The notes below the pieces were generated by a model that was not told the origin of the DNA, searched no databases, and was given only the letters and a program-made list of their open reading frames with translations. The translations under genes and the position numbers were made by a program. Below, in pieces: positions 1 through 64,000 of a stretch of 64,000 nucleotides of DNA. Numbering within the stretch: the first letter of the stretch is position 1; the number at the start of each line of letters is the position of its first letter. The DNA is from Megalonaias nervosa (taxonomy: Eukaryota; Mollusca; Bivalvia; Unionida; Unionidae): NCBI GenBank assembly GCA_016617855.1, contig JAECUM010009685.1:60835-124834 (forward strand), read 5' to 3'.

Positions 1-689
1 TGATACTTGTTTAGGCTTTCGTAATGTCCAGATGGATTGCGAAATCACCCGTGTGCTTCGTGCATGTGTACATGTAATGACGCATTAGCTTGTTTTAAAT
101 GCTCAGTTACCTGTAAGAAATATTTAGTCATAGAGTCAGAGTCGTAATCATAGTCAGTCGTAGTTCAGAGTCACATCTTACAGAGGTTATAATACCTTAA
201 GAAAGGTATTTCTGTGCTGGAAAGAGTTGCGCATTCGTACAAGGAACAACATGTGTGTTGTTAGTGGTGGTAGCTGTATTTCATCTACTTTCTAACTAAT
301 TATTTTCCCTGGAGAACAACACTACTGGCTTTGGACAAAGACATTTGATGAAATTATTTCTAAATCGGAACAGAACAATACAAATTGTGCTTTACAGTGA
401 AAATTCTGGACATTTTGTGTTAGCCTTCGTCTGACGTCATCATCCGCCATCTTGGAACGGAACTGAGATTCAGACTGTATCAAATTAGAACTGTTTATTC
501 ACAGGACTTATGTGTTTTCACAACTTTAGAAAACATTTTGGGAATCTTCTTCGTAAATCGTAAGTCTTGTTTCACCTATTTACCTTTTCACCGTGTTTTC
601 TAGGGAAATAAATTATTTATGTTAAAATTTACAAAGCTTGTTGTCTTCACTCTTTCTTTGTGTTACTTTGAACGAGCCGATACGTAACA
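1..689 (+). repeat. 5' LTR (3' 689 bp of it)
   Basis: Position 1 aligns with position 5018 of the 3' LTR and the match runs to the shared end CGTAACA at 689. By eye I saw one substitution (a T near 511 where the 3' copy has C). An AATAAA signal lies near 606. The missing first 255 bp correspond to 4763-5017. Confidence 0.95.
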
Positions 690-698
690 TAAAGAAAT

Positions 699-716
699 TG
701 GGGGCTCGTCCGGGAT
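699..716 (+). other. Primer-binding site complementary to tRNA-Pro
   Basis: The 18 nt TGGGGGCTCGTCCGGGAT start nine bases after the LTR end. They equal the complement of the 3' end of tRNA-Pro, the same primer site used by murine gammaretroviruses. Confidence 0.9.
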
Positions 717-805
717 GGATCTATGAAATTGGCTGATATATGAAATTGGCTAAAAATTGAAATTTAAATTCCCCTAGTTCAAATCCCATTTTATTTGAAA
801 TTTTA

Positions 806-2400
806 GTGAAAACAAGAGGCTTTCTTTCAGTGTTAAAAATGGAGAGAATTCTTCTTCAATTTGAAACAGTTGTTAAGAATGCGAAATGTCCAAGGGAGAA
901 TTGGACTCAATTATTGCAGAGTGTACTTTGTGGCAAAGCCAAAGATGTCTATATGTCCCTGTCAGTACAGCAAAGATCTGACTATGATATGGTTAAGGAA
1001 TGCCTTTTGAAGGGTTATGTATTAGTCCCTGAGACTTGTCGGCAAAGGTTCAGAAACTATAAAAAGAAACTAGACACACTTATGTTGAATTTGCTAGAGA
1101 AAAAGAACAGTTGTTCAAGAGATGGTGCTTGTCTGAGAAGACTGAACATGATTATGAAAGACTCGAACAACTGATATTACTCGAAGAGTTCAAGAACTGT
1201 GTCCATAGTGACATTAAGAATCATCTTGAAGAGCATAAGTTTGAAACCTTGGAAAAAGCGGCTATTGCTGCTGATGAGTATTCCTTAACTCATAAAGTTC
1301 CTGCTGTAAGCAAACCTTTCACTCAGCAGTCTACTGATATTAATGTGTTTCAATCAAAAATGACTCTCAGTGAAACTCAATCTGGCAAAGATTCTAAAAA
1401 TCAAGCCTCTGAGAGACTTGATTCAAAATCCTTGTCTCTACCTACGTGTACCTATTGCCAAGAGAAAGGACACGTCATTTCTGATTGCTTCAAATTGAAA
1501 TATAGGCATCAGAATCAAGATAGACCTATCCCAGATGCTCTTATTTCTAAGAGGTCATGGTCACGGTCATGTATTGAAAACAATACATTTGTTAGATTTG
1601 AAAAACCTCAGTCTGATTGTGCTTTGGAGAATTTTGAACCATTCATGTCGAAGGGTTCTATATCACTCTTGGGTGATTTGGCCAATCCTATCCCTATTAA
1701 AATTTTGAGGGATACAGGAGCTTCTCAGAGTCTTTTAGTTTCAGGTATTTTACCTTCTTCTGAGAAGACCTGTTCTAATGAGAGTGTTCTCATTCAGGGA
1801 GTAGAGAGCGGCTTTGTTAATGTTCCTCTCCATTCTGTTAATTTGTCATCAGACTTACTTTCAGGACCTGTGACAGTCGGTGTAGTGTCTACTTTACCCG
1901 TTGAGGGCATTCATTTGTTGCTAGGCAATGACTTAGCTGGAGACAAGGTTGTGGTTAATCCACTTGTAACTGACAAACCTTCTTTGGATCAGAAAGTTGA
2001 TCCTATTGAAAAAGAAATCCCTGATTTATTCCCAGCTTGTGCAGTTACCAGAGCTATGGCAAAGAAAGCTCTTGAGAATGATTTTGACAAGGAGTGTATT
2101 TCTTTAGCTGACACATGTATTGGTCAGGCTTTTGATGAGGTCACTTTCACTTCTAATTTGGATCAGTCAAAAGGCATTGATCATAGTGATCCTCTTTTGA
2201 ATACTCATTCTCTTTTATCTGATCAGGGTGATAAACGACAATCACTTGTCGTCGAACAGGAGAAGGATCCTGAGATCTCCTGTTTGTTTCAGTGGGCCGT
2301 TAGTGAAACTGAAGAAACTGCTGTACCTGTCTGTTACTTCATTAAAAATGGAGTCCTTATGAGAAAATGGAGACCTCCCGAGGTACCTGCTATTGACGAA
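806..2400 (+). pseudogene. gag-protease region (SCAN-like capsid, CCHC knuckle, aspartic protease), broken
   Basis: The first open segment (806-1174) carries a SCAN-like capsid helix bundle. A one-base frame change near 1075-1081 moves the reading into the frame that is open from 1111 to 2700. That frame holds the rest of the capsid, a CX2CX4HX4C zinc knuckle near 1450-1485, and the protease motif DTGAS near 1711. Only ~90 bp separate the primer site from the capsid segment, so the gag N-terminus appears deleted and no convincing start is present. SCAN domains of vertebrate zinc-finger proteins are known to derive from Gmr1-type capsids, which fits the assignment. Confidence 0.85.
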
Positions 2401-3054
2401 TGGTCAGTAAAATATCAGATTGTAGTTCCAAAACCTTACAGACAGGAAATACTTAGTTTGGCCCATGAAACTCCTATGGCTGGTCATTTAGGGATAAATA
2501 AAACGTATCACAAGATCTTGACTCACTTCTATTGGCCAAAAATCAAAAGTGATGTTTGCAAGTTTTGTAGGTCTTGTCATACTTGTCAAATTGTAGGAAA
2601 ACCAAATCAAAAGATACCTAAAGCTCATCTGCAACCAATTCCTGCATTTGACGAACCGTTCAGTAGTACTAGAATTATGGTAGATGGTGCTGATCCCTAA
2701 CCAAAGACCAAGTCAGGCAACCAAACTTTGTTGACCATCAAGTGTGCGTCAACAAGTTTTCCAGAGGTAATTCCTTTGCGGAATTTTGCTCAATTTGTTC
2801 AATCTGGTCAAAGGTCAGATTTTAAGTCTGGAATGTTCCAGCTTGTTATACTTGAATTTGGCATTCTGCAGTTCAAGTCAAAAGTGAAACTATGGTTTCA
2901 CCAAATTTTACTAGAGAGAATTTTTGAGTTCTGTAATAAAGTCCATTCTCTCTTGCTCATTCTACATAATTTTCTTCAAGTAAGATTTTATGGCCCTTAC
3001 AAAGTAAAGAAGAAAATGAATGAGTTAAATTATAATATTAGTACTCAAGTCTAA
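2400..3054 (+). pseudogene. Integrase upstream of reverse transcriptase, core mostly lost
   Basis: The H2C2 zinc-binding domain is clear (HETPMAGHLG near 2466, then CKFCRSCHTC near 2560). The frame ends at 2700. The catalytic core resumes out of frame around 2728 (CASTSFPEVIPLRN), has lost the aspartate of the usual SDQG motif, and is cut short: after about 75 residues the frame jumps to the integrase C-terminal end (RFYGPYKVKKK near 2983). The D,D-35-E triad therefore cannot be intact. Several stops lie between 3050 and 3200. Integrase placed before reverse transcriptase is the diagnostic oddity of this element. Confidence 0.82.
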
Positions 3055-3208
3055 GTAAATTAATGGAGTACTACTTTATTGAAAGAAATAGCCAAGTAAA
3101 TCATACAATTAATTTAGTTGTACCTGTCCCACCAACTGAGGATTTGAATGAAGGAATTCTGTTGGATTCATCTGATCTTGGAACAACAAATCTTCGGAAT
3201 TCAAAGTT

Positions 3209-4615
3209 ATGGAAAATCTAGACCAGAAACTTTCTCATTTACAAAATCAAGAAAAAAGTGAACTTAAACAATTATTGTCTGAATATGAACACTTGTTTCC
3301 AGACATACCTACAAGGACAAACAAAATTTTTCACGACGTTGAAATAGTAGATTCGAAACCCATGAAACAACACCCATACAGAATGAATCCTTTTAAACAG
3401 GAATACATGAAAAAAGAGATTCAGTATTTACTGGAAAATGATTTTATTGAGCCCAGTAAGAGTGACTGGAGTTCACCGTGCATTCTTGTTCTGAAACCGG
3501 ATAAAACTTTCCGAATGTGTACGGATTATAGGAAGGTGAACAGTGTGACTAAAACAGACTCATTCCCATTGCCAAGAATCGACGATTGTATCGACAAAAT
3601 TGGAAATGCCAAATACGTCACTAAATTCGACCTTCTGAAGGGTTTTTGGCAAATTCCATTAACGGAAAGAGCAAAAAGAAATTTCGGCATTTGTGACTCC
3701 AGATGGACTCTACCAGTATAAAGTAATGCCATTTGGGATGAAGAGTTCTCCAAGTACTTTTCAACGCCTTATGAATATGATTACTTCTGGTCTAGACAAT
3801 TGTGATGCCTATATTGATGTCATCATCTACAACAACACCTGGAAAGAGCATCTAGCCACGATTCGGAAGTTCTTCGACAGACTCACGGATGCAAATTTGA
3901 CTATTAATTTATCTAAAAGTGAATTCTGCCGTGCGTGTGTTACTTTTCTAGGACATATTGTGGGACATGGTCAAATTAAACCTATAGATGCTAAGGTCAA
4001 GGCTATTTCTGAATTTCCTGTGCCTGTCAGTAAAAAAAAAACATATGATGCGATTTTTGGGTATGGCTGGGTACTATCGTAAATTTTGTTCTAATTTTTC
4101 TGATATTGTCGAACATCTGACAAACTTGTTGAGAAAGAAAAACAAGTTTCTTTGGACTGGAAAATGTCAAGAGGCTTTCGATAGATTAAAAGCCATACTT
4201 AAAAGTGCACCAGTTTTAACAGCTCCAGATTTCAGTCAACCATTCAAACTGTCTGTGGATGCAAGTGATGTTGGGGTTGGAGCAGTTTTGCTTCAAGATG
4301 ACAAAAATGGTGTTGAACACCCAGTGTGTTACTTCTCTAAGAAATTAAATAAACACCAAAGAAACTACTCAACAATCGAGAAGGAATGCTTAGCTTTAAT
4401 ACTGGCATTACATCATTTTGAAGTTTATATCAGCTCAACTCCTTCTCCGGTTGTTGTGTTTAGTGATCACAACCCCCTTACTTTCATCAGCAGAATGAAA
4501 AATAAGAATTAAAGACTATTGAGATGGAGTTTATTTTTGCAAGAGTACAATCTTGACATCAGGCACATTAGAGGAAGAGATAATTTAATTGCAGACGCAC
4601 TTTCCCGTGTATAGA
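3209..4615 (+). pseudogene. Reverse transcriptase-RNase H, at least four lesions
   Basis: RT motifs appear in order: the WSSPCILV region, FDLLKGFWQ (motif A, near 3629), MPFGMKSSP, and a damaged active-site motif C reading YIDV near 3812, which lacks the second aspartate. RNase H follows, with SVDASDVG (near 4252), IEKECLAL and SDHNPL, and the connection motif ADALSRV near 4590. Frame changes lie near 3670-3677 and in the nine-A run at 4032-4040. A TAA stop sits at 4510-4512. The gene ends directly before the polypurine tract and LTR, so no integrase follows RNase H. Confidence 0.9.
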
Positions 4616-4750
4616 AATGTCATTTTCATATACACCTTTCTGTAGATTCATAAGAGTTCTTCTTATGTAAATGTTTTTTTTTTTTACCTCGTGTATAATT
4701 TACAACTGGTAAAAAAGAAAGCTTTATTACATAAATCTCTCTTTTTTCTT

Positions 4751-4762
4751 TATGGGGGAAAG
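4751..4762 (+). other. Polypurine tract
   Basis: TATGGGGGAAAG lies immediately 5' of the 3' LTR start TGTTACG, as expected for plus-strand priming. Confidence 0.8.
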
Positions 4763-5706
4763 TGTTACGACCCTGTAGTTAAATTACATATGTGTTAAAA
4801 TTTAAATTCTTATAATTCTTTGTTTCATTTTTATTTTATTTTTATATCACTAAATGTTATTATTATTATGGTGATGATTATGTTAGCAAGGTCTAATAGT
4901 TTGTTAGAAACATTGTATTTATTTAAAACGTAAATGTGACTCGTGTAAGCACGATTTTTGTATGACGGGTTTTGCGTAGCAAGTAAACATTCAGCAGTAG
5001 GTGTGTAAATGATTGGCTGATACTTGTTTAGGCTTTCGTAATGTCCAGATGGATTGCGAAATCACCCGTGTGCTTCGTGCATGTGTACATGTAATGACGC
5101 ATTAGCTTGTTTTAAATGCTCAGTTACCTGTAAGAAATATTTAGTCATAGAGTCAGAGTCGTAATCATAGTCAGTCGTAGTTCAGAGTCACATCTTACAG
5201 AGGTTATAATACCTTAAGAAAGGTATTTCTGTGCTGGAAAGAGTTGCGCATTCGTACAAGGAACAACATGTGTGTTGTTAGTGGTGGTAGCTGTATTTCA
5301 TCTACTTTCTAACTAATTATTTTCCCTGGAGAACAACACTACTGGCTTTGGACAAAGACATTTGATGAAATTATTTCTAAATCGGAACAGAACAATACAA
5401 ATTGTGCTTTACAGTGAAAATTCTGGACATTTTGTGTTAGCCTTCGTCTGACGTCATCATCCGCCATCTTGGAACGGAACTGAGATTCAGACTGTATCAA
5501 ATTAGAACTGTTTATTCACAGGACTTACGTGTTTTCACAACTTTAGAAAACATTTTGGGAATCTTCTTCGTAAATCGTAAGTCTTGTTTCACCTATTTAC
5601 CTTTTCACCGTGTTTTCTAGGGAAATAAATTATTTATGTTAAAATTTACAAAGCTTGTTGTCTTCACTCTTTCTTTGTGTTACTTTGAACGAGCCGATAC
5701 GTAACA
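4763..5706 (+). repeat. 3' LTR, 944 bp
   Basis: Starts TGTTACG and ends CGTAACA, a perfect 7-bp inverted terminal pair. The last 689 bp match the 5' copy almost exactly. A target duplication cannot be checked because the left flank is outside the window. Confidence 0.93.
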
Positions 5707-6562
5707 GTGGATAATTGTTTTTCTAGTTAAGCGACTGAGCTAGCATGTATCTCGTCGTAGATCGCTTGCAGCGAGAGACACTAAAAGCATGGTATGCACG
5801 TGTATTTTACCCTTACTAAGACTCATTCTCCTGGAGATTTAAGGCAAGGTTCTCTTCTAATTGACACATTGGTCTTTTGGATCGTGTCAAGGAGTATACG
5901 TTCTCCATTATTGTTCTACAGCTATAGGGATAAGTGTTACATTTTTGTTTTATTTGATATGTGAAGCACATACAGTTTTAATGTCGTAGCGTGAAATGTT
6001 GCCTTTACCTCTACGCGGATTTGAAATCTTGTGAACTTCTGAATTGTTACAAGTTGTTATTAAGAGTTTAATTTAGTAGCATGTATCTATAGATTGTAAT
6101 TCCGTACCTATTATTATGACCAGTTTGGTTTTATTTTAGTTGTGCGTGTGTGTGTGTGTGGGTATATCAGGCTGTCGGTCTAGCCGTCTGTATGTCTGTA
6201 TGGGGATGGAAGCAGGTGCGACCATCAAGGCCATACAAAGACGGAACTGCTGATTTGTAAACTTGTGCGCATGGTGGATCCATGAAGAGTGTGTGTGGCC
6301 AATACAAGTGAGGGCCGACCCAAGAATTCAAGAGAGCTGTGTGATTTGACAATGGAAACGTGAACCAGGTCAAAATGTTTCGTTTGCAAGTTTTTACAAA
6401 TATTTATGAGTCGTATGTGGTTATGAATCGTACGGGCTGTACAAATGACTGAGTCATGAGTCACATGTTTGGTACAATTGTTCATATTTGTTTCAATTGA
6501 TGATGTTGTTTCAATTGAATACATGGAACATGTTGTGTTTCAACTGAGTACAATTGAGTTAC
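5707..6562. other. Non-coding stretch
   Basis: No supported gene. Contains only a short GT run near 6143-6159. Confidence 0.7.
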
Positions 6563-6690
6563 CTTCACTACATGAGATTATTTGAATCTTACTTTCATTA
6601 CATGAGATTATTTGAATCTTACTTTCATTAAGTGAGACTGTGTGAATCCTACTTTCATTACATGAGATTATATGATTCTTCCATTCATTT
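6563..6690. repeat. 30-bp tandem repeat, about 4 units
   Basis: The phrase CATGAGATTA recurs at 6571, 6601 and 6661, with a variant at 6631, a strict 30-bp period. Units are close variants of one another. Confidence 0.85.
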
Positions 6691-7088
6691 GTAAATGTAT
6701 GAATCGCATTTTTGTTTTTCCATTTGTGAATGTTTGTGTAAAGTAATTGAATGAGTTGTATGTTTAGAGCGTGAAATAATCACTCTGTATATGTTGTAGA
6801 GGATATACATATTTTTATTAATATATTTCATAAACTTCCATCTTTTCATCACATTGTGTTGTGTTGTCATTTAATCCAAGATCCATTCAGATCAAATCCT
6901 TTTACAGGGAATATAATTAAATCCTCTAGTCTCATCTTGGTACGCTGATTAGATTCCTAATGTTGTTCATAATGAGGTGGTAGAGTAGAGACGGGTGATC
7001 TCAGTCTGAACCCATTCCGGTACCAAAGGGCCATAGTGTGATGACCAGAAGCTACAAAATCGTCAACTGGTGCATCACTCAAAAAGGT

Positions 7089-7430
7089 GTGTTGCTGAGT
7101 TCTTCCATGGGGAGGGTGCGACTACCTGCCTCTGGCGGGGTGATGGCGGTGCATCTCCTCGTCGATGGTAGGCAGCACCATTCTATGAGCAGACGCATCT
7201 CCTCGCTGGGAGGCAGCAATACACTAAGGTATCGGCAATGCATCTCGTCCTCAGTGGTGGATAGCGGAACACCACGATGTGAGTTGTGCATATCCTCCAC
7301 GATGGGAAGCAGCGACACACTAAGAGGTGTGAAGTGCATCTCCTCCTCCATGGGAGGCAGCAACACGCTATTAGGTGGCCGGTGTATCTCCATCACAATA
7401 GGAAGTAGCATAGCGCTGGGAAGGGGTCTT
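7089..7430. repeat. ~48-bp minisatellite, 6-7 degenerate units
   Basis: GCATCTCCTC-type unit starts fall at 7151, 7195, 7240, 7288, 7336 and 7384 (spacing 44-48 bp), and a weaker unit precedes them. Because 48 is a multiple of three, both strands remain open across the block (7038-7478 plus, 7079-7447 minus). That is a consequence of the repeat and not evidence of a gene. Confidence 0.8.
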
Positions 7431-7479
7431 CCGGTCAGAAGACCCAAGGTTCTTTCAGAAACCCTGAGGAGTCTGTAAG

Positions 7480-10400
7480 AGAGATGCGTAAAAATTCAGA
7501 CGAAGGTGGAGAGTGAAGTTCTCTTTAGCGCGATGTGTGCGGCTGGAGTCTGCCAAGATTAGAGCTTTTTGCAGGCTATGATTTTCAAAATGTACATTGG
7601 TTTTTCCTTGTGCATTTTAAATATTTAATTCAGTCTGGATGAATGTCCCAAGAAGACTTATATTTATTTGTTTTTTTATTTATTTAATGTCACATGCAAC
7701 TCACTTTGTTTGTATGTAATGCGGATGGAGTACACCCGTGTTTTCTATGCACGGAGTTAACAGTTGTAAAATTTACCTGTCTTTTCTTTCATGAAGACAG
7801 AGAGTTCTCAGTTTGATTTCAAACTTATTTTGATCAAAGGAAGCAGACATACATACAACAGCAATATGAAAGCAAAGTTCAACACATTTAATAAAAAATA
7901 AAATAGATATTGTATTGAGCATCAATCTAGACAAAACACACAAAATATATTTAGCAGGCTGTCGTTATTCCTAGCATACAACGACTTTGTACCTAGATAT
8001 ATTTGATAGCAAAGTGTATCTGACTCATGCGGGTGCACATGAAATAACCCGAAATTCATGAAGGAATCGAATACCAGAGGGAAAATATGACCACTTAAAA
8101 TTTATAGAAACAGTCTGATAGCGTAACACCATTAGAGATAAATAATTGTAGAGACCAGTCTACAAATATGGTTAAAAACACTGCTACAGGCAACTTGTCT
8201 CAGCTACCTGATCGGCACACATCGGACTGCAAAATATCCCTAAAAAAGATTAACTATCCGTGCTCGTTTTGTGCGTGAGATACCAAGGATAAGGTGAGTT
8301 GCATGAGCGGACTGCATCATTATGACAGTTCTTCACTCTAGGTGAGGATGTATTCACATCCAACGGACGATGGTTTTTTCAGTACGAAAATGAAAGTTAC
8401 ACAATAGCTATGGGTAAGCTATTGCTGCTTTTAAATATGCTTATTATTAAACAGTGTTAAATGCCTTAGGGGTTCACCCTAAGGAATACAGGTGTGATAT
8501 TGACGTGCGCTCTAAATAAAAGCTGAACTAATACTGGCACATGTATGGTACCTAATTACACGTAGCTTGATACTGCAGATTTCAACTGTTGTCAAGATGA
8601 ATTCACAAAAGCTTTAGGTATTAGTACTCAAATATCACCAGTGAAATGGAACTTTCACATATTGTTCTTTTTTCTGTTTTGTTTTTGTTGCTGTTGGCAT
8701 AGTTGTCATTTTCATCACAAGTGAAAACAGGCTTTGTCAAGTTATTTTACTAGACAAATTACTTTTCTTCAAACTCTACTGATACTTTAGTTCTCTGTAC
8801 AAATCAAGCGTAGTTAACAGTTATTATTAATGCATATTAATGATGTGACAATATTGTCCAAATCAGACTCTGAGGAAGCTTTGAATACGTTCTTGACTTA
8901 CATTTGCATCCTTACCAATTTCATTTAATCACTGTTAAAACAAAATAGGGCATCATCTTCCGAGGGGCATTACTTTCTGCAAGATAATTGCAACGATATA
9001 CATTAACTGTTAGTTAGTCATAATGGATTTTCATATCTGCTTAAGTCTAGCCTTTGCTATTTTACAAACTGGCCAAAAATGAAAAGGGAAGTGTTCATGG
9101 GGAAAAATGAGGTTCATCATGGGGAAATATGTGTCCTTTAATCATTTCATACATATCTGATCCGGAAGCTTGGGTTCCTGACAGCCCTGATAAACTGACG
9201 ATAAATAAATTTTATTCACTCCAGCCACAATATACAAAAATATTTTTCATGTATGAAGTTGATTTCTTAAGCAGTGTGAGACTCAAGGTCCAAATACAGG
9301 CCTCTTCCCATTCAGATAATTTGAAGAACAAAACACTGTACTAAACAGCTTGATTCAATTTTTCATATTTGCCATGCAGGATGCTTTTAAGAAATCCTAC
9401 TTGCCTTGAATACAATGAGTCTGCTGTTACGCTTGGCTAACTCTATTTTCTAGATGGCATTTGGTATTTCAGTGTCTAATCACCTTTATAGGTGGCTAGT
9501 TCTACAACCCAATATAAGATTTATTTAACATTGACAACATCAATTCAACATAGCTCTAATGAGATTTTTATGGCATAAACTGGCAATTGGCATTTGCCAC
9601 ATCCACCTGCCTAATATAAAACTTCACGAAAACTTAAATACAAACTTTTTGTGAAAACGGTCCATTTTTGGATATCTTTGATAAAACAAAATATAAGAAC
9701 ATCAATCACTTGATGTGACCAGTCGAAGGAAGTTCATAGCACTAGAAATTAATGCAACCCAACAGTAAATTTATACATGCACTTTTCATGTCCAAAAGTG
9801 GATTTTTGATACAAATTGATGCTCACAGTGCAAACGCAAACCTTTTCCCTAGGTGATCATTTGGAAAACATTATTCTTGAGATATTCTACTTGCGTTGAA
9901 CCCATTTGTGTACTGCTATGAATGGAAGGCTTTGCTTTAGTGCAGACAAATGGCATTTACACTGTAAAGAAGCTATGAGGGTGCACATACCTCATATCAG
10001 TTTCAAGAACACAAGACCAAAACACCAAATAGATCTGCATCTTTTATTATTAAACACTAATAGCCTTAAGTTAGGTAATGCGAATCCAATTTACAAAATT
10101 ATCACCTGCCACCTCTAACTGGATATTGGTATATCAATGTCTGGTATTTTTTTTTATGGGGTTTTGTTTTGATACTGTTTTTAATACTGTTTTTGTTTAG
10201 TGAGTTTTGTGTCAAGTTACTTTTGGAAGTGTGCATGCCTCACATCAGTCTCACAGACACACGCCTCTGTTATTGGTAATGGTGTCAAATTATATCTTTT
10301 TATGCTATAACTTTGGTTTCAATGAATGTAGACCATGTCTAGGACATTTTGAGATCCATCTTTTTAGGGCACATTAGACCACAGCTTCTTAATTAGATTT

Positions 10401-12106
10401 TTCTTGTTACATACTGGGAGCATTTTTATTTATTTAATATAGTACAGTCTTCTTTTGCTGAACAGAGAAAAGGTTAACCACAGTAGAAAACTCGTGTGCT
10501 TGGCATGCATGAAGTATATAGAACAGTGTCCAGAAATATTGGACTGTGATTTACACCTGGGTTGTCTTTCCAATAAAGTACTTTAACCAACGTTCGTAAC
10601 AATGCACAATGTTACTAAAAACTGAAGTCTACATAGTTTATTCCACCTCAAAAATTAACTTTCTTACCAAATATGACTCTAAGTGTTGTCTTAACAATCG
10701 AAGCCTAATAGGGTGCAATTCTGAATAAAGCAATTGACTGGCTGAGCATGATACTCTAGACGCTCATGATTGTAAGAGGAGACACAAACTGGTAACTTGG
10801 ACTGTAATTCTGTTGCTGCGTTAGCAACTACAGGATCTTTTTGTAGCCTCAAATTACGACTACTACATTGTAGCTATACAAGTCCCTTAGGCCAATAGTT
10901 TGTTCTGTCCTGTTTTTCTTTTCTGATATGACTTGTGGTTGAGAACCATTTGAAGACACAATTTGTGTTGGAGAGTCAACTTTGTTTTTATGTATGCGGA
11001 TTATTGGGCTGTTTGCTACTAATTGAGTAGTACATTAACGTTAACTGACGTTTGTATACAGATGGTAAGTATAATTACTCTTCTAATGATCCATTGTATT
11101 AAACCTTTCATAATATTCGCTTCTTTATTATTATTCCCTGTCAGAACAGAATACATGTACCTGGCTGTGGCAGTTGATCTTGGTTTTGAACTGCTTATGC
11201 ATGCATGGAAAGTAGCATCACAAGGCAAGAGCAATGTGTTTTAACCGTCTCATGTATTAGTCAGTTCCTCTTGATACAGCCTTTCCTATGCTCTCAACAT
11301 ATTCAACTCCAGCACATGTTTTGACGTTATAAAGATGTTCTCCACCACCAATTCAGTTGTGTCAAGAAAAGGCAGAACACCTGTTGGTCTGCAAGTCACC
11401 AAACCCAGTCCCTATATTATTTATTTTTAAGTCAATACATTACCAGCAAATGTTTTACACAATTCAATACTGTTTACTTTGTTTAATATTTTCATTCAAA
11501 CTATTGTCAGTATAATACTAAATCCTATTTCTAATTAAAGCTGATGTCATGCAAACAAACGGATTCAAAGACTATCTTTCAATGCGTCTAGAATACATCT
11601 GACATCCTGCAATTGTAACATTTTCCATTGTTCAAATGAGATTTTGGATAATGTTGCAGACTTCATTTTGGGGTATGTTTTCTAAGGAGTAGCATGGTAA
11701 TTGGGCCTACCAGCGGGCAGTTAGCAACATTTGGGAGTACGAGTGCATAAAAACACTGAATGTACCGAAACACATTGAAAATGCTCAAGCATTCTTCAAT
11801 TATTTTGTTTTTAAAACACTATCGTTGGCTGTGTATGTATAAGTTATACTTTTGATAATTAAATATTATTTACATAATGTATTTTTGTTCTTGACAAAAT
11901 GTGATGCTAAAGTAAGTTCTACAGATAAGAATTGGTGAGAAAATTAATAAGAAGCTGGACTTTATAATACATTTCAATTCTGAAACTACATTAACATATA
12001 TATCACATAAACTATGGTTCAACATTGAAAATTGCACTTTTTGGTGATAGTTTTCTTGCTAATCTGGGTAGATACTGCAACTCAGGTGTGATGTTTTTGT
12101 TCTTGT
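7480..12106. other. Long non-coding stretch
   Basis: Only short open frames without recognisable domains. Around 9370-9600 and 9880-10140 there are loosely similar phrases (CCTACTTGCCTTGAA against TCTACTTGCGTTGAA) that may be an old ~500-bp duplication. Nothing else could be supported. Confidence 0.6.
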
Positions 12107-12345
12107 GTTAGGTTTAATGTTATTTCTCAGTACAAGATAGGCTATACATGGCAGCCAGTATAATTGTTGGAAAGAGAACCCAGGAAAGCCTTGTAAGAAG
12201 CACCAACCCATGGGAAGCTACTAGCAGGTTTCGCACATACTCACATTACCCAAGCCTTAGACTCGAACCCACGCAGACAGAGGTGAGATGACAGTGATTA
12301 GTAAAGTTGAGCAACTCTAGACAAATCGGCCACCTGAGTCCTCCG
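12107..12345 (-). repeat. tRNA-derived SINE, copy 1
   Basis: Shares CAAGATAGGCTATACATGG and its flanks with the repeat at the window end. On the minus strand it has a B-box-like GGGTTCGAGTC near 12255, and the opposite end resembles the degenerate tail of the second copy. A Pol III-type retroposon is the simplest reading. Confidence 0.6.
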
Positions 12346-12554
12346 CAAAAACAAAACCTTTGATTTGAAGGTAAATATTAATCATTAACAGCATTATTAC
12401 AATGTACACATCCGTTTAATGCTAAAGCTATGAAGCACAAGTTCTGATAGAACGATACGTGAAACGTATGTTAACAGTCTCCTCTAAATTCATACTTTAT
12501 CTATTTCTGCAAATTACTAACACTGAAAAGAGCAAGAAAACAGTGTCCATGCTG

Positions 12555-12558
<4 letters not shown>

Positions 12559-12613
<55 letters not shown>
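12559..12613. repeat. (CT)n microsatellite
   Basis: Uninterrupted CT dinucleotides abutting the 5' edge of the Penelope fragment. Confidence 0.98.
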
Positions 12614-12619
<6 letters not shown>

Positions 12620-13100
12620 TTAATATATTTAAGCACCATCCACTCAGTCTTGGTACATCCAAACGACCAAACTCTTTTGAATAAAAAGTGCTCAGTCATC
12701 TATAAACTCCAGGGTGATAATTGTGGAAAAGACTACCTTGGGGAAACCGATAAAAACCTGGAAAAAAGAGCTAATGAGCACTTATACTTCAACAAAGGAT
12801 CCCTGATAACGGATGGTGAACATTGCAAAGAATCAGGGCATACCATTTCGTGGGATAACATCAGAGTACTTATTAGAGAAACTAATACCCTGAGGATGAC
12901 AATCAGAGAAGCTACTGAAATCATTGAGGGTGAGCCATTGTTGAACCTTGATTCCTGATTTGAACTTCTGCCACTGTACATAATGATTTTGTGATGTGGT
13001 CGACATTTAATTGATCACATGACTCCAGTCCCGAAGTCATTCCTCTAATGAAGGCCTTGCAATAAGGTTGAAAGCTATGGAGTTATAACCCATTTTATGC
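12614..13100 (+). pseudogene. Penelope-like element 3' fragment with GIY-YIG endonuclease domain
   Basis: The 114-residue open frame (12614-12958) looks like the C-terminal endonuclease domain of Penelope-like retroelements. It has a VHPND linker region, an IY strand, the YLGET strand, an arginine-containing helix (EKRANEH), a GHTI segment, and a downstream helix with glutamate (IREATEI) ending in LNLDS. Beyond the stop the DNA continues with the degenerate ELLPLY tail typical of these elements. No reverse transcriptase remains, so the copy is 5'-truncated exactly at the CT microsatellite. There is no sign that it is expressed. Confidence 0.72.
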
Positions 13101-13787
13101 TACCGAAAAATATATCTTCTAAGTTTCAATGACCACAAATGGATGTAGCAGGTAACAATATTCATTCAAGAAAGAAAGAGCAGCAGTCATTAAGTAACTT
13201 TGAGGAGTATATTACTATCTTGCAAGCATGAAGACATTGTTTTAATGCAAATAAAATTGCTGAACAGTTTGAAAGTTATACTTTATTTTAAAAAAAATCA
13301 AACTAGGATTAATAAAAGAAAAGATAACATTTTATAAATCCTCTTACCGTGATAAAGTCACTACGGCATGATACCCATCATCTTCAAATGCACAGGATTG
13401 GCAGAAGTTCGTTATTTCAGAGGCAACGATTGAAGTTTCCAATTTACATGCACCGCAAGGAAATTCAGCCATCTATACTGATTCAGTTAAAAACTTAGCA
13501 GAGTTTAAGCATTTTTATATAAAGATACACCAATTGTTTTTAAAGAAACAACAAACAAGATGATGAGGTAAATGCAATAAAAAGGTGGCATGAAAAATAA
13601 TATTGGCACATCATAAGGTACCAATCTTTAACAACCTATCTAACTAAGGTGAGTAAAGTCATTTGCATAATCTTGGTTGTCACATTGTATAATGTTCCTA
13701 AATCAAAATACCAAATTATTTTGCTACACACATGAAAGAATAATTGCTCCTTTTAATATACTTTTTTAAATTTAATTACGTTCTTGG
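13101..13787. other. Non-coding stretch
   Basis: AT-rich, no supported feature. Confidence 0.6.
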
Positions 13788-14180
13788 CCTTTATTGTCGG
13801 GACACAAAGGATCACTCAAGAATGGGTTAATTAAACATAGTCGCTGTAACTAATTACCCTAAAAATTATTAAACTAAAAAGTATGCTTTAATTATCATTA
13901 AATTATGTTATCTTATTTTGATACTATAATTATCAATTAAACTTTGCTTTTGATGTCGGGACAAAGAGGATAAATTATGAATGGATTCATTAAAAGTAGT
14001 CTTTATATCTAATTACCCTAAAATATTGCACTAAAAATTGTTTTAATTCTTATTAAATTATGCTATTATTATATTGATTTTATAATTATCAACTAAACTC
14101 ATGACTTCAATTAGGAATGGATTTATTAAATGTAATCGTTACACCTAATATACCAAAATGTACTGAAATATAAATTATGC
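13788..14180. repeat. ~159-bp AT-rich tandem repeat, 3 units
   Basis: TGTCGGGACA starts recur at 13795 and 13954, and AATGG landmarks at 13821, 13980 and 14116. Two units are 159 bp long and the third is shortened. Confidence 0.75.
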
Positions 14181-14559
14181 GCACCTGTTCCTATATTTTC
14201 GCACAACAACACTTGTTTGATTTTATTTTCATTTTATTCACTCATTCTAATTCCATCTACTTTATAACACAGTTAATATTAAATTATTAAAGTTATGAAT
14301 AATACATACACAACAAATATATCCGATAAATATGATATGCGTTTCGGTGCTTTCAGTATGTTCCGGTGCTTTTCAGTGTTTCTAACTACAGAGGGAGTAT
14401 GCAGGCCGGTGGTGGCCTTGTTTGATAATTTCGCCAATAGCTATTTTCACTGAATCATTTCAGTGTGTGAGATATCTAATTATTGTGCTTATATCATTCA
14501 TTGCTCAGTTTCGATATCTCACTGTGTTGAATTTGAGTTACTTTCTTTACTTTAGCAGC

Positions 14560-14640
14560 GGAGGGGGGGGGGCACCGGCTTATTTTGGGGGGCGACAACC
14601 ATCCCCCGGCCAAAGCCCCCCCCCCAATCCGGGGCCTTGG
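14560..14640. repeat. G/C homopolymer-rich block
   Basis: Runs of 9-11 G or C in otherwise AT-rich DNA. A small open frame across it (14422-14727) has no domain signal. The surrounding 14181-15700 region holds nothing else I can support. Confidence 0.6.
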
Positions 14641-15708
14641 AAAATGTTGATATTTTTAATTACCAAAAGCCAATCCGAACGGTGTATATTAAGCTTGGTT
14701 GACACAAAAAATAGCAAAAGGAGATGACCACTTCCAACTGAATGATGTTTCATATACTATTTCACGGGTAATTTCCCCTGTGCGTAAACAGACCCCACAG
14801 AGAACCCCTGGGTACGAAACGAAATACTAGAGGTGTAGAGGGCTGTACAGGCCGAATTTGGAAAACAAAACAAAAACAAAAAACAAAAACAAAAACAATA
14901 AAAAACCTAATGGAAAATAACCTTCTAAAAGTTCTTAATGTTTACAAAATAAATTTTACTTATTATTAGAACGTCTGTTATTAAAATTGTAATATATAAC
15001 CTGGACTATGTCGGATGCACCAGGTAAATTGTTGGGCATTTACAATAACCTAGACCCAGTCCCAAACAACCATTTTCACTTATATTAAGACTGATCTTGA
15101 TATTAAACCTATAAAATCAGAGAATATTTAGCTATATATTAGTTGTTTTCAGAATAAAAAATAAAAAATTCAGATCAAGTAGAAAACAAACTTGATTTTG
15201 GACAAGATTAAGTCCAAGATACAATGCCACACTACAACAGTATACAATGAAATATAAATAAAAAATAAAAAACAAAACAACCAACAATGCAAATCAAATA
15301 TGCATAACAATATATTCAGCATGCAAACATCGTTACATGTATTTATCCATCCATTCATCGAGATACAACTCTGCGTAATTAGCAATAAAAGAAGTTGGTT
15401 AAAAAAAAAAGATCTAGATTGATAGACAGACAGAGGTTTGGATGAATGAATGCATAGGCAGATTAATAGACTGATAGATTCTCGCATGGGGAATGTAAAA
15501 TAATATTTCATGTAAATCTTTAATTTCGTCAACAAAATGCACATATCAAAGCAGCAACAAAGCATAGACAAATACTTATGTTTGATGAAATTTAATGAAC
15601 AAGAAATCTTACATTTCCCACAAACAAACTGTATGATTTTCATTCATAGTATACATAGACACAGATACCCAAACACGTACATACATTCAGCCATTGCTTC
15701 ATCCTTCC

Positions 15709-15742
15709 ATACATACATACATACATACATACATACATACAT
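15709..15742. repeat. (ACAT)n microsatellite
   Basis: Tetranucleotide repeat of about eight units. Confidence 0.95.
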
Positions 15743-15975
15743 TCATCCATCATTAAAAACATAAGTTAACATTTCTGCTATAATGTTGCTGCTATAAATA
15801 TAGCAAGTCACAAGAATAATCCTTATATAAATGACTAAGACATAAATATACACAGAAAGAAAGCATCAGAATCAATTCCTATCATTGGCTTGGCTCTAAA
15901 ATCTTTCATTTTCTTTAAATCTACAAATAGATGTACTATTAGCATGCGCTGCGACGTTCTATTTTTTTCTTCAGA

Positions 15976-16690
15976 ATATACCATATATACTCGCTTATAA
16001 ACCTATCATTTTTACCAGACAATCTATTAATGCAGGGTAGGGTTCATCTTATAAGCGATATATAACAAAATATTTTAAAATCTGCCCTTACCGTATTGAC
16101 TGAATACTTTGCAACACTAAAATTCAGAACTTTACTTGGTAACTCCGACGATGAGGACGAAGTTTTGAGTTTTGAACCAGCTGATACCAGACAGTGACAT
16201 TTGCAGGATACTGTGAATCACAAAAATGTGGACTTTACTTTGTCTATTATAATACTTTTGGAATTAATATATTACAAGACATTGTGAGTCGCATCATTCT
16301 GGATTATGATTTTTATACTGGTATATGCCATATAATTCGATGCATGGATTTATTATATAAATGGATTACAAATCGTTATGGATTTCATTACATGAAGATG
16401 AACAAATTATAAGTTGTCAATTTATTTGTACATATCAAGCACAATAATACAAATTTTCCCTACCTTACTTTTGACTTTATTTGTCCTATCCATCATCTAG
16501 TTTGACTTGTTCAATTTTCCCCAAGTACAACGCGGACTCACTGACCACATGTCACCCTTTTGTAGGTGGATTTGACTTGCAAAAGACCGCTCGATTTATA
16601 GGAGGGTTATAGAAAAAATTCCTTTTTGCAGCTCTACAGTGAGGATCGACTTATAGCTGAATCGACGTATAAGCATGTACATCCAATATA
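15976..16690 (+). mobile_element. Possible pogo/Tigger-like DNA transposon relic
   Basis: The ends resemble the pogo-type terminal theme: TATACTCGCTTATAAACC on the left, and a related GACTTATAGC ... CGACGTATAAGC on the right in opposite orientation. A short open tail ending at 16197 is rich in acidic residues (SDDEDEVLSFEPAD), like the acidic C-terminus of such transposases. The catalytic region is not recognisable, so this is weakly supported. Confidence 0.35.
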
Positions 16691-16909
16691 TGTGTGCAAA
16701 GTGGTCAAGTTTCTAACCCCTTTCAGTTTGATTAGTAACAACGAAATGGCAACTTTCTGTCTTTTTTAACTGATGAGTGGGTGATTATGTCAGAAAAAAG
16801 TGATTTTCGTCAATTTAAGAGTTATATTTTGATCATTTTTTCATTCACGTGTCACAACATATTGAGCCGTAAAATTGATGTTTAAATAAAACGTCGATGT
16901 TTAAAAAAA

Positions 16910-18870
16910 GAATGTACTTGACCTTTTGTTCATATATTCAGGATATTGTATTATCTGTGCACAAAATAGTTGTTTCCCGTTCTTTTCACCATTATGAATG
17001 ATAACGAAATCATGCCTGTTGTGACTGAAGGAACTACTTCTTGGACATTTAGGAACTCCCAAAATAATGACCTGGAGTGTAATGCCATCTCGTGAGAGTT
17101 TAGGAATGTTGTTAGGGTCATATCCCAGAACACAGATATTGTCATCTCCGTCCACTGGTACTCTCTGTGGAAACTGCAGGTCACTGGATAAGTAGACGAA
17201 GTATTGTTTTCCATCTGTCAGACCAAAACAATACACTGCATTGCTGCCACTAACAGATATGTAGACACGTGACTTGGCAACTCGCGAGCAACATAAGCAT
17301 AACTTGTTGTCTTTTGACAATAAAAGTCAAGGTGAAGCTTCACGTTTCCATTCCGAGTGATAAGGCTCCAGTAATGTTTTTCACTCTTAATATCCGATAT
17401 ATCTCCACTGTGACCAGATACAAGGATCTCATCCACGCTGATTGCATCAACACTACAATGTATATACTTGGTTGTTACCATCCTTATGTCTCTGATGGAG
17501 CAGTCCTTAATGGACAGAAACTGGACAGTTTTCATATCGGGTATTGTTATAGCAACTTCATTGTCTCTTATCAGACACATGCCATTAGGATTTCAAGTCA
17601 GTGTCTGGCTTGTTATGAAGTTGTGCGATGAATCAATCAGACAGTTGGTCTTCATATTATAGTCCGCGAGAACTGTGTAACCGTTGGGTAACTGGACGAT
17701 ACCTAAATAAAATGGACTTTTTGTGCTTGGACAATGTATATCAATAACTTTAGAGAGTTCCATTGTTCATGTTTGATGAGGTATCATGAGACTTTTCCAT
17801 TGCAAATCCTTAGGTTCCTCTTGGCATACTATTTTCATCAAACCTACCGCATCTTTGGAAAGTTGCTATCGGGTTCAAGTCTTAGTTTGATGTTAACCAC
17901 TCTTTCAAACTTCTCTCGAATATGGTCAGTGCAACATTGCAGCTGCTTCATTGTCGTGCTAGTCATCAGACATGTTTGTGTATCCGATCCAAAATCTCCA
18001 ACCATCTCCAAAAGCCTTTGAGAGTTTCTAATGGCACTTATCAAGGACTGATATTGCTGATTCTGTTCCTGCGTTTTGATCAACCACTCCTTGTAAATTC
18101 GATTTTCCTCAAGCTTCACCGTCTTCTCAATATCATCCAGCACAGTTTTCAGTTTCATTATGATGTCCCCTATTTATACCGAAATATCGTTAACATGAGA
18201 TTCCTTAATACCTACATTTCTTCGTTCATCTCCATAAAATCCCTAATACGATCCTCTCATTTTCGTGGTTGTTACTGTATTTTTCTGCGTTCGTCTCCCT
18301 CAATTCTAGCGTATTCTGACATGCTTTATGGTTAAGGAAAGAACACGTAGTGCAACATGCAGTCTAGTGGCCCCTACAGTAAATCTTGATTTCGTCATTA
18401 TCGTGCTCAGGTCACCCAAATCCCTCTCTCAATCGCATGCGGATTTCAGGATTATTTTCCAATTCTTCAATGGTAATAAGCTGATGACTTTTAGTCATCT
18501 TTATCTTTTGATGGTATACAGTACAGTTCTAACCCATGAACTCTTCAAATACAACACAGAATTTCTTAGCAACGTTTCTAGAGCTGTCTGGTGAACTGAA
18601 CATACTTCACAGGACCGTTCTACTTTCGATTTCCCTACAGACGCCAATGGACTGTTAGGAAATAAAGAAACCCATTCTATTACAGGGTTTTCTCTATTTG
18701 AAGGCCTAGTTACTGCTCTACATACCGGACACACAAATTCCTCAACTGTCTTACTACCAGACTTGTTTGTTACGTATTCCTGAAGACAGTGTTCGCACAG
18801 CAACTGATGGGACGAGGTAAACCAGTCCAGACATATCAAGCACACATATCGGTCTTTACCGGTACGTGTC
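16910..18870 (-). pseudogene. TRIM-like gene remnant: RING, B-box, coiled coil, beta-propeller tail
   Basis: Pieces lie in N-to-C order on the minus strand but in several frames. The RING-like start (18845-18501) has CLIC and CPVC. B-box-like cysteine/histidine clusters lie around 18350-18600. A helical coiled-coil segment spans 18158-17844, and a beta-strand-rich tail of the kind found in bivalve TRIM2/3/71-like proteins spans 17580-16901 (for example YVYLSSDLQ-like and VDGDDNICVLGYD repeats). The RING lacks the middle C-x-H ligands: the text goes from HQLL straight to CEHC. Intervening stops and frame changes, and no clear start codon, argue for a pseudogene, though base errors cannot be excluded. 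Confidence 0.68.
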
Positions 18871-19083
18871 TAAAGCGTACGCAGGTTGGATTCGGAAAGA
18901 TTTGCATGCAGAAAAATTGCACATGTTAATGAATTGGTGCCATCAGACTCACATATCGCCCATCAGTATCAACACAGATCTGGAGTGGGGTTGATTCATC
19001 GCACTACTTTGGGATATGACTGAAAATTGTTTAAAGCTACGTTAAAAATCCGAATCACACACACACACACACACACCTACCTT

Positions 19084-19132
<49 letters not shown>

Positions 19133-20478
19133 CACACATATACACACATATCATTATCATCATCTTTTAAAAGGATTAAATATAATCTTCGATATTGTTC
19201 TCATGAAAATGTAAACAAAGTCAAAACCATAAATTCTACATAAAACGCTAATATTAATTTAAAACAATAAGGAATAAGAACATATATGAACACCCATAAA
19301 CTGGAATATAAATCTTGCAATCATTAAGCAGTAAGCTGAATGATGTTATTTATACGAGGACTTGAATTTACAGTAAGAAGTTGAATTTCGAATTTCAAAC
19401 TTTAACTTTAGATCCGACATAGCGCAAGGTTTATTTAATTTGACAGAGCTAGATCGTGGAATAAAAAAGATAAATGTCTAGAAAAGTGAATGAAGGTCAT
19501 GGTCATATATTAGCTGTTGGGTGAGATGGCCAGATGGAATAACCGTGTGTGTGTGTGTGTCTGTGTGTGTGTGCGCGCGCTGGACTCGCGAACTTTGCTT
19601 CATAGCCTGATGTTTGTACATCTGTTTCTATCAGGTAAAAGATTTCGATTTTCGATGTCCTGATTCGATATCCTAAAGTTGACTATTTATGTGCATTTTT
19701 TTCGGTGGTCCAATTGATTAGGCGTTGAATAATGCAACGGGATGTGGTTTCTAAGACTTAAAGTTTGACGATTGAAGAGAAACATAAATTAAATAATTGG
19801 AATTGGTGGTCGAGTGGTTAGATCGTTATGAACATAAGGTCGAAAGGGAGATAACTGGATTTTGTTCTTGCTGTTCTATGCTGGCTGACTTTGACGTGTC
19901 TTGTTTCGCCTCTATTCAGATCTAAGTGAAGATGAATGTAGTCCAAGGTCGTTTGATCTGGCGCACAAAGAAGTATGGAGAGCAAAGGAGTGGTTACTTA
20001 ACGCAGTTAATTAGGGATCACGAAAGGCTGTTTATTATTCCCCACCACGCAGTCTTTCTCCTTAACATGTGGGATAATAACAGTATCAATATGACTGTTA
20101 ACAAAAATTCAATTTACGTTTATCAATAAAAGTAGTGTTATTATTCACTGCCTCAATTTGCTGCTGTGTATTTTACATTGATTGTGTCTAATACCTCACA
20201 TGTGGATATGTGCGTTATTACAAGTAATTCGTGTAAATGTCCAGCACTTCAATGCAGTACGCTCCGCCTACTCCTTTGCATATCTAATTATTTAAAACAG
20301 CCGTTTCCGCTTTGAATATATCCCAGTGATTGAAACGAAATTTAAACGTGCATTGCAAAATTGGAAAATAAGATCAAACTTTTTGCTGTTAATAAGAGTT
20401 AACTGTTGGATATGTATTAGCGAGGGGGAAGAATAAGGGTGAGGAGGATGAGGCTAGTGCTTTCTTTGAGCCGTGATA

Positions 20479-20515
<37 letters not shown>

Positions 20516-20995
20516 TCATTTGTTTTTATGGACTTCACATGAATCTACATCTGACCTTAAAATAATATGGCAGAACAACACTAACGTCATAGAAAACAGA
20601 AGCTTATTTAGACAGTAACATAAAGAAACCTAATTTAACGTCCCTAATTATGTATATTTTTCATAAGTTTGATATGAAGATAGATTTATTCTCAGGATCT
20701 AGAATAATCAAGTAGGTAAATGTTTTGTTTTTAAGAAATGTGCTAGAAGCAAGCAATATTAGTTTTATCTAATCATTTTTCTTAAACTATTTACAGTGTG
20801 GATATTCAGAACATCAGTCTCTTTAATGTGCCGTTTTGGAACTTCAAACTTACTGGCATTATTCATAACTAATTGTTATAGAAGTACAATCAGTTATGGA
20901 CAGTAGACGTGAATTAAAGAGGAACATTTACCATCTCTTTAAGATGAACTCATTTCAAGGCAATGCACAAATAAATGCCGCGTTTGCTTACAAAG
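18871..20995. other. Non-coding stretch with microsatellites
   Basis: Contains (CA)n at 19051-19076, (CT)n at 19087-19128, (GT)n at 19544-19574 and (ATT)n at 20478-20514. No supported gene. Confidence 0.8.
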
Positions 20996-21195
20996 AGCAG
21001 AAGCAGGGAGGGTGAACAGACCATTTTAGGAGGGTTTATTTGTGTCAATAATGCTAACCAGCAGAGAGTGTGAACAGACCACTTTTTAGAGCAGTCCATC
21101 TGTGAAAGTAAACCTTCCTACAAAAATGAACAGACAGGCGTCCATAATTCTAAACCGAGACCTCTAACCGACCGAGGCTTCTACCGGGTTATTTT
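20996..21195 (+). repeat. E0 left terminal inverted repeat
   Basis: Pairs with the right end. Contains an internally repeated theme (GTGAACAGACCA...) at about 21012 and 21070. Confidence 0.8.
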
Positions 21196-21239
21196 CTTGC
21201 GTGTCAAATTATTTACCAGTGCCTTATTGCTAACGAATC

Positions 21240-22229
21240 ACCCTTCACAAAAGTGAAGGCGGTGGTAATTGTGTATCTTCAGGAATTACTTATAATTGTT
21301 CACGTACAAATCCACGTTCAGGAGCAGCTGAATCTAGTTTGTAGATTGCAGGTCTACCCATGGATCTTACCACGCTGGAAATGTTGTGTGTGGTTACTCT
21401 GGGTCAGTCGTTCTTTTTATACCCCCTCCCTCAAGCTCCCCCTGCTCATATAAATATCTGACAGTCACATTACCTAGTACTGACTGTTTTGAGAAAGAGT
21501 CATGTCTCTTAAATGGTATGTGTTTCTTCGAGATTGCATTGATGGGTTTCATAGAACTTCAACGAGTAATTTCATTATTTAAAGCAGCTATCACACTTGG
21601 TAGTCTTGCAACCCATTCACGAGATCTCTTGTCCACCTGAACTTTATTCAAGGATATTTCCTGCGCATACTGATATCAAAAACAATCGCTCAGCAAGTAT
21701 TCGATTAAATCGCTCATCGAGATGAATTGCGGTGTGCCCGCATCTGATTTTTTGACGTTATGTTGTTGCATCTGTGAAGTTACTGCACCACAAAATTCTT
21801 TGCCAGGAACAACCTTTAGCAACTGTGGCCATCGCAAGGGCCCTCGTCGATAAATTCGTTCAAACGCAGATGCAATTCAGTTGCTTTGTTAATAGTGGTT
21901 CTGCTTCTTTATGTCTACATGCAACGTCAACGACAGTCAACGCGTATTTGTATGTGCGTGATTGACATCTACCAGTTTTAATAGTATCATGTGGTAAAAA
22001 TAAAATATCTGCCTGATGAACCTCATTGGGAGTGCCGACATCAAAAATGTGCGTACTGAATTTTGTTAGGTGGTGGTAGATAAAATTGCCATATTGCCTG
22101 TCGTCCTAACGAATCTGCAGCAACAGAACGTGTGGTACCTGCTGCATCAGCAAGTTTACTAATCGCTGATCTACCCCTCCAATATCCTCTTGGCCTATAA
22201 TAAACTGAGTCCATTATAATAGTTATCAA
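21240..22229 (-). pseudogene. INT: Maverick integrase (E0 lineage), decayed
   Basis: Read on the minus strand, the N-terminal GYWRGRSAI motif is in frame from 22229. After a frame break at about 22041 the catalytic core appears (NEVHQADILFLPHD, then YALTVVDVACRHKEAEPL), followed by the ERFNR segment with the third catalytic position near 21715, REWVARLP-like sequence, and a C-terminal VRYLYEQGELEGG segment near 21440. Several stops and frame changes, and loss of the central aspartate region, make it inactive. The family is the retroviral-like DDE integrase of Polintons, which inserts the linear element. Confidence 0.75.
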
Positions 22230-22232
22230 TGA

Positions 22233-22640
22233 TTAATTACCGGCCCCTAGCACTAGTTTACCTTTCATCGCAGATCTTATCAAAAAAGCAGCAAGTGATT
22301 CTCTGAGAGATTTATTTTTTACAGACTTTAGAGTGTGAATCAACTTCACATCTGCAATATGTCGTTATTGTAGATCTGGATTTTTATACGCCACATCACG
22401 AACGTGGCACGCTTGATCAATCGCATTTATTGGATATTTTCCAGGTCTTGGTTGATCTTTCTCGTCAAGTCGGATATCAAGTCGGGTTCCAGGACCACAA
22501 TCATTATATCCAGGACAATGTTTTTCGCCGGGATACTTAGCCCATGGAGCCCTTGGTAATTTTCCCAGTGAAGCAGCGATATCTCCGCCTGTTGCATGAG
22601 AGATAAATTTGTATGTTTTTGTACCACGTCACACACTTGC
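22233..22640 (-). pseudogene. PLA2-like (parvovirus VP1u-type) protein, E0
   Basis: The minus strand has a CGPGTRLD calcium-loop-like motif, then PINAIDQACHVRDVAY, and RHIADVKL after one TAA stop. It ends at 22233 just before the integrase start at 22229. The histidine of the catalytic HD pair is replaced by arginine (RD), and the ORF carries an internal stop. Placement directly upstream of the integrase mirrors the fused arrangement in E1 and E2. Confidence 0.65.
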
Positions 22641-22754
22641 CTGTAAGTGCACGCTTTTATTCCTCGTCGTTATTGTTTTTAATCCACTGGTATTGGTGGG
22701 TGCTCTGCATCGATCAAAATATAAATCCATATACTTATTATATATTTTTAAAAC

Positions 22755-23378
22755 ATGAATGTCACTGATTGCTCAGCGACAAGAAAGGAAGAGCTAATCA
22801 AGCATGATCCAGCGCTTCCAAATTCTATCAGAGCAATTGTCATAGGTCCATCTGGGTCTGGTAAGACGCAATTGTTACTTAACCTGATAATTAGATGGCT
22901 CAAGTGGGATAAGTTGTGTTTAGTGGCATCATCTGTAGATGATCAGCGAGGCTACGACGTGCTTAAAGATTTTAACGAAAATGCAAAGTTGTTGGACGAG
23001 GACGGCAATAATATTATTGATTTTATCACCGACATCAACGATGCGCTGTTGGTACATGATCTCAACGGGGGCATCAACTATCTCGTAGTATACGTTGATG
23101 TGATGCTAGACAAACAATCAAATCCAGCTCGGATATTTTCCAGAGGCAGACACAAAAACACTGATATTATATATGTTACTCAGCGATATGCGCAAATGCC
23201 TAAAGTGATCAAAGGTAACTGCAGTTTTCTGGTTGTCTTTAATGGTGTTGATATTCGCACGCTAAGAAACATCCACCAGACTTGGTGCTCAGGGGATATG
23301 GATACGATTAAGTTTAAAAACTTTTTTCTCAAAAGCGCAAGCGATTCCTCATGGATTTATCACGATAAATTTACGTGA
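22755..23378 (+). CDS. ATP: Maverick packaging ATPase, E0, open frame
   Basis: A 207-residue FtsK/HerA-type ATPase. Walker A is GPSGSGKT near residue 32. The Walker B strand reads LVVYVDVML near residue 108, where the usual pair of acidic residues is reduced to one. A sensor-like VTQRYAQMPK follows. In Polintons this ATPase is inferred to pump DNA into the capsid. It is the only undamaged gene of E0 and starts 115 bp from the divergent PLA2-like ORF. The altered Walker B makes activity doubtful. Confidence 0.82.
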   Translation: MNVTDCSATRKEELIKHDPALPNSIRAIVIGPSGSGKTQLLLNLIIRWLKWDKLCLVASSVDDQRGYDVLKDFNENAKLLDEDGNNIIDFITDINDALLVHDLNGGINYLVVYVDVMLDKQSNPARIFSRGRHKNTDIIYVTQRYAQMPKVIKGNCSFLVVFNGVDIRTLRNIHQTWCSGDMDTIKFKNFFLKSASDSSWIYHDKFT

Positions 23379-23494
23379 TTCTCAGTCGCGATATTGCATA
23401 GATCTCGATAAAATTTTTGGTTGAGATACCTGTGACCTAACCGCATCGCTAAAGCAGCAGTGAGGGTGAGTGTCCCGGGTTTCGATAAACAAGA

Positions 23495-23729
23495 AAATAA
23501 ACCTGTAGAGGCCTCTGTCGGTTAGAGGTCTCGGATTAGAATTATTGGCTCTTGTCTGTTCATTTTCGTAGGAATGTTTAATTTCACAAATGGACTGCTC
23601 TAAAAAGTGGTATGTTCACAACCTCTGCTGGTTAGCGTTATTGACGCTCGTCTGTTCATTTTCGTAGGAAGCTTTACTTTCACAAATAAACCCTATTAAA
23701 ATGGACTGTTCACCCTCTCTGCTGCTGCT
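23495..23729 (-). repeat. E0 right terminal inverted repeat
   Basis: Inverted counterpart of 20996-21195. It has one additional or longer internal repeat unit (TTTCGTAGGAA theme at 23567 and 23663). Confidence 0.8.
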
Positions 23730-24768
23730 GGTATTTGATATCGACTCCACCCACTTGCTTGAAAGTGACTTACGTTTGCCATGTGAAACATAATTGGGAT
23801 CAGCCTTTGGTAAGACATTTTTGGGATTGATACAAAAATGTCAAAGTAAGAGATTTAGCAGATTGAAGCTTTTATGGTAAAGTCTTTTGTGATTAAATTG
23901 CAAATCTATGTATTTGGAGGATTTGGGTAATCAAAGTGCCTAATGTCAATTCTAAAAAATAAAAGTATGGCCTGACGCCACGTCTGCAAATGGAGGGCAT
24001 TTTGTAAATCAAGACATATGTTTGACATTGCGAGTTTTTTCTGTTATGTCTATTGTTCACCCGACTCTATAGTTTTAAAAGTGAGTTAATAGGCAGCTTT
24101 GCTTCTTTTGAAGATGAAGAATGACTCAAACTTTAAAGTTATTTCACAGTCTGAAAGTGTTGAATATAATCGTCACTGAGCATTCTCTGAAATCTTATTC
24201 TAAAGAATCGCATAAAAATAAAGAAACCTTTTATTTTGAGCACTGATGATTGAAAACACCATAATAACCTCTCCTATGAGTGGGAAACCTTAGTAACCAA
24301 TAACACTGTTTTTTAATATGACACGTCATAGTGTATGTGGCTCAAATTATTATATCAGACTTATCAGCATTGATGTTTTCATCGACACTGTTGTATAGGA
24401 TTGATTTTAGCTGCCAAACTATAACTTCATGCCTCAAAAAGTGCACTTTGCAGCAGCCACAAATGTATTATACTCAAGCCATTTAGGTTAAAAAACGCCA
24501 TGGAATGTAGAATTTAGGCAGACATATTTGAAATTTCTTCAGACGATATTAAACTGCTTGAAGTTTACTGTATTCAATTCTTTTGCTGTGATTATAGTCA
24601 TATGTTTGCTACTATAGTGCATTTCTTTCATATCCGTCAGTAATTAACATAGTTATATCAGACTCCTCAGTAGATATGTATGCTTGCAATAGTATGAATG
24701 TGCAATAACTGATCAAAAGGGGTTCATGTCTATAATGTATATCATTGCAAATAAAACCTAAACTTGGG
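23730..24768. other. Non-coding stretch between E0 and E1
   Basis: AT-rich, no supported feature. Confidence 0.65.
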
Positions 24769-24773
24769 ATTCC

Positions 24774-25275
24774 AGTAGTAAGCTAAGAGGCGGATCCTAA
24801 AACAAATGCGGGTTCTAGACCAGAGACCCCACCCCCTTCAAAATAAATATATTCTGACATTTTTTCACCACCTCAGAGACCCCCTCTCCTAAATTTTTAT
24901 ATAAAAAAACCACCCTCCTCCTCCAAATTTCAGTAAGCTAAGGGGGGGGGGATCCTAAACCAAAAGCAGATTCTGGACCAGAGACCCCACCCCGAGGATT
25001 TATCGGAGAAAGAATAAACCTTTTATTGATATATAATATGGGTTATTATCCATCACCAATAAGACATGTTGGATTTGATCTAACAAACAAATTTTGTAAG
25101 AGATTTGATTCAATAAAATCAGCCTCAAGTTATAAAACCTAAAATAATAAGTAATTGTATCAAAAATGTTGGATATCATATATTACCAAAATATGGGTCA
25201 GTAACTGAAAATTTGATGACATTTATTGAGAATGTAGCTGATATTTTATTTGATAATGATATACAAAATATCAAA
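24774..25275 (+). repeat. E1 left terminal inverted repeat
   Basis: Matches 37665-38213 in reverse. The outer 55 bp theme (AGTAAGCTAAG...CCAGAGACCCCA) recurs about 155 bp further in (24932-24993). The inner part carries a gene fragment, described separately. Confidence 0.9.
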
Positions 25276-25277
25276 AA
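25037..25277 (+). pseudogene. Left-end copy of the NUMOD-like gene, broken
   Basis: Inverted duplicate of the ORF at 37654-37962, beginning MGYYPSPIRH. It loses frame after about 35 residues and lacks an internal stretch. It exists because the gene lies inside the terminal repeat. Confidence 0.75.
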
Positions 25278-25289
25278 TAATCAGTAGCA

Positions 25290-25565
25290 TCATAAGCGGT
25301 TACCATTCCATTTATTGGCCCCTTTATTGCCTGTGGTTCCTTTGAGAGGTCTTTTGCATGATGATGTCTTTCTTGTGACCGTTAGCACCCCCACAAAGTT
25401 TTCTTTTTGGCAAAATTCTTTCTGAATGTTTCTTTATGGGGTACTCTTCAATGAGGTAGAGAGCTTACACATGCTACTGATTATTTTAGAGGGCTCCTTG
25501 CATAGACACATCCCCCAGCGAATCACTAAACGAAACGAAACTTTAGAGATTCAGAGGACTGTCTA
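25290..25565 (-). other. Block conserved between E1 and E2, possibly a decayed lysine-rich ORF
   Basis: Aligns with 40968-41175 in E2 (shared TTTTCTTTTTGGCAAA and AATGAGGTAGAGA). The minus strand gives short lysine-rich readings such as KNFAKKK, but the frame is not conserved between the copies. I cannot tell whether it was a small basic protein or non-coding. Confidence 0.4.
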
Positions 25566-25573
25566 GGCATTGC

Positions 25574-25678
25574 GGTTTCATATAACCCCCACCAAATTAA
25601 ACCCCGGGGTAAGTGCAAAACGCACTCACCACGTTGTTCACGTGATGAGGATTACATGAAACCTTGGGGCGGTGCCCC
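25574..25678 (-). ncRNA. Structured RNA candidate, E1 copy
   Basis: On the minus strand a small hairpin (25666-25678, GGGGC-ACC-GCCCC) is followed by AA and a 15-bp helix between 25649-25663 and 25574-25588. The loop holds two hairpins: CATCACGT/ACGTGGTG (25628-25648) and GGTGAGTGC/GCACTTACC (25608-25630), which share GGTG and so partly exclude each other, plus the palindrome ACCCCGGGGT (25601-25610). The E2 copy keeps all helices although the arms of the 15-bp helix differ at eight or more positions. Wobbles are G-U only on the minus strand. Function unknown. Confidence 0.7.
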
Positions 25679-25689
25679 CTATCTTTGAT

Positions 25690-25810
25690 AAAAATTGGTA
25701 ATCCAGAACCATACCCACCGACATATGCTAGTGATGGGAATCGAACCACAGACCTTCAGTACGAGAATCCAATATTCCTGCACTGAGCTATGAGATTCGG
25801 TTACATGAAT
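25690..25810 (-). ncRNA. tRNA-like Pol III head, E1 copy
   Basis: On the minus strand an A-box-like TAGCTCAGTGC (25780-25790) and a perfect B box GGTTCGATTCC (25737-25747) are followed by T5 at 25690-25694, a Pol III stop. The full cloverleaf does not close (the D arm is shortened), so it is tRNA-derived, not a working tRNA. It lies just upstream of the structured RNA. Confidence 0.55.
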
Positions 25811-25864
25811 ATATTCGAGAAATTACTATATACTTACCAGTTACCTGTGTGAATGATTCTGAAA

Positions 25865-25868
<4 letters not shown>

Positions 25869-25901
<33 letters not shown>
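25869..25901. repeat. (TG)n microsatellite inside E1
   Basis: GT dinucleotides. 25811-26294 is otherwise AT-rich DNA without a supported gene. Confidence 0.95.
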
Positions 25902-25905
<4 letters not shown>

Positions 25906-26294
25906 CGCGAAATCTAAACTATATTGTACAGAAAAACGAAGCGGCTGTGTATTTATACAGAAAAAACGACAGGGCTGTTTACATTATAGGCAGAGACATT
26001 TTCATGGTCAATATCATCCTTCACGTGTAATACAGCGCTGTTTACATTATAGGCAGGTCTGACAAATCAATAGGTGGGTTTTTAGCAAGCCTGTAAAGAT
26101 TCAGGGAATTCTGTTTCAGTACGGCTTTAGAAACAGACAGACAGACTAATACACTTGGAAATCACTAATAAACCCGGAAATCACCAGCAACGCATTATTA
26201 CAGATAGTCTGAAAATTAATACAGACATAAAGTGCATTAGAACCAATCTATGTTCGACAATCCAGATACGATTTTTAAACAAGCTGGAACGGCA

Positions 26295-29200
26295 TTATCT
26301 CACTCTATAATGACCAAGTGCTAAAATATTACTTCCGTCTTTACAATATCTTTAATCATCAAAATTGCTAAGTCCACTTTTAATAATTGTATCAGTTTCA
26401 AGTTTATGAAGATTCGTTCTAATGACATTTGTCTTAATAAAACTGACATTATTATATAGTGTTGTTTTAAAATCGTTAAATTTCGTACATTTCTTTACAT
26501 AACCACGTGAAACTCCTTTCGCTTTCTTTGTCAGTTTATTATCATCGAGAATTACTGCATGTATTTTACTTCGAAGTCCAACAAACTCTTTCACAGGCAC
26601 AAACATAAATTCGTCCTTAAATTTACCGATAACTTTTTTATTCGTATTATCTTGAAATCCACTACTAGTCGGATAATCGGATAAATCAAATAAATTTTTA
26701 TTGTTATAAATATCTTCATAGACATCTTCACATTTTATATTATAAACTAGCGAGTCTGTATCAGTAAATAGCAACTCCGAATCTGGCCACTGGCATTTAG
26801 TAAAATTATAGTGAAAATCATACATTAGCCACTTTGATATATCAAGTACAGCCGCACCAACATAAATCGGTTTATTTAACTTTAAATTTGTCTTTCGTCG
26901 TTGTATTGCGACAAGATTTTCATTAAATATTTTCATGCTGACAAAACCATTATCGGTAACTAATTTACTTCTGCGATTTGTATCATTAACAATTTCTATC
27001 GGAACTCGCTTTCTAATGTTCTCCATTGTCTTTCCAAAAACTGAGTTATTCATTAGCTTAAAAAAGGTTTTCTCAAAGTCGGTCTTAGCCACAGCACGAC
27101 GTTTGGTATTTAAGTCAATATAATTTGACATCCGCCTAGACTGATTAAATTTTAGCACACGATGAACTTTTCTCAGAATTAGTCCAGCATCTACTGCTTG
27201 TTTTAAATTTTTGTAATGTATCACGTAATTTCTTTTATTTAGCAAATTTGGAACTAACTTATTAACGATCGAATTTTTTGCTGTTGTTATAGCTCGTTGT
27301 TTAGGTGATAGTAAACTGTAATCTATCATCATCGATTCTGCACAAAATGGGTAGTCGTTGTGTAGATCATGTAACGAACTAGGATAATCCAGATCAACTT
27401 CAACAAAATAACTGACATTTTCTGGTAAATCGTTTTCAGTTTCTTTAAGAAATTGATCTGGGGGTATCCAGTGAAACCCACCGCAGGGCATTGGCTCTGA
27501 CATGTCCCAACCATACAAATTCACACAATCTAGATAAATAATATGATTAGATGGGAGATTTTTATCATAATTTTTTAGATATTTATTATTAGCTACTGCA
27601 TATTTTTTTGTTATAACACTAATTCCACCTCTGATACCTTTTTCAATAAAATTAAACATATCGACATCTGTCAAGAGCTCCAATTCTATCTTACTTGTTT
27701 TTAGTAGAGCGTCCCATGACAGCCCGGGAGCAGAATAATACCAACAAGGATCTAGTCCATAATTGCTGTAGCTTACTCGACGAAAACTTTCAAAAACATC
27801 TGCTAGTAGTAATACATCTGTTTTTAAATATAAATCATGATAATCACGAAATGTTTGACAACTAAATTTATTCAAAATATCTTGTGCATATTTGTAATCG
27901 ACGTCTGTAATATCTTCATTTTTGAGCTGCGAGTAAAATTTATATTTGCCAGGCAGAGACGTTTCATCAAATCTGCTCCAGTTGTCGAGATACTCATACG
28001 GAAAGATACCTTTTCTTGTCAGTAGATTAAATTTATCTCCAAAACAACTTCGCAGATTATTAAAACTGCTACCAGATTTTACAGCATTTTCTACAAGATC
28101 TTCTAATGATACTAATGTAAATTGTAGACTGTCAATAAAACGTAATTTTCCGAGAGTAACTGACATAAATTTTTCAAAATTATTTGGTATACATTTTATC
28201 TTATTATTTAGTTTTAGTTTAGATTTAATTTCCTCGTTGCTAAAAGCTTCTACAATGATATGACTATCATAGCCGCGAAAGTTATGTAAAACGACAGGTA
28301 TAAACTTTGGTGCATGAAATTTTAAATTACAATTATTATGAGCCGCTCCACGATTCTGGCCAGTTAGATGACAGTGATCGCGCACTTTATCTTGGACTCC
28401 GTTGGGGTGTACTATAGATTTTTCGCAAATATGAGAATCAACCACTTCATCAAATTCAAGTTGTTGCTTAGATGTTATTTTCATTGGAGCTATCTTAAAT
28501 AATTTGTTAGAAATTTTATTAACATCATCTATAAGATTTTTTAGTAACCATACCGCCGGACTTTCAGATTCACTATCTTTACATCTGTATAACTTAACCG
28601 GACATGAAAACTTATCATCGACGCAACAAATTATTTTATAAGCTACTCCGCAAGGAACATGTTGCTGTATTTTTCTTGTACTTGATTTATTAGGATCATT
28701 TTCTGCACCTGCCACTGGAACGAGTAAACACTCAAAATCCGCATAAATAACGAAAGGCATATTTAGCTTATGGTCGTAATTTTTAAATTTTAAGACTTTT
28801 TCTTTTTCACTTGGCATTGTTATTCTTTGAACGTTGATACAGTAGTTAAGATGCTCCTGTAGTTTCTCATTCTTAGAAAAACCTTGCAAACATTTGTAAC
28901 ATAAATATTTCTTCTTTTTATTTTTATTATACTGTCCGCCAACTAAGCCGTTAAAGTTTTTTACCCAAACGTAATGTCCTTGATAAAATAATAAATTTAT
29001 TGTCTTTGTGTAGCAGTCTCTGAAATATACCTTGGGTAAACATTTTCTCGCTCATCTAGTCGGAAAACATTTACTGAAATATTGTTTTGTTTTTCAAACT
29101 TTGGTATCTGATTTTCTGACACTGGAAAAGTTATTCCGTTAAAATCTAGTTCGTCTTTGTATGGCAAATACTTTTCAATTCTATCATTATGGTCACTCTG

Positions 29201-29788
29201 AGGATGTTTCGCAGACAAAATTGACCAACGAAAACATGTTGTTTTTTGCATTTATACAACATTTTTTGTTTTTAATTTTTTTGTTTTGGAAGATCATCGT
29301 AAGAACTACCTCGAAGTATGTTATATTTTGCCGTGTGAATTAAAACTTCCTTTATCATTTCAAATTTCCAACCTGACCCAGATGAAGTAAATTCCTCCAA
29401 TTTTTTATTTATTTCTTGGTGTATTTCAGCGGCGACTGGCAATATTTGTTCCAGTTAATATTTTTCGTGATTTAACTGTTAGATATGGTTCTGAAATCTT
29501 GCTGTCGAAACTTGTATTTTCAAAAATTATATCAAGTATATCTTTCTCGATTGCATGTAACTTTGATAAAATCATATTATACTGTACTATTAGCTTGATA
29601 CTTTTGTGAGCTGCAAGTTCTTGAGCCATAACCGGTTGTAAAAGATGATATAAATTGGTAGAGTTAAAATTTGCTAAAACGTTTTGATTATCAAACCGAT
29701 AACTGTTGTCAAATCCTGTAAAAGCAGTCGCTATATTTTCAGGGTCCCCCATAAGGCTCTTTTTAGCTATATCACGCAATTTTAACAT
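26295..29788 (-). pseudogene. POLB: Protein-primed DNA polymerase B, E1
   Basis: About 1,150 codons. The N-terminal part (29788-29426) is followed by frame breaks near 29430 and 29250-29300, and another near 29000. The long open segment 28889-26352 holds the exonuclease motifs YADFEC, NFRGYDSH and the LKTDVLLLADV region, an inserted zinc/HNH-like segment (CHICEK...DHCHLTGQ), and polymerase motifs A (DCVNLYGWDMS), B (NSVFGKTMEN) and C (FTDTDSLVY). A premature TAA at 26352 removes the C-terminal DGxNxLxxGHY tail, visible to 26297. In Polintons it copies the linear element from a protein primer. It starts divergently from the HNH gene. Confidence 0.92.
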
Positions 29789-29867
29789 TGTATTATATGT
29801 AGCATTTTTATATTTAATTACAAATTACGTAAAAAATCAATTAGAGATATAAAATCCTTATAGTATA

Positions 29868-30680
29868 ATGACAGAAATTCTGAGATATATGAGACTGACA
29901 ACGGAAGAGCAAGAAACTTATCATGTTCATCCAAAGTACAACTTATATGCTGGAAATGCACTTGGTTCGGTTATTGACATAAAATCTAAAAAATTTATTG
30001 GTAGACCAACACCAGCTGGAATGATAATTTCCGTAAAAGGTGATGATACAGATAGAATTGAAATGTTTAGAAAAGATTTTGTTTATACTTTGTTCTGCGA
30101 TGACATTCCAGCTGGACAAAGAGTCTATAGAGTCAATAATTCGATTACTGATGACAATATTGAGAATTTAGCATTACAAAATGAGTATCAACCTCATCCT
30201 GTGTTTGATTTCTATGAGGCTAAAGATCGCGGAATTATTCGACATATAAGAACATAAAATGTTGTTGAAAATTTGAAAAATAACGGATACCTGTTTGTGA
30301 AGGTACGTGGAACTAAAACAGATTTTGTTAATTATCTATCACATAGATTTGTTTATGAAATTTTTAATAGCGCTATTTCAGGTAATCTAGTGATTGACCA
30401 TATTAACAAAATTAAAACTGATAATTGTTTAGAAAATTTAGATTTAGTAACACCAAAAGAAAACACACAACGTGGAGATACTGGTGGTGCTAGATATGCC
30501 AGACGTATAATTTCAGTAAATCTGGAGACTGAAGAAGAAATGAAATTTAAGTCAATTTATTCTGCTGCAAAATATCATAAAACTGACAACAAATCAATAA
30601 AAGATGTAGCTGATGGTAAAACTAAAACAGCAACGTCAATGTCAACTTTTGACAGATTTAGTTTCAGATATGACAATTAA
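29868..30680 (+). pseudogene. HNH endonuclease with NUMOD-type domain, E1 (one internal stop)
   Basis: A 270-codon frame with a single TAA at 30255-30257. The first half has a degenerate HNH-like repeat (FVYTLFCDDIPAGQRV ... DDNIENLALQNE). The second half has the full HNH_3 signature (HRFVYEIF ... VIDHINKIKTDNCLENLDLV), followed by a NUMOD1-like DNA-binding segment (FKSIYSAAKYH). Such proteins are homing-type nucleases of phages, organelles and large DNA viruses. It lies between polymerase B and the structural block on the opposite strand, in both elements, and overlaps the next gene tail-to-tail by 17 bp. Confidence 0.78.
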
Positions 30681-30960
30681 TGATATTTCTTAGCTCGGTT
30701 TTAGTTAAGCAATTATGTGCAAACATTAAAATATCATCTTTATCAAATGTTAATGTTATAAACGAACTTTCATTAAGTTTATTTTTTTCTGCCGTTGTTA
30801 GAAGTATTCTGTCATTTTCGCCAGGTATTATATTCACATTAACAGAATAAGCACTATAACCCGACAGACATTTTCGAACTGCTTCGGCTAGTTCCTTGTA
30901 ATTTAATATATTAACTTTTTGATGATATTTTACATCTGGAGATTTTGTTTCGCTGGCCAT
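30664..30960 (-). CDS. Conserved small Maverick protein, 98 aa, unknown
   Basis: Matches the 93-residue ORF at 47167-47448 over its whole length (shared KYHQ.VNILNY.ELAEA core, and a hydrophobic FITLTFDKDDI-type strand). No known domain recognised and no membrane segment. The tail-to-tail overlap with the HNH gene is conserved in E2. It remains open in both elements although neighbours are broken. Confidence 0.7.
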   Translation of the reverse strand: MASETKSPDVKYHQKVNILNYKELAEAVRKCLSGYSAYSVNVNIIPGENDRILLTTAEKNKLNESSFITLTFDKDDILMFAHNCLTKTELRNIINCHI

Positions 30961-30994
30961 TATTATTATAAATTAGATAAAAGTATATTATAAT

Positions 30995-31453
30995 ATGGAT
31001 TTAATGAAACGACTTGCTGATATATACGCGGAAGATTATATCTCTAACGATAAAGTCGCCAACAACACAATCACTAACGACAATTTTATCTCTGGAGATA
31101 TAGACAAATTTTCTAGCTATAGCGAAGATGATATTTTGTACAATAACGAATCTGACGATGCAGTAGTTACTGTCGCTGACAGAAAAAATTACAGCAGGCC
31201 GACAACTGGACGATATAATGCTAAGTATCACATTGCTAAAAAAATAATAAAGATTAATTTTACTGTTGCCGAACAACAAATATTTTGGCAGCTTTACAAA
31301 CCGTTTTTAAATCTGAAAATAACTGGCCATCAAAGGAGCATAAAATGCGATTTTATTTTTGCTAAAATATTCAATTTAATGCCAGTTGATGATGCAAGAA
31401 AATTACATTTAATTTCGTTATGTAAACTATCAAATGTAAATCTGTACTTGTAA
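30995..31453 (+). CDS. Maverick protein, 152 aa, unknown
   Basis: The N-terminal half is acidic and asparagine-rich. The C-terminal half begins RPTTGRYNAKYHIAKK and ends with a helical, leucine-rich segment. E2 has the same gene in pieces (47488-47960). The end differs between the copies, and the E1 stop may follow a small deletion. It sits where other viruses of this kind sometimes carry a late transcription factor, but I could not recognise one. Confidence 0.6.
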   Translation: MDLMKRLADIYAEDYISNDKVANNTITNDNFISGDIDKFSSYSEDDILYNNESDDAVVTVADRKNYSRPTTGRYNAKYHIAKKIIKINFTVAEQQIFWQLYKPFLNLKITGHQRSIKCDFIFAKIFNLMPVDDARKLHLISLCKLSNVNLYL

Positions 31454-31477
31454 GATACGAACAAATTTATAATAATA

Positions 31478-32850
31478 TTATTGCATCACAGTCGATGAAA
31501 TCGACCTAGTTGGTACCCAGCTATTAAATTTATCGCTATATCCTCTCCATTTAACTAAGCTTTTGTTGCCGCGTTTTTTGATTACTTTTTCAATGACATA
31601 TACGTCTTGGGAAGTTTTCTGGAGTTCCTGCTCGTAAAAACTACCAGTTATTGGCTTACCCAATAAATCCGTCAGCGCGTATGTTACAGGTATTGTTAAA
31701 AGTACTTTATCAACAACAAAAACTTCTTCGTTCCAGTTTGGAATAAATCCTTTTTCAAATGTTTTTTTTTTTTTCGTCAGAAAAGTTCTAACTTTATCAC
31801 CAACTTTAAATTTATGTCTGCGGTACATGTTTTCGTTCGCTAATATCGGATTTTTAATTGCGTCGTTTGGCGACATTTTAGTGGTTCGGTGTTTCGTGTT
31901 ATCATATTCATCAACAATGTTCTGTAAATTGTTAATATATTTATTTGTATTTTTAGCTGTCAAATATTTGTGTATTTTTTGTTTAGCGTGCGATTAAATC
32001 GCTAAACGACAACGCTTTTACCTTCATTTCCAGTAACATATTTTTTGATATTATTTTGGAGCAAAAACCGCTCAAATATTTTATTAAAAAATTCTGCTCC
32101 GTGATCGGTCCAGATTCTATTTGGTTTTCTTTCTGTAGTTGTTATTATTTGTTTCAGCGAATCTGTTATTGACGTTCCTGTCTTGTCTGAAACTGGAACA
32201 CTAAAAGCATATTTACTAAAAACATCTACAACGTTAAACAAGTATTTCTTATTATCGTTAAACTGAGCAAGATTTGACACATCAACTAAATCTATTGCCC
32301 AGATGTCATCAGCGGCATTTGCGAAAACTTTACGTCGAGTAAACTTTTTTTTAGGTTTATGTAATTCAGTTGCAAGATCATCATACAATTCCTTTCCGAG
32401 TCCAAATTTATATTTTGCTCCAATAAAACCCTGCACCAACTTTCTATGAATACGTTCTCGCATATTTATAGGCTCCATATCACGAAGTTCGTCTAACATT
32501 ATTTTATCGCAGTCTGATTTTGAGTTCTCTACACGAACATTATCAGGATGTTCTATATCACGGTAGCAGATATCATGGCGCATTGCTATCTCATCAACTT
32601 GATTGTAAGGTTCTTGTCCTGGCAGTGGATTATCGTTCTCGTCAAGTTGTTTATCTAACGGATTATAAGGTCCAGTATATTTATGGTCTGGCAAGGTCCA
32701 ACCGCCTTTTGGTTTCGGTAATTTGCCAATTACTTTATGTATATCTATACCTGTTCCTATTATTTCCCGGCGATTACAACGTTGACAGTATGTGACAATT
32801 TTATTTTGCTCAAGACAGAGATCTCTATCACAATCACACTTACATATCAT
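31478..32850 (-). pseudogene. INT: PLA2-like domain fused to chromodomain integrase, E1
   Basis: One open frame (32850-32002) runs from a cysteine-rich start (CKCDCDRDLC, CQRC) through a PLA2-like motif (YTGPYNPLD, then HDICYRD) into the integrase core, with the first aspartate in WAIDLVDV and the second in WTDHGAEF. The codon for the catalytic glutamate is TAG at 32002-32004, and a base is missing just after it. The C-terminal part (31963-31478) holds the FKVGDKVR SH3-like segment and a chromodomain (VIEKVIKK ... KWRGYSDKFNSWVP). The integrase would insert the element; the role of the PLA2 domain here is unknown. Confidence 0.87.
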
Positions 32851-32881
32851 TCTATTAAAATAACTTTTACAATAATTGTTT

Positions 32882-33046
32882 TCATTCTTCCACTAAAATA
32901 ACGTCCCTGACATTGTCAGGGCGACCAGTTCCCAACGATTTCTTTAAAAACATACTTTTTCTTTTTCCGCAGACTGCGTAAATACTTTTTAGCATCTCAT
33001 TGATATTTTCTGTTTTAGTTTTACATTTAAGACAATATGTTGACAT
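32882..33046 (-). CDS. Small zinc-ribbon protein, 54 aa, E1
   Basis: Begins MSTYCLKCKTKTEN and has a second half-site reading YAVCG, where E2 has CAICG, so one metal ligand is lost in E1. The length and two CxxC knuckles resemble the DUF5679-like ribbon proteins of large DNA viruses. It starts with the sequence TATAATG, shared with several genes of both elements. It lies between the integrase and the protease. Confidence 0.6.
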   Translation of the reverse strand: MSTYCLKCKTKTENINEMLKSIYAVCGKRKSMFLKKSLGTGRPDNVRDVILVEE

Positions 33047-33095
33047 TATACACAAGTTTAGATAAAATTAGCAAAATTATAATTTTGTGCAAGCT

Positions 33096-33540
33096 TTAGA
33101 TAGCTTTACAAAAATTTATTGCAATCTCATCATTAGCTTGAGAAGGGTATTTGTCAAACTGTAAAATAAATTTAAAAAAATTAAATTTAGGCTCTAATCC
33201 AAAGGATTGAGACATTTGTTTAATGAACATTATGCAATAATATCCACAAGCAGAAGTTCCAACAGGCTGAATTTGATTAGACGAATAATTTATTACTTTA
33301 TATTTTCGAGACATATATTTTTTTATTGCGTCGCTCGGAGGAAGTTCAAACGAGTCAAAATAATTGTCATTATAAACTGCTACCCAATGTGTACCAGATC
33401 CGTCATTGAAATCTTGTATATTTATCACGCAGGAACCACCTGAGATGTTAGCAAGTTCATCTTTGGAATAAACTCCGTGAAATCCGGGAACCGATCCTAA
33501 CTTATCAAGTATATCAAAGTTACTTAGCGGGGGGGGGGGC
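33096..33540 (-). CDS. PRO: Adenain-like cysteine protease, E1
   Basis: Ulp1/adenain fold residues appear in order: GTHWVAV (His), YFDSFE (Asp), QIQPVGTSACGYYC (Gln and Cys). In Polintons it is inferred to mature capsid proteins. The reading frame is open up to 33713, but that upstream part belongs to the overlapping pX-like gene. The natural start seems lost in or near the G run at 33529-33539, so the start is uncertain. E2 has a clear start at the equivalent place. Confidence 0.85.
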
Positions 33541-33697
33541 GTGTTCCAGGCAATGTTAGTCCACATCCGATTCCTAGTAGGTCTGGAAGAATACTTCCCG
33601 CTAATCCCACCATAAGTAAAGGAAGAAATCCTCCTTGTTTTGTTCGAGGACGCTTTGTTTTCCTTTTCTTCGACGATTTTGTTTTTCGTTGTGGCAT
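33524..33697 (-). CDS. Small basic adenovirus pX-like protein, 57 aa, E1
   Basis: Starts ATATAATG with a lysine/arginine-rich head (MPQRKTKSSKKRK), then GGFLPLLMVGLAGSILP, the basic-plus-GGFLP pattern of adenovirus core protein pX. It is in a different frame from the protease ORF that overlaps it. E2 has the same protein with a frame break. A DNA-condensing or membrane-active virion role is inferred. Confidence 0.6.
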   Translation of the reverse strand: MPQRKTKSSKKRKTKRPRTKQGGFLPLLMVGLAGSILPDLLGIGCGLTLPGTRPPPR

Positions 33698-33719
33698 TAT
33701 ATTTATCAGTCACATAAAA

Positions 33720-34109
33720 TTAAACTAAAGGTTTCTTTATACCATGTCCTTCAACTACTTTTTTCGTTGTGCCAGATATTGCTCCAGACGCTGCTGCTAG
33801 TCCTAATGTACCTAACACCGGCAAAATGTTTGGTAAAAACGTTCTGGCTATTACTGCAAATGCCGGACCGAAGAAACCACCTTGTTTTGCCATCGCTGTT
33901 ATTTGTGCGGCACTTAAATTTAAAACAAAAGGTTTTTTGCGATCGTATTTATTTGCTTGATTTTTGGTTAACATTAATTTTGTTAAAATACCCGTTTGAG
34001 AGCCAGGATTAACCTTTAATGATACCTGTCTCTGCTTTGCAACAGCAGCTGCTAATTTTTTAACTTGGCCATCAGTCAAATATATTTCTTTTACAATATA
34101 TTTTGTCAT
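33720..34109 (-). CDS. Conserved virion-type protein with GGFF hydrophobic tail, 129 aa, E1
   Basis: The N-terminus (MTKYIVKEIYLTDGQ) leads to a lysine-rich middle, then KQGGFFGP and a glycine/alanine/leucine-rich amphipathic tail ending HGIKK. Mavericks of many animals carry a protein of this plan next to the capsid gene, compared in the literature with adenovirus pX/pVI. It is open and complete here, but its N-terminal half is deleted in E2. Confidence 0.7.
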   Translation of the reverse strand: MTKYIVKEIYLTDGQVKKLAAAVAKQRQVSLKVNPGSQTGILTKLMLTKNQANKYDRKKPFVLNLSAAQITAMAKQGGFFGPAFAVIARTFLPNILPVLGTLGLAAASGAISGTTKKVVEGHGIKKPLV

Positions 34110-34155
34110 CTTATATTAAACTTACAGATTAAACTTGCAAAATTACTAGTAATGT

Positions 34156-35690
34156 TTAAACTTGTACGGTCATTTTACCTCCAACAGAATCAATCGTAAT
34201 AGATCTGTCGCTGATCACCAACGCGTACACGTACAACTGCGCTACTGGAACTGCTCCGAGTGTCCAAGTAATTTCAATATCAGCTGTCGAATCAACTGCT
34301 CGCTCGCTATGTTTACTAACATCAAAATAAAATATTGGATAAAGTGTACGAAATTCCTCTACTGATATCTGAGATCCATCTTCTACATCCTGATATTTTT
34401 GCACTGAGTCGAGCAGGTACATGTAAGGTCGAGTAATATTTTTATTAGCGTCATCTGCAAAATTACATTCTATCGCTCGCTCCGGATATTGCTTTGAATT
34501 TAGTCTAGCATATATTCGTCTAACATCAGCGTTATCAAATATTGCATTATTTTGTTGTTGGTCACCACGTTGCGCTTGCCGTTGAAATACAACAAATAAT
34601 TGATTCGGCAGTTGTTCGCTTGATGTAGTTGTGACTCGCCATGTGTACTCAGTAGTATTTGGAACTGCTGTTTGATATATTTTATGTTGCTGAAAATAAA
34701 TTCTGTTTGTATGTTTTTGCAGCATATCATTTAATTCTGACATTTTAGTGATGGTGTTATTCGCGGCATCCACAGCGCAAGTTTGTTTATGATAAACTGT
34801 ACATCAGTTCCGCCTGACCTAAACAGACAGTCGTTTTGTTCTGCCCGATCTAAAATAAGCGTATGTTTAACTCCACGAAATACTTTATTGTAATCACGAC
34901 ACAAGCCAAATATTGTACTTAGTGGCAGCATCATTGTAATTTGAAGTGATCCTGCTGCAAGTGTCTTTCTCCTAGCAAAACCTTCATTGTAACGTGCATT
35001 TCTTACGCTAATTGTATTATTAATCAAAATTAACATTGCAACGCCGTCTGCAGCTGCACCTGGTGGTGTTATACCAAGATTATTACAAGCAGCAATAAGT
35101 GAGACTCTTGTAGCGTCTGCATCAGCGTCTGCAGCTGGTGCTGCAATGCCAAAATTATTAGCATTAGCGATAAGAAAATCTCTTACAATTACAGCATCTG
35201 CAGCTGCATTGCCACCGTGTTTAAATGCTTCTTTTGAAATAAATTCTCCAGATACTGCTACACCACGTCCAGTATCCTTAAACCACATCATATTAGTTGC
35301 AGTCGATCTGCAATAATCATCGGAAGATGAAATAATATTTAAGATTGTACTTGCAACTTGTAAGTGACTTGAAATATCTTCAACAGTTTGATTGGCAAGT
35401 TGATATCGAGCACTTTTGAATAAGCACCAGCCATTATTTATAAGAGCTATTTCTGCGCCTGCTCCAATTGCAACAGATGGATTGGCCACTGTCATAATCT
35501 GACCGCGAACTTCCAATATTGCTTTGTGTGGAAGTAGAAATACATCTTCGTCTCGATTATTAAATGTTCTAACACCAGCTTTATTTGGTCCATTAGAATT
35601 TTCATCGAGATACTCAACATACTCAAATTCTGTTACAGTGTCATCGATGTCATAAGTTTCTGCTAAATCGAGATAATTTTTAACAGACAT
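34156..35690 (-). pseudogene. MCP: Major capsid protein (double jelly roll), E1, one frameshift
   Basis: Two open segments (35690-34731 and 34773-34156) together match the single 505-residue ORF of E2. The frame break is at about 34740-34770. Conserved capsid features include FLLPHKAILEVRGQI, RGVKHTLILDRAEQND and a C-terminal half with NITRPYMYLLDSVQKYQ and IEITWTLGAVPVAQLYVY. A loop around residues 161-223 is built from ~25-residue alanine/aspartate-rich repeats. In Polintons this protein forms the pseudo-hexameric shell. Confidence 0.85.
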
Positions 35691-35735
35691 TTTTTATTTA
35701 TTAGATTATATAACATTTTATTGCGGCGCTGTTAC

Positions 35736-36116
35736 TTAAGATATTAATGTTTGTATAATCTGCTCGCCCTTTGGTGATAAAAGTGTTTTTGTTGTTGTTA
35801 TCATAGCACGTTGAGTTTCTTTTGTTGGAGCGATTTCTGATATAACCTGTTTGATCTCAGATGAAGACGGTGTGCCTTTAATTTTATCAGCTAGTTTTTG
35901 TCCCACCGCAGTTCCAGCGGCAGATGCAGCTCCAGTTGCAAAAGCTTTACCTGCGTCAAGTGCAATTGGTGCAACTTTACGCGCGATTCCCGGAGCATTT
36001 TCAATAATTTTAGTAAATATATTTCCCAAAAATCCACCAACTATTTTTCTTCTGTAAATGTTTTTCTCTGTTTCATTATATCTGAGGTTGTTACCTGAAA
36101 AAATCTGGCGACACAA
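35736..36116 (-). CDS. Amphipathic alanine-rich virion-type protein, E1
   Basis: From YRRKIVGGFLGNIF it runs into an amphipathic, alanine/glycine-rich segment (GKAFATGAASAAGTAVGQK) and a polar tail. The plan resembles adenovirus pVI-like membrane-active proteins. The first ~20 residues of the open frame are probably not original, because the deletion junction at about 36085 lies there. The E2 counterpart (52010-52360) is broken. Confidence 0.5.
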   Translation of the reverse strand: MCRQIFSGNNLRYNETEKNIYRRKIVGGFLGNIFTKIIENAPGIARKVAPIALDAGKAFATGAASAAGTAVGQKLADKIKGTPSSSEIKQVISEIAPTKETQRAMITTTKTLLSPKGEQIIQTLIS

Positions 36117-37084
36117 TGACAGGAAACCTGTTTATGTCAAATCAACGAGTACTAGGTCTAGAAACAAATTATCCGCCAATAAATGTTGTTGATACACAAG
36201 CTGATAGTTATGCACAACTAAAATCCGTCGATAATAATAAACTAGATAAATCTGGCGGAATTTTAAGCGGTAACTTAGATATGTCAGAAAAAAAAATAAT
36301 AAATTTGGAGACCAGGTATCCACCAGCAAACTTAAATTATACACAAGCGGTAAGTTATGCAATCCCGACAGAATATGAGAGTTTTTCAAAACGAGGTATA
36401 TTTAAATATCTCGGTATGTACTACCATGACAAAGAAACCTTGGTTAAAATCGTTACTATGACGTCAGACGTAGAGTTAATTATTAAAGTGTACGCAAACG
36501 CAATTTTGTCAATGATACGTAAAAAAGACCCAGAATTTGATCCGATTATTGTTAACAAGTCTCTAAAGATAATCAAAACTTTTGACGATGAAATTAGTAA
36601 TTTTAGTGTTGATGAGCGAGAAAAGGTTTTTGAAGAAATCAATGAAACAAAGTTGGAAGTAAAGTCTGATTCTTATTATGATATAAGTGAAGAAGACGTT
36701 GTTCCATTCCCATCAATCCAGTACTCTAGACAATTGTCACAGCGAAATTATTACAAAGAAATTAAAACAATACTCACAAAACCATATGAAAAATTAATGT
36801 TAAAAGTAGCTTCTGCTGTTGGTCTTCTTACAATTGAACTAGATAAGCTTAAGAAATTAATGCTAGCAAATTTCGTAGTCGCATATGCAATTATCAGACA
36901 ACATCTTGTTCTCAGAAATTTCAAGTTAGATCAGTTGAGTTTAGTTTTAGGGTATATTGATGAAACAGAAATCGATTACAGTAATTTTGTAAATAAAACA
37001 GATTTGTATGAGAGTGAAGTAGAAAATAGTTTTGATTCATACGCTTGGTTAAAGAAACAATATGCACTAACAGATGAACGATAA
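36116..37084 (+). CDS. Chimeric ORF: fibre repeats joined to an unknown Maverick protein, E1
   Basis: Residues 1-82 are two tail-fibre-like repeats (MTGNLFMSN, SGNLDMSEKKI, each followed by a TQA.SYA segment). At about 36362 the frame passes directly into the C-terminal two-thirds of the protein that in E2 starts at 56723. E2 has the fibre and this second gene as separate, longer genes, so the E1 ORF arose by internal deletion, yet it is open for 322 codons. Any function is unknown. Confidence 0.7.
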   Translation: MTGNLFMSNQRVLGLETNYPPINVVDTQADSYAQLKSVDNNKLDKSGGILSGNLDMSEKKIINLETRYPPANLNYTQAVSYAIPTEYESFSKRGIFKYLGMYYHDKETLVKIVTMTSDVELIIKVYANAILSMIRKKDPEFDPIIVNKSLKIIKTFDDEISNFSVDEREKVFEEINETKLEVKSDSYYDISEEDVVPFPSIQYSRQLSQRNYYKEIKTILTKPYEKLMLKVASAVGLLTIELDKLKKLMLANFVVAYAIIRQHLVLRNFKLDQLSLVLGYIDETEIDYSNFVNKTDLYESEVENSFDSYAWLKKQYALTDER

Positions 37085-37157
37085 GATGATACTTCGTCAG
37101 ATGTTTATAACAAATAGTGGTGCTAGAGTTTTTAATATTACATAAAAATATTGTATA

Positions 37158-37649
37158 ATGAAAAAACAAATCATCGATTTCAACCACATATCAGAAGAAA
37201 TTCCAAAACAAGATGTTGAAGCATTAGTACAATATTATAAATTTTATCATAAAAACCTTTGGTGTGTAAAAGAATGTTATAAATCCTACCGTAAAATACT
37301 TCGAGTAATATCATATTTGCCATTGTTAATGACTAGCTATGGTATAATCTCAAGTGGAGCATTATTAAATCCGTTTTTGTTAATTATTTCTGGTATCGGT
37401 GTCTCTCTTTCAACGGCATGTAAAAAGATCGAACCCAAGCTTGAGACGCAAAAAAATGCTTGTAAGATAGCAATTATCACTTATAAAAAATTATTTGATC
37501 AAATACGATCTTACTTGCGAGGTGCAAAATATGATATGGATGATTTAATACGCGAGTTTCGTATTATTGATAGTATGTTAACGGATATTCTGCCAATGAG
37601 AGTCAGCATGTATGAAAAAGATTATCATAAAATATGGTTGCAACAGTAG
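37158..37649 (+). CDS. Conserved two-helix membrane protein, 163 aa, E1
   Basis: Starts GTATAATG. Two adjacent hydrophobic stretches (ISYLPLLMTSYGIISSGALL and NPFLLIISGIGVSLS, residues ~54-90) are followed by a long charged helix containing a YKKLFDQIRSYLRG motif. Proteins of this plan recur in animal Mavericks. The architecture, two membrane helices and a long helix, recalls SLATT domains, but I infer that from shape only. It is open in both E1 and E2. Confidence 0.7.
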   Translation: MKKQIIDFNHISEEIPKQDVEALVQYYKFYHKNLWCVKECYKSYRKILRVISYLPLLMTSYGIISSGALLNPFLLIISGIGVSLSTACKKIEPKLETQKNACKIAIITYKKLFDQIRSYLRGAKYDMDDLIREFRIIDSMLTDILPMRVSMYEKDYHKIWLQQ

Positions 37650-37653
37650 ATGT

Positions 37654-37962
37654 TTAATTTTGTATAGCTCTAGAAATATCATTATCAAATAAAATATCAA
37701 CTATATTGTCAATAAATGTCATCAAATCATCTGACCAACCTCCTATTCGTTCGTCATTTTCAGTTGCGAACAACCATACTGACCCATATTTTGGTGATAT
37801 ATGATATGCAACATTTTTGATACAATTACTTATTATTTTAGGTTTTATACCAGTATAGCTTGAGGCTGATTTTATTGAATCAAATCTCTTACAAAATTTG
37901 TTTGTTAGATCAAATCCAACATGTCTTATTGGTGATGGATAATAACCTATATTATATATCAA
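37654..37962 (-). CDS. NUMOD-like DNA-binding protein in the terminal repeat, 102 aa
   Basis: The segment from residue 15 reads like a NUMOD1 module: GFDLTNKFCKRFDSIKSA, then an ISNCIK helix and YGSVWLFA. No nuclease motif is attached. The gene lies inside the right terminal inverted repeat, and a broken duplicate occurs at the left end. E2 keeps only a short remnant at its right end (about 58518-58560). Confidence 0.55.
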   Translation of the reverse strand: MIYNIGYYPSPIRHVGFDLTNKFCKRFDSIKSASSYTGIKPKIISNCIKNVAYHISPKYGSVWLFATENDERIGGWSDDLMTFIDNIVDILFDNDISRAIQN

Positions 37963-38213
37963 TAAAAGGTTTATTCTTTCTCCGATAAACCCTCGGGGGG
38001 GGGGGGGCCTCTGGTCCAGAATCTGCTTTTGGTTTAGGATCCGCCCCTTAGCTTACTGAAATTTGGAGGAGGAGGGTGGTTTTTTTATATAAAAAGTTAG
38101 GAGAGGGGGTCGCAGGTGGTGAAAAAATGTCAGAATATATTTATTTTGAAGGGGGTGGGGTCTCTGGTCTAGAACCCTCATTTGGTTTAGGATCCGCCTC
38201 TTAGCTTACTACT
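37665..38213 (-). repeat. E1 right terminal inverted repeat
   Basis: Inverted match to 24774-25275, including the duplicated outer theme and the NUMOD-like gene. A run of 13 G (37995-38007) replaces a shorter sequence seen on the left. Confidence 0.9.
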
Positions 38214-38218
38214 ATTCC

Positions 38219-39306
38219 ACTTGTGTGTTGAGAAAAGATTTATTTTAACATGACACGGTCGACAAATGATGTTAGTCATTCCTTCTTTCTTTCTCTGAAG
38301 AGAGGATTGGTGGGATGTCAATTATTGAAATGTCTCTAGTAAACGAGAATAAGATGAATGATGATTTGTTTTAATTTTTTTGAAACCTCATAAACATATC
38401 ATTTGTGAGTTACAGACTGTTTTGCATAAATTAAAACTATTTTGCATTTGAAGCTTTCGTGGTGACAGTAATCGAGCTTACTACCGCTACAAAATTATCA
38501 TTCCTATACGTACAAGTGTTCAACATTTCCTTTCTTCTTTCTTTTTCCTGCATGGTCATACGGACAATTCTTGGGAATCCCGTATGCAATAATTACATCT
38601 TAATCAGCTGTAACTGGCTGATCATTATGTGAGAGGTCTGCGTATTAGTATATTTAGATAGGAAAGCTACCGTTGTATGTCCAAACTAGTGGCAGAAATG
38701 TATGGAGGTAGAATTTTATCAAATGAGATGGAATTCGAATAAAACATGTTGAACTTAAATGAATACAGCCTGCTGAACGAACTAGTACCTCGTGTATATG
38801 CAATATTTATCATCAGCTGACGAGAACGCTTTTTATCAGGTGAAAATCAAATTAAGAAATATATAAACGTTTCTGCAACATTATAATACATAAACGCTAT
38901 TAAAAACGCTATTAAATTACCCTATCATGATTATAATATCTTATAATTTTTTTATTTGGTAGTACAATGATCTTAAAAGGTAGCTAAGTAGAAAACTCTA
39001 ATAAAAAGGGGAAAACAACAGGTAGAGAATTTGCATATACATTTGTTATGTATTTGCTATATTTTACTTTAGGGAATGTATGGCCCAGACCCCATTACAA
39101 ATGTAACTGTTCCGTTCTGCGTCAATCAATCAAAAGGCAATCTCTGCTAAATAAATAACATGAAATTTTCTCACTATCTTCTGTATGCATTGTACCTCCT
39201 GTACAAGTCTGATTTCATCTATTGAAAGAAACAATAACTCTTTTCACTCCAGGATTGACCAAAATAATGTCCCCTGAAAAGGGTTCTATACTAGTGTCCG
39301 CAATAC

Positions 39307-39382
<76 letters not shown>

Positions 39383-39572
39383 CATAAAATGTTTACATGT
39401 ATCATTATAATATATCTGATTCAATGGAGGCTACTCGTAAGTTCTAGTACAAGGTTTTTTTCACTCAGAAATTCTTTTCTATTTCGCTCCATATATTACC
39501 ATGTATGGTTTCCATTATGTATGAAGGTAGAGAGGAAGAGAGGTAGAGAGCTGGGTTGCCTGTTGGTTTTTA

Positions 39573-39617
<45 letters not shown>

Positions 39618-39649
39618 CGTGTTTTATAGGATATTCAGTAATGACCGTG
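38219..39649. other. Non-coding stretch with (TG)n and (CA)n
   Basis: (TG)n of about 70 bp at 39310-39379; (CA)n at 39577-39616. No gene supported. Confidence 0.8.
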
Positions 39650-40611
39650 GCGATTTTGGTCGTCAGAATTCATATAATCAATCCTACTTCGTTTTACTTC
39701 TTGTGTATTAAATAGAACTATTCGTCAACTTTGCACTCATATTTGATTTAAAAGATAGTAACCTTTACTCAAGTAAATCGTGAGAAATCGAGGTTTAAAA
39801 GGTAGTAAATGTCAAAATTTACTTTAAGGAGGTATCGTTCACCTATCAAGTGTAGGTACTCCCTAAGACTTCGAAGGAATATGTTTTGACTCTCTGAATT
39901 AAAGTTATTCTTCCAAAAAATGTTACAAGGTTTTAAATGCGTCAGGTTGAGAGGGATAGTTATGGAAGCAGTATATAATTAAATTACATGAATTTATACC
40001 TAATCATTATACTATACTCCTACTGCCTTATCGAGAATTTTGGATGAGGAAACTCCATACATATTCATTGTTCTGATTATTTAGTTACAAACATGTGTAC
40101 ATACCGCCCTGTACATCAATATTAAGGACATGACATGGTACGGAACATAAGAATTGTCATGTTATAGAAAATCAAAGTTATCTACTTAATGATCCATGCA
40201 AATTCATTCAAATGACATTCAAAATCTTATATAATATTTGTTTTAATATTACATGTTATTTATTACGTCATCTCGTTACGCAGGACTGCATCTTTTCCTT
40301 GAAGGCAAAATCATAATGCCCGAAACATTCGGATATAATTCAGTGCTATGTCGCGACAAAATGTAGCAGATTACTTGTTTGGGTTCGTATTGTAGGTCAG
40401 TCACATCAACACAAGTAGGTTAGACAATTGGAGTAAAGTACATTAACTAAATACACAACTCCTTAGATGATACGGGCTGATCCGATGGTAGGATTCGAGC
40501 ACAGACCCCTCTGGCACGCTAGCCACTGACCCCATTAGTTGCCTGTTACGGCGAAAATGTGAGCGTTTTGGGATTATTCTACATTACCGAGTCGCCCCCT
40601 CCACCAACATT
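39650..40611. repeat. Duplicated unit A, left half
   Basis: Aligns with 60838-61805 (shared phrases such as CGTCAACTTTGC/CGTCATCTTTGC, TTTACTTTAAGGAGGT and GATGAGGAAACTC). Interrupted at 40611 by E2. Confidence 0.85.
40375..40585 (-). repeat. tRNA-derived SINE within unit A
   Basis: On the minus strand a B-box-like GTGCTCGAATCC lies near 40495, with a conserved TTTACTCCAATTG body. The same insert is present in unit B, so it predates the duplication. Confidence 0.5.
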
Positions 40612-40843
40612 AGTAGTAAGAGTAATTGAGGTTTTAAAACCAAAGAGGGTTTTAGGTCAGAAACCCTCACCCCCCCATCTAAAATAAATATATTCTGACA
40701 TTTTTTACCACCTCAGAGACCCCCTCTCCCTCAAAAAACCACCCTCCTCCAAATTTTTATCTCAGAAAAAGTTGAAATTTTGAAACCCAAAGAGGATTCT
40801 AGACCAGAACCCTCACCCCCCTAAACTTTGTGGGAGAAAAAAA
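40612..40843 (+). repeat. E2 left terminal inverted repeat
   Basis: Matches 58558-58790 in reverse. Contains a duplicated theme (ACCAAAGAGGGTTTTAGG and CCCAAAGAGGATTCTAGA about 155 bp apart). The middle (AAATATATTCTGACATTTTT) is shared with E1. Confidence 0.93.
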
Positions 40844-40856
40844 CTGAAGCTAAAAA

Positions 40857-40945
40857 TATAAAAATAAAAAAAATAAAAATAAAATAAAAAAATATAAAAT
40901 AAAATAAAAATATAAAATAATAAAATAAAATAAAATATATACTAT
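40857..40945. repeat. (AAAAT)n-like A-rich tract
   Basis: Degenerate AAAAT/AAAATA repeats just inside the left terminal repeat. Confidence 0.9.
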
Positions 40946-40967
40946 ATATAAATAAACATTACCGTAG

Positions 40968-41175
40968 CAAGTGGTTACCCTTCCACTGGGGCTCCTTCAT
41001 TGCCTTTGTGCCTTTCGGTGGGGTCCTTACATTATTGTCTTTCTTATGACGTTTATGGGGCACCCCACTAGACTTTTCTTTTTGGCAAACATTCTTTCTG
41101 ACTGTTCCTGTCTGGGCAACCCTTCAAATGAGGTAGAGAACTTACATACGGTAGTGTTTATTTTAGAGAGCTTCA
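40968..41175 (-). other. Block conserved with E1 25290-25565
   Basis: Same order as in E1 and homologous along its length. The minus strand gives a short MFAKKKSL reading that is not in the frame expected from E1. No function assigned. Confidence 0.4.
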
Positions 41176-41181
41176 TATTGC

Positions 41182-41294
41182 GAATTTAATGACCCCCCCC
41201 CCCACCAAATCAAACCCCGGGGTAAGTGCAAAACGCACTCACCACGTTGTTTAACGTGATGAGAGGTCATTAAATCCTTGGAGCGAAGCTCTCC
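41182..41294 (-). ncRNA. Structured RNA candidate, E2 copy
   Basis: The 15-bp helix pairs 41263-41277 with 41182-41196 (minus strand), with two G-U wobbles and no mismatch. A hairpin lies beside it at 41280-41294. The enclosed core (about 41200-41262) is nearly identical to E1 and keeps the two overlapping hairpins and the ACCCCGGGGT palindrome. The arms differ from E1 by compensating changes, including U-A to A-U, U-A to G-C and A-U to C-G. Confidence 0.7.
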
Positions 41295-41302
41295 ATCTTT
41301 TT

Positions 41303-41425
41303 AAAAATGGTGATGGCAGTCCAGAGCCTACCCGTCGATTTTGTACGTGACGGGAACCGAACTCAGGGCGTCAGTATGATAACCCAACATTCTAACACTG
41401 AGCTATGAAATTCAGTTATAAGTAC
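41303..41425 (-). ncRNA. tRNA-like Pol III head, E2 copy
   Basis: The minus-strand A-box-like TAGCTCAGTG lies near 41396-41405 and a B-box variant GTTCGGTTCCC near 41352-41362. T5 is at 41303-41307, at the same relative place as in E1. The arms do not form a full cloverleaf. Confidence 0.5.
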
Positions 41426-42314
41426 ATGCTAAAAAAATTATCATGTAGTTACCAAACAGCATTACATTTTCTGATTCTGAAAACATGAAATCTTTTATTA
41501 CATTTTCTGATTCTGAAAGCGTTATTATAAATAAACCGAGAAATACATGATTTTTGATTAAAAGATATTTTCTATATAAATCTGTTTGTACAGAAAAACG
41601 AAATCCTAATGTTGGCTGAATACAGAGGCTGTATATAGATCAACCGTTGCCAAGGATACTAATCAATAATGTCAACGAGTGGGTTGAATAAATACACAGC
41701 CGCTATACCATTACGAACAGACTCTGCAGAGAAATAATCAATATTCTGTATGAATGGGTTTTTACGTAATGGTTTATGTAAGGCTATTTACTAACATTTA
41801 TGCAAGAGGAATTGCTAGTCATTTCGGCAAATACAGAACTGCCACCAGAATTTAGGTCGTAAAATTACTATCAGATTTTTGTTGATAACATTAGTGCCAA
41901 CGTTCACCTGAGTTTCACAGCTCCATATATTTCATTGGCCCCAAAAAAATACAAAGCAAATGTTACAGTATATGCTATGTTCGATAACTACAAAAGATTT
42001 TAAACTTAGCTGCAACAGTATTATCTCCCTTTTAAAAACAGATAGGGCATAAAAGTGTGGAAATAAATGTTGCAAAGATTGTCTAAGGTTTTGCTTCTGT
42101 GATTGTGATTACATTAAATTCTCCTTTGACAGGCCAAAGGGACTTACATTTTAATATTTTTTTTTTAAAGAAGTCAGAGTTGGTCTCTCAGTGGAAATAG
42201 GTTTATTGTTAATGATTGTGGTAAGCAAGTTGTAGGACTATCTTTTCACGTTAGTCTCAGATTATTGTGATTTTATTAAGGCATGCTCTCAGTTTAGATT
42301 ATCAGTGTACAGAG
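41426..42314. other. Non-coding stretch in E2
   Basis: AT-rich. Only scattered similarity to E1 25840-26090. No gene supported. Confidence 0.6.
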
Positions 42315-42761
42315 TTATATTTCTTGACCAATGAACAATGTTTCAGCATTCGCTATTAAGTATGATTTATTATCATAGTAATACAAATAAAAATTAATTC
42401 TACCGGTTACTTTTCGACGACATTCAAATAGTTCTTTCATTGCTATCTTACTGAGAAGATACTTACTACCTTTTGCAAAAACCTTCGACCGGCATAAGTC
42501 TATATTAATTTTTGTATACTGTTGCTGGCTGATCGGATCATGAAAATTGTCATATTTTAGTGCAAGCTCGTCTCGCAAACTTTCGAGATAATTAAAATAT
42601 TTGCTATCGTCTGATCTGATAAGGGAGAGTCTGATTCTATCAAATTTACTAAAACAAATACCTGAAATTTCATCGTTGAATTCAAATGATAATTGCGGGT
42701 TATTAACCATTTTTTCCATTTTTCTATTAACTCCATCGACTAATGTTAAATTTTCGAACAT
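42315..42761 (-). CDS. E2-specific protein, 148 aa, unknown
   Basis: Open from MFENLTLVDGVNRKM to the stop. It is predicted mostly helical with charged patches and an aromatic-rich stretch near the C-terminus (RINFYLYYYDNKSYL). It follows polymerase B on the same strand by 12 bp. E1 has no counterpart in the equivalent place (25840-26290). No domain recognised, no signal peptide, no membrane helix. Confidence 0.6.
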   Translation of the reverse strand: MFENLTLVDGVNRKMEKMVNNPQLSFEFNDEISGICFSKFDRIRLSLIRSDDSKYFNYLESLRDELALKYDNFHDPISQQQYTKINIDLCRSKVFAKGSKYLLSKIAMKELFECRRKVTGRINFYLYYYDNKSYLIANAETLFIGQEI

Positions 42762-42773
42762 TATTTCTGATGT

Positions 42774-45700
42774 TTAGACAAAATTACTTGCATAATGTCC
42801 AAGGACTAGTGTATTAATTCCGTCCATGCAATACCTTTTATCATCAAAATTACTTAGTCCACGTTTCATAATTGTATCCGTTTCAAGTTTATTATCATTT
42901 GTTCTGATAACATTTGTTTTGATAAAACTGATGCTATTGTTTAGCGCTGCTTTAAAATCTTTAAAATTCATCATCTTTTTCACATATCCTCGAGGAATAC
43001 CTTTTGTTTTTTTTGTAAGTTTATTGTCATCCAATATGACAGCATACATTTTACTCTTTAGTCCGACAAATTCTCTAACTGGCATAAACATAAATTCATC
43101 TTTCATTTTTCCAATAACTTTCTTATTCGAATTATCTTGAAATCCACTACATGCTGGACAAACTGATAAATCAAATAGATTTTTATTATTGTAAATATCC
43201 TGATAGACATCTTCACATTTTATATTATAAACTAGCGAATCTGTATCAGTAAATAGCAACTCTGAATCTGGCCACTGCTTTTTGGTAAAATTATAGTGAA
43301 AATCGTACATCAGCCACTTTGATATATCAAGTACAGCTACACCAACATAAATCGGTTTATTTAACTTTAAATTTGTCTTTCGTCGTTGCATTGCAACAAG
43401 ATTTTCATTAAATATTTTCATATTAACAAAACCATCATCATTAACTAATTTACTTCTGCCATTTATGTCATTAACAATTTCTATCGAAACTCGCTTTCGA
43501 ATGTTCTCCATTGTCTTACCGAACACCGAATTGTTCATTAACTTGAAAAAGTTTTTCTCAAATTCGGTTTTAGCCACAGCACGACGTTTCGTATTTAAGT
43601 CAAAATAATTTACCATCAACCTCGACTTATTAAACTTTAGCACGCGATGGACTTTTCTCAGAATTAGTCCAGCATCTACTGCTTGTTTTAAATTTTTGTA
43701 ATGCATAACGTAATTTCTTTTATTTAACAAATTTGGAACTAACTTATTAACAATCGAATTTTTTGCTGTTGTCGTTGCTTGTTGTTCAGGCGATAATAAA
43801 CTATAATCAGTCATCATTGACTCTACACAAAACGGGTAGTCGTTATGTAGATCATGTAACGAACTAGGATAATCTAGATCAACTCCAACAAAGTATGAAA
43901 TATCGGAAAAATGATTATTAATTTTTCTAGGTAAATCTTTTTCAGTTTCTCTAAGAAATTGATCTGGAGTTATCCAATGAAATCCACCACAAGGCATTGG
44001 CTCTGACATGTCCCAACCATACAAATTCACACAATCTAGATAAATAATATGATTAGATGGGAGATTTTTTCATAATTTTTTAGATATTTATTATTAGCTA
44101 CTGCATATTTTTTTGTTATAACGCTAATTCCGCCTCCTATACCTTTTTCAATAAAGCTAAACACATCAACATCTGTTAAGAGATCCAGTTCTATTTTGCT
44201 TGTTTTTAGTAGAGCGTTCCAAGACAATCCTGGAGTAGAATAATACCAACAAGGATCTAGTCCATAATTGCTGTAGCTTACTCGACGAAAGCTCTCAAAA
44301 ACATCTGCTAGTAATAATACATCTGTTTTTAAATGTAGATCGTGATAATCACCAATTGTTTTACAACTAAATTTATTCCAAATATCTTGTGCATATTTAT
44401 ATTCGTCATCTGTGATATTTTCATTTTTGAGTTGCGAGTAAAATTTATCTTTATCAGGAAGAGAAGTGTCATCAAATCTGCTCCAATCGTCGAGATACTC
44501 GTAAGGAAAGATATCTTTTTTTGTCAAATTGATATAGTTTTCACCAAAGCAACTTTTTAGGTTAGCGAAATTGCTACCGGCGCTTGTAGCACTGTTTACA
44601 AGCTCATCTAATGATGCTGCCATAAATTGCAGGCTATCAATAAAACGTAATTTACAGATCGTCACCGACATATACTTTTCAAAATTGTTTGGAATACATT
44701 TTATTGTATTACTTAATTTTAGTTTAGCTTTAATATTTCCATCACCAAAAGCTTCTACAATGATATGACTGTCATAGCCACGAAAGTTATGTAAAACTAC
44801 AGGAATAAAATCTGGAGCATGAAATTTTAAATTGCAACTGTTATGAGCTGCTCCACGATATTGGCCGGTCAAATGACAATGATCTCGCACCTTATCACAG
44901 ACTCCGTTGGAGTCTACCAGCAACTTTTCACAAATATGACAATTAACTGCCTCATCAAAATCAAGTTGTTGTTTAGACGTTATTTTCATTGGAGCTGTTT
45001 TAAGTAATCTGTTAGAAATTTTATTAACTTCGTCTATTAAATTTTTTAATAGCCATACGGCAGGATTTTTACCTCTGTACAATTTTATTGGAGTTGAAAA
45101 TTTATCCTTAGCGCAACAAACTACTTTATTAGCTACTCCGCAAGGAATATGCTGTTGTATTTTTCTAGTACTGGATTTATTCGGATGATTTTCTGCTCCA
45201 ACCACAGGAACGAGTAGACACTCGAAATCAGCATAAATAAGAAAATAAATATTTAGTTTATGATAATAATTTAAATTTTTTTTTCTTTTTTTTTTTCCGC
45301 CAGGCATAGTTATTCTTTGAACGTTGGCATAGTATTTGAAATGCTCTTGCAGTATTCCATCGCCAGACAAACCCTGCAGACATCTATAACAGAAATATTT
45401 TTTATTTTTATTTTTACTATACTGTCTGCCAACTAGGCCGTTAAAGTTTTTTTATTAAAACGTAATGATTTCTAAAAAACAGCAAGTTTATTGTTGATTG
45501 CGAAGCTTTTTCTGAGATATATCTCGGATAAACGTTTTCACACTCGTCAAGACCAAAGATATTAACCGAATTATTATTTTGCTTTTCAAACTTTGGTATC
45601 TGATTTCCTGTAACTGGAAAGTCAATGCCATTAAAATTTAGTTCGTCTCTGTATGGCAAATACTTTTCAATTCTGTCGGGGTGATCACGCTGAGGATGTT

Positions 45701-46283
45701 TTGCAGATAAAACTGACCATTGAAAACATTTGTCATCATTGATTTTTGATATTTATACAGCATTGTTTGTTTTTAATTTTTTGAGGGAGATCGACGTACA
45801 AACTACGGTGAAGCACGTTATATTTTGCTGTGTGAAATAAAACTTTTTTTTATCATTTCAAATTTCCAACCCGATCCTGATGCAGTAAATTCTTATAATT
45901 TTTTTGTTTATTTCTTGATGTATTTCATCGGCGACCATGGCAATGTTTGCTCCAGTTAATATTTTTCTCGATATAGCTGTTAATTATGGTTTCGAAATTT
46001 CGCTGTCAAAACTTTTTCTTTCAAAAATTACATCAAGTACGTCCTCAACTGCTCGTAACTTTGATAAAATCGTATGATATTGGACTATAAGTTTGATACT
46101 TTTATGAGCCGCAAGTTCTTTCGATATAGCAGGTTGTAAAAGATAAAATAAACTTGTGGAGTTAAAATTTGCTAAAATATTTTGATCATCGAGTTTGTAA
46201 CTATTATCGTAACCGGAAAATGCTGTAGCAATTTTTTCAGATTTGATAATGCTCTTTTTAGCAATATCTCGCAATTTTAACAT
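42774..46283 (-). pseudogene. POLB: Protein-primed DNA polymerase B, E2
   Basis: Parallel to the E1 gene from MLKLRDIAKKS to the true C-terminal tail (MDGINTLVLGHY). Motifs seen: YADFEC (exonuclease I), NFRGYDSH, DHCHLTGQ insert, LKTDVLLLADV, LYGWDMS (motif A), NSVFGKTMEN (motif B) and FTDTDSLVY (motif C). Breaks include a stop near 45984, lost frame between 45900 and 45660, a break near 45430, and one at about 44036-44070 just before motif A. The C-terminal segment (44030-42774) is open. Confidence 0.9.
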
Positions 46284-46354
46284 TATATATATAATAATAT
46301 TTTATATTTAATTGAATTTTTTTTAAATTAGAGATATGAAACCCTTATAGTATA

Positions 46355-47183
46355 ATGACAGAAATTTTGAGATATCTGAGATTGACGGCGGAAGAGCAAG
46401 AATTTTATCACGTACACCTAAAGTACAACTTATATTGTGCAAATACACTAGGTTCTGTTATTAATATAGAATCCAAAAAATCTGTTGGCATATCAACGCC
46501 AGCTGGTATGTTAATTTCAGTAAAAGGCGATAATACAGAAAGAATTAAAATGTTTAGAAACGATTTTATTTATACTTTGTTTTGCGACGATATTCCAGAA
46601 GGACAGAGAGTTTATCAAGTAAATGGAGCAGTTAATGATGATAATATTGAAAATTTATCATTACAAAATGAATTTCAACTTCATTCAGTGTTTGATCTTT
46701 ACGAAGCAAACGATCGAGGAATTATTCGATATAAAGAAAAAACAGAAAACCTTGTTGGAGATTTAGCTAAAAATGGATATCTTTATGTTAATGTACGTGG
46801 AACTAAAACTGATTTTGTTGTTTATAGAGCACACCGTTTTGTCTTTGAAACGTTTAACGGACTAATATCCAATGGTTTATTTATTGATCATAAAAATGAT
46901 ATTAAAGCAGATAATTGTTTGGAAAATTTAGATTTAGTTAACGCCAAAAGAAAACACAAGACGTGGAACCAGTTTTGACGGTTCTAATTTTAAAAATCCA
47001 AAAAGATCAGTTATTTCAATAAATCTAGAAACTGGAGAAAAAATAAAATTTAGATCAATAACAGCTGCTGCAAAATATCTTAAAATTGGCAGCAAATCAA
47101 TAAAAGATGTAGCTGATAATGTAACTAAATCAGCAACGTCAATGTTGACATTTGATAGATTTAATTTTAAATACAATAACTAA
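46355..47183 (+). pseudogene. HNH endonuclease with NUMOD-type domain, E2 (one frameshift)
   Basis: Open for 207 codons through the linker where E1 has a stop, so the two halves are one protein. Contains HRFVFETF and FIDHKNDIKADNCLENLDLV. A frame break near 46950-46975 separates the NUMOD part (FRSITAAAKYL). The 5' flank TTAGAGATAT...TATAGTATAATG is shared with E1. It overlaps the following gene tail-to-tail by 17 bp, as in E1. Confidence 0.76.
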
Positions 47184-47448
47184 TGATATTTTCTAGATCA
47201 TTTCGAGTAAAACAATTATGACTAAATTCCATAATATCATCTCGATTAAATCGTAATGTCATCATTTTATTTGTATCAAGTGTAATTTTTTCTGCCACTG
47301 TTAATAAAAATTTGTCAGCTTCGCCTAATGTTATAATAACATCAACAAAATAAAAATTATGTCCCAGCAAACAAGTTCGAATTGCCTCAGCTAATTCTCT
47401 ATAATTTAATATATTAACTCTTTGATGATATTTTGTTTCTCCAAACAT
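47167..47448 (-). CDS. Conserved small Maverick protein, 93 aa, unknown
   Basis: Full-length relative of the 98-residue E1 protein at 30664-30960, with the shared KYHQRVNILNYRELAEAIR start and FSHNCFTRNDLENII-type end. Open in both elements. No known domain. Confidence 0.7.
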   Translation of the reverse strand: MFGETKYHQRVNILNYRELAEAIRTCLLGHNFYFVDVIITLGEADKFLLTVAEKITLDTNKMMTLRFNRDDIMEFSHNCFTRNDLENIISYCI

Positions 47449-47487
47449 CTTATTATTTATTAATTAGACAAAAGATATATTATAATA

Positions 47488-47960
47488 ATGAACTTAACTG
47501 AAAGACTAACTGAACTATATTCGGGATATTTTGTTTGAAATTTTACATTAGAAAATATTTCTAATGATAGATTTGCTGGTTGTACTGAAAATGATATTTT
47601 GCATAACTATGACGACGAAGATGAAGATGATGCCGTTGTTAGTAACAAAAAATAAATTAAGCAGACCAACAACTGGGCGATATAATGTTAAGTAACATAT
47701 TGCTAAAAAATTCATAAAATTTAATTTTACTATCACAGAGTATCAAATATTTTGGCAACTTATAAAACCTTTTTTAAACGTAAAAATAACTGGACAACAA
47801 GGAAATATACAATACGATTTTATTTTTGTTAAAATATTTAATTTAATGCCAGTCGATGGTGCAAGAAAATTACATTTAATTTCTCTGTGTAAACCAGTAA
47901 AATGTAAATCCGTATTAATAAAATACGAACAAATTTATAATAATAGTATTCGATCGAGCG
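47488..47960 (+). pseudogene. Relic of the 152-aa unknown protein, E2
   Basis: Begins MNLTERLTELYSGYF, then a TGA stop, with further stops and frame changes. The region KIFNLMPVDGARKLHLISLC is recognisable near 47830. Homologous to 30995-31453. Confidence 0.65.
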
Positions 47961-49313
47961 AGTTGGTATCCAGCTATTAAATTTATCGCTATACCCTTGC
48001 CATTTAACTAAACTTTTGCTGCCGCGCTTTTTAATAACTTTTTCAATAACAAATATATCTTGTTCTGTTTTCTGAAGTTCTTGCTCGTAAAAACTGCCAG
48101 TTATAGGTTCACCTAATAAATCTTTCAACGAGTATGTAACTGGTATTGTTACAAGTACTTTATCAACAACAAATACTTCTTCGCTCCAGTTATGAGTATA
48201 TCCTTTCTCAAATGTTTTTTTTTTTTTCATCAGAGAAATTCTAACTTATCACCAACTTTAAATTTATGCCTGCGGTACATATTTTCGTTTGCTAATATTG
48301 GATTTGCAATCGCGTCGTTTGGCGACATTTTCCTTTTGCCTAGCGAAAGGGATCTGTGTTTCGTGTTATTATACTCGTCAACAATTTTTAGTAAATTGTC
48401 AATATATTTACTCTTATTTTTAGCTGTTAAATATTTATGTATTTTTTCGTTGAGCGTGCGATTAAATCTTTCAACGATGAAGCTTTTTCCCTCATTTCCT
48501 GTGACATATTTTTAAATGTTATTTTGCTCTAAAAACTGCTCAAATTTTTTATTAAAAAATTCTGCTCCATGATCAGTCCAGATTCTATTTGATTTTCTTT
48601 CTGTGTTAACAATAATTTGTTTTAATGCATCAATCATCGATGTCCCTGTTTTATCAGAAACAGGTATACTAAACGCGTATTTGCTAAAGACATTTACATC
48701 ATTAAAAAGATATCTCTTGTTATCATTAAACTGAGCAAAATTTCAGACATCAACTAAATCTATCGCCCAGATACCATCAACGGCTTTTGCGACAACTTTA
48801 CGTCGCGGAGACTTTTTTTTTAGGTTTGTGTAGCTCTGAGGCAAGACCATCATATAATTCTTTTTTACCAAGTCCGAGTTTATATTTTGCTCCAATAAAA
48901 CCCTGAACCAGCCTTCGGTCAACACGTTCTCGCATATTTACAGGTTTCATATCACGAAGTTCCTCTAACATTACTTTATCACAGCTGTGTTTATTTTGTT
49001 CGTTGTCTGGACGTTCAACGTCTCTGTAGCAGATATCATGGCGCATCGCTATTGCATCAACTTGATTGTAAGACTCTTGTCCTGGCAGCGGATTATCCTT
49101 TTCGTCAAGTTGTTTATCAAGAGGATTATAAGGTCCAGTATATTTATGACCTGGCAATGTCCAACCGCCTTTTGGTTTCGGTAATTTGCCAATTAATTTA
49201 TGTATATCTATACCTGTTCCAATTATTTCTCTGTTGTTGCATTTCTCACAATATGTAACAATTTTATTTTGCTCAAGACATAAATCTCTATCCCAATCGC
49301 ACTCGCATGTCAT
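47940..49313 (-). pseudogene. INT: PLA2-like domain fused to chromodomain integrase, E2
   Basis: PLA2-like part 49313-48798 (YTGPYNPLD, HDICYRD) with a frame break at about 48810, then WAIDLVDV followed by a TGA stop. The WTDHGAEF and the glutamate-bearing VERFNRTL are both still encoded, unlike E1 where the glutamate codon is a stop. The C-terminal chromodomain is open (48230-47950: VIEKVIKK, KWQGYSDKFNSWIP). A second break lies in the A/T run near 48215-48230. Confidence 0.82.
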
Positions 49314-49319
49314 TATTTA

Positions 49320-49527
49320 TTAATCATCTACCAAAATAATCTTGTCAGGGCAACCCGCTCCGGACAACTTTGTTGTTGGCAGTGGCGATAATGTCTTTAA
49401 AAACATACTTTTTCTTTTTCCACAGATTGCACAAATACTTTTCAGCATTATTCTATTATTTTTTTTCTTCTGTTTTTTCATCTTTATTTTCTGTTTTACT
49501 TTTACACTTAAGACAATATGTTGACAT
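49320..49527 (-). pseudogene. Small zinc-ribbon protein, E2, frameshifted
   Basis: MSTYCLKCK start with TATAATG, a frame break in an A run near 49460, then a second knuckle CAICG and a tail ending KIILVDD. Both CxxC pairs are present here. Confidence 0.6.
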
Positions 49528-49542
49528 TATATATCAGTGAGT

Positions 49543-50000
49543 TTAGATAAAATTAACTGCAATCTCATCATTAGAGTGAGAAGGTTGTTTGTCAAATTGC
49601 AAAATAAACTTTAAAAAATCTGGATTTATGGTTATCTGTTTAATGAACATTACGCAATAGTATCCACAAGCAGAAGTTCCAACTGGTTGAATTTGATTAG
49701 ACGAATAATTTATTATTTTCGCTTCCTCTCTAGAGACTTTGCCTCTTGAATTCTACTCATATATTTTCTTATTGCGTCACTTGGTGGAATTCCGAACGAG
49801 TCAAAATAATTGTTATGACAAACAGCTACCCAATGTGTGCCAGATCCGTCATTAAAATCTTGCATATTTATAACACACGAACCTAGAGACGCTTGCGATA
49901 GAGTCGCCATAAGTTCATCTTTAGAATAAACCCCACGGAAATTTTTTACTCTTTTTAGTTTATCAAGTATATCAAAGTTACCTAAAGCGGCCGACTTCAT
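49543..50000 (-). pseudogene. PRO: Adenain-like protease, E2, frameshifted
   Basis: Start MKSAALGNFDILDKL at 50000. GTHWVAV and YFDSFGIPP are in frame, a break lies near 49715, and QPVGTSACGYYC follows in another frame. The ATG overlaps the TGA of the upstream pX-like gene (ATGA). This copy defines where the protease begins. Confidence 0.82.
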
Positions 50001-50163
50001 CTCTTTGTTCCTGGCAACATTAGTCCTCGTTCTAACAGATTTGGTAATAGACTTCCAGCGAATCCTGCTAGTAATGGAGCTATTGGAATAAATCCACCTT
50101 TTCGCCTCGGTCGTGTCTTTTTTTCGTCGTTGTCTTTCTTTTTGCTGTTTTTCGTCTGGGCAT
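49997..50163 (-). pseudogene. Small basic pX-like protein, E2, frameshifted
   Basis: MPRRKTAKRKTT start with ATATAATG, a frame break within the basic region near 50110, then GGFIPIAPLLAGFAGSLLP. Ends in ATGA shared with the protease start. Confidence 0.6.
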
Positions 50164-50174
50164 TATATTTATCT

Positions 50175-50490
50175 TTAGATAAAAATTTTCTTTATTCCAT
50201 GACCCTCAACTGCCTTTTTCGTTGCGCCAGATACTGCTCCAGACGCTGCTGCTAATCCTAATGTACCTAACACCGGCAAAATTGTAGGTATTAATGTTCT
50301 GGCCATTACAGATAGTGCCTGACCGAAGAAACCACCTTGTTTAAACATTGCTGTTATTTGTGCAGTACTTAAATTTAAAACTAAAGGTTTTTTGAGATCG
50401 TATTTATTTACTTGTGTTTTGGCTAACATTAATTTTGTTAAAGTACCTAAAACACCTTTGGTGTTAGGGTTGACCTTTAATGAAACCTGC
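50175..50490 (-). pseudogene. GGFF-tail virion-type protein, E2, N-terminus deleted
   Basis: Retains LTKLMLAKTQVNKYD to the HGIKK end (50429-50175). The first ~30 residues, together with the last ~20 residues of the neighbouring capsid gene, were removed by one deletion at about 50490, joining the two genes out of frame. Confidence 0.7.
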
Positions 50491-51981
50491 GTACAAGTAC
50501 AACTGCGCTGCTGGAACTGCTCCTAATGTCCAAGTAATTTCAATATCAGCAGCTGAAATTACATCTCTTTCATTTTGTTTACTAACATCAAAATAAAATA
50601 TCGGATAAAGTGTACGAAATTCTTCTACTGATATCTGAGATCCGTCTCCAACATCTTGATATTTTTGCAATGCGTCGAGCAGGTACATGTAAGGTCGAGT
50701 AATATTTTTATTAGTGTCATCTGCAAAATTACATTCTATCGCTCGCTCCGGATATTGATTTGAATTTATTCTAGCATATATTCGTCTAACATCAGCATTA
50801 TCAAATATCGCATTATTTTGTTGCTGGTTAACACGTCGCGCTTGCCGCTGAAATACAACAAATATTTGCCATGGCTTTTGTTCAGTTGACTTTGTTGTGA
50901 CTCGCCATGTGTATTCTGTGGTATTTGGAACTGCTGTTTGATATATTTTATGTTGCTGAAAATGAATCTTCTTTGTGCGGTTTTTAAGAATATCATCTAA
51001 TTCGAGCGATTTTGAAACTGTCGGTGTTATTCGTGGCATCCACGGCGCAAGTTTGTTTATGATAAACTGTACATCAGCCCCGCCAAGTCGAAATAAACAA
51101 TCATTTTGTTCTGATCGATCTAAAATAAGCGTATGTTTAACTCCACGAAATACTTTATTGTAATCGCGACAAAAGCCAAATATTGTACTTAACGGCAGCA
51201 TCATTGTAATTTGACGTGATCCTGCTGCAAGTGCCTTTCTGTTAGAATAACCCTCATTGTAACGTATATTTCTTATGTTATGAGCAAATATGTTATTAAC
51301 TTGTTCTAACATTACATTGCCGTCTGCAGCTTCATCTACTTCACTTACGCCAAGATTATTACAAGCTGCATTAAGTGAGGCTCTCGTAGCGTCTGCATTA
51401 GCCGCTGCAGCTGGTGGTATTATACCTAAAGAATTAGCGATAGCGATAAGAAAATCTCTTACAGTTATAGCATCTGCACCAGCATTAGCTCCAGCTACTA
51501 AAATATGTTCTAATCCTGATAAAATTTCAACTGATACAACAACACCTGCACCACCAAATCCAGTATCTTTAAACCACATCATATTAGTTGCAGTTGATTT
51601 GGAGTAATCATCGGAAAACGAAATAATATTTAAGATTGTACTTGCAACTTGTAAGTGACTTGAAATATCTTCAACAGTTTGATTGGCCAGCTGATATCTA
51701 GCACTTTTAAATAAACACCAACCATCATTCATAAGAGCTACTTCTACGTTAGCTGCAATTGCGGCAGGTGGAACAGCTACTGTCATAATCTGGCCACGAA
51801 CTTCTAACATTGCTTTATGAGGCAGTAGAAATACGTCATCGTCTCGAGTATTAAATGTTCTGACGCCAGCCTTATTAGGTTCGTTACAATTTTCATTGAG
51901 ATATTCAATATATTCAAATTCTGTTACCGTGTCGTCTGGGTCATAAATTTCTGCCAAATCGAGGTAATTTTTAACAGACAT
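50464..51981 (-). CDS. MCP: Major capsid protein (double jelly roll), E2
   Basis: A single 505-residue open frame from MSVKNYLDLAEIY. Core landmarks match E1 (FLLPHKAMLEVRGQI, RGVKHTLILDRSEQND, NITRPYMYLLDALQKYQ, ITWTLGAVPAAQLYLY). The last residues (GFIKGQP) are not original: they come from the deletion that fuses it to the neighbouring gene. The alanine-rich repeat loop (about 51300-51480) is present but diverged. Confidence 0.87.
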   Translation of the reverse strand: MSVKNYLDLAEIYDPDDTVTEFEYIEYLNENCNEPNKAGVRTFNTRDDDVFLLPHKAMLEVRGQIMTVAVPPAAIAANVEVALMNDGWCLFKSARYQLANQTVEDISSHLQVASTILNIISFSDDYSKSTATNMMWFKDTGFGGAGVVVSVEILSGLEHILVAGANAGADAITVRDFLIAIANSLGIIPPAAAANADATRASLNAACNNLGVSEVDEAADGNVMLEQVNNIFAHNIRNIRYNEGYSNRKALAAGSRQITMMLPLSTIFGFCRDYNKVFRGVKHTLILDRSEQNDCLFRLGGADVQFIINKLAPWMPRITPTVSKSLELDDILKNRTKKIHFQQHKIYQTAVPNTTEYTWRVTTKSTEQKPWQIFVVFQRQARRVNQQQNNAIFDNADVRRIYARINSNQYPERAIECNFADDTNKNITRPYMYLLDALQKYQDVGDGSQISVEEFRTLYPIFYFDVSKQNERDVISAADIEITWTLGAVPAAQLYLYAGFIKGQP

Positions 51982-52009
51982 TTTTTTTATTTTTTAGGTT
52001 TTACAAAAT

Positions 52010-52360
52010 TATTGTGGCGTTATTGCTTTAGAAATTAATTTTTTTATAATTTGTTCTCCTTTCGGTGATAAAAGTTTTTTTGTTGTTGTTATCATTGCGC
52101 GTTGAGTTTCTTTTGTTGGTGCGATTTCTGAAATAGCTTGTTTGATTGTCGGTACACCGCTTTTTATTTTATCAGCTATTTTTTGTCCAACAGCTGTTCC
52201 AGCAGCAGATGCAGCTACAGTTTTGATGCGTCAAGTGCAATTGGTGCAACTTATGAGCTATTCCCGGAACATTTTCTATAATTTTAGCAAATATATTTCC
52301 CAAAAATCCTCCTACTATTTGTCTTCGATAAACTTTTTTCTGTTTTATTATATATGAGGT
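52010..52360 (-). pseudogene. Amphipathic alanine-rich virion-type protein, E2, broken
   Basis: RRQIVGGFLGNIF is visible near 52310. Small deletions disrupt the alanine-rich middle near 52210-52260, and the tail (ETQRAMITTTKKLLSPKGEQ) continues in another frame. Confidence 0.5.
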
Positions 52361-52429
52361 TGTATAATTTTATTACCAAATCTTTCGCATTACTAAAAAT
52401 CTTTTAGCTTCTCTTATAAAATATGTTTA

Positions 52430-53125
52430 CTATTGTTCGCGTAAGTGTAAATAATAAGTAACAATTTCATTGTTAAAATCCAGTTGTCGTCCAGACTGAT
52501 CTGTCAATTGCATATTTACTTCTGTTATTTGATTTTCAACGTTTGACGGATAATAAATAACCTGACGTGGATTAATTTGCATGATAGATCCTTGTGGAAC
52601 GTCTGGTGAAAAACTATAAATCTTTTGTCCTTTACTACCCTTAGCTGAGTAGAATTCAGATGCAATAGAGCAATTTATTAATATTGCGTTTACATCAGTT
52701 ATATTTACTGGATTTTTACCGTCATACGTTCTGGTTTCATCAGGAGGAGCACCTAAACTTGTATTAATAAATCCTATCAGTGGTGCGATACCTTTTATTG
52801 TTGAAAACTCGATTAACATACCATTTTTTAATGTTATTCTGGCTCTTAACGTGTTATAATTTGGTCTTAGCTCAAAATCGTCTGCAACTCCTTGTGGAAT
52901 TTTAAATGTTTTCCATTTATCTCTAGTAATACTTACGTTTAAAAATGCAAATTCATCGTTTACTCCAGTTTTTACCTTAGCCATAGCATGCCAACAAGTG
53001 CAGGAAATTAGTCCAATTTCATATTGTTTTTCATGATCTAGTTCTGTTGGCGGAATATACTTTACCGAAAAATTTGCGCTATCTTTATCAGATTGTCCAG
53101 AGTTTAGTAATAATGTTGCTGACAT
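52430..53125 (-). CDS. Penton-like minor capsid protein (single jelly roll), E2
   Basis: 231 residues, beta-strand-rich, with the layout of Polinton minor capsid proteins: a YIPPTELDHEKQYEIGLIS first strand pair, a FAFLNVSI region, a central LIEFSTIKGIAPLIGF, and a C-terminal VNMQLTDQSGRQLDF ... VTYYLHLRE. In the family it fills the fivefold vertices, where a fibre would attach. It is open and complete. E1 lost it by deletion. Confidence 0.8.
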   Translation of the reverse strand: MSATLLLNSGQSDKDSANFSVKYIPPTELDHEKQYEIGLISCTCWHAMAKVKTGVNDEFAFLNVSITRDKWKTFKIPQGVADDFELRPNYNTLRARITLKNGMLIEFSTIKGIAPLIGFINTSLGAPPDETRTYDGKNPVNITDVNAILINCSIASEFYSAKGSKGQKIYSFSPDVPQGSIMQINPRQVIYYPSNVENQITEVNMQLTDQSGRQLDFNNEIVTYYLHLREQ

Positions 53126-53174
53126 TTATTATTATTTAAAATTGTTATATTAAATTATTATGCAAAATTGACAT

Positions 53175-54670
53175 TTATAAAATTAAATCGCGATTTAAAG
53201 TTTCGTATTCGTCAGATGTTAATAACTTTTCCGATCTCAAATTATCAAGCATGTCAATAATTTCATTGTCAATTTCAGCACCAACATTTCCAGCTTCTTT
53301 TGATGATATCAACAACATTAATCTGCCAATCGTTTCAGTAACTGATGAAAATATTCTAACACCAGGTCCTGTTTTAGTTCTTTCTTTATCTTAAAGTTTT
53401 TTCAAGCGATCATCATCAGAATATTTAAATAATTTTTTAAAAGTGAATTTTTCTTCTTTAGCATATTTTTCATTTCTAAATAATTTTGCAGTAATTCTAA
53501 AAACACCAGCAATAATAGAATTTCTAGCTCTTTTATAAAGTCCTTCAACATCTTTTATTTCAGCTGTATCAATTTCTTTGTAAGCTCCTATATCTCTTCT
53601 TATAATATCTTCCATGTTTTAAAGAGATCATCGTATTTATCTTTTTCCTAATTATACATATTATCAACGTCCGAAATTTTATTATCTTCCATAAACGTAA
53701 AATATTCTGATAACAATATTTCTTCTTCTGCCTTGTGTTTATATTCATCACGATATCTTTATCTTCATGGGCGCTGATATTTGTAAATCTTCTTCAGTCA
53801 TTATAGGAGTTTCATATATATACGCTAATCTTTCTGGTCTTTCATCTAATAATTTTGCTTCTCTACTTAAACCACTACTGTGATAACTACGGTATTGGTT
53901 ATTTCTTATATTATTAATAACCTCAATATAAAGATCAGCGATAATTCCATGTCTATATAATTTAATGCTATCATAGTAATTTCTATTTTTTAAAACTATA
54001 TTGTTGTAATGCTTCTTATTCGTTTCTTTTATTTTTCTTAACTTATTAATTTTTTCGTCGGCTTTAAAATCATCTATGTTAACATTATTTATTCTCACAT
54101 CCTTAAAGTCATATATTTTATTAAAATCTTCATATTCGTCATCTCTTATTTTGCTATTTATATTTTCTAAATCATATCCAAATCTTTTTCTTTCTTCTAT
54201 AATGTTTCTCTCTCTTCTAAGTTCTTCTTCTAACCTTCTTCAATTGGTCTAACTACTGCTGCTTCTGCTAATCTTTGTTGAAGTTCTAGTGGATTATTTA
54301 TCAGCCGATCTATTTCAGCTTGTCTTGCAACAGGATTAGCTATATTTGCTGTAAGTGCCTCGGCTAATCTTCTTTTTTCTTCTTCAGATCTTTCAATAAT
54401 TTTTCCAGCAGCCGCTTCTTGTTGTTCTTTAATTAATCCTAGTAAACCTTTTTCTTGTATTTTTCTAATTTCTTCTTCTGATAATGGTTTAGTTTCAGGT
54501 CGTTTTCCAAGTAAAGCCTCAGTAACTGGTTTGAGAGCGCCGGCTGTTGTTTCTGCTGCAGCCACTTGACCACGTCGTGCTTGTTGGATCATCTGCCTAA
54601 GTTCAGCTTTAGATTTAACAAGTTTTTTTAGATTTTCTATATGTTTTCTGTACTTTGCTTGTCTTTCCAT
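53175..54670 (-). pseudogene. Coiled-coil Maverick protein, about 500 codons, broken
   Basis: An open 146-residue head (54670-54230) rich in K, E, Q and A is followed by ELRRERNIIEERKR in another frame, then segments at 54098-53748, 53751-53569 and 53615-53391. A TAA at 53394 interrupts a continuing frame that ends LNRDLIL at 53175. The heptad-like charge pattern suggests long coiled coils. Its position between penton and ATPase suggests a virion role, which is inference. No known family recognised. Absent from E1. Confidence 0.6.
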
Positions 54671-54696
54671 TAATTATATACTATTTTCTATAAAAA

Positions 54697-55374
54697 TTAC
54701 TGTATATATTTTTCAATACAGCATCGAAACATTTTACTCGTATCATTTGTTGATTTATCAAATAAACAAATGCCATATTTATTTGACGTTGCCTTATGAT
54801 ATAATTCAATAAATTTATCTTTAGTTACATCACCACATTGTTCGTTCGCGATATTTCTAACGTCAACATTGTCAAGTCCTGGAAATAATATAAAACAACC
54901 AGCATTTCGCCTAATAAATCTGTCAACATTATAAAACTCCTGAGCGAGGTAAACAGAATTACATTTCTTATTACGTGATAGTGAAAAATATGATCTTATT
55001 TTATTCATTTCCTCGTTGTTTAGCGGAATATCATCAAAAACAACTATCTTGTGTTCGGACGAATCAAGTTGATTAACTGGGACAAGTTCTTCTGGTTGTT
55101 TGATAATTAAAAAATCTTCACCAGCCTCAAGATCATCACGAAGTTTGTCATTATAATTGTTAAGTAGCTCGTACTTATCTTGTTGTGGATTAATTGTGTA
55201 AATATAAACGCGATCGTAGTTAAAATTATCTCCTAGAAGTAAATTCATAAGCAAGTTTGTTTTCCCAGATCCAGTTCTTCCAACAATAAGATAATGACAA
55301 TCTGGAAGTTCATTTTCATGTTTATGTTTCACCAACCGCTCTGTATCAAAGTTTAATATCGACGATTTTGCCAT
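54697..55374 (-). CDS. ATP: FtsK/HerA-type packaging ATPase, E2
   Basis: 225 residues. Walker A GRTGSGKT near residue 33, Walker B KIVVFDD near residue 110, and a sensor-type VYLAQEFYNVDRFIRRN near 142. This A32-like ATPase is inferred to package DNA. The frame is complete, starting MAKSSILNFD and followed by the coiled-coil gene 26 bp downstream. It shares fold but little sequence with the ATPase of E0. E1 lost it. Confidence 0.92.
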   Translation of the reverse strand: MAKSSILNFDTERLVKHKHENELPDCHYLIVGRTGSGKTNLLMNLLLGDNFNYDRVYIYTINPQQDKYELLNNYNDKLRDDLEAGEDFLIIKQPEELVPVNQLDSSEHKIVVFDDIPLNNEEMNKIRSYFSLSRNKKCNSVYLAQEFYNVDRFIRRNAGCFILFPGLDNVDVRNIANEQCGDVTKDKFIELYHKATSNKYGICLFDKSTNDTSKMFRCCIEKYIQ

Positions 55375-55428
55375 TATTGTTAAACAATTTTATGTTATAT
55401 AAAAGAATTGTCAGACGATAAATAAATA

Positions 55429-56695
55429 ATGAGCTATTATACAAAATTTGGAACATTAGTAGGAGATTCATCAGCTGTAAGTACAACAATAACAGACGGT
55501 AAGGTTGATTTAACAGGTTACCTGAAAAAAAATTGGTGATACGATGACTGGAAACCTATTCATGTCAAATCAATGAGTACTAGGTTTAGAAACAGCGTAT
55601 CCGCCACTGAGAGTTGACCTTACACAAGCTGTTAGTTATGCACAACTTAAATCAGTTGACGACAACAAGTTAGACAAGGCCGGCGGAACTTTAAGCGGCA
55701 ACTTAGATATGTCAGAAAAAAAAATTAATAAATTTGGAGACCAGGTATCCACCAGCAAACTTAAATTATACGCAAGCGGTAAGTTATGCACAGTTGAGGT
55801 ATGTGGATGATAACAAATTTGATAAAATCGTTTGAACAGTTATAGGTAATATCAACATGTCAGGAATTTTTTTTTATAAATTTAGAGACTGCATATCCGC
55901 CAGAAAACTTAAATCAAACACAAGCTGTAAGTTATGCACAACTAAAATCTGTTGACGAAAATAAACTTAACAAAGCCGGCGATACAATGACAGGTAACCT
56001 GGCCATGTCAAATTCAAAAATAAGTGGATTACCGACAACCTCACCCCCAGCTAATGATGCTGATGCTATCAGTTATGCTCAGTTAAAAGAAGAACTTACC
56101 CCATCTTTTAAAAAATCTGGTGGGCCAATGTCAGGTAACATAAATATGAGAGCCAACAAGATAATGACGACCAGTTAACCCTAACGATCTGACAAATAAG
56201 GCGTACGTTGACAGTCTGTCTAGTGGTGTAAAACGAACCAAAAATAATGTTGGGTGTATTCCAATATTGTTTAAGACAACTGTTGGGTTTTAGGTAAGCG
56301 CATTATCATATTATCCTGAAAATTATCCTCATTACGCTTTCTCTGATAGAAATGAGTGGACAACAAACGGAGAAATTGAAAATGTTTGGATTAAAATGAA
56401 ATGTCCCATTGCAGTTGCTATTTGGCAATTTCATTTGCGAGGTCGATTAAACTCTAGTGTTGGTCGGATTTATAATTGGCGATTGGAAGGATCAAACGAT
56501 GATACTGACTGGACAATATTGTATAGTACAGAAAACACATATATTTCAACAACACAATATTTTACAACTCCAGCAGAAAAGACTGTCAATAAGTACTTAT
56601 ATTTTCGAGTTTATGTTGTCGCTGCTGAACATCCGTTTCCAGGACTAACAGCATTTCAGATATATACACTTGATGATGAGGTACAATCGTTGTGA
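55429..56695 (+). pseudogene. Fibre-like protein: tail-fibre repeats plus discoidin-like head, E2
   Basis: Starts MSYYTKFGTLVGDSS. About five repeats of ~45 residues follow, each with (M/L)(T/S)GN(L/I)xM ... LxTxYPP ... SYAQLK, the repeat seen in phage and giant-virus tail fibres. The last one leads to a NKAYVDSLSSG segment near 56200. The C-terminal ~120 residues (56300-56695) look like an F5/8-type C (discoidin) domain: WTTNGEIENVWIKMKCP, NWRLEGSNDDTDWTILYS, YLYFRVYV. Frame breaks lie near 55530, 55725 and 55860, with stops near 56176 and 56293. The head segment is open. Confidence 0.72.
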
Positions 56696-56722
56696 TTAAA
56701 TTTAATCTGATGCTATAAAATA

Positions 56723-57975
56723 ATGACAACACAATGTTTTATAGACGTTGCGAAAGAATTTTATGATAATATTTTTAACCCTAAAATAAATGTGGGGGAC
56801 AAGTCACTAGCGGCACGTGAAATAAATACTAGAAAAAAATTTTCAATTCCAATGATAAACTCTCTATTGTCAGAAGAAGAAAAAAATTTTATTCTTGTTA
56901 TGCATATGCGAGGGCCACAACTGAAAGAAGCAATTTAAAACTTTAATGTGATAAAAAGATACTGTCATCCTGATGATTGTCTAGAAGAACATAAACAAGT
57001 TGAAATTATATTTTAAAAAAATATTGCTCGAGCTTGATTTTGGAAATTTGGATTTGATAATAAAATCGGACTTAATAAAAAAACGAGCTTACGTTGAAAG
57101 AGATGATGTAAAAACATCTGTAAAAGCTATTCATGATTATCTCGACAGACTAGCAGAATCTGTGATAAGAGGAATAAAATGAAACAGGAAGTTATATAGT
57201 AGTTTTTCAAAACGAAACATTTTTAAGCATCTCGGCATGTACTACCACGACAAAGAAACCTTAATTAAAATCATTACTATGACACCAGACATGGAGTTAC
57301 TTATTAAAGCGTACTCAAACGCAATTTTGCCAATGATAGGTAAAAAAAGACGCAGAATTTGAGCCGATTATTCTTGATAAGTCTCTAAAAATAATCAAAG
57401 ATTTTCACGATGAAATTAGTGATCTTAATGATATTGAGCGAGAAAAGTTTTTTGATCAAGTCGATCAAACAAATTTGGAAGTAAAAATTGATTCTTATTA
57501 CAACATAAGTGAAGAAGATGATATTCCATTTTCATCAATCCAGCGCTCTAAACAATTGTTATTACGAAATTATTACAATGAAGTCGAGAAAATACTCACA
57601 AAACCATATGAAAAATTAATGTCAAAAGTAGCTTCTGCTATTGGTCTGCTAACAATTGAATTAAAATCACTCACAAAATTAATGCTAGCAAATTTTGTTG
57701 TCGCATATGCAATTATCAGACAACATTTTTTATCAAAAATTTCACGTTAGATCAAATAAGCTCGTTATTAGGGTGTATTGATAAAACAGAAAGCTATTAC
57801 AATAATTTAGTGAATGAAACAGATTTGTATGAACGTGAAGTAGGAAATACTTTTGACTCATACGATTAGTTAAAGAAACAATATGTATTAACAGATAAAC
57901 GATATAATAATACTTCGTCAGATGTTTATGACAAATACAAAGAGTTTATAGCTGATCCTATCAATAATAAGTTCC
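56723..57975 (+). pseudogene. Unknown Maverick protein downstream of the fibre, E2, broken
   Basis: Begins MTTQCFIDVAKEFYDNIF. A stop lies at 56936, with further frame changes near 57000 and 57345. The later part (FKHLGMYYHDKET, KPYEKLMSKVASAIGLLTIEL) matches the second part of the E1 chimeric ORF. Mostly helical, charged, no known domain. Confidence 0.6.
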
Positions 57976-58038
57976 GCTAGTTTCTTGATTCGATTGCTGG
58001 TATCAGAACGTTTGTTTTTGTGTAAAACAAATTGTATA

Positions 58039-58518
58039 ATGAAAAAACATATCATCGATTTCAATCACATATCAGAAAAAATTCCAAAACAAGATGTTGA
58101 CGCACTATTACAATATTATAAATTTTCTCATAAAAACTTCTGGTGTGTAAAAGAATGTTATAAATACTACCATAGAATACTTCGAGTAATATCATATTTA
58201 CCATTGTTAATGACTAGCTCTGGTATAATCTCAAGTGGAGCATTATTAAATCCGTTTTTGTTAATAATATCTGATGTCGGTGTCTCTCTTTCAACACTTG
58301 TAAAAAAAATTGAACCTAAACTTGAAACAGAAACAAATTCTTGTAAAACAGCAAGTATAACTTACAAAAAATTACTTGATCAAATACGATCTTATTTGCG
58401 AGGTGTAAAATATGATATGGCCGATTTAATACGTGTGTTTCGTATTATTGACAGTATGTTAACGGATATCCTACCAATGAGAGTCAGCAGGTGTGAAAAA
58501 GATTGGTTACAACAGTAG
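58039..58518 (+). CDS. Conserved two-helix membrane protein, 159 aa, E2
   Basis: Start chosen at MKKHIIDFNHIS because it aligns with the E1 start and carries the same GTATAATG; the frame is open 54 bp further upstream. Hydrophobic pair at residues ~54-90, then a long helix with YKKLLDQIRSYLRG. Open in both elements. Confidence 0.72.
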   Translation: MKKHIIDFNHISEKIPKQDVDALLQYYKFSHKNFWCVKECYKYYHRILRVISYLPLLMTSSGIISSGALLNPFLLIISDVGVSLSTLVKKIEPKLETETNSCKTASITYKKLLDQIRSYLRGVKYDMADLIRVFRIIDSMLTDILPMRVSRCEKDWLQQ

Positions 58519-58557
58519 TAGATCATTATCAATAAATGTCATTGGATCATATGCCAA

Positions 58558-58790
58558 ACTTCATCTCTCCAAAATTTAGGGAGGGGGTGAGGGTTTTGGC
58601 CTAGAATCCTCTTTGGGTTTCAAAATTTCATCATTTTCTGAGATACACATTTGGAGGAGGGTGGTTTTTTGAGGGAGAGGGGGTCTCTGAGTTGGTGAAA
58701 AAATGTCAGAATATATTTATTTTAGAGGGGGGTGAGGGTTTCTGACCTAAAACCCTCTTTGGTTTTAAAACCTCAATTACTCTTACTACT
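58558..58790 (-). repeat. E2 right terminal inverted repeat
   Basis: Inverted match to 40612-40843, with few substitutions. A remnant of the NUMOD-like gene lies just inside (about 58518-58560). Confidence 0.93.
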
Positions 58791-59667
58791 ACATTGTGCA
58801 CATTTGCCTTTTTTTTTTTTTTTTAATTATGATCAATAAGTTTCGTCAAATAGGTAACGTTTGATTGTTTAGTTTCGCGGTCGCCGAGTCTAGCAATCGA
58901 CATAAATTAATCAATTCAGCACTGGCTGTATAATGTAATGCAACGATATTGTTGATACATCTGAGACGAATGCTTAGCGTAGCAACAGAATATAAATATA
59001 TTCATATTAGCACATTATTGTGGACAAAATACACCATGGTAGAATGATTATATATGATCATTTGCCATCTCACACCGATCTCAAGGCAATTTTATAAAAG
59101 CCATAAGCAGAAAGAGCACAACTTAAACATTAAGCTTGTTTCTATAGTTGCAATATTTTCTTCAAATGTTACTTATGCATGACATTTATAAAGCAAGTGA
59201 CTTTCTGACCACTGTAGCTTAAAATACACAGTTAATGACAATACTGAAAGGAGTCGAGAAGTAATTTATTTATTTATTTATTAAATTTTTTACACAAACA
59301 TATTACACCGAACATTAGATCCATAGGGTATTCCGACTTCGGAATAGAATCCTTGTAAATTAATATGAATCACATAAACTTTGTTTCCCTTTAAAGAAAA
59401 GATGCGTTTCAGCTTATAGTTGTATATTAAAGAGGCCACATATAAAGATTGCATTCAGAGTGATACCCAACAATGTAGGTGTCAGCCAGAAAAGGCAATG
59501 AACAGCGATAAAGCCAGAACTATACAGAAATCATTGAGGCATTAGGCCATTTGATGTGGTCCGTCCCCAAAAGAAAAGTAACACAAAAATACCACAAGAA
59601 AGCTGGAGAATGATTGGAACACAACTACTACTGCTGCTGCTGCTACTACTACTACTACTACTACTAC

Positions 59668-59710
<43 letters not shown>

Positions 59711-59815
59711 TGCAAGAAAAAGGTGGAAAACGGACAATATCCACTTGAAGTCATCAAATTATCGTTTTCGACAAAATGTTTGTAATTCCAATAAATATAA
59801 ATTTTCATTCAGGCA
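58791..59815. repeat. Duplicated unit A, right half, with compound microsatellite
   Basis: Aligns with 61806-62830. Contains (CTG)n(CTA)n(ATA)n at 59628-59709, expanded where unit B has only a few ACT units. Confidence 0.85.
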
Positions 59816-60500
59816 TTAACTGGTTAGAGCTTGTAAAATATTCGACTCAAGAAATGCATTTTTTAAAAAAAAAAATTCAAAGCAAAGTATTGCATAGGAT
59901 ACACGTACCAGACTCAACATTTGCGGTTTATATCTTGAAGGTAATCACAATCAAACTGAAGAGAGTGCACCTTGAGTCTATCAGCATCTTGAAATATTGT
60001 GTGCATGATCGTTAGGTCTAACATCAGATACCTACCCGTTACACATCTGAATAATTCATGCTATGTTAATCTGACTAATCGGCGTTTTATGTTTATTAAC
60101 GCTTCCTCGTGGAAGTCATGTGCAACGAAATAATTTTAATTGATCCTTGAAGACAAACATTGTTCTTCATTTTCAATTGACGCACTAATAAGAAAAGAAA
60201 AGTTGGAAATTATAAACATGTTCATAAAAAGCAAATATTACTGGAAGCGTCTTCACTATAGTATCAGTACGTTCAACATATATACATTAATTATATCCAC
60301 GACAAGTAGATATTAATCGTGTTGTGGGATATGCGTTTGGCGTGTATTCTTTTGTATCTCGTTTACGGATATGAGAACATCACAAATCGAAATCTAAAAA
60401 GTTATCTGCCAGCTAGACTTGGGAATATTTTGAAAATCAAAATGAAAAGCCACTACACCACGTTTATTAGCGAAATTATCATTTTATATGTTTTATTGTT

Positions 60501-60539
<39 letters not shown>

Positions 60540-60837
60540 TTTTGCATCTCCTGTAATTCAACATTACCGTTACTAGGTCAACAAAACGCACTACTATATT
60601 ATTATATTATTTAACAACTGAAATAAATTTCTCCGTAGGTCAGACTATGGACAAAATTCCATCTTCGCAATGACCAAGGGAGATAAATCTCATATCATGG
60701 TGATGTGATTTTAGGAGTTACTTATCTTTGTATGTATAATATGAGTTCTCTGGCATTCTGACTATAAAGTGTAATTGTAATACAAGTTTCTATAAATCTA
60801 AATTGCAGATGAGGTAGAATAGTTACTGTCTTAGTGT
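59816..60837. other. Non-coding stretch, possible insertion ending in (TTTA)n
   Basis: (TTTA)n at 60502-60540. Directly after it, TGTAATTCAACATTACCGTT matches unit B near 62835, so 59816-60540 may be an insertion within unit A. No gene supported. Confidence 0.45.
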
Positions 60838-62830
60838 AGAATTCGGACAAAGACCAAACATGTTTCCTTTTTATTTGTATTGAATGGAACCGTTCGTCAT
60901 CTTTGCTCTCTTATTCAGTTTGAAATGGGAGTAAACTACACCCAAGCATGTATACAGAAATCGACGATTAAAAATATAGAAAAGTCAAATTTTACTTTAA
61001 GGAGGTGTCGTTCATCTATAGAGTTTCAGGAATGTCTCGAGGTTACAAAAGAATATTTTATGACTCTCGGACTTAAATTTGTTATTCAAAATATGTTACA
61101 GGTTCTTTGGGGTTTTTTTAAGTTGAGATGGCTAGATATGGAGTCAGTAAATAATTAAACTACTTTGAGTTATACTTGAACACTACATAAAACTAGTATC
61201 CGGCAACCTTACGGAGGATTCTGGATGAGGAAACTCTAGACATTCACTTTGTTCTAATTATTATTCATTTATCAATATGCTTATATCCAGAGCTGAACTT
61301 ATACAATGGAGACACGACATCGTCATGAACAAATGTGATTCCCTAGTTATAGGAAAACAAATTTATCTACTTTATCATGCAAGGGAATTAGTTCACAACG
61401 GCCATCATATGAGATTTAGAATTATGTTTGATATTTATTTTACCAATAGTACATACGATTTATAACTGCATCACGTTACACAGGACTATATGTCTCCTTG
61501 AAGGCAAAATCATAATGTCTGTTGCATCCGAATATACTTTAGTAATATTTCCTGAACCATTGTATCATATTACTTGTCTTGATTGGGGCACATCAACACG
61601 AATAGGTTGTTAAGTGCCAATGCAATTGGAGTAAAGTGCCTTGATCAAAGACACAACACGTTAGATGACATGGGCTGATCCGATGGTAGAATTCGAACCC
61701 ACACCCTTATGGCATATTAGCCACTACCTCCAACAGTCGCCTGTCACGACGTACAGGTGAGCGCACTGGGGAATATTCTACAGCCACTAGCCTCCCCATT
61801 AACCTATATTGTGCACATTATTGACTAAGAATAATTTTTTTTCTTCAAATTAGTACCGTTTTCCTTATTTCAAATTAAATTATTCTTATAAACCGTGAGT
61901 TAGTCCAATTTCGCTTTCGCCAAGTCTAGCAAACGATAGAAATAAGTCAGTTCAGTACCGACTGTATAATTTATTGCAATGACATTTTGATAAAACCCGA
62001 GAAGAAAGCTTAGCTTTGCAACAATCTTTAAATAAATCCATATTAGCATATTATTTTCGAAATTATACGATCTTTGTAGGTTGGCTCTATATGATCATTT
62101 GCCATCCAAAACCGATGTTTAGGTAAGTTAGCAAAATACATAAACATAAATCGCAGAACATAAACTTTAAGCTTGTTTCTACACATGCAGTTTTAATATT
62201 TTTATTCAATTTCAATTCTGCATGACTTTAAAAAGGTGGTTGAGTTTAGGTGACTTCTATCAGACCGGCAAACAGCTTGCTCTCGACACATGATCTAATA
62301 TTTCTGACCACTGCATTTCAAAAGTAACTGTTTGTGACCATTTTGAAAGGAGTCGATAGGTAATTTACTTATTTATTTATTCATTTTTTGTGCACAAACA
62401 TTTTCAAAAGAGTCCAGTTCACGGCTTAATTTGACTTGGGAATATTATCATTGTAGATGGATAGGAATTGCATAACCTTTTTTCTTCAAGAAATGAGGCC
62501 GCTCAGCCGCTTTTAGTTGAATATTACAACGAACTTAGAAACTCGTACAAAGATTGCATAAGTGATTTAGGTGACAGCCTGAAAAGGCAAAGAGCATCGA
62601 TAAAACCTGAGCTACCAAAGAAATCGTTGTGGTCTTAGACCAGTGCCTCTGGTCAGTTCCCAAATGAACGTAACTGAAAAAATAATACCAAAAATGTGAG
62701 ACTACTACTATCAAATATACAGATGCAATATAAAAGAAAACAATAGGACAATTAAAATAATAATTTAAGTCATCATTTTTTTTTCGACAAGATTGTTGTA
62801 ATTTCAATTCCAATAAATGTAATTCTGTTC
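60838..62830. repeat. Duplicated unit B, uninterrupted
   Basis: Paralogue of 39650-40611 plus 58791-59815 without the Maverick. The site equivalent to the E2 insertion is at about 61805 (TATATTGTGCACA). Confidence 0.85.
61575..61770 (-). repeat. tRNA-derived SINE within unit B
   Basis: On the minus strand GTGGGTTCGAATTC (B box) lies near 61692-61705, with the TTTACTCCAATTG body. Paralogue of 40375-40585. Confidence 0.5.
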
Positions 62831-63904
62831 TCGTGTAATTCAACATTACAGTTGCACATAAAAATTTTGTTCCATGGATTTAAGAAAGAGGACATATACT
62901 CCTTTTATAACAAATTAGATAATTCAGTTGATGAGGGAAAATAAACGGCTTGATCGTATGTTTACATAATCTCAAATCTCGTGCTAAATATTTAAACATC
63001 GTTCTTATGCGCTTTCTAGTTTTGAAAACTGACAAAATAATCTTTATCGCAATGCATTTATTTTATCACAACATCAAATAGGAAAGCCAATGCATCGATT
63101 TTATTGCAGCGTCGAATATTTAAGCCATTTCATAGCCTTTAGACCAGATAGTACCAAAATAACGTACCAGTTATATACGTTGTGGCGATTCTCATAACCC
63201 TGATTATCGACAAGACTTTGAAAACAATCTGTCATACTTTTTAAACTGCTCAGTTGACTTATGACCATTTCCGACATACGCTCGGATGCAGTGAGGTATA
63301 TTAATTAAAAGACAATTAGATTTCGCTGTCGTTTTGGTTAATATTATCATACAATCCGGTACATCAATGTAGCTTTGGTCAATTTATTGCGTCCAGCTAA
63401 ATTACATTGGTTGTACAATATAATGTATATAGGATATTACAGGCAGATTTAAGATTTAAGGGTCATTTGCTCTGCTTAGACAGACCTAGTTTTAGGAATA
63501 ACTCCTGTAAATTGAGACGCTTGTTACCTGAATGTAAAGTCAATTCAAGACGCATTGAGAACTGTAATATGAAGGTATAGCCTATTCAAACTGTGAGGGA
63601 AACTTTGGGGAAACACAATATTTTATTTGCTGCTGTTCAAGATTCACTGATATTCGTGAGAAGCGTTTACTATAGGATTAAATGATCCTTATTTAATCCT
63701 TATAATTCCAATTTACTTCCTTTCTAACATCAGATCAGCAGATTTAATCAACAAAACATTTACTTTTATGTACCTCGAAGTTTTCTTTCATTAGCCTCTT
63801 AACTGCGATAGAATACATAGCCCTATCTTCGCCAGCCAAGATTCATTGTTTCTTTATACAGTGATACGGGGTAGAATGTCATAGCGGGTCATGCCAGCGA
63901 TGTA
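62831..63904. other. Non-coding stretch
   Basis: AT-rich, no supported feature. Confidence 0.65.
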
Positions 63905-64000
63905 TTGTTGTTGTTGTTGTTGTTGTTATAGGGTTTAACGCCATTTTTCAGCACAAGATAGGCTATACATGGCGGCCAGTATTAATGGTGGAGGAAGAAC
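63905..64000 (-). repeat. tRNA-derived SINE copy 2 with (CAA)n tail, cut by window end
   Basis: (TTG)n at 63905-63927, which is a (CAA)n tail on the minus strand, then CAGCACAAGATAGGCTATACATGG shared with 12107-12345. Confidence 0.6.

Follow-up and report, generated by a model that had tools for sequence, protein, structure and literature searches.

Mavericks link transposons, virophages and adenovirus-like viruses. Among genetic elements with a polymerase of the protein-primed type, adenovirus produces VA RNA, a short and highly structured RNA, and phage phi29 encodes beside one genome end the pRNA, which is branched and has a known function. tRNA-derived SINEs carry a tRNA-like head with an A and a B box, and hairpins are said to mark the transcript ends of some giant viruses and virophages. 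In polinton-like viruses, noncoding RNAs were sought with Rfam and ARAGORN, and that survey names matches to tRNAs, group I introns, miRNA, snRNA and snoRNA (PMC12220804). TMER4 of murine gammaherpesvirus 68 consists of a tRNA-like part and stem-loops, with no obvious constraint on the stem-loop sequence (PMC4838037). The TMER of murine gammaherpesvirus 68 is the nearest known arrangement to the one described here. No Maverick-borne hairpin RNA was found in the titles and opening lines of abstracts of the open-licence literature that was searched. Our sequence comparisons suggest a previously unrecognised structured RNA of the Mavericks in this genome.

The window, that is, the whole stretch of 64,000 nucleotides from Megalonaias nervosa that was analysed, carries two Mavericks, E1 and E2. 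Each of them holds one copy of a long hairpin, here called the rod. The main features are as follows.

24774-38213: E1 Maverick, with TIRs and ATTCC on both sides
24774..25262, plus strand: E1 left TIR
25263..25567, no strand assigned: E1 inner-terminal stretch from TIR to rod; this stretch or its E2 counterpart is matched by 80 of 80 sampled copies
25574..25663, minus strand: E1 hairpin (rod), with basal arms, conserved middle and apical GTGAGTGC-GTTTT-GCACTTAC
26352..28889, minus strand: E1 polB-type ORF of 845 aa, on the same strand as the rod and ending 689 nt upstream of it
37676..38213, minus strand: E1 right TIR
41182..41277, minus strand: E2 hairpin copy, with other basal arms, the same middle and apex, and a bulged run of about five G on the 3' side

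The E1 rod is on the polB strand and lies about 310 nt inside the left TIR. The two elements can be aligned from the inner repeat across the rod and on to a point about 50 nt upstream of a tRNA-like stretch; from there to polB they no longer align. An E1 insertion of some 75 nt divides this alignment into two blocks. The features that mark Mavericks were found in E1 and E2 taken together, namely TIRs, rve, a polB-type ORF, a double-jelly-roll protein and an A32-type ATPase. When ten ORFs were compared with Pfam, those of E1 matched chromo, rve with a PLA2-like domain, and double-jelly-roll, and those of E2 matched A32-type ATPase and HNH_3. Four of the ten, the 845-aa polB ORF among them, had no Pfam match of their own. 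The polB label comes from relatives: among 120 listed (46-52% identity), 11 carry PF03175, a polB domain. The E2 polB (42774-45370) is interrupted and leaves two open pieces, at 44036-45370 and 42774-44030. The ORF at 32002-32850 joins phospholipase A2-like and rve integrase domains in one frame. At 20996-23729, inverted repeats of 85-87% identity (20996-21208 and 23481-23729) surround an A32-type ATPase ORF (22755-23378, plus strand), and this short element looks like a reduced third Maverick.

The initial annotation had proposed a 15-bp minus-strand helix, and this helix was confirmed in both copies: 25574-25588 pairs with 25649-25663 in E1 and 41182-41196 with 41263-41277 in E2, each at 15 of 15 positions. 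It had also claimed that the arms differ between the copies while all pairs are kept. This proved correct, since nine of the 15 basal pairs differ and all of them are standard in both copies. Six pairs are identical, three have a one-sided change and six a two-sided change (T-A to A-T twice, C-G to T-A, G-T to T-A, T-A to G-C and A-T to C-G). When the arms were mixed across E1 and E2 as a control, 9 and 10 of the 15 positions paired. All 15 pairs were kept in 0 of 200,000 trials of random substitution in the same numbers, and in 43 of 200,000 trials when random letters were placed at the observed positions only. As minus-strand RNA, E1 folds at -54.0 kcal/mol (z -8.6) and E2 at -51.3 kcal/mol (z -7.5), while the plus-strand RNA folds are weaker (z -1.8 and -3.8, respectively). 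In a GC-adjusted scan of both strands of the 64-kb window (6390 windows of 100 nt, step 20), E2 ranked first and E1 second, E1 being barely ahead of a simple-repeat window at 59621 (-5.77 vs -5.75). A palindrome at 14541-14640, outside the Mavericks, folds at -54 kcal/mol on both strands and is lower than the rods by raw energy.

A core of about 60 nt with inner hairpins had been expected within the helix. This part did not stand as the stable form, and both copies fold instead as one continuous rod. A cloverleaf or three-hairpin core was rejected, as forcing a local hairpin costs 14.6 kcal/mol in E1 and 9.0 kcal/mol in E2 relative to the rod. The rod measures about 91 nt and has 39-40 pairs. 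Counted from the base, it has about 21 pairs up to a mismatch, then 7 pairs up to a 2+2 internal loop, 2 pairs up to a second mismatch, and 9 pairs capped by a 5-nt loop. E1 is without one T that is present in most of its relatives, and the commonest E1-family sequence, with this T, folds at -57.0; E2 relatives without the long G run fold at -55.9.

The exact 22-nt apex occurs at 395 places genome-wide (200 + 195), and a reversed-pattern control at none. From the first 100 of these 395 places as listed, 80 were taken in contig order, 12 had already been fetched as E1- or E2-like loci and 8 were not taken. All 80 sampled copies match the inner-terminal stretch of E1 or E2 on the rod's strand, within 302-402 nt per copy, some of these matches being short (34-44 nt, among the first 40 copies). 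The proposal that the structure is Maverick-borne was thereby supported. All 80 fold better on the rod's strand (means -52.0 vs -35.4). The tRNA-like stretch is matched in 75 of them, and five keep the rod without such a match. Genome searches with the rods themselves gave 1668 first-look candidates for E1, unconfirmed as copies, of which 40 were scored at 94-100%, and 1876 for E2, likewise unconfirmed, of which 40 were scored at 92-100%. In 28 of 28 E1-like loci (E1 included), there are matches to the inner-terminal stretch, to the linker and to the sequence leading to polB; the left-TIR match is absent in three and the polB match in one. The inner and upstream stretches are matched in 30 of 30 E2-like loci (E2 included), with the left-TIR match absent in four and that of polB, which the flank barely reaches, absent in six. 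The higher identity of the rod in both sets is partly built in because the loci were chosen by rod similarity. The rod adjoins Maverick inner-terminal sequence.

Covariation was assessed in an alignment (A7) of 59 rows, made up of 55 of the 80 sampled copies, E1, E2 and one relative of each. In A7, 96.5% of 2274 cells pair, a percentage raised by the omission of the remaining 25 copies (near-duplicates and about a dozen with truncated, broken or slipped rods), vs 32-51% after a shift of the partners by 1-3 columns. Two-sided changes are found in 37 cells vs 11.8 in shuffled alignments (0 of 500 shuffles reach this number), to be read with the facts that cells are not independent and that the counted structure was drawn from minimum-energy folds. 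The covariation score is 0.110 vs 0.083 (0 of 500). Pairs with two-sided change show a weak excess (8 vs 4.9, reached by 19 of 500 shuffles), and pair types are not in excess (26 vs 25.3, 221 of 500). RNAalifold, unaided, gave 29 pairs, mostly the same as in the rod, five of them with two-sided changes. Insertions in the basal arms are paired as well, column 13 with column 99 in 19 of 20 rows and columns 11-12 with columns 93-94 in four of five. On a tree built from the flanks, 12 coincident changes fell at pairs, where random re-pairing gave a mean of 3.8 and a maximum of 10 in 100 runs; the true register was not better than a slide of -3, which gave 13. Coincidence alone is not decisive because few branches split the families and many columns change on those branches. 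The true register is singled out by the keeping of pairs, not by coincident change. The claim of a structure with compensatory changes is thus supported by covariation across several arm families and by coordinated arm indels in many more copies, and the covariation check in further copies was positive by score, though two of the four shuffle measures were weak or null and the slide of -3 was unbeaten.

Column conservation is 95-96% in the middle of the rod, perhaps inflated since an exact apical match may favour young copies, 85-93% at the base and 80% in the flanking sequence. Because the apex was the search key, its conservation across families cannot be judged from the sampled copies; in two sets not keyed on it, the exact apex is present in 18 of 29 (A5) and 25 of 30 (A6). 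The middle of the rod is conserved in sequence, and at the base it is the pairing, more than the sequence, that is kept. The wobble pairs fall on one strand. The initial annotation had described them as G-U on the minus strand, and this polarity stood across the family alignment, with 358 G-U cells vs 24 A-C cells, a count that favours G-U because the structure came from energy folds allowing G-U only. Four nearly invariant pairs account for 229 of the G-U cells; in all, G-U is seen at 18 pairs and A-C at 12. The polarity did not stand among the point changes of the E1 family, which have no strand bias (7 fit the minus strand only and 8 the plus strand only). The absence of bias within this family is as expected of copies decaying after insertion, yet gives no support. 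The polarity also failed in a small hairpin of E2, which holds an A-C mismatch. This hairpin belongs to a group of features upstream of the rod.

25666..25678, minus strand: E1 small GC hairpin, GGGGC-ACC-GCCCC, immediately upstream of the rod
25690..25694, minus strand: E1 run of five T that separates tRNA-like stretch and rod, possibly a Pol III stop
25737..25790, minus strand: E1 tRNA-like stretch, with A-box-like TAGCTCAGTG from 25790 and B-box GGTTCGATTCC at 25747-25737
41280..41294, minus strand: E2 small GC hairpin, with a two-sided change at one pair (G-C to A-T) and one A-C mismatch
41303..41307, minus strand: E2 run of five T, in the same place
41353..41405, minus strand: E2 tRNA-like stretch, with A-box-like motif from 41405 and degenerate B-box AGTTCGGTTCC at 41363-41353 (hand-counted)

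The small GC hairpin varies between families, and its pattern was recognised in 38 of the 80 copies. An A-box-like motif is present in 56 copies, a relaxed B box in 65 and both in 49. At least four T lie between the B box and the rod in 64 of the 65 copies that have a B box (at least five T in 24), and after the rod in five of 40 copies within the 65-85 nt examined. With the T run ahead of the rod, the simplest Pol III transcript would stop before the rod. The tRNA-like stretch of E2 does not fold beyond chance (z -0.27), and that of E1 does so only slightly (z -2.2). ARAGORN and Rfam recognised no tRNA in these stretches, and no Rfam family reached its gathering threshold, the matches lying far below the gathering scores. 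In the linker from B box to rod (25671-25735), a CCATTTT-like motif is conserved in many families, and a further short inverted repeat can be seen by eye.

The gene next to the rod was compared in seven further copies chosen for differing arms, using 2.3-2.4 kb upstream of each. Matches were to polB in two, to HNH in three and to the ORF at 52430-53125 in one; one had no match. All of these gene matches lie on the rod's strand. The HNH matches, to the HNH ORF of E2, are weak (37-47%), and that to the unannotated ORF 52430-53125 is 34%; except for the two copies with polB, the whole-Maverick setting of the seven rests on weak gene matches and inner-terminal matches. An element of the polB 3'UTR was rejected as a candidate, polB being upstream in just two of the seven. 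Since the upstream gene differs among these families, the rod looks like an end module and not like a feature of the polB 3'UTR. In the few families compared, the position of the rod is constant while the gene upstream varies, and the rod seems to follow the element end rather than a gene. At loci L140, L141, L142 and L145, the same end module stands beside other genes (HNH-type or the relative of ORF 52430-53125), hinting that end modules are exchanged between families. The dispersed repeats at 12089-12298 and 63905-64000 recur upstream of the rod in loci L144 and L146. IMG/VR gave no relatives by two patterns and none by E1 polB alone, and one contig with a 40% polB relative had none of the rod or box motifs tried, except for one A-box-like match inside its polB.

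On balance, we consider it rather probable that these sequences form a structured-RNA module just inside one TIR of several Maverick families, most likely a protein-binding hairpin. Towards the terminus, the proposed module would consist of the tRNA-like stretch, the T run, the small GC hairpin and the rod, in this order. We infer that the rod is transcribed on the minus strand and works as RNA. The basal stem may need only to exist, as a clamp presenting the conserved part, while the middle and apex would be read by a protein of the element or of the host. Because the rod accompanies the element end rather than any single gene, its function most likely concerns the whole element. Its role may be either that of the 3' end of the last transcript towards the terminus or that of a part of a small RNA from the tRNA-like promoter. 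The former, in which the rod would terminate or stabilise transcripts heading for the terminus, is a possibility that we put forward tentatively. Six of the seven families have a match to some Maverick-type gene upstream on the rod's strand, whichever the gene, and E1 has no AATAAA or ATTAAA from the polB ORF to the rod, with two AATAAA about 246 and 258 nt past the rod. However, the interval from polB to the rod contains four AATAAA and one ATTAAA in E2, one of the seven upstream stretches is without a match, and a simple hairpin signal would not need a middle conserved at 95-96%. The latter form, a Pol III small-RNA gene in the manner of TMER or VA RNA, in which the hairpin downstream of the tRNA-like promoter is processed to small RNAs or serves as a decoy, appears doubtful. 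The tRNA-like stretch and then the hairpin follow on one strand, with the former matched in 75 of 80 copies and both boxes in 49 of 80, and a variable basal stem under a conserved duplex, as found in pri-miRNA, is likewise seen in the rod. Against this stand the run of at least four T before the rod in 64 of 65 copies and seldom after it, the poor folds of the tRNA-like stretches (z -0.27 and -2.2) and the geometry of the rod, as a 5-nt loop with about 40 pairs is not typical of pre-miRNA. It is a bolder and quite unlikely idea that the structured-RNA module is a Maverick-borne noncoding-RNA gene at one terminus, common to families with different neighbours, with a rod that an element protein binds and that replication or packaging requires; it would then be a eukaryotic counterpart of genome-end packaging RNA.

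The main non-RNA rival is a hairpin of single-stranded DNA that would act as a binding or packaging site, for instance in the displaced strand during protein-primed replication. In its favour, the rod stays beside the terminus, and the minus-strand DNA also folds beyond its shuffles (z -3.5 in E1 and -4.6 in E2). On the other hand, the contrast between strands is larger with RNA energies, the plus-strand DNA of E2 nearly equals its minus strand (z -3.9 vs -4.6), the minus-strand DNA of E2 favours a branched form over the rod, and the rod has many wobble pairs, which would be weak in DNA. We regard this explanation as rather unlikely. Two other readings are disfavoured. A tRNA-derived SINE that landed in an ancestral Maverick, with the rod as the SINE body, would account for the tRNA-like head with A and B boxes and for the aligned length of about 265 nt. 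It is nevertheless highly improbable, since all 80 copies match the same Maverick inner-terminal stretch (a sample from the first 100 listed of 395, so that a minority elsewhere is possible), Maverick flanks lie on both sides of the module in 28 of 28 E1-like and 30 of 30 E2-like loci, no A-rich tail is present in the sequences inspected, and in five of the 80 copies the rod is present but a tRNA-like match is not. The other reading, an inverted DNA repeat with arms homogenised by mutual conversion, agrees with the variation of paired arms between families. Conversion should give Watson-Crick arms, however, while the wobble pairs of E1 and E2 sit at different positions, and there are 358 G-U cells but 24 A-C cells, subject to the caveats of the energy-fold structure and the four nearly invariant pairs; this explanation too is very unlikely.

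Knowledge of Mavericks rests mostly on proteins, and a conserved, covarying hairpin at the element end, shared by families with different neighbouring genes, suggests that the element has a function beyond its proteins. The candidates are transcript ends, a small RNA, and replication or packaging. With tRNA-derived SINEs, the module shares a tRNA-like head with A and B box over about 265 nt; unlike them, the sampled copies were found solely beside Maverick inner-terminal sequence and have no tail in the sequences inspected. The rod is comparable to adenovirus VA RNA as a candidate short, highly structured RNA of a DNA element with a protein-primed type polymerase, but the A and B boxes lie outside the rod in Mavericks and it has no Rfam match. 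It is likewise comparable to phi29 pRNA as a structured RNA candidate beside one end of an element with such a polymerase, but pRNA is branched and of known function whereas the Maverick feature is a rod without an Rfam match. The noncoding RNAs of polinton-like viruses also occur in relatives of Mavericks, and the rod, unlike those found there with Rfam and ARAGORN (PMC12220804), matches no Rfam family. The comparison with the TMERs shows differences in the run of at least four T between the two parts (64 of 65 copies) and in the lack of a clear stop after the rod (35 of 40). There is also one rod in place of pre-miRNA stem-loops, no tRNA fold is kept in E2, and the rod is not known to give small RNAs. 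Of the properties of a TMER-like arrangement, internal A and B boxes upstream of the hairpin are present, and a Pol III stop after rather than before the hairpin is not. The likeness to the TMERs lies in a tRNA-like part with Pol III-type boxes followed by a stable hairpin on the same strand, carried by a DNA virus in one case and a virus-like element in the other.
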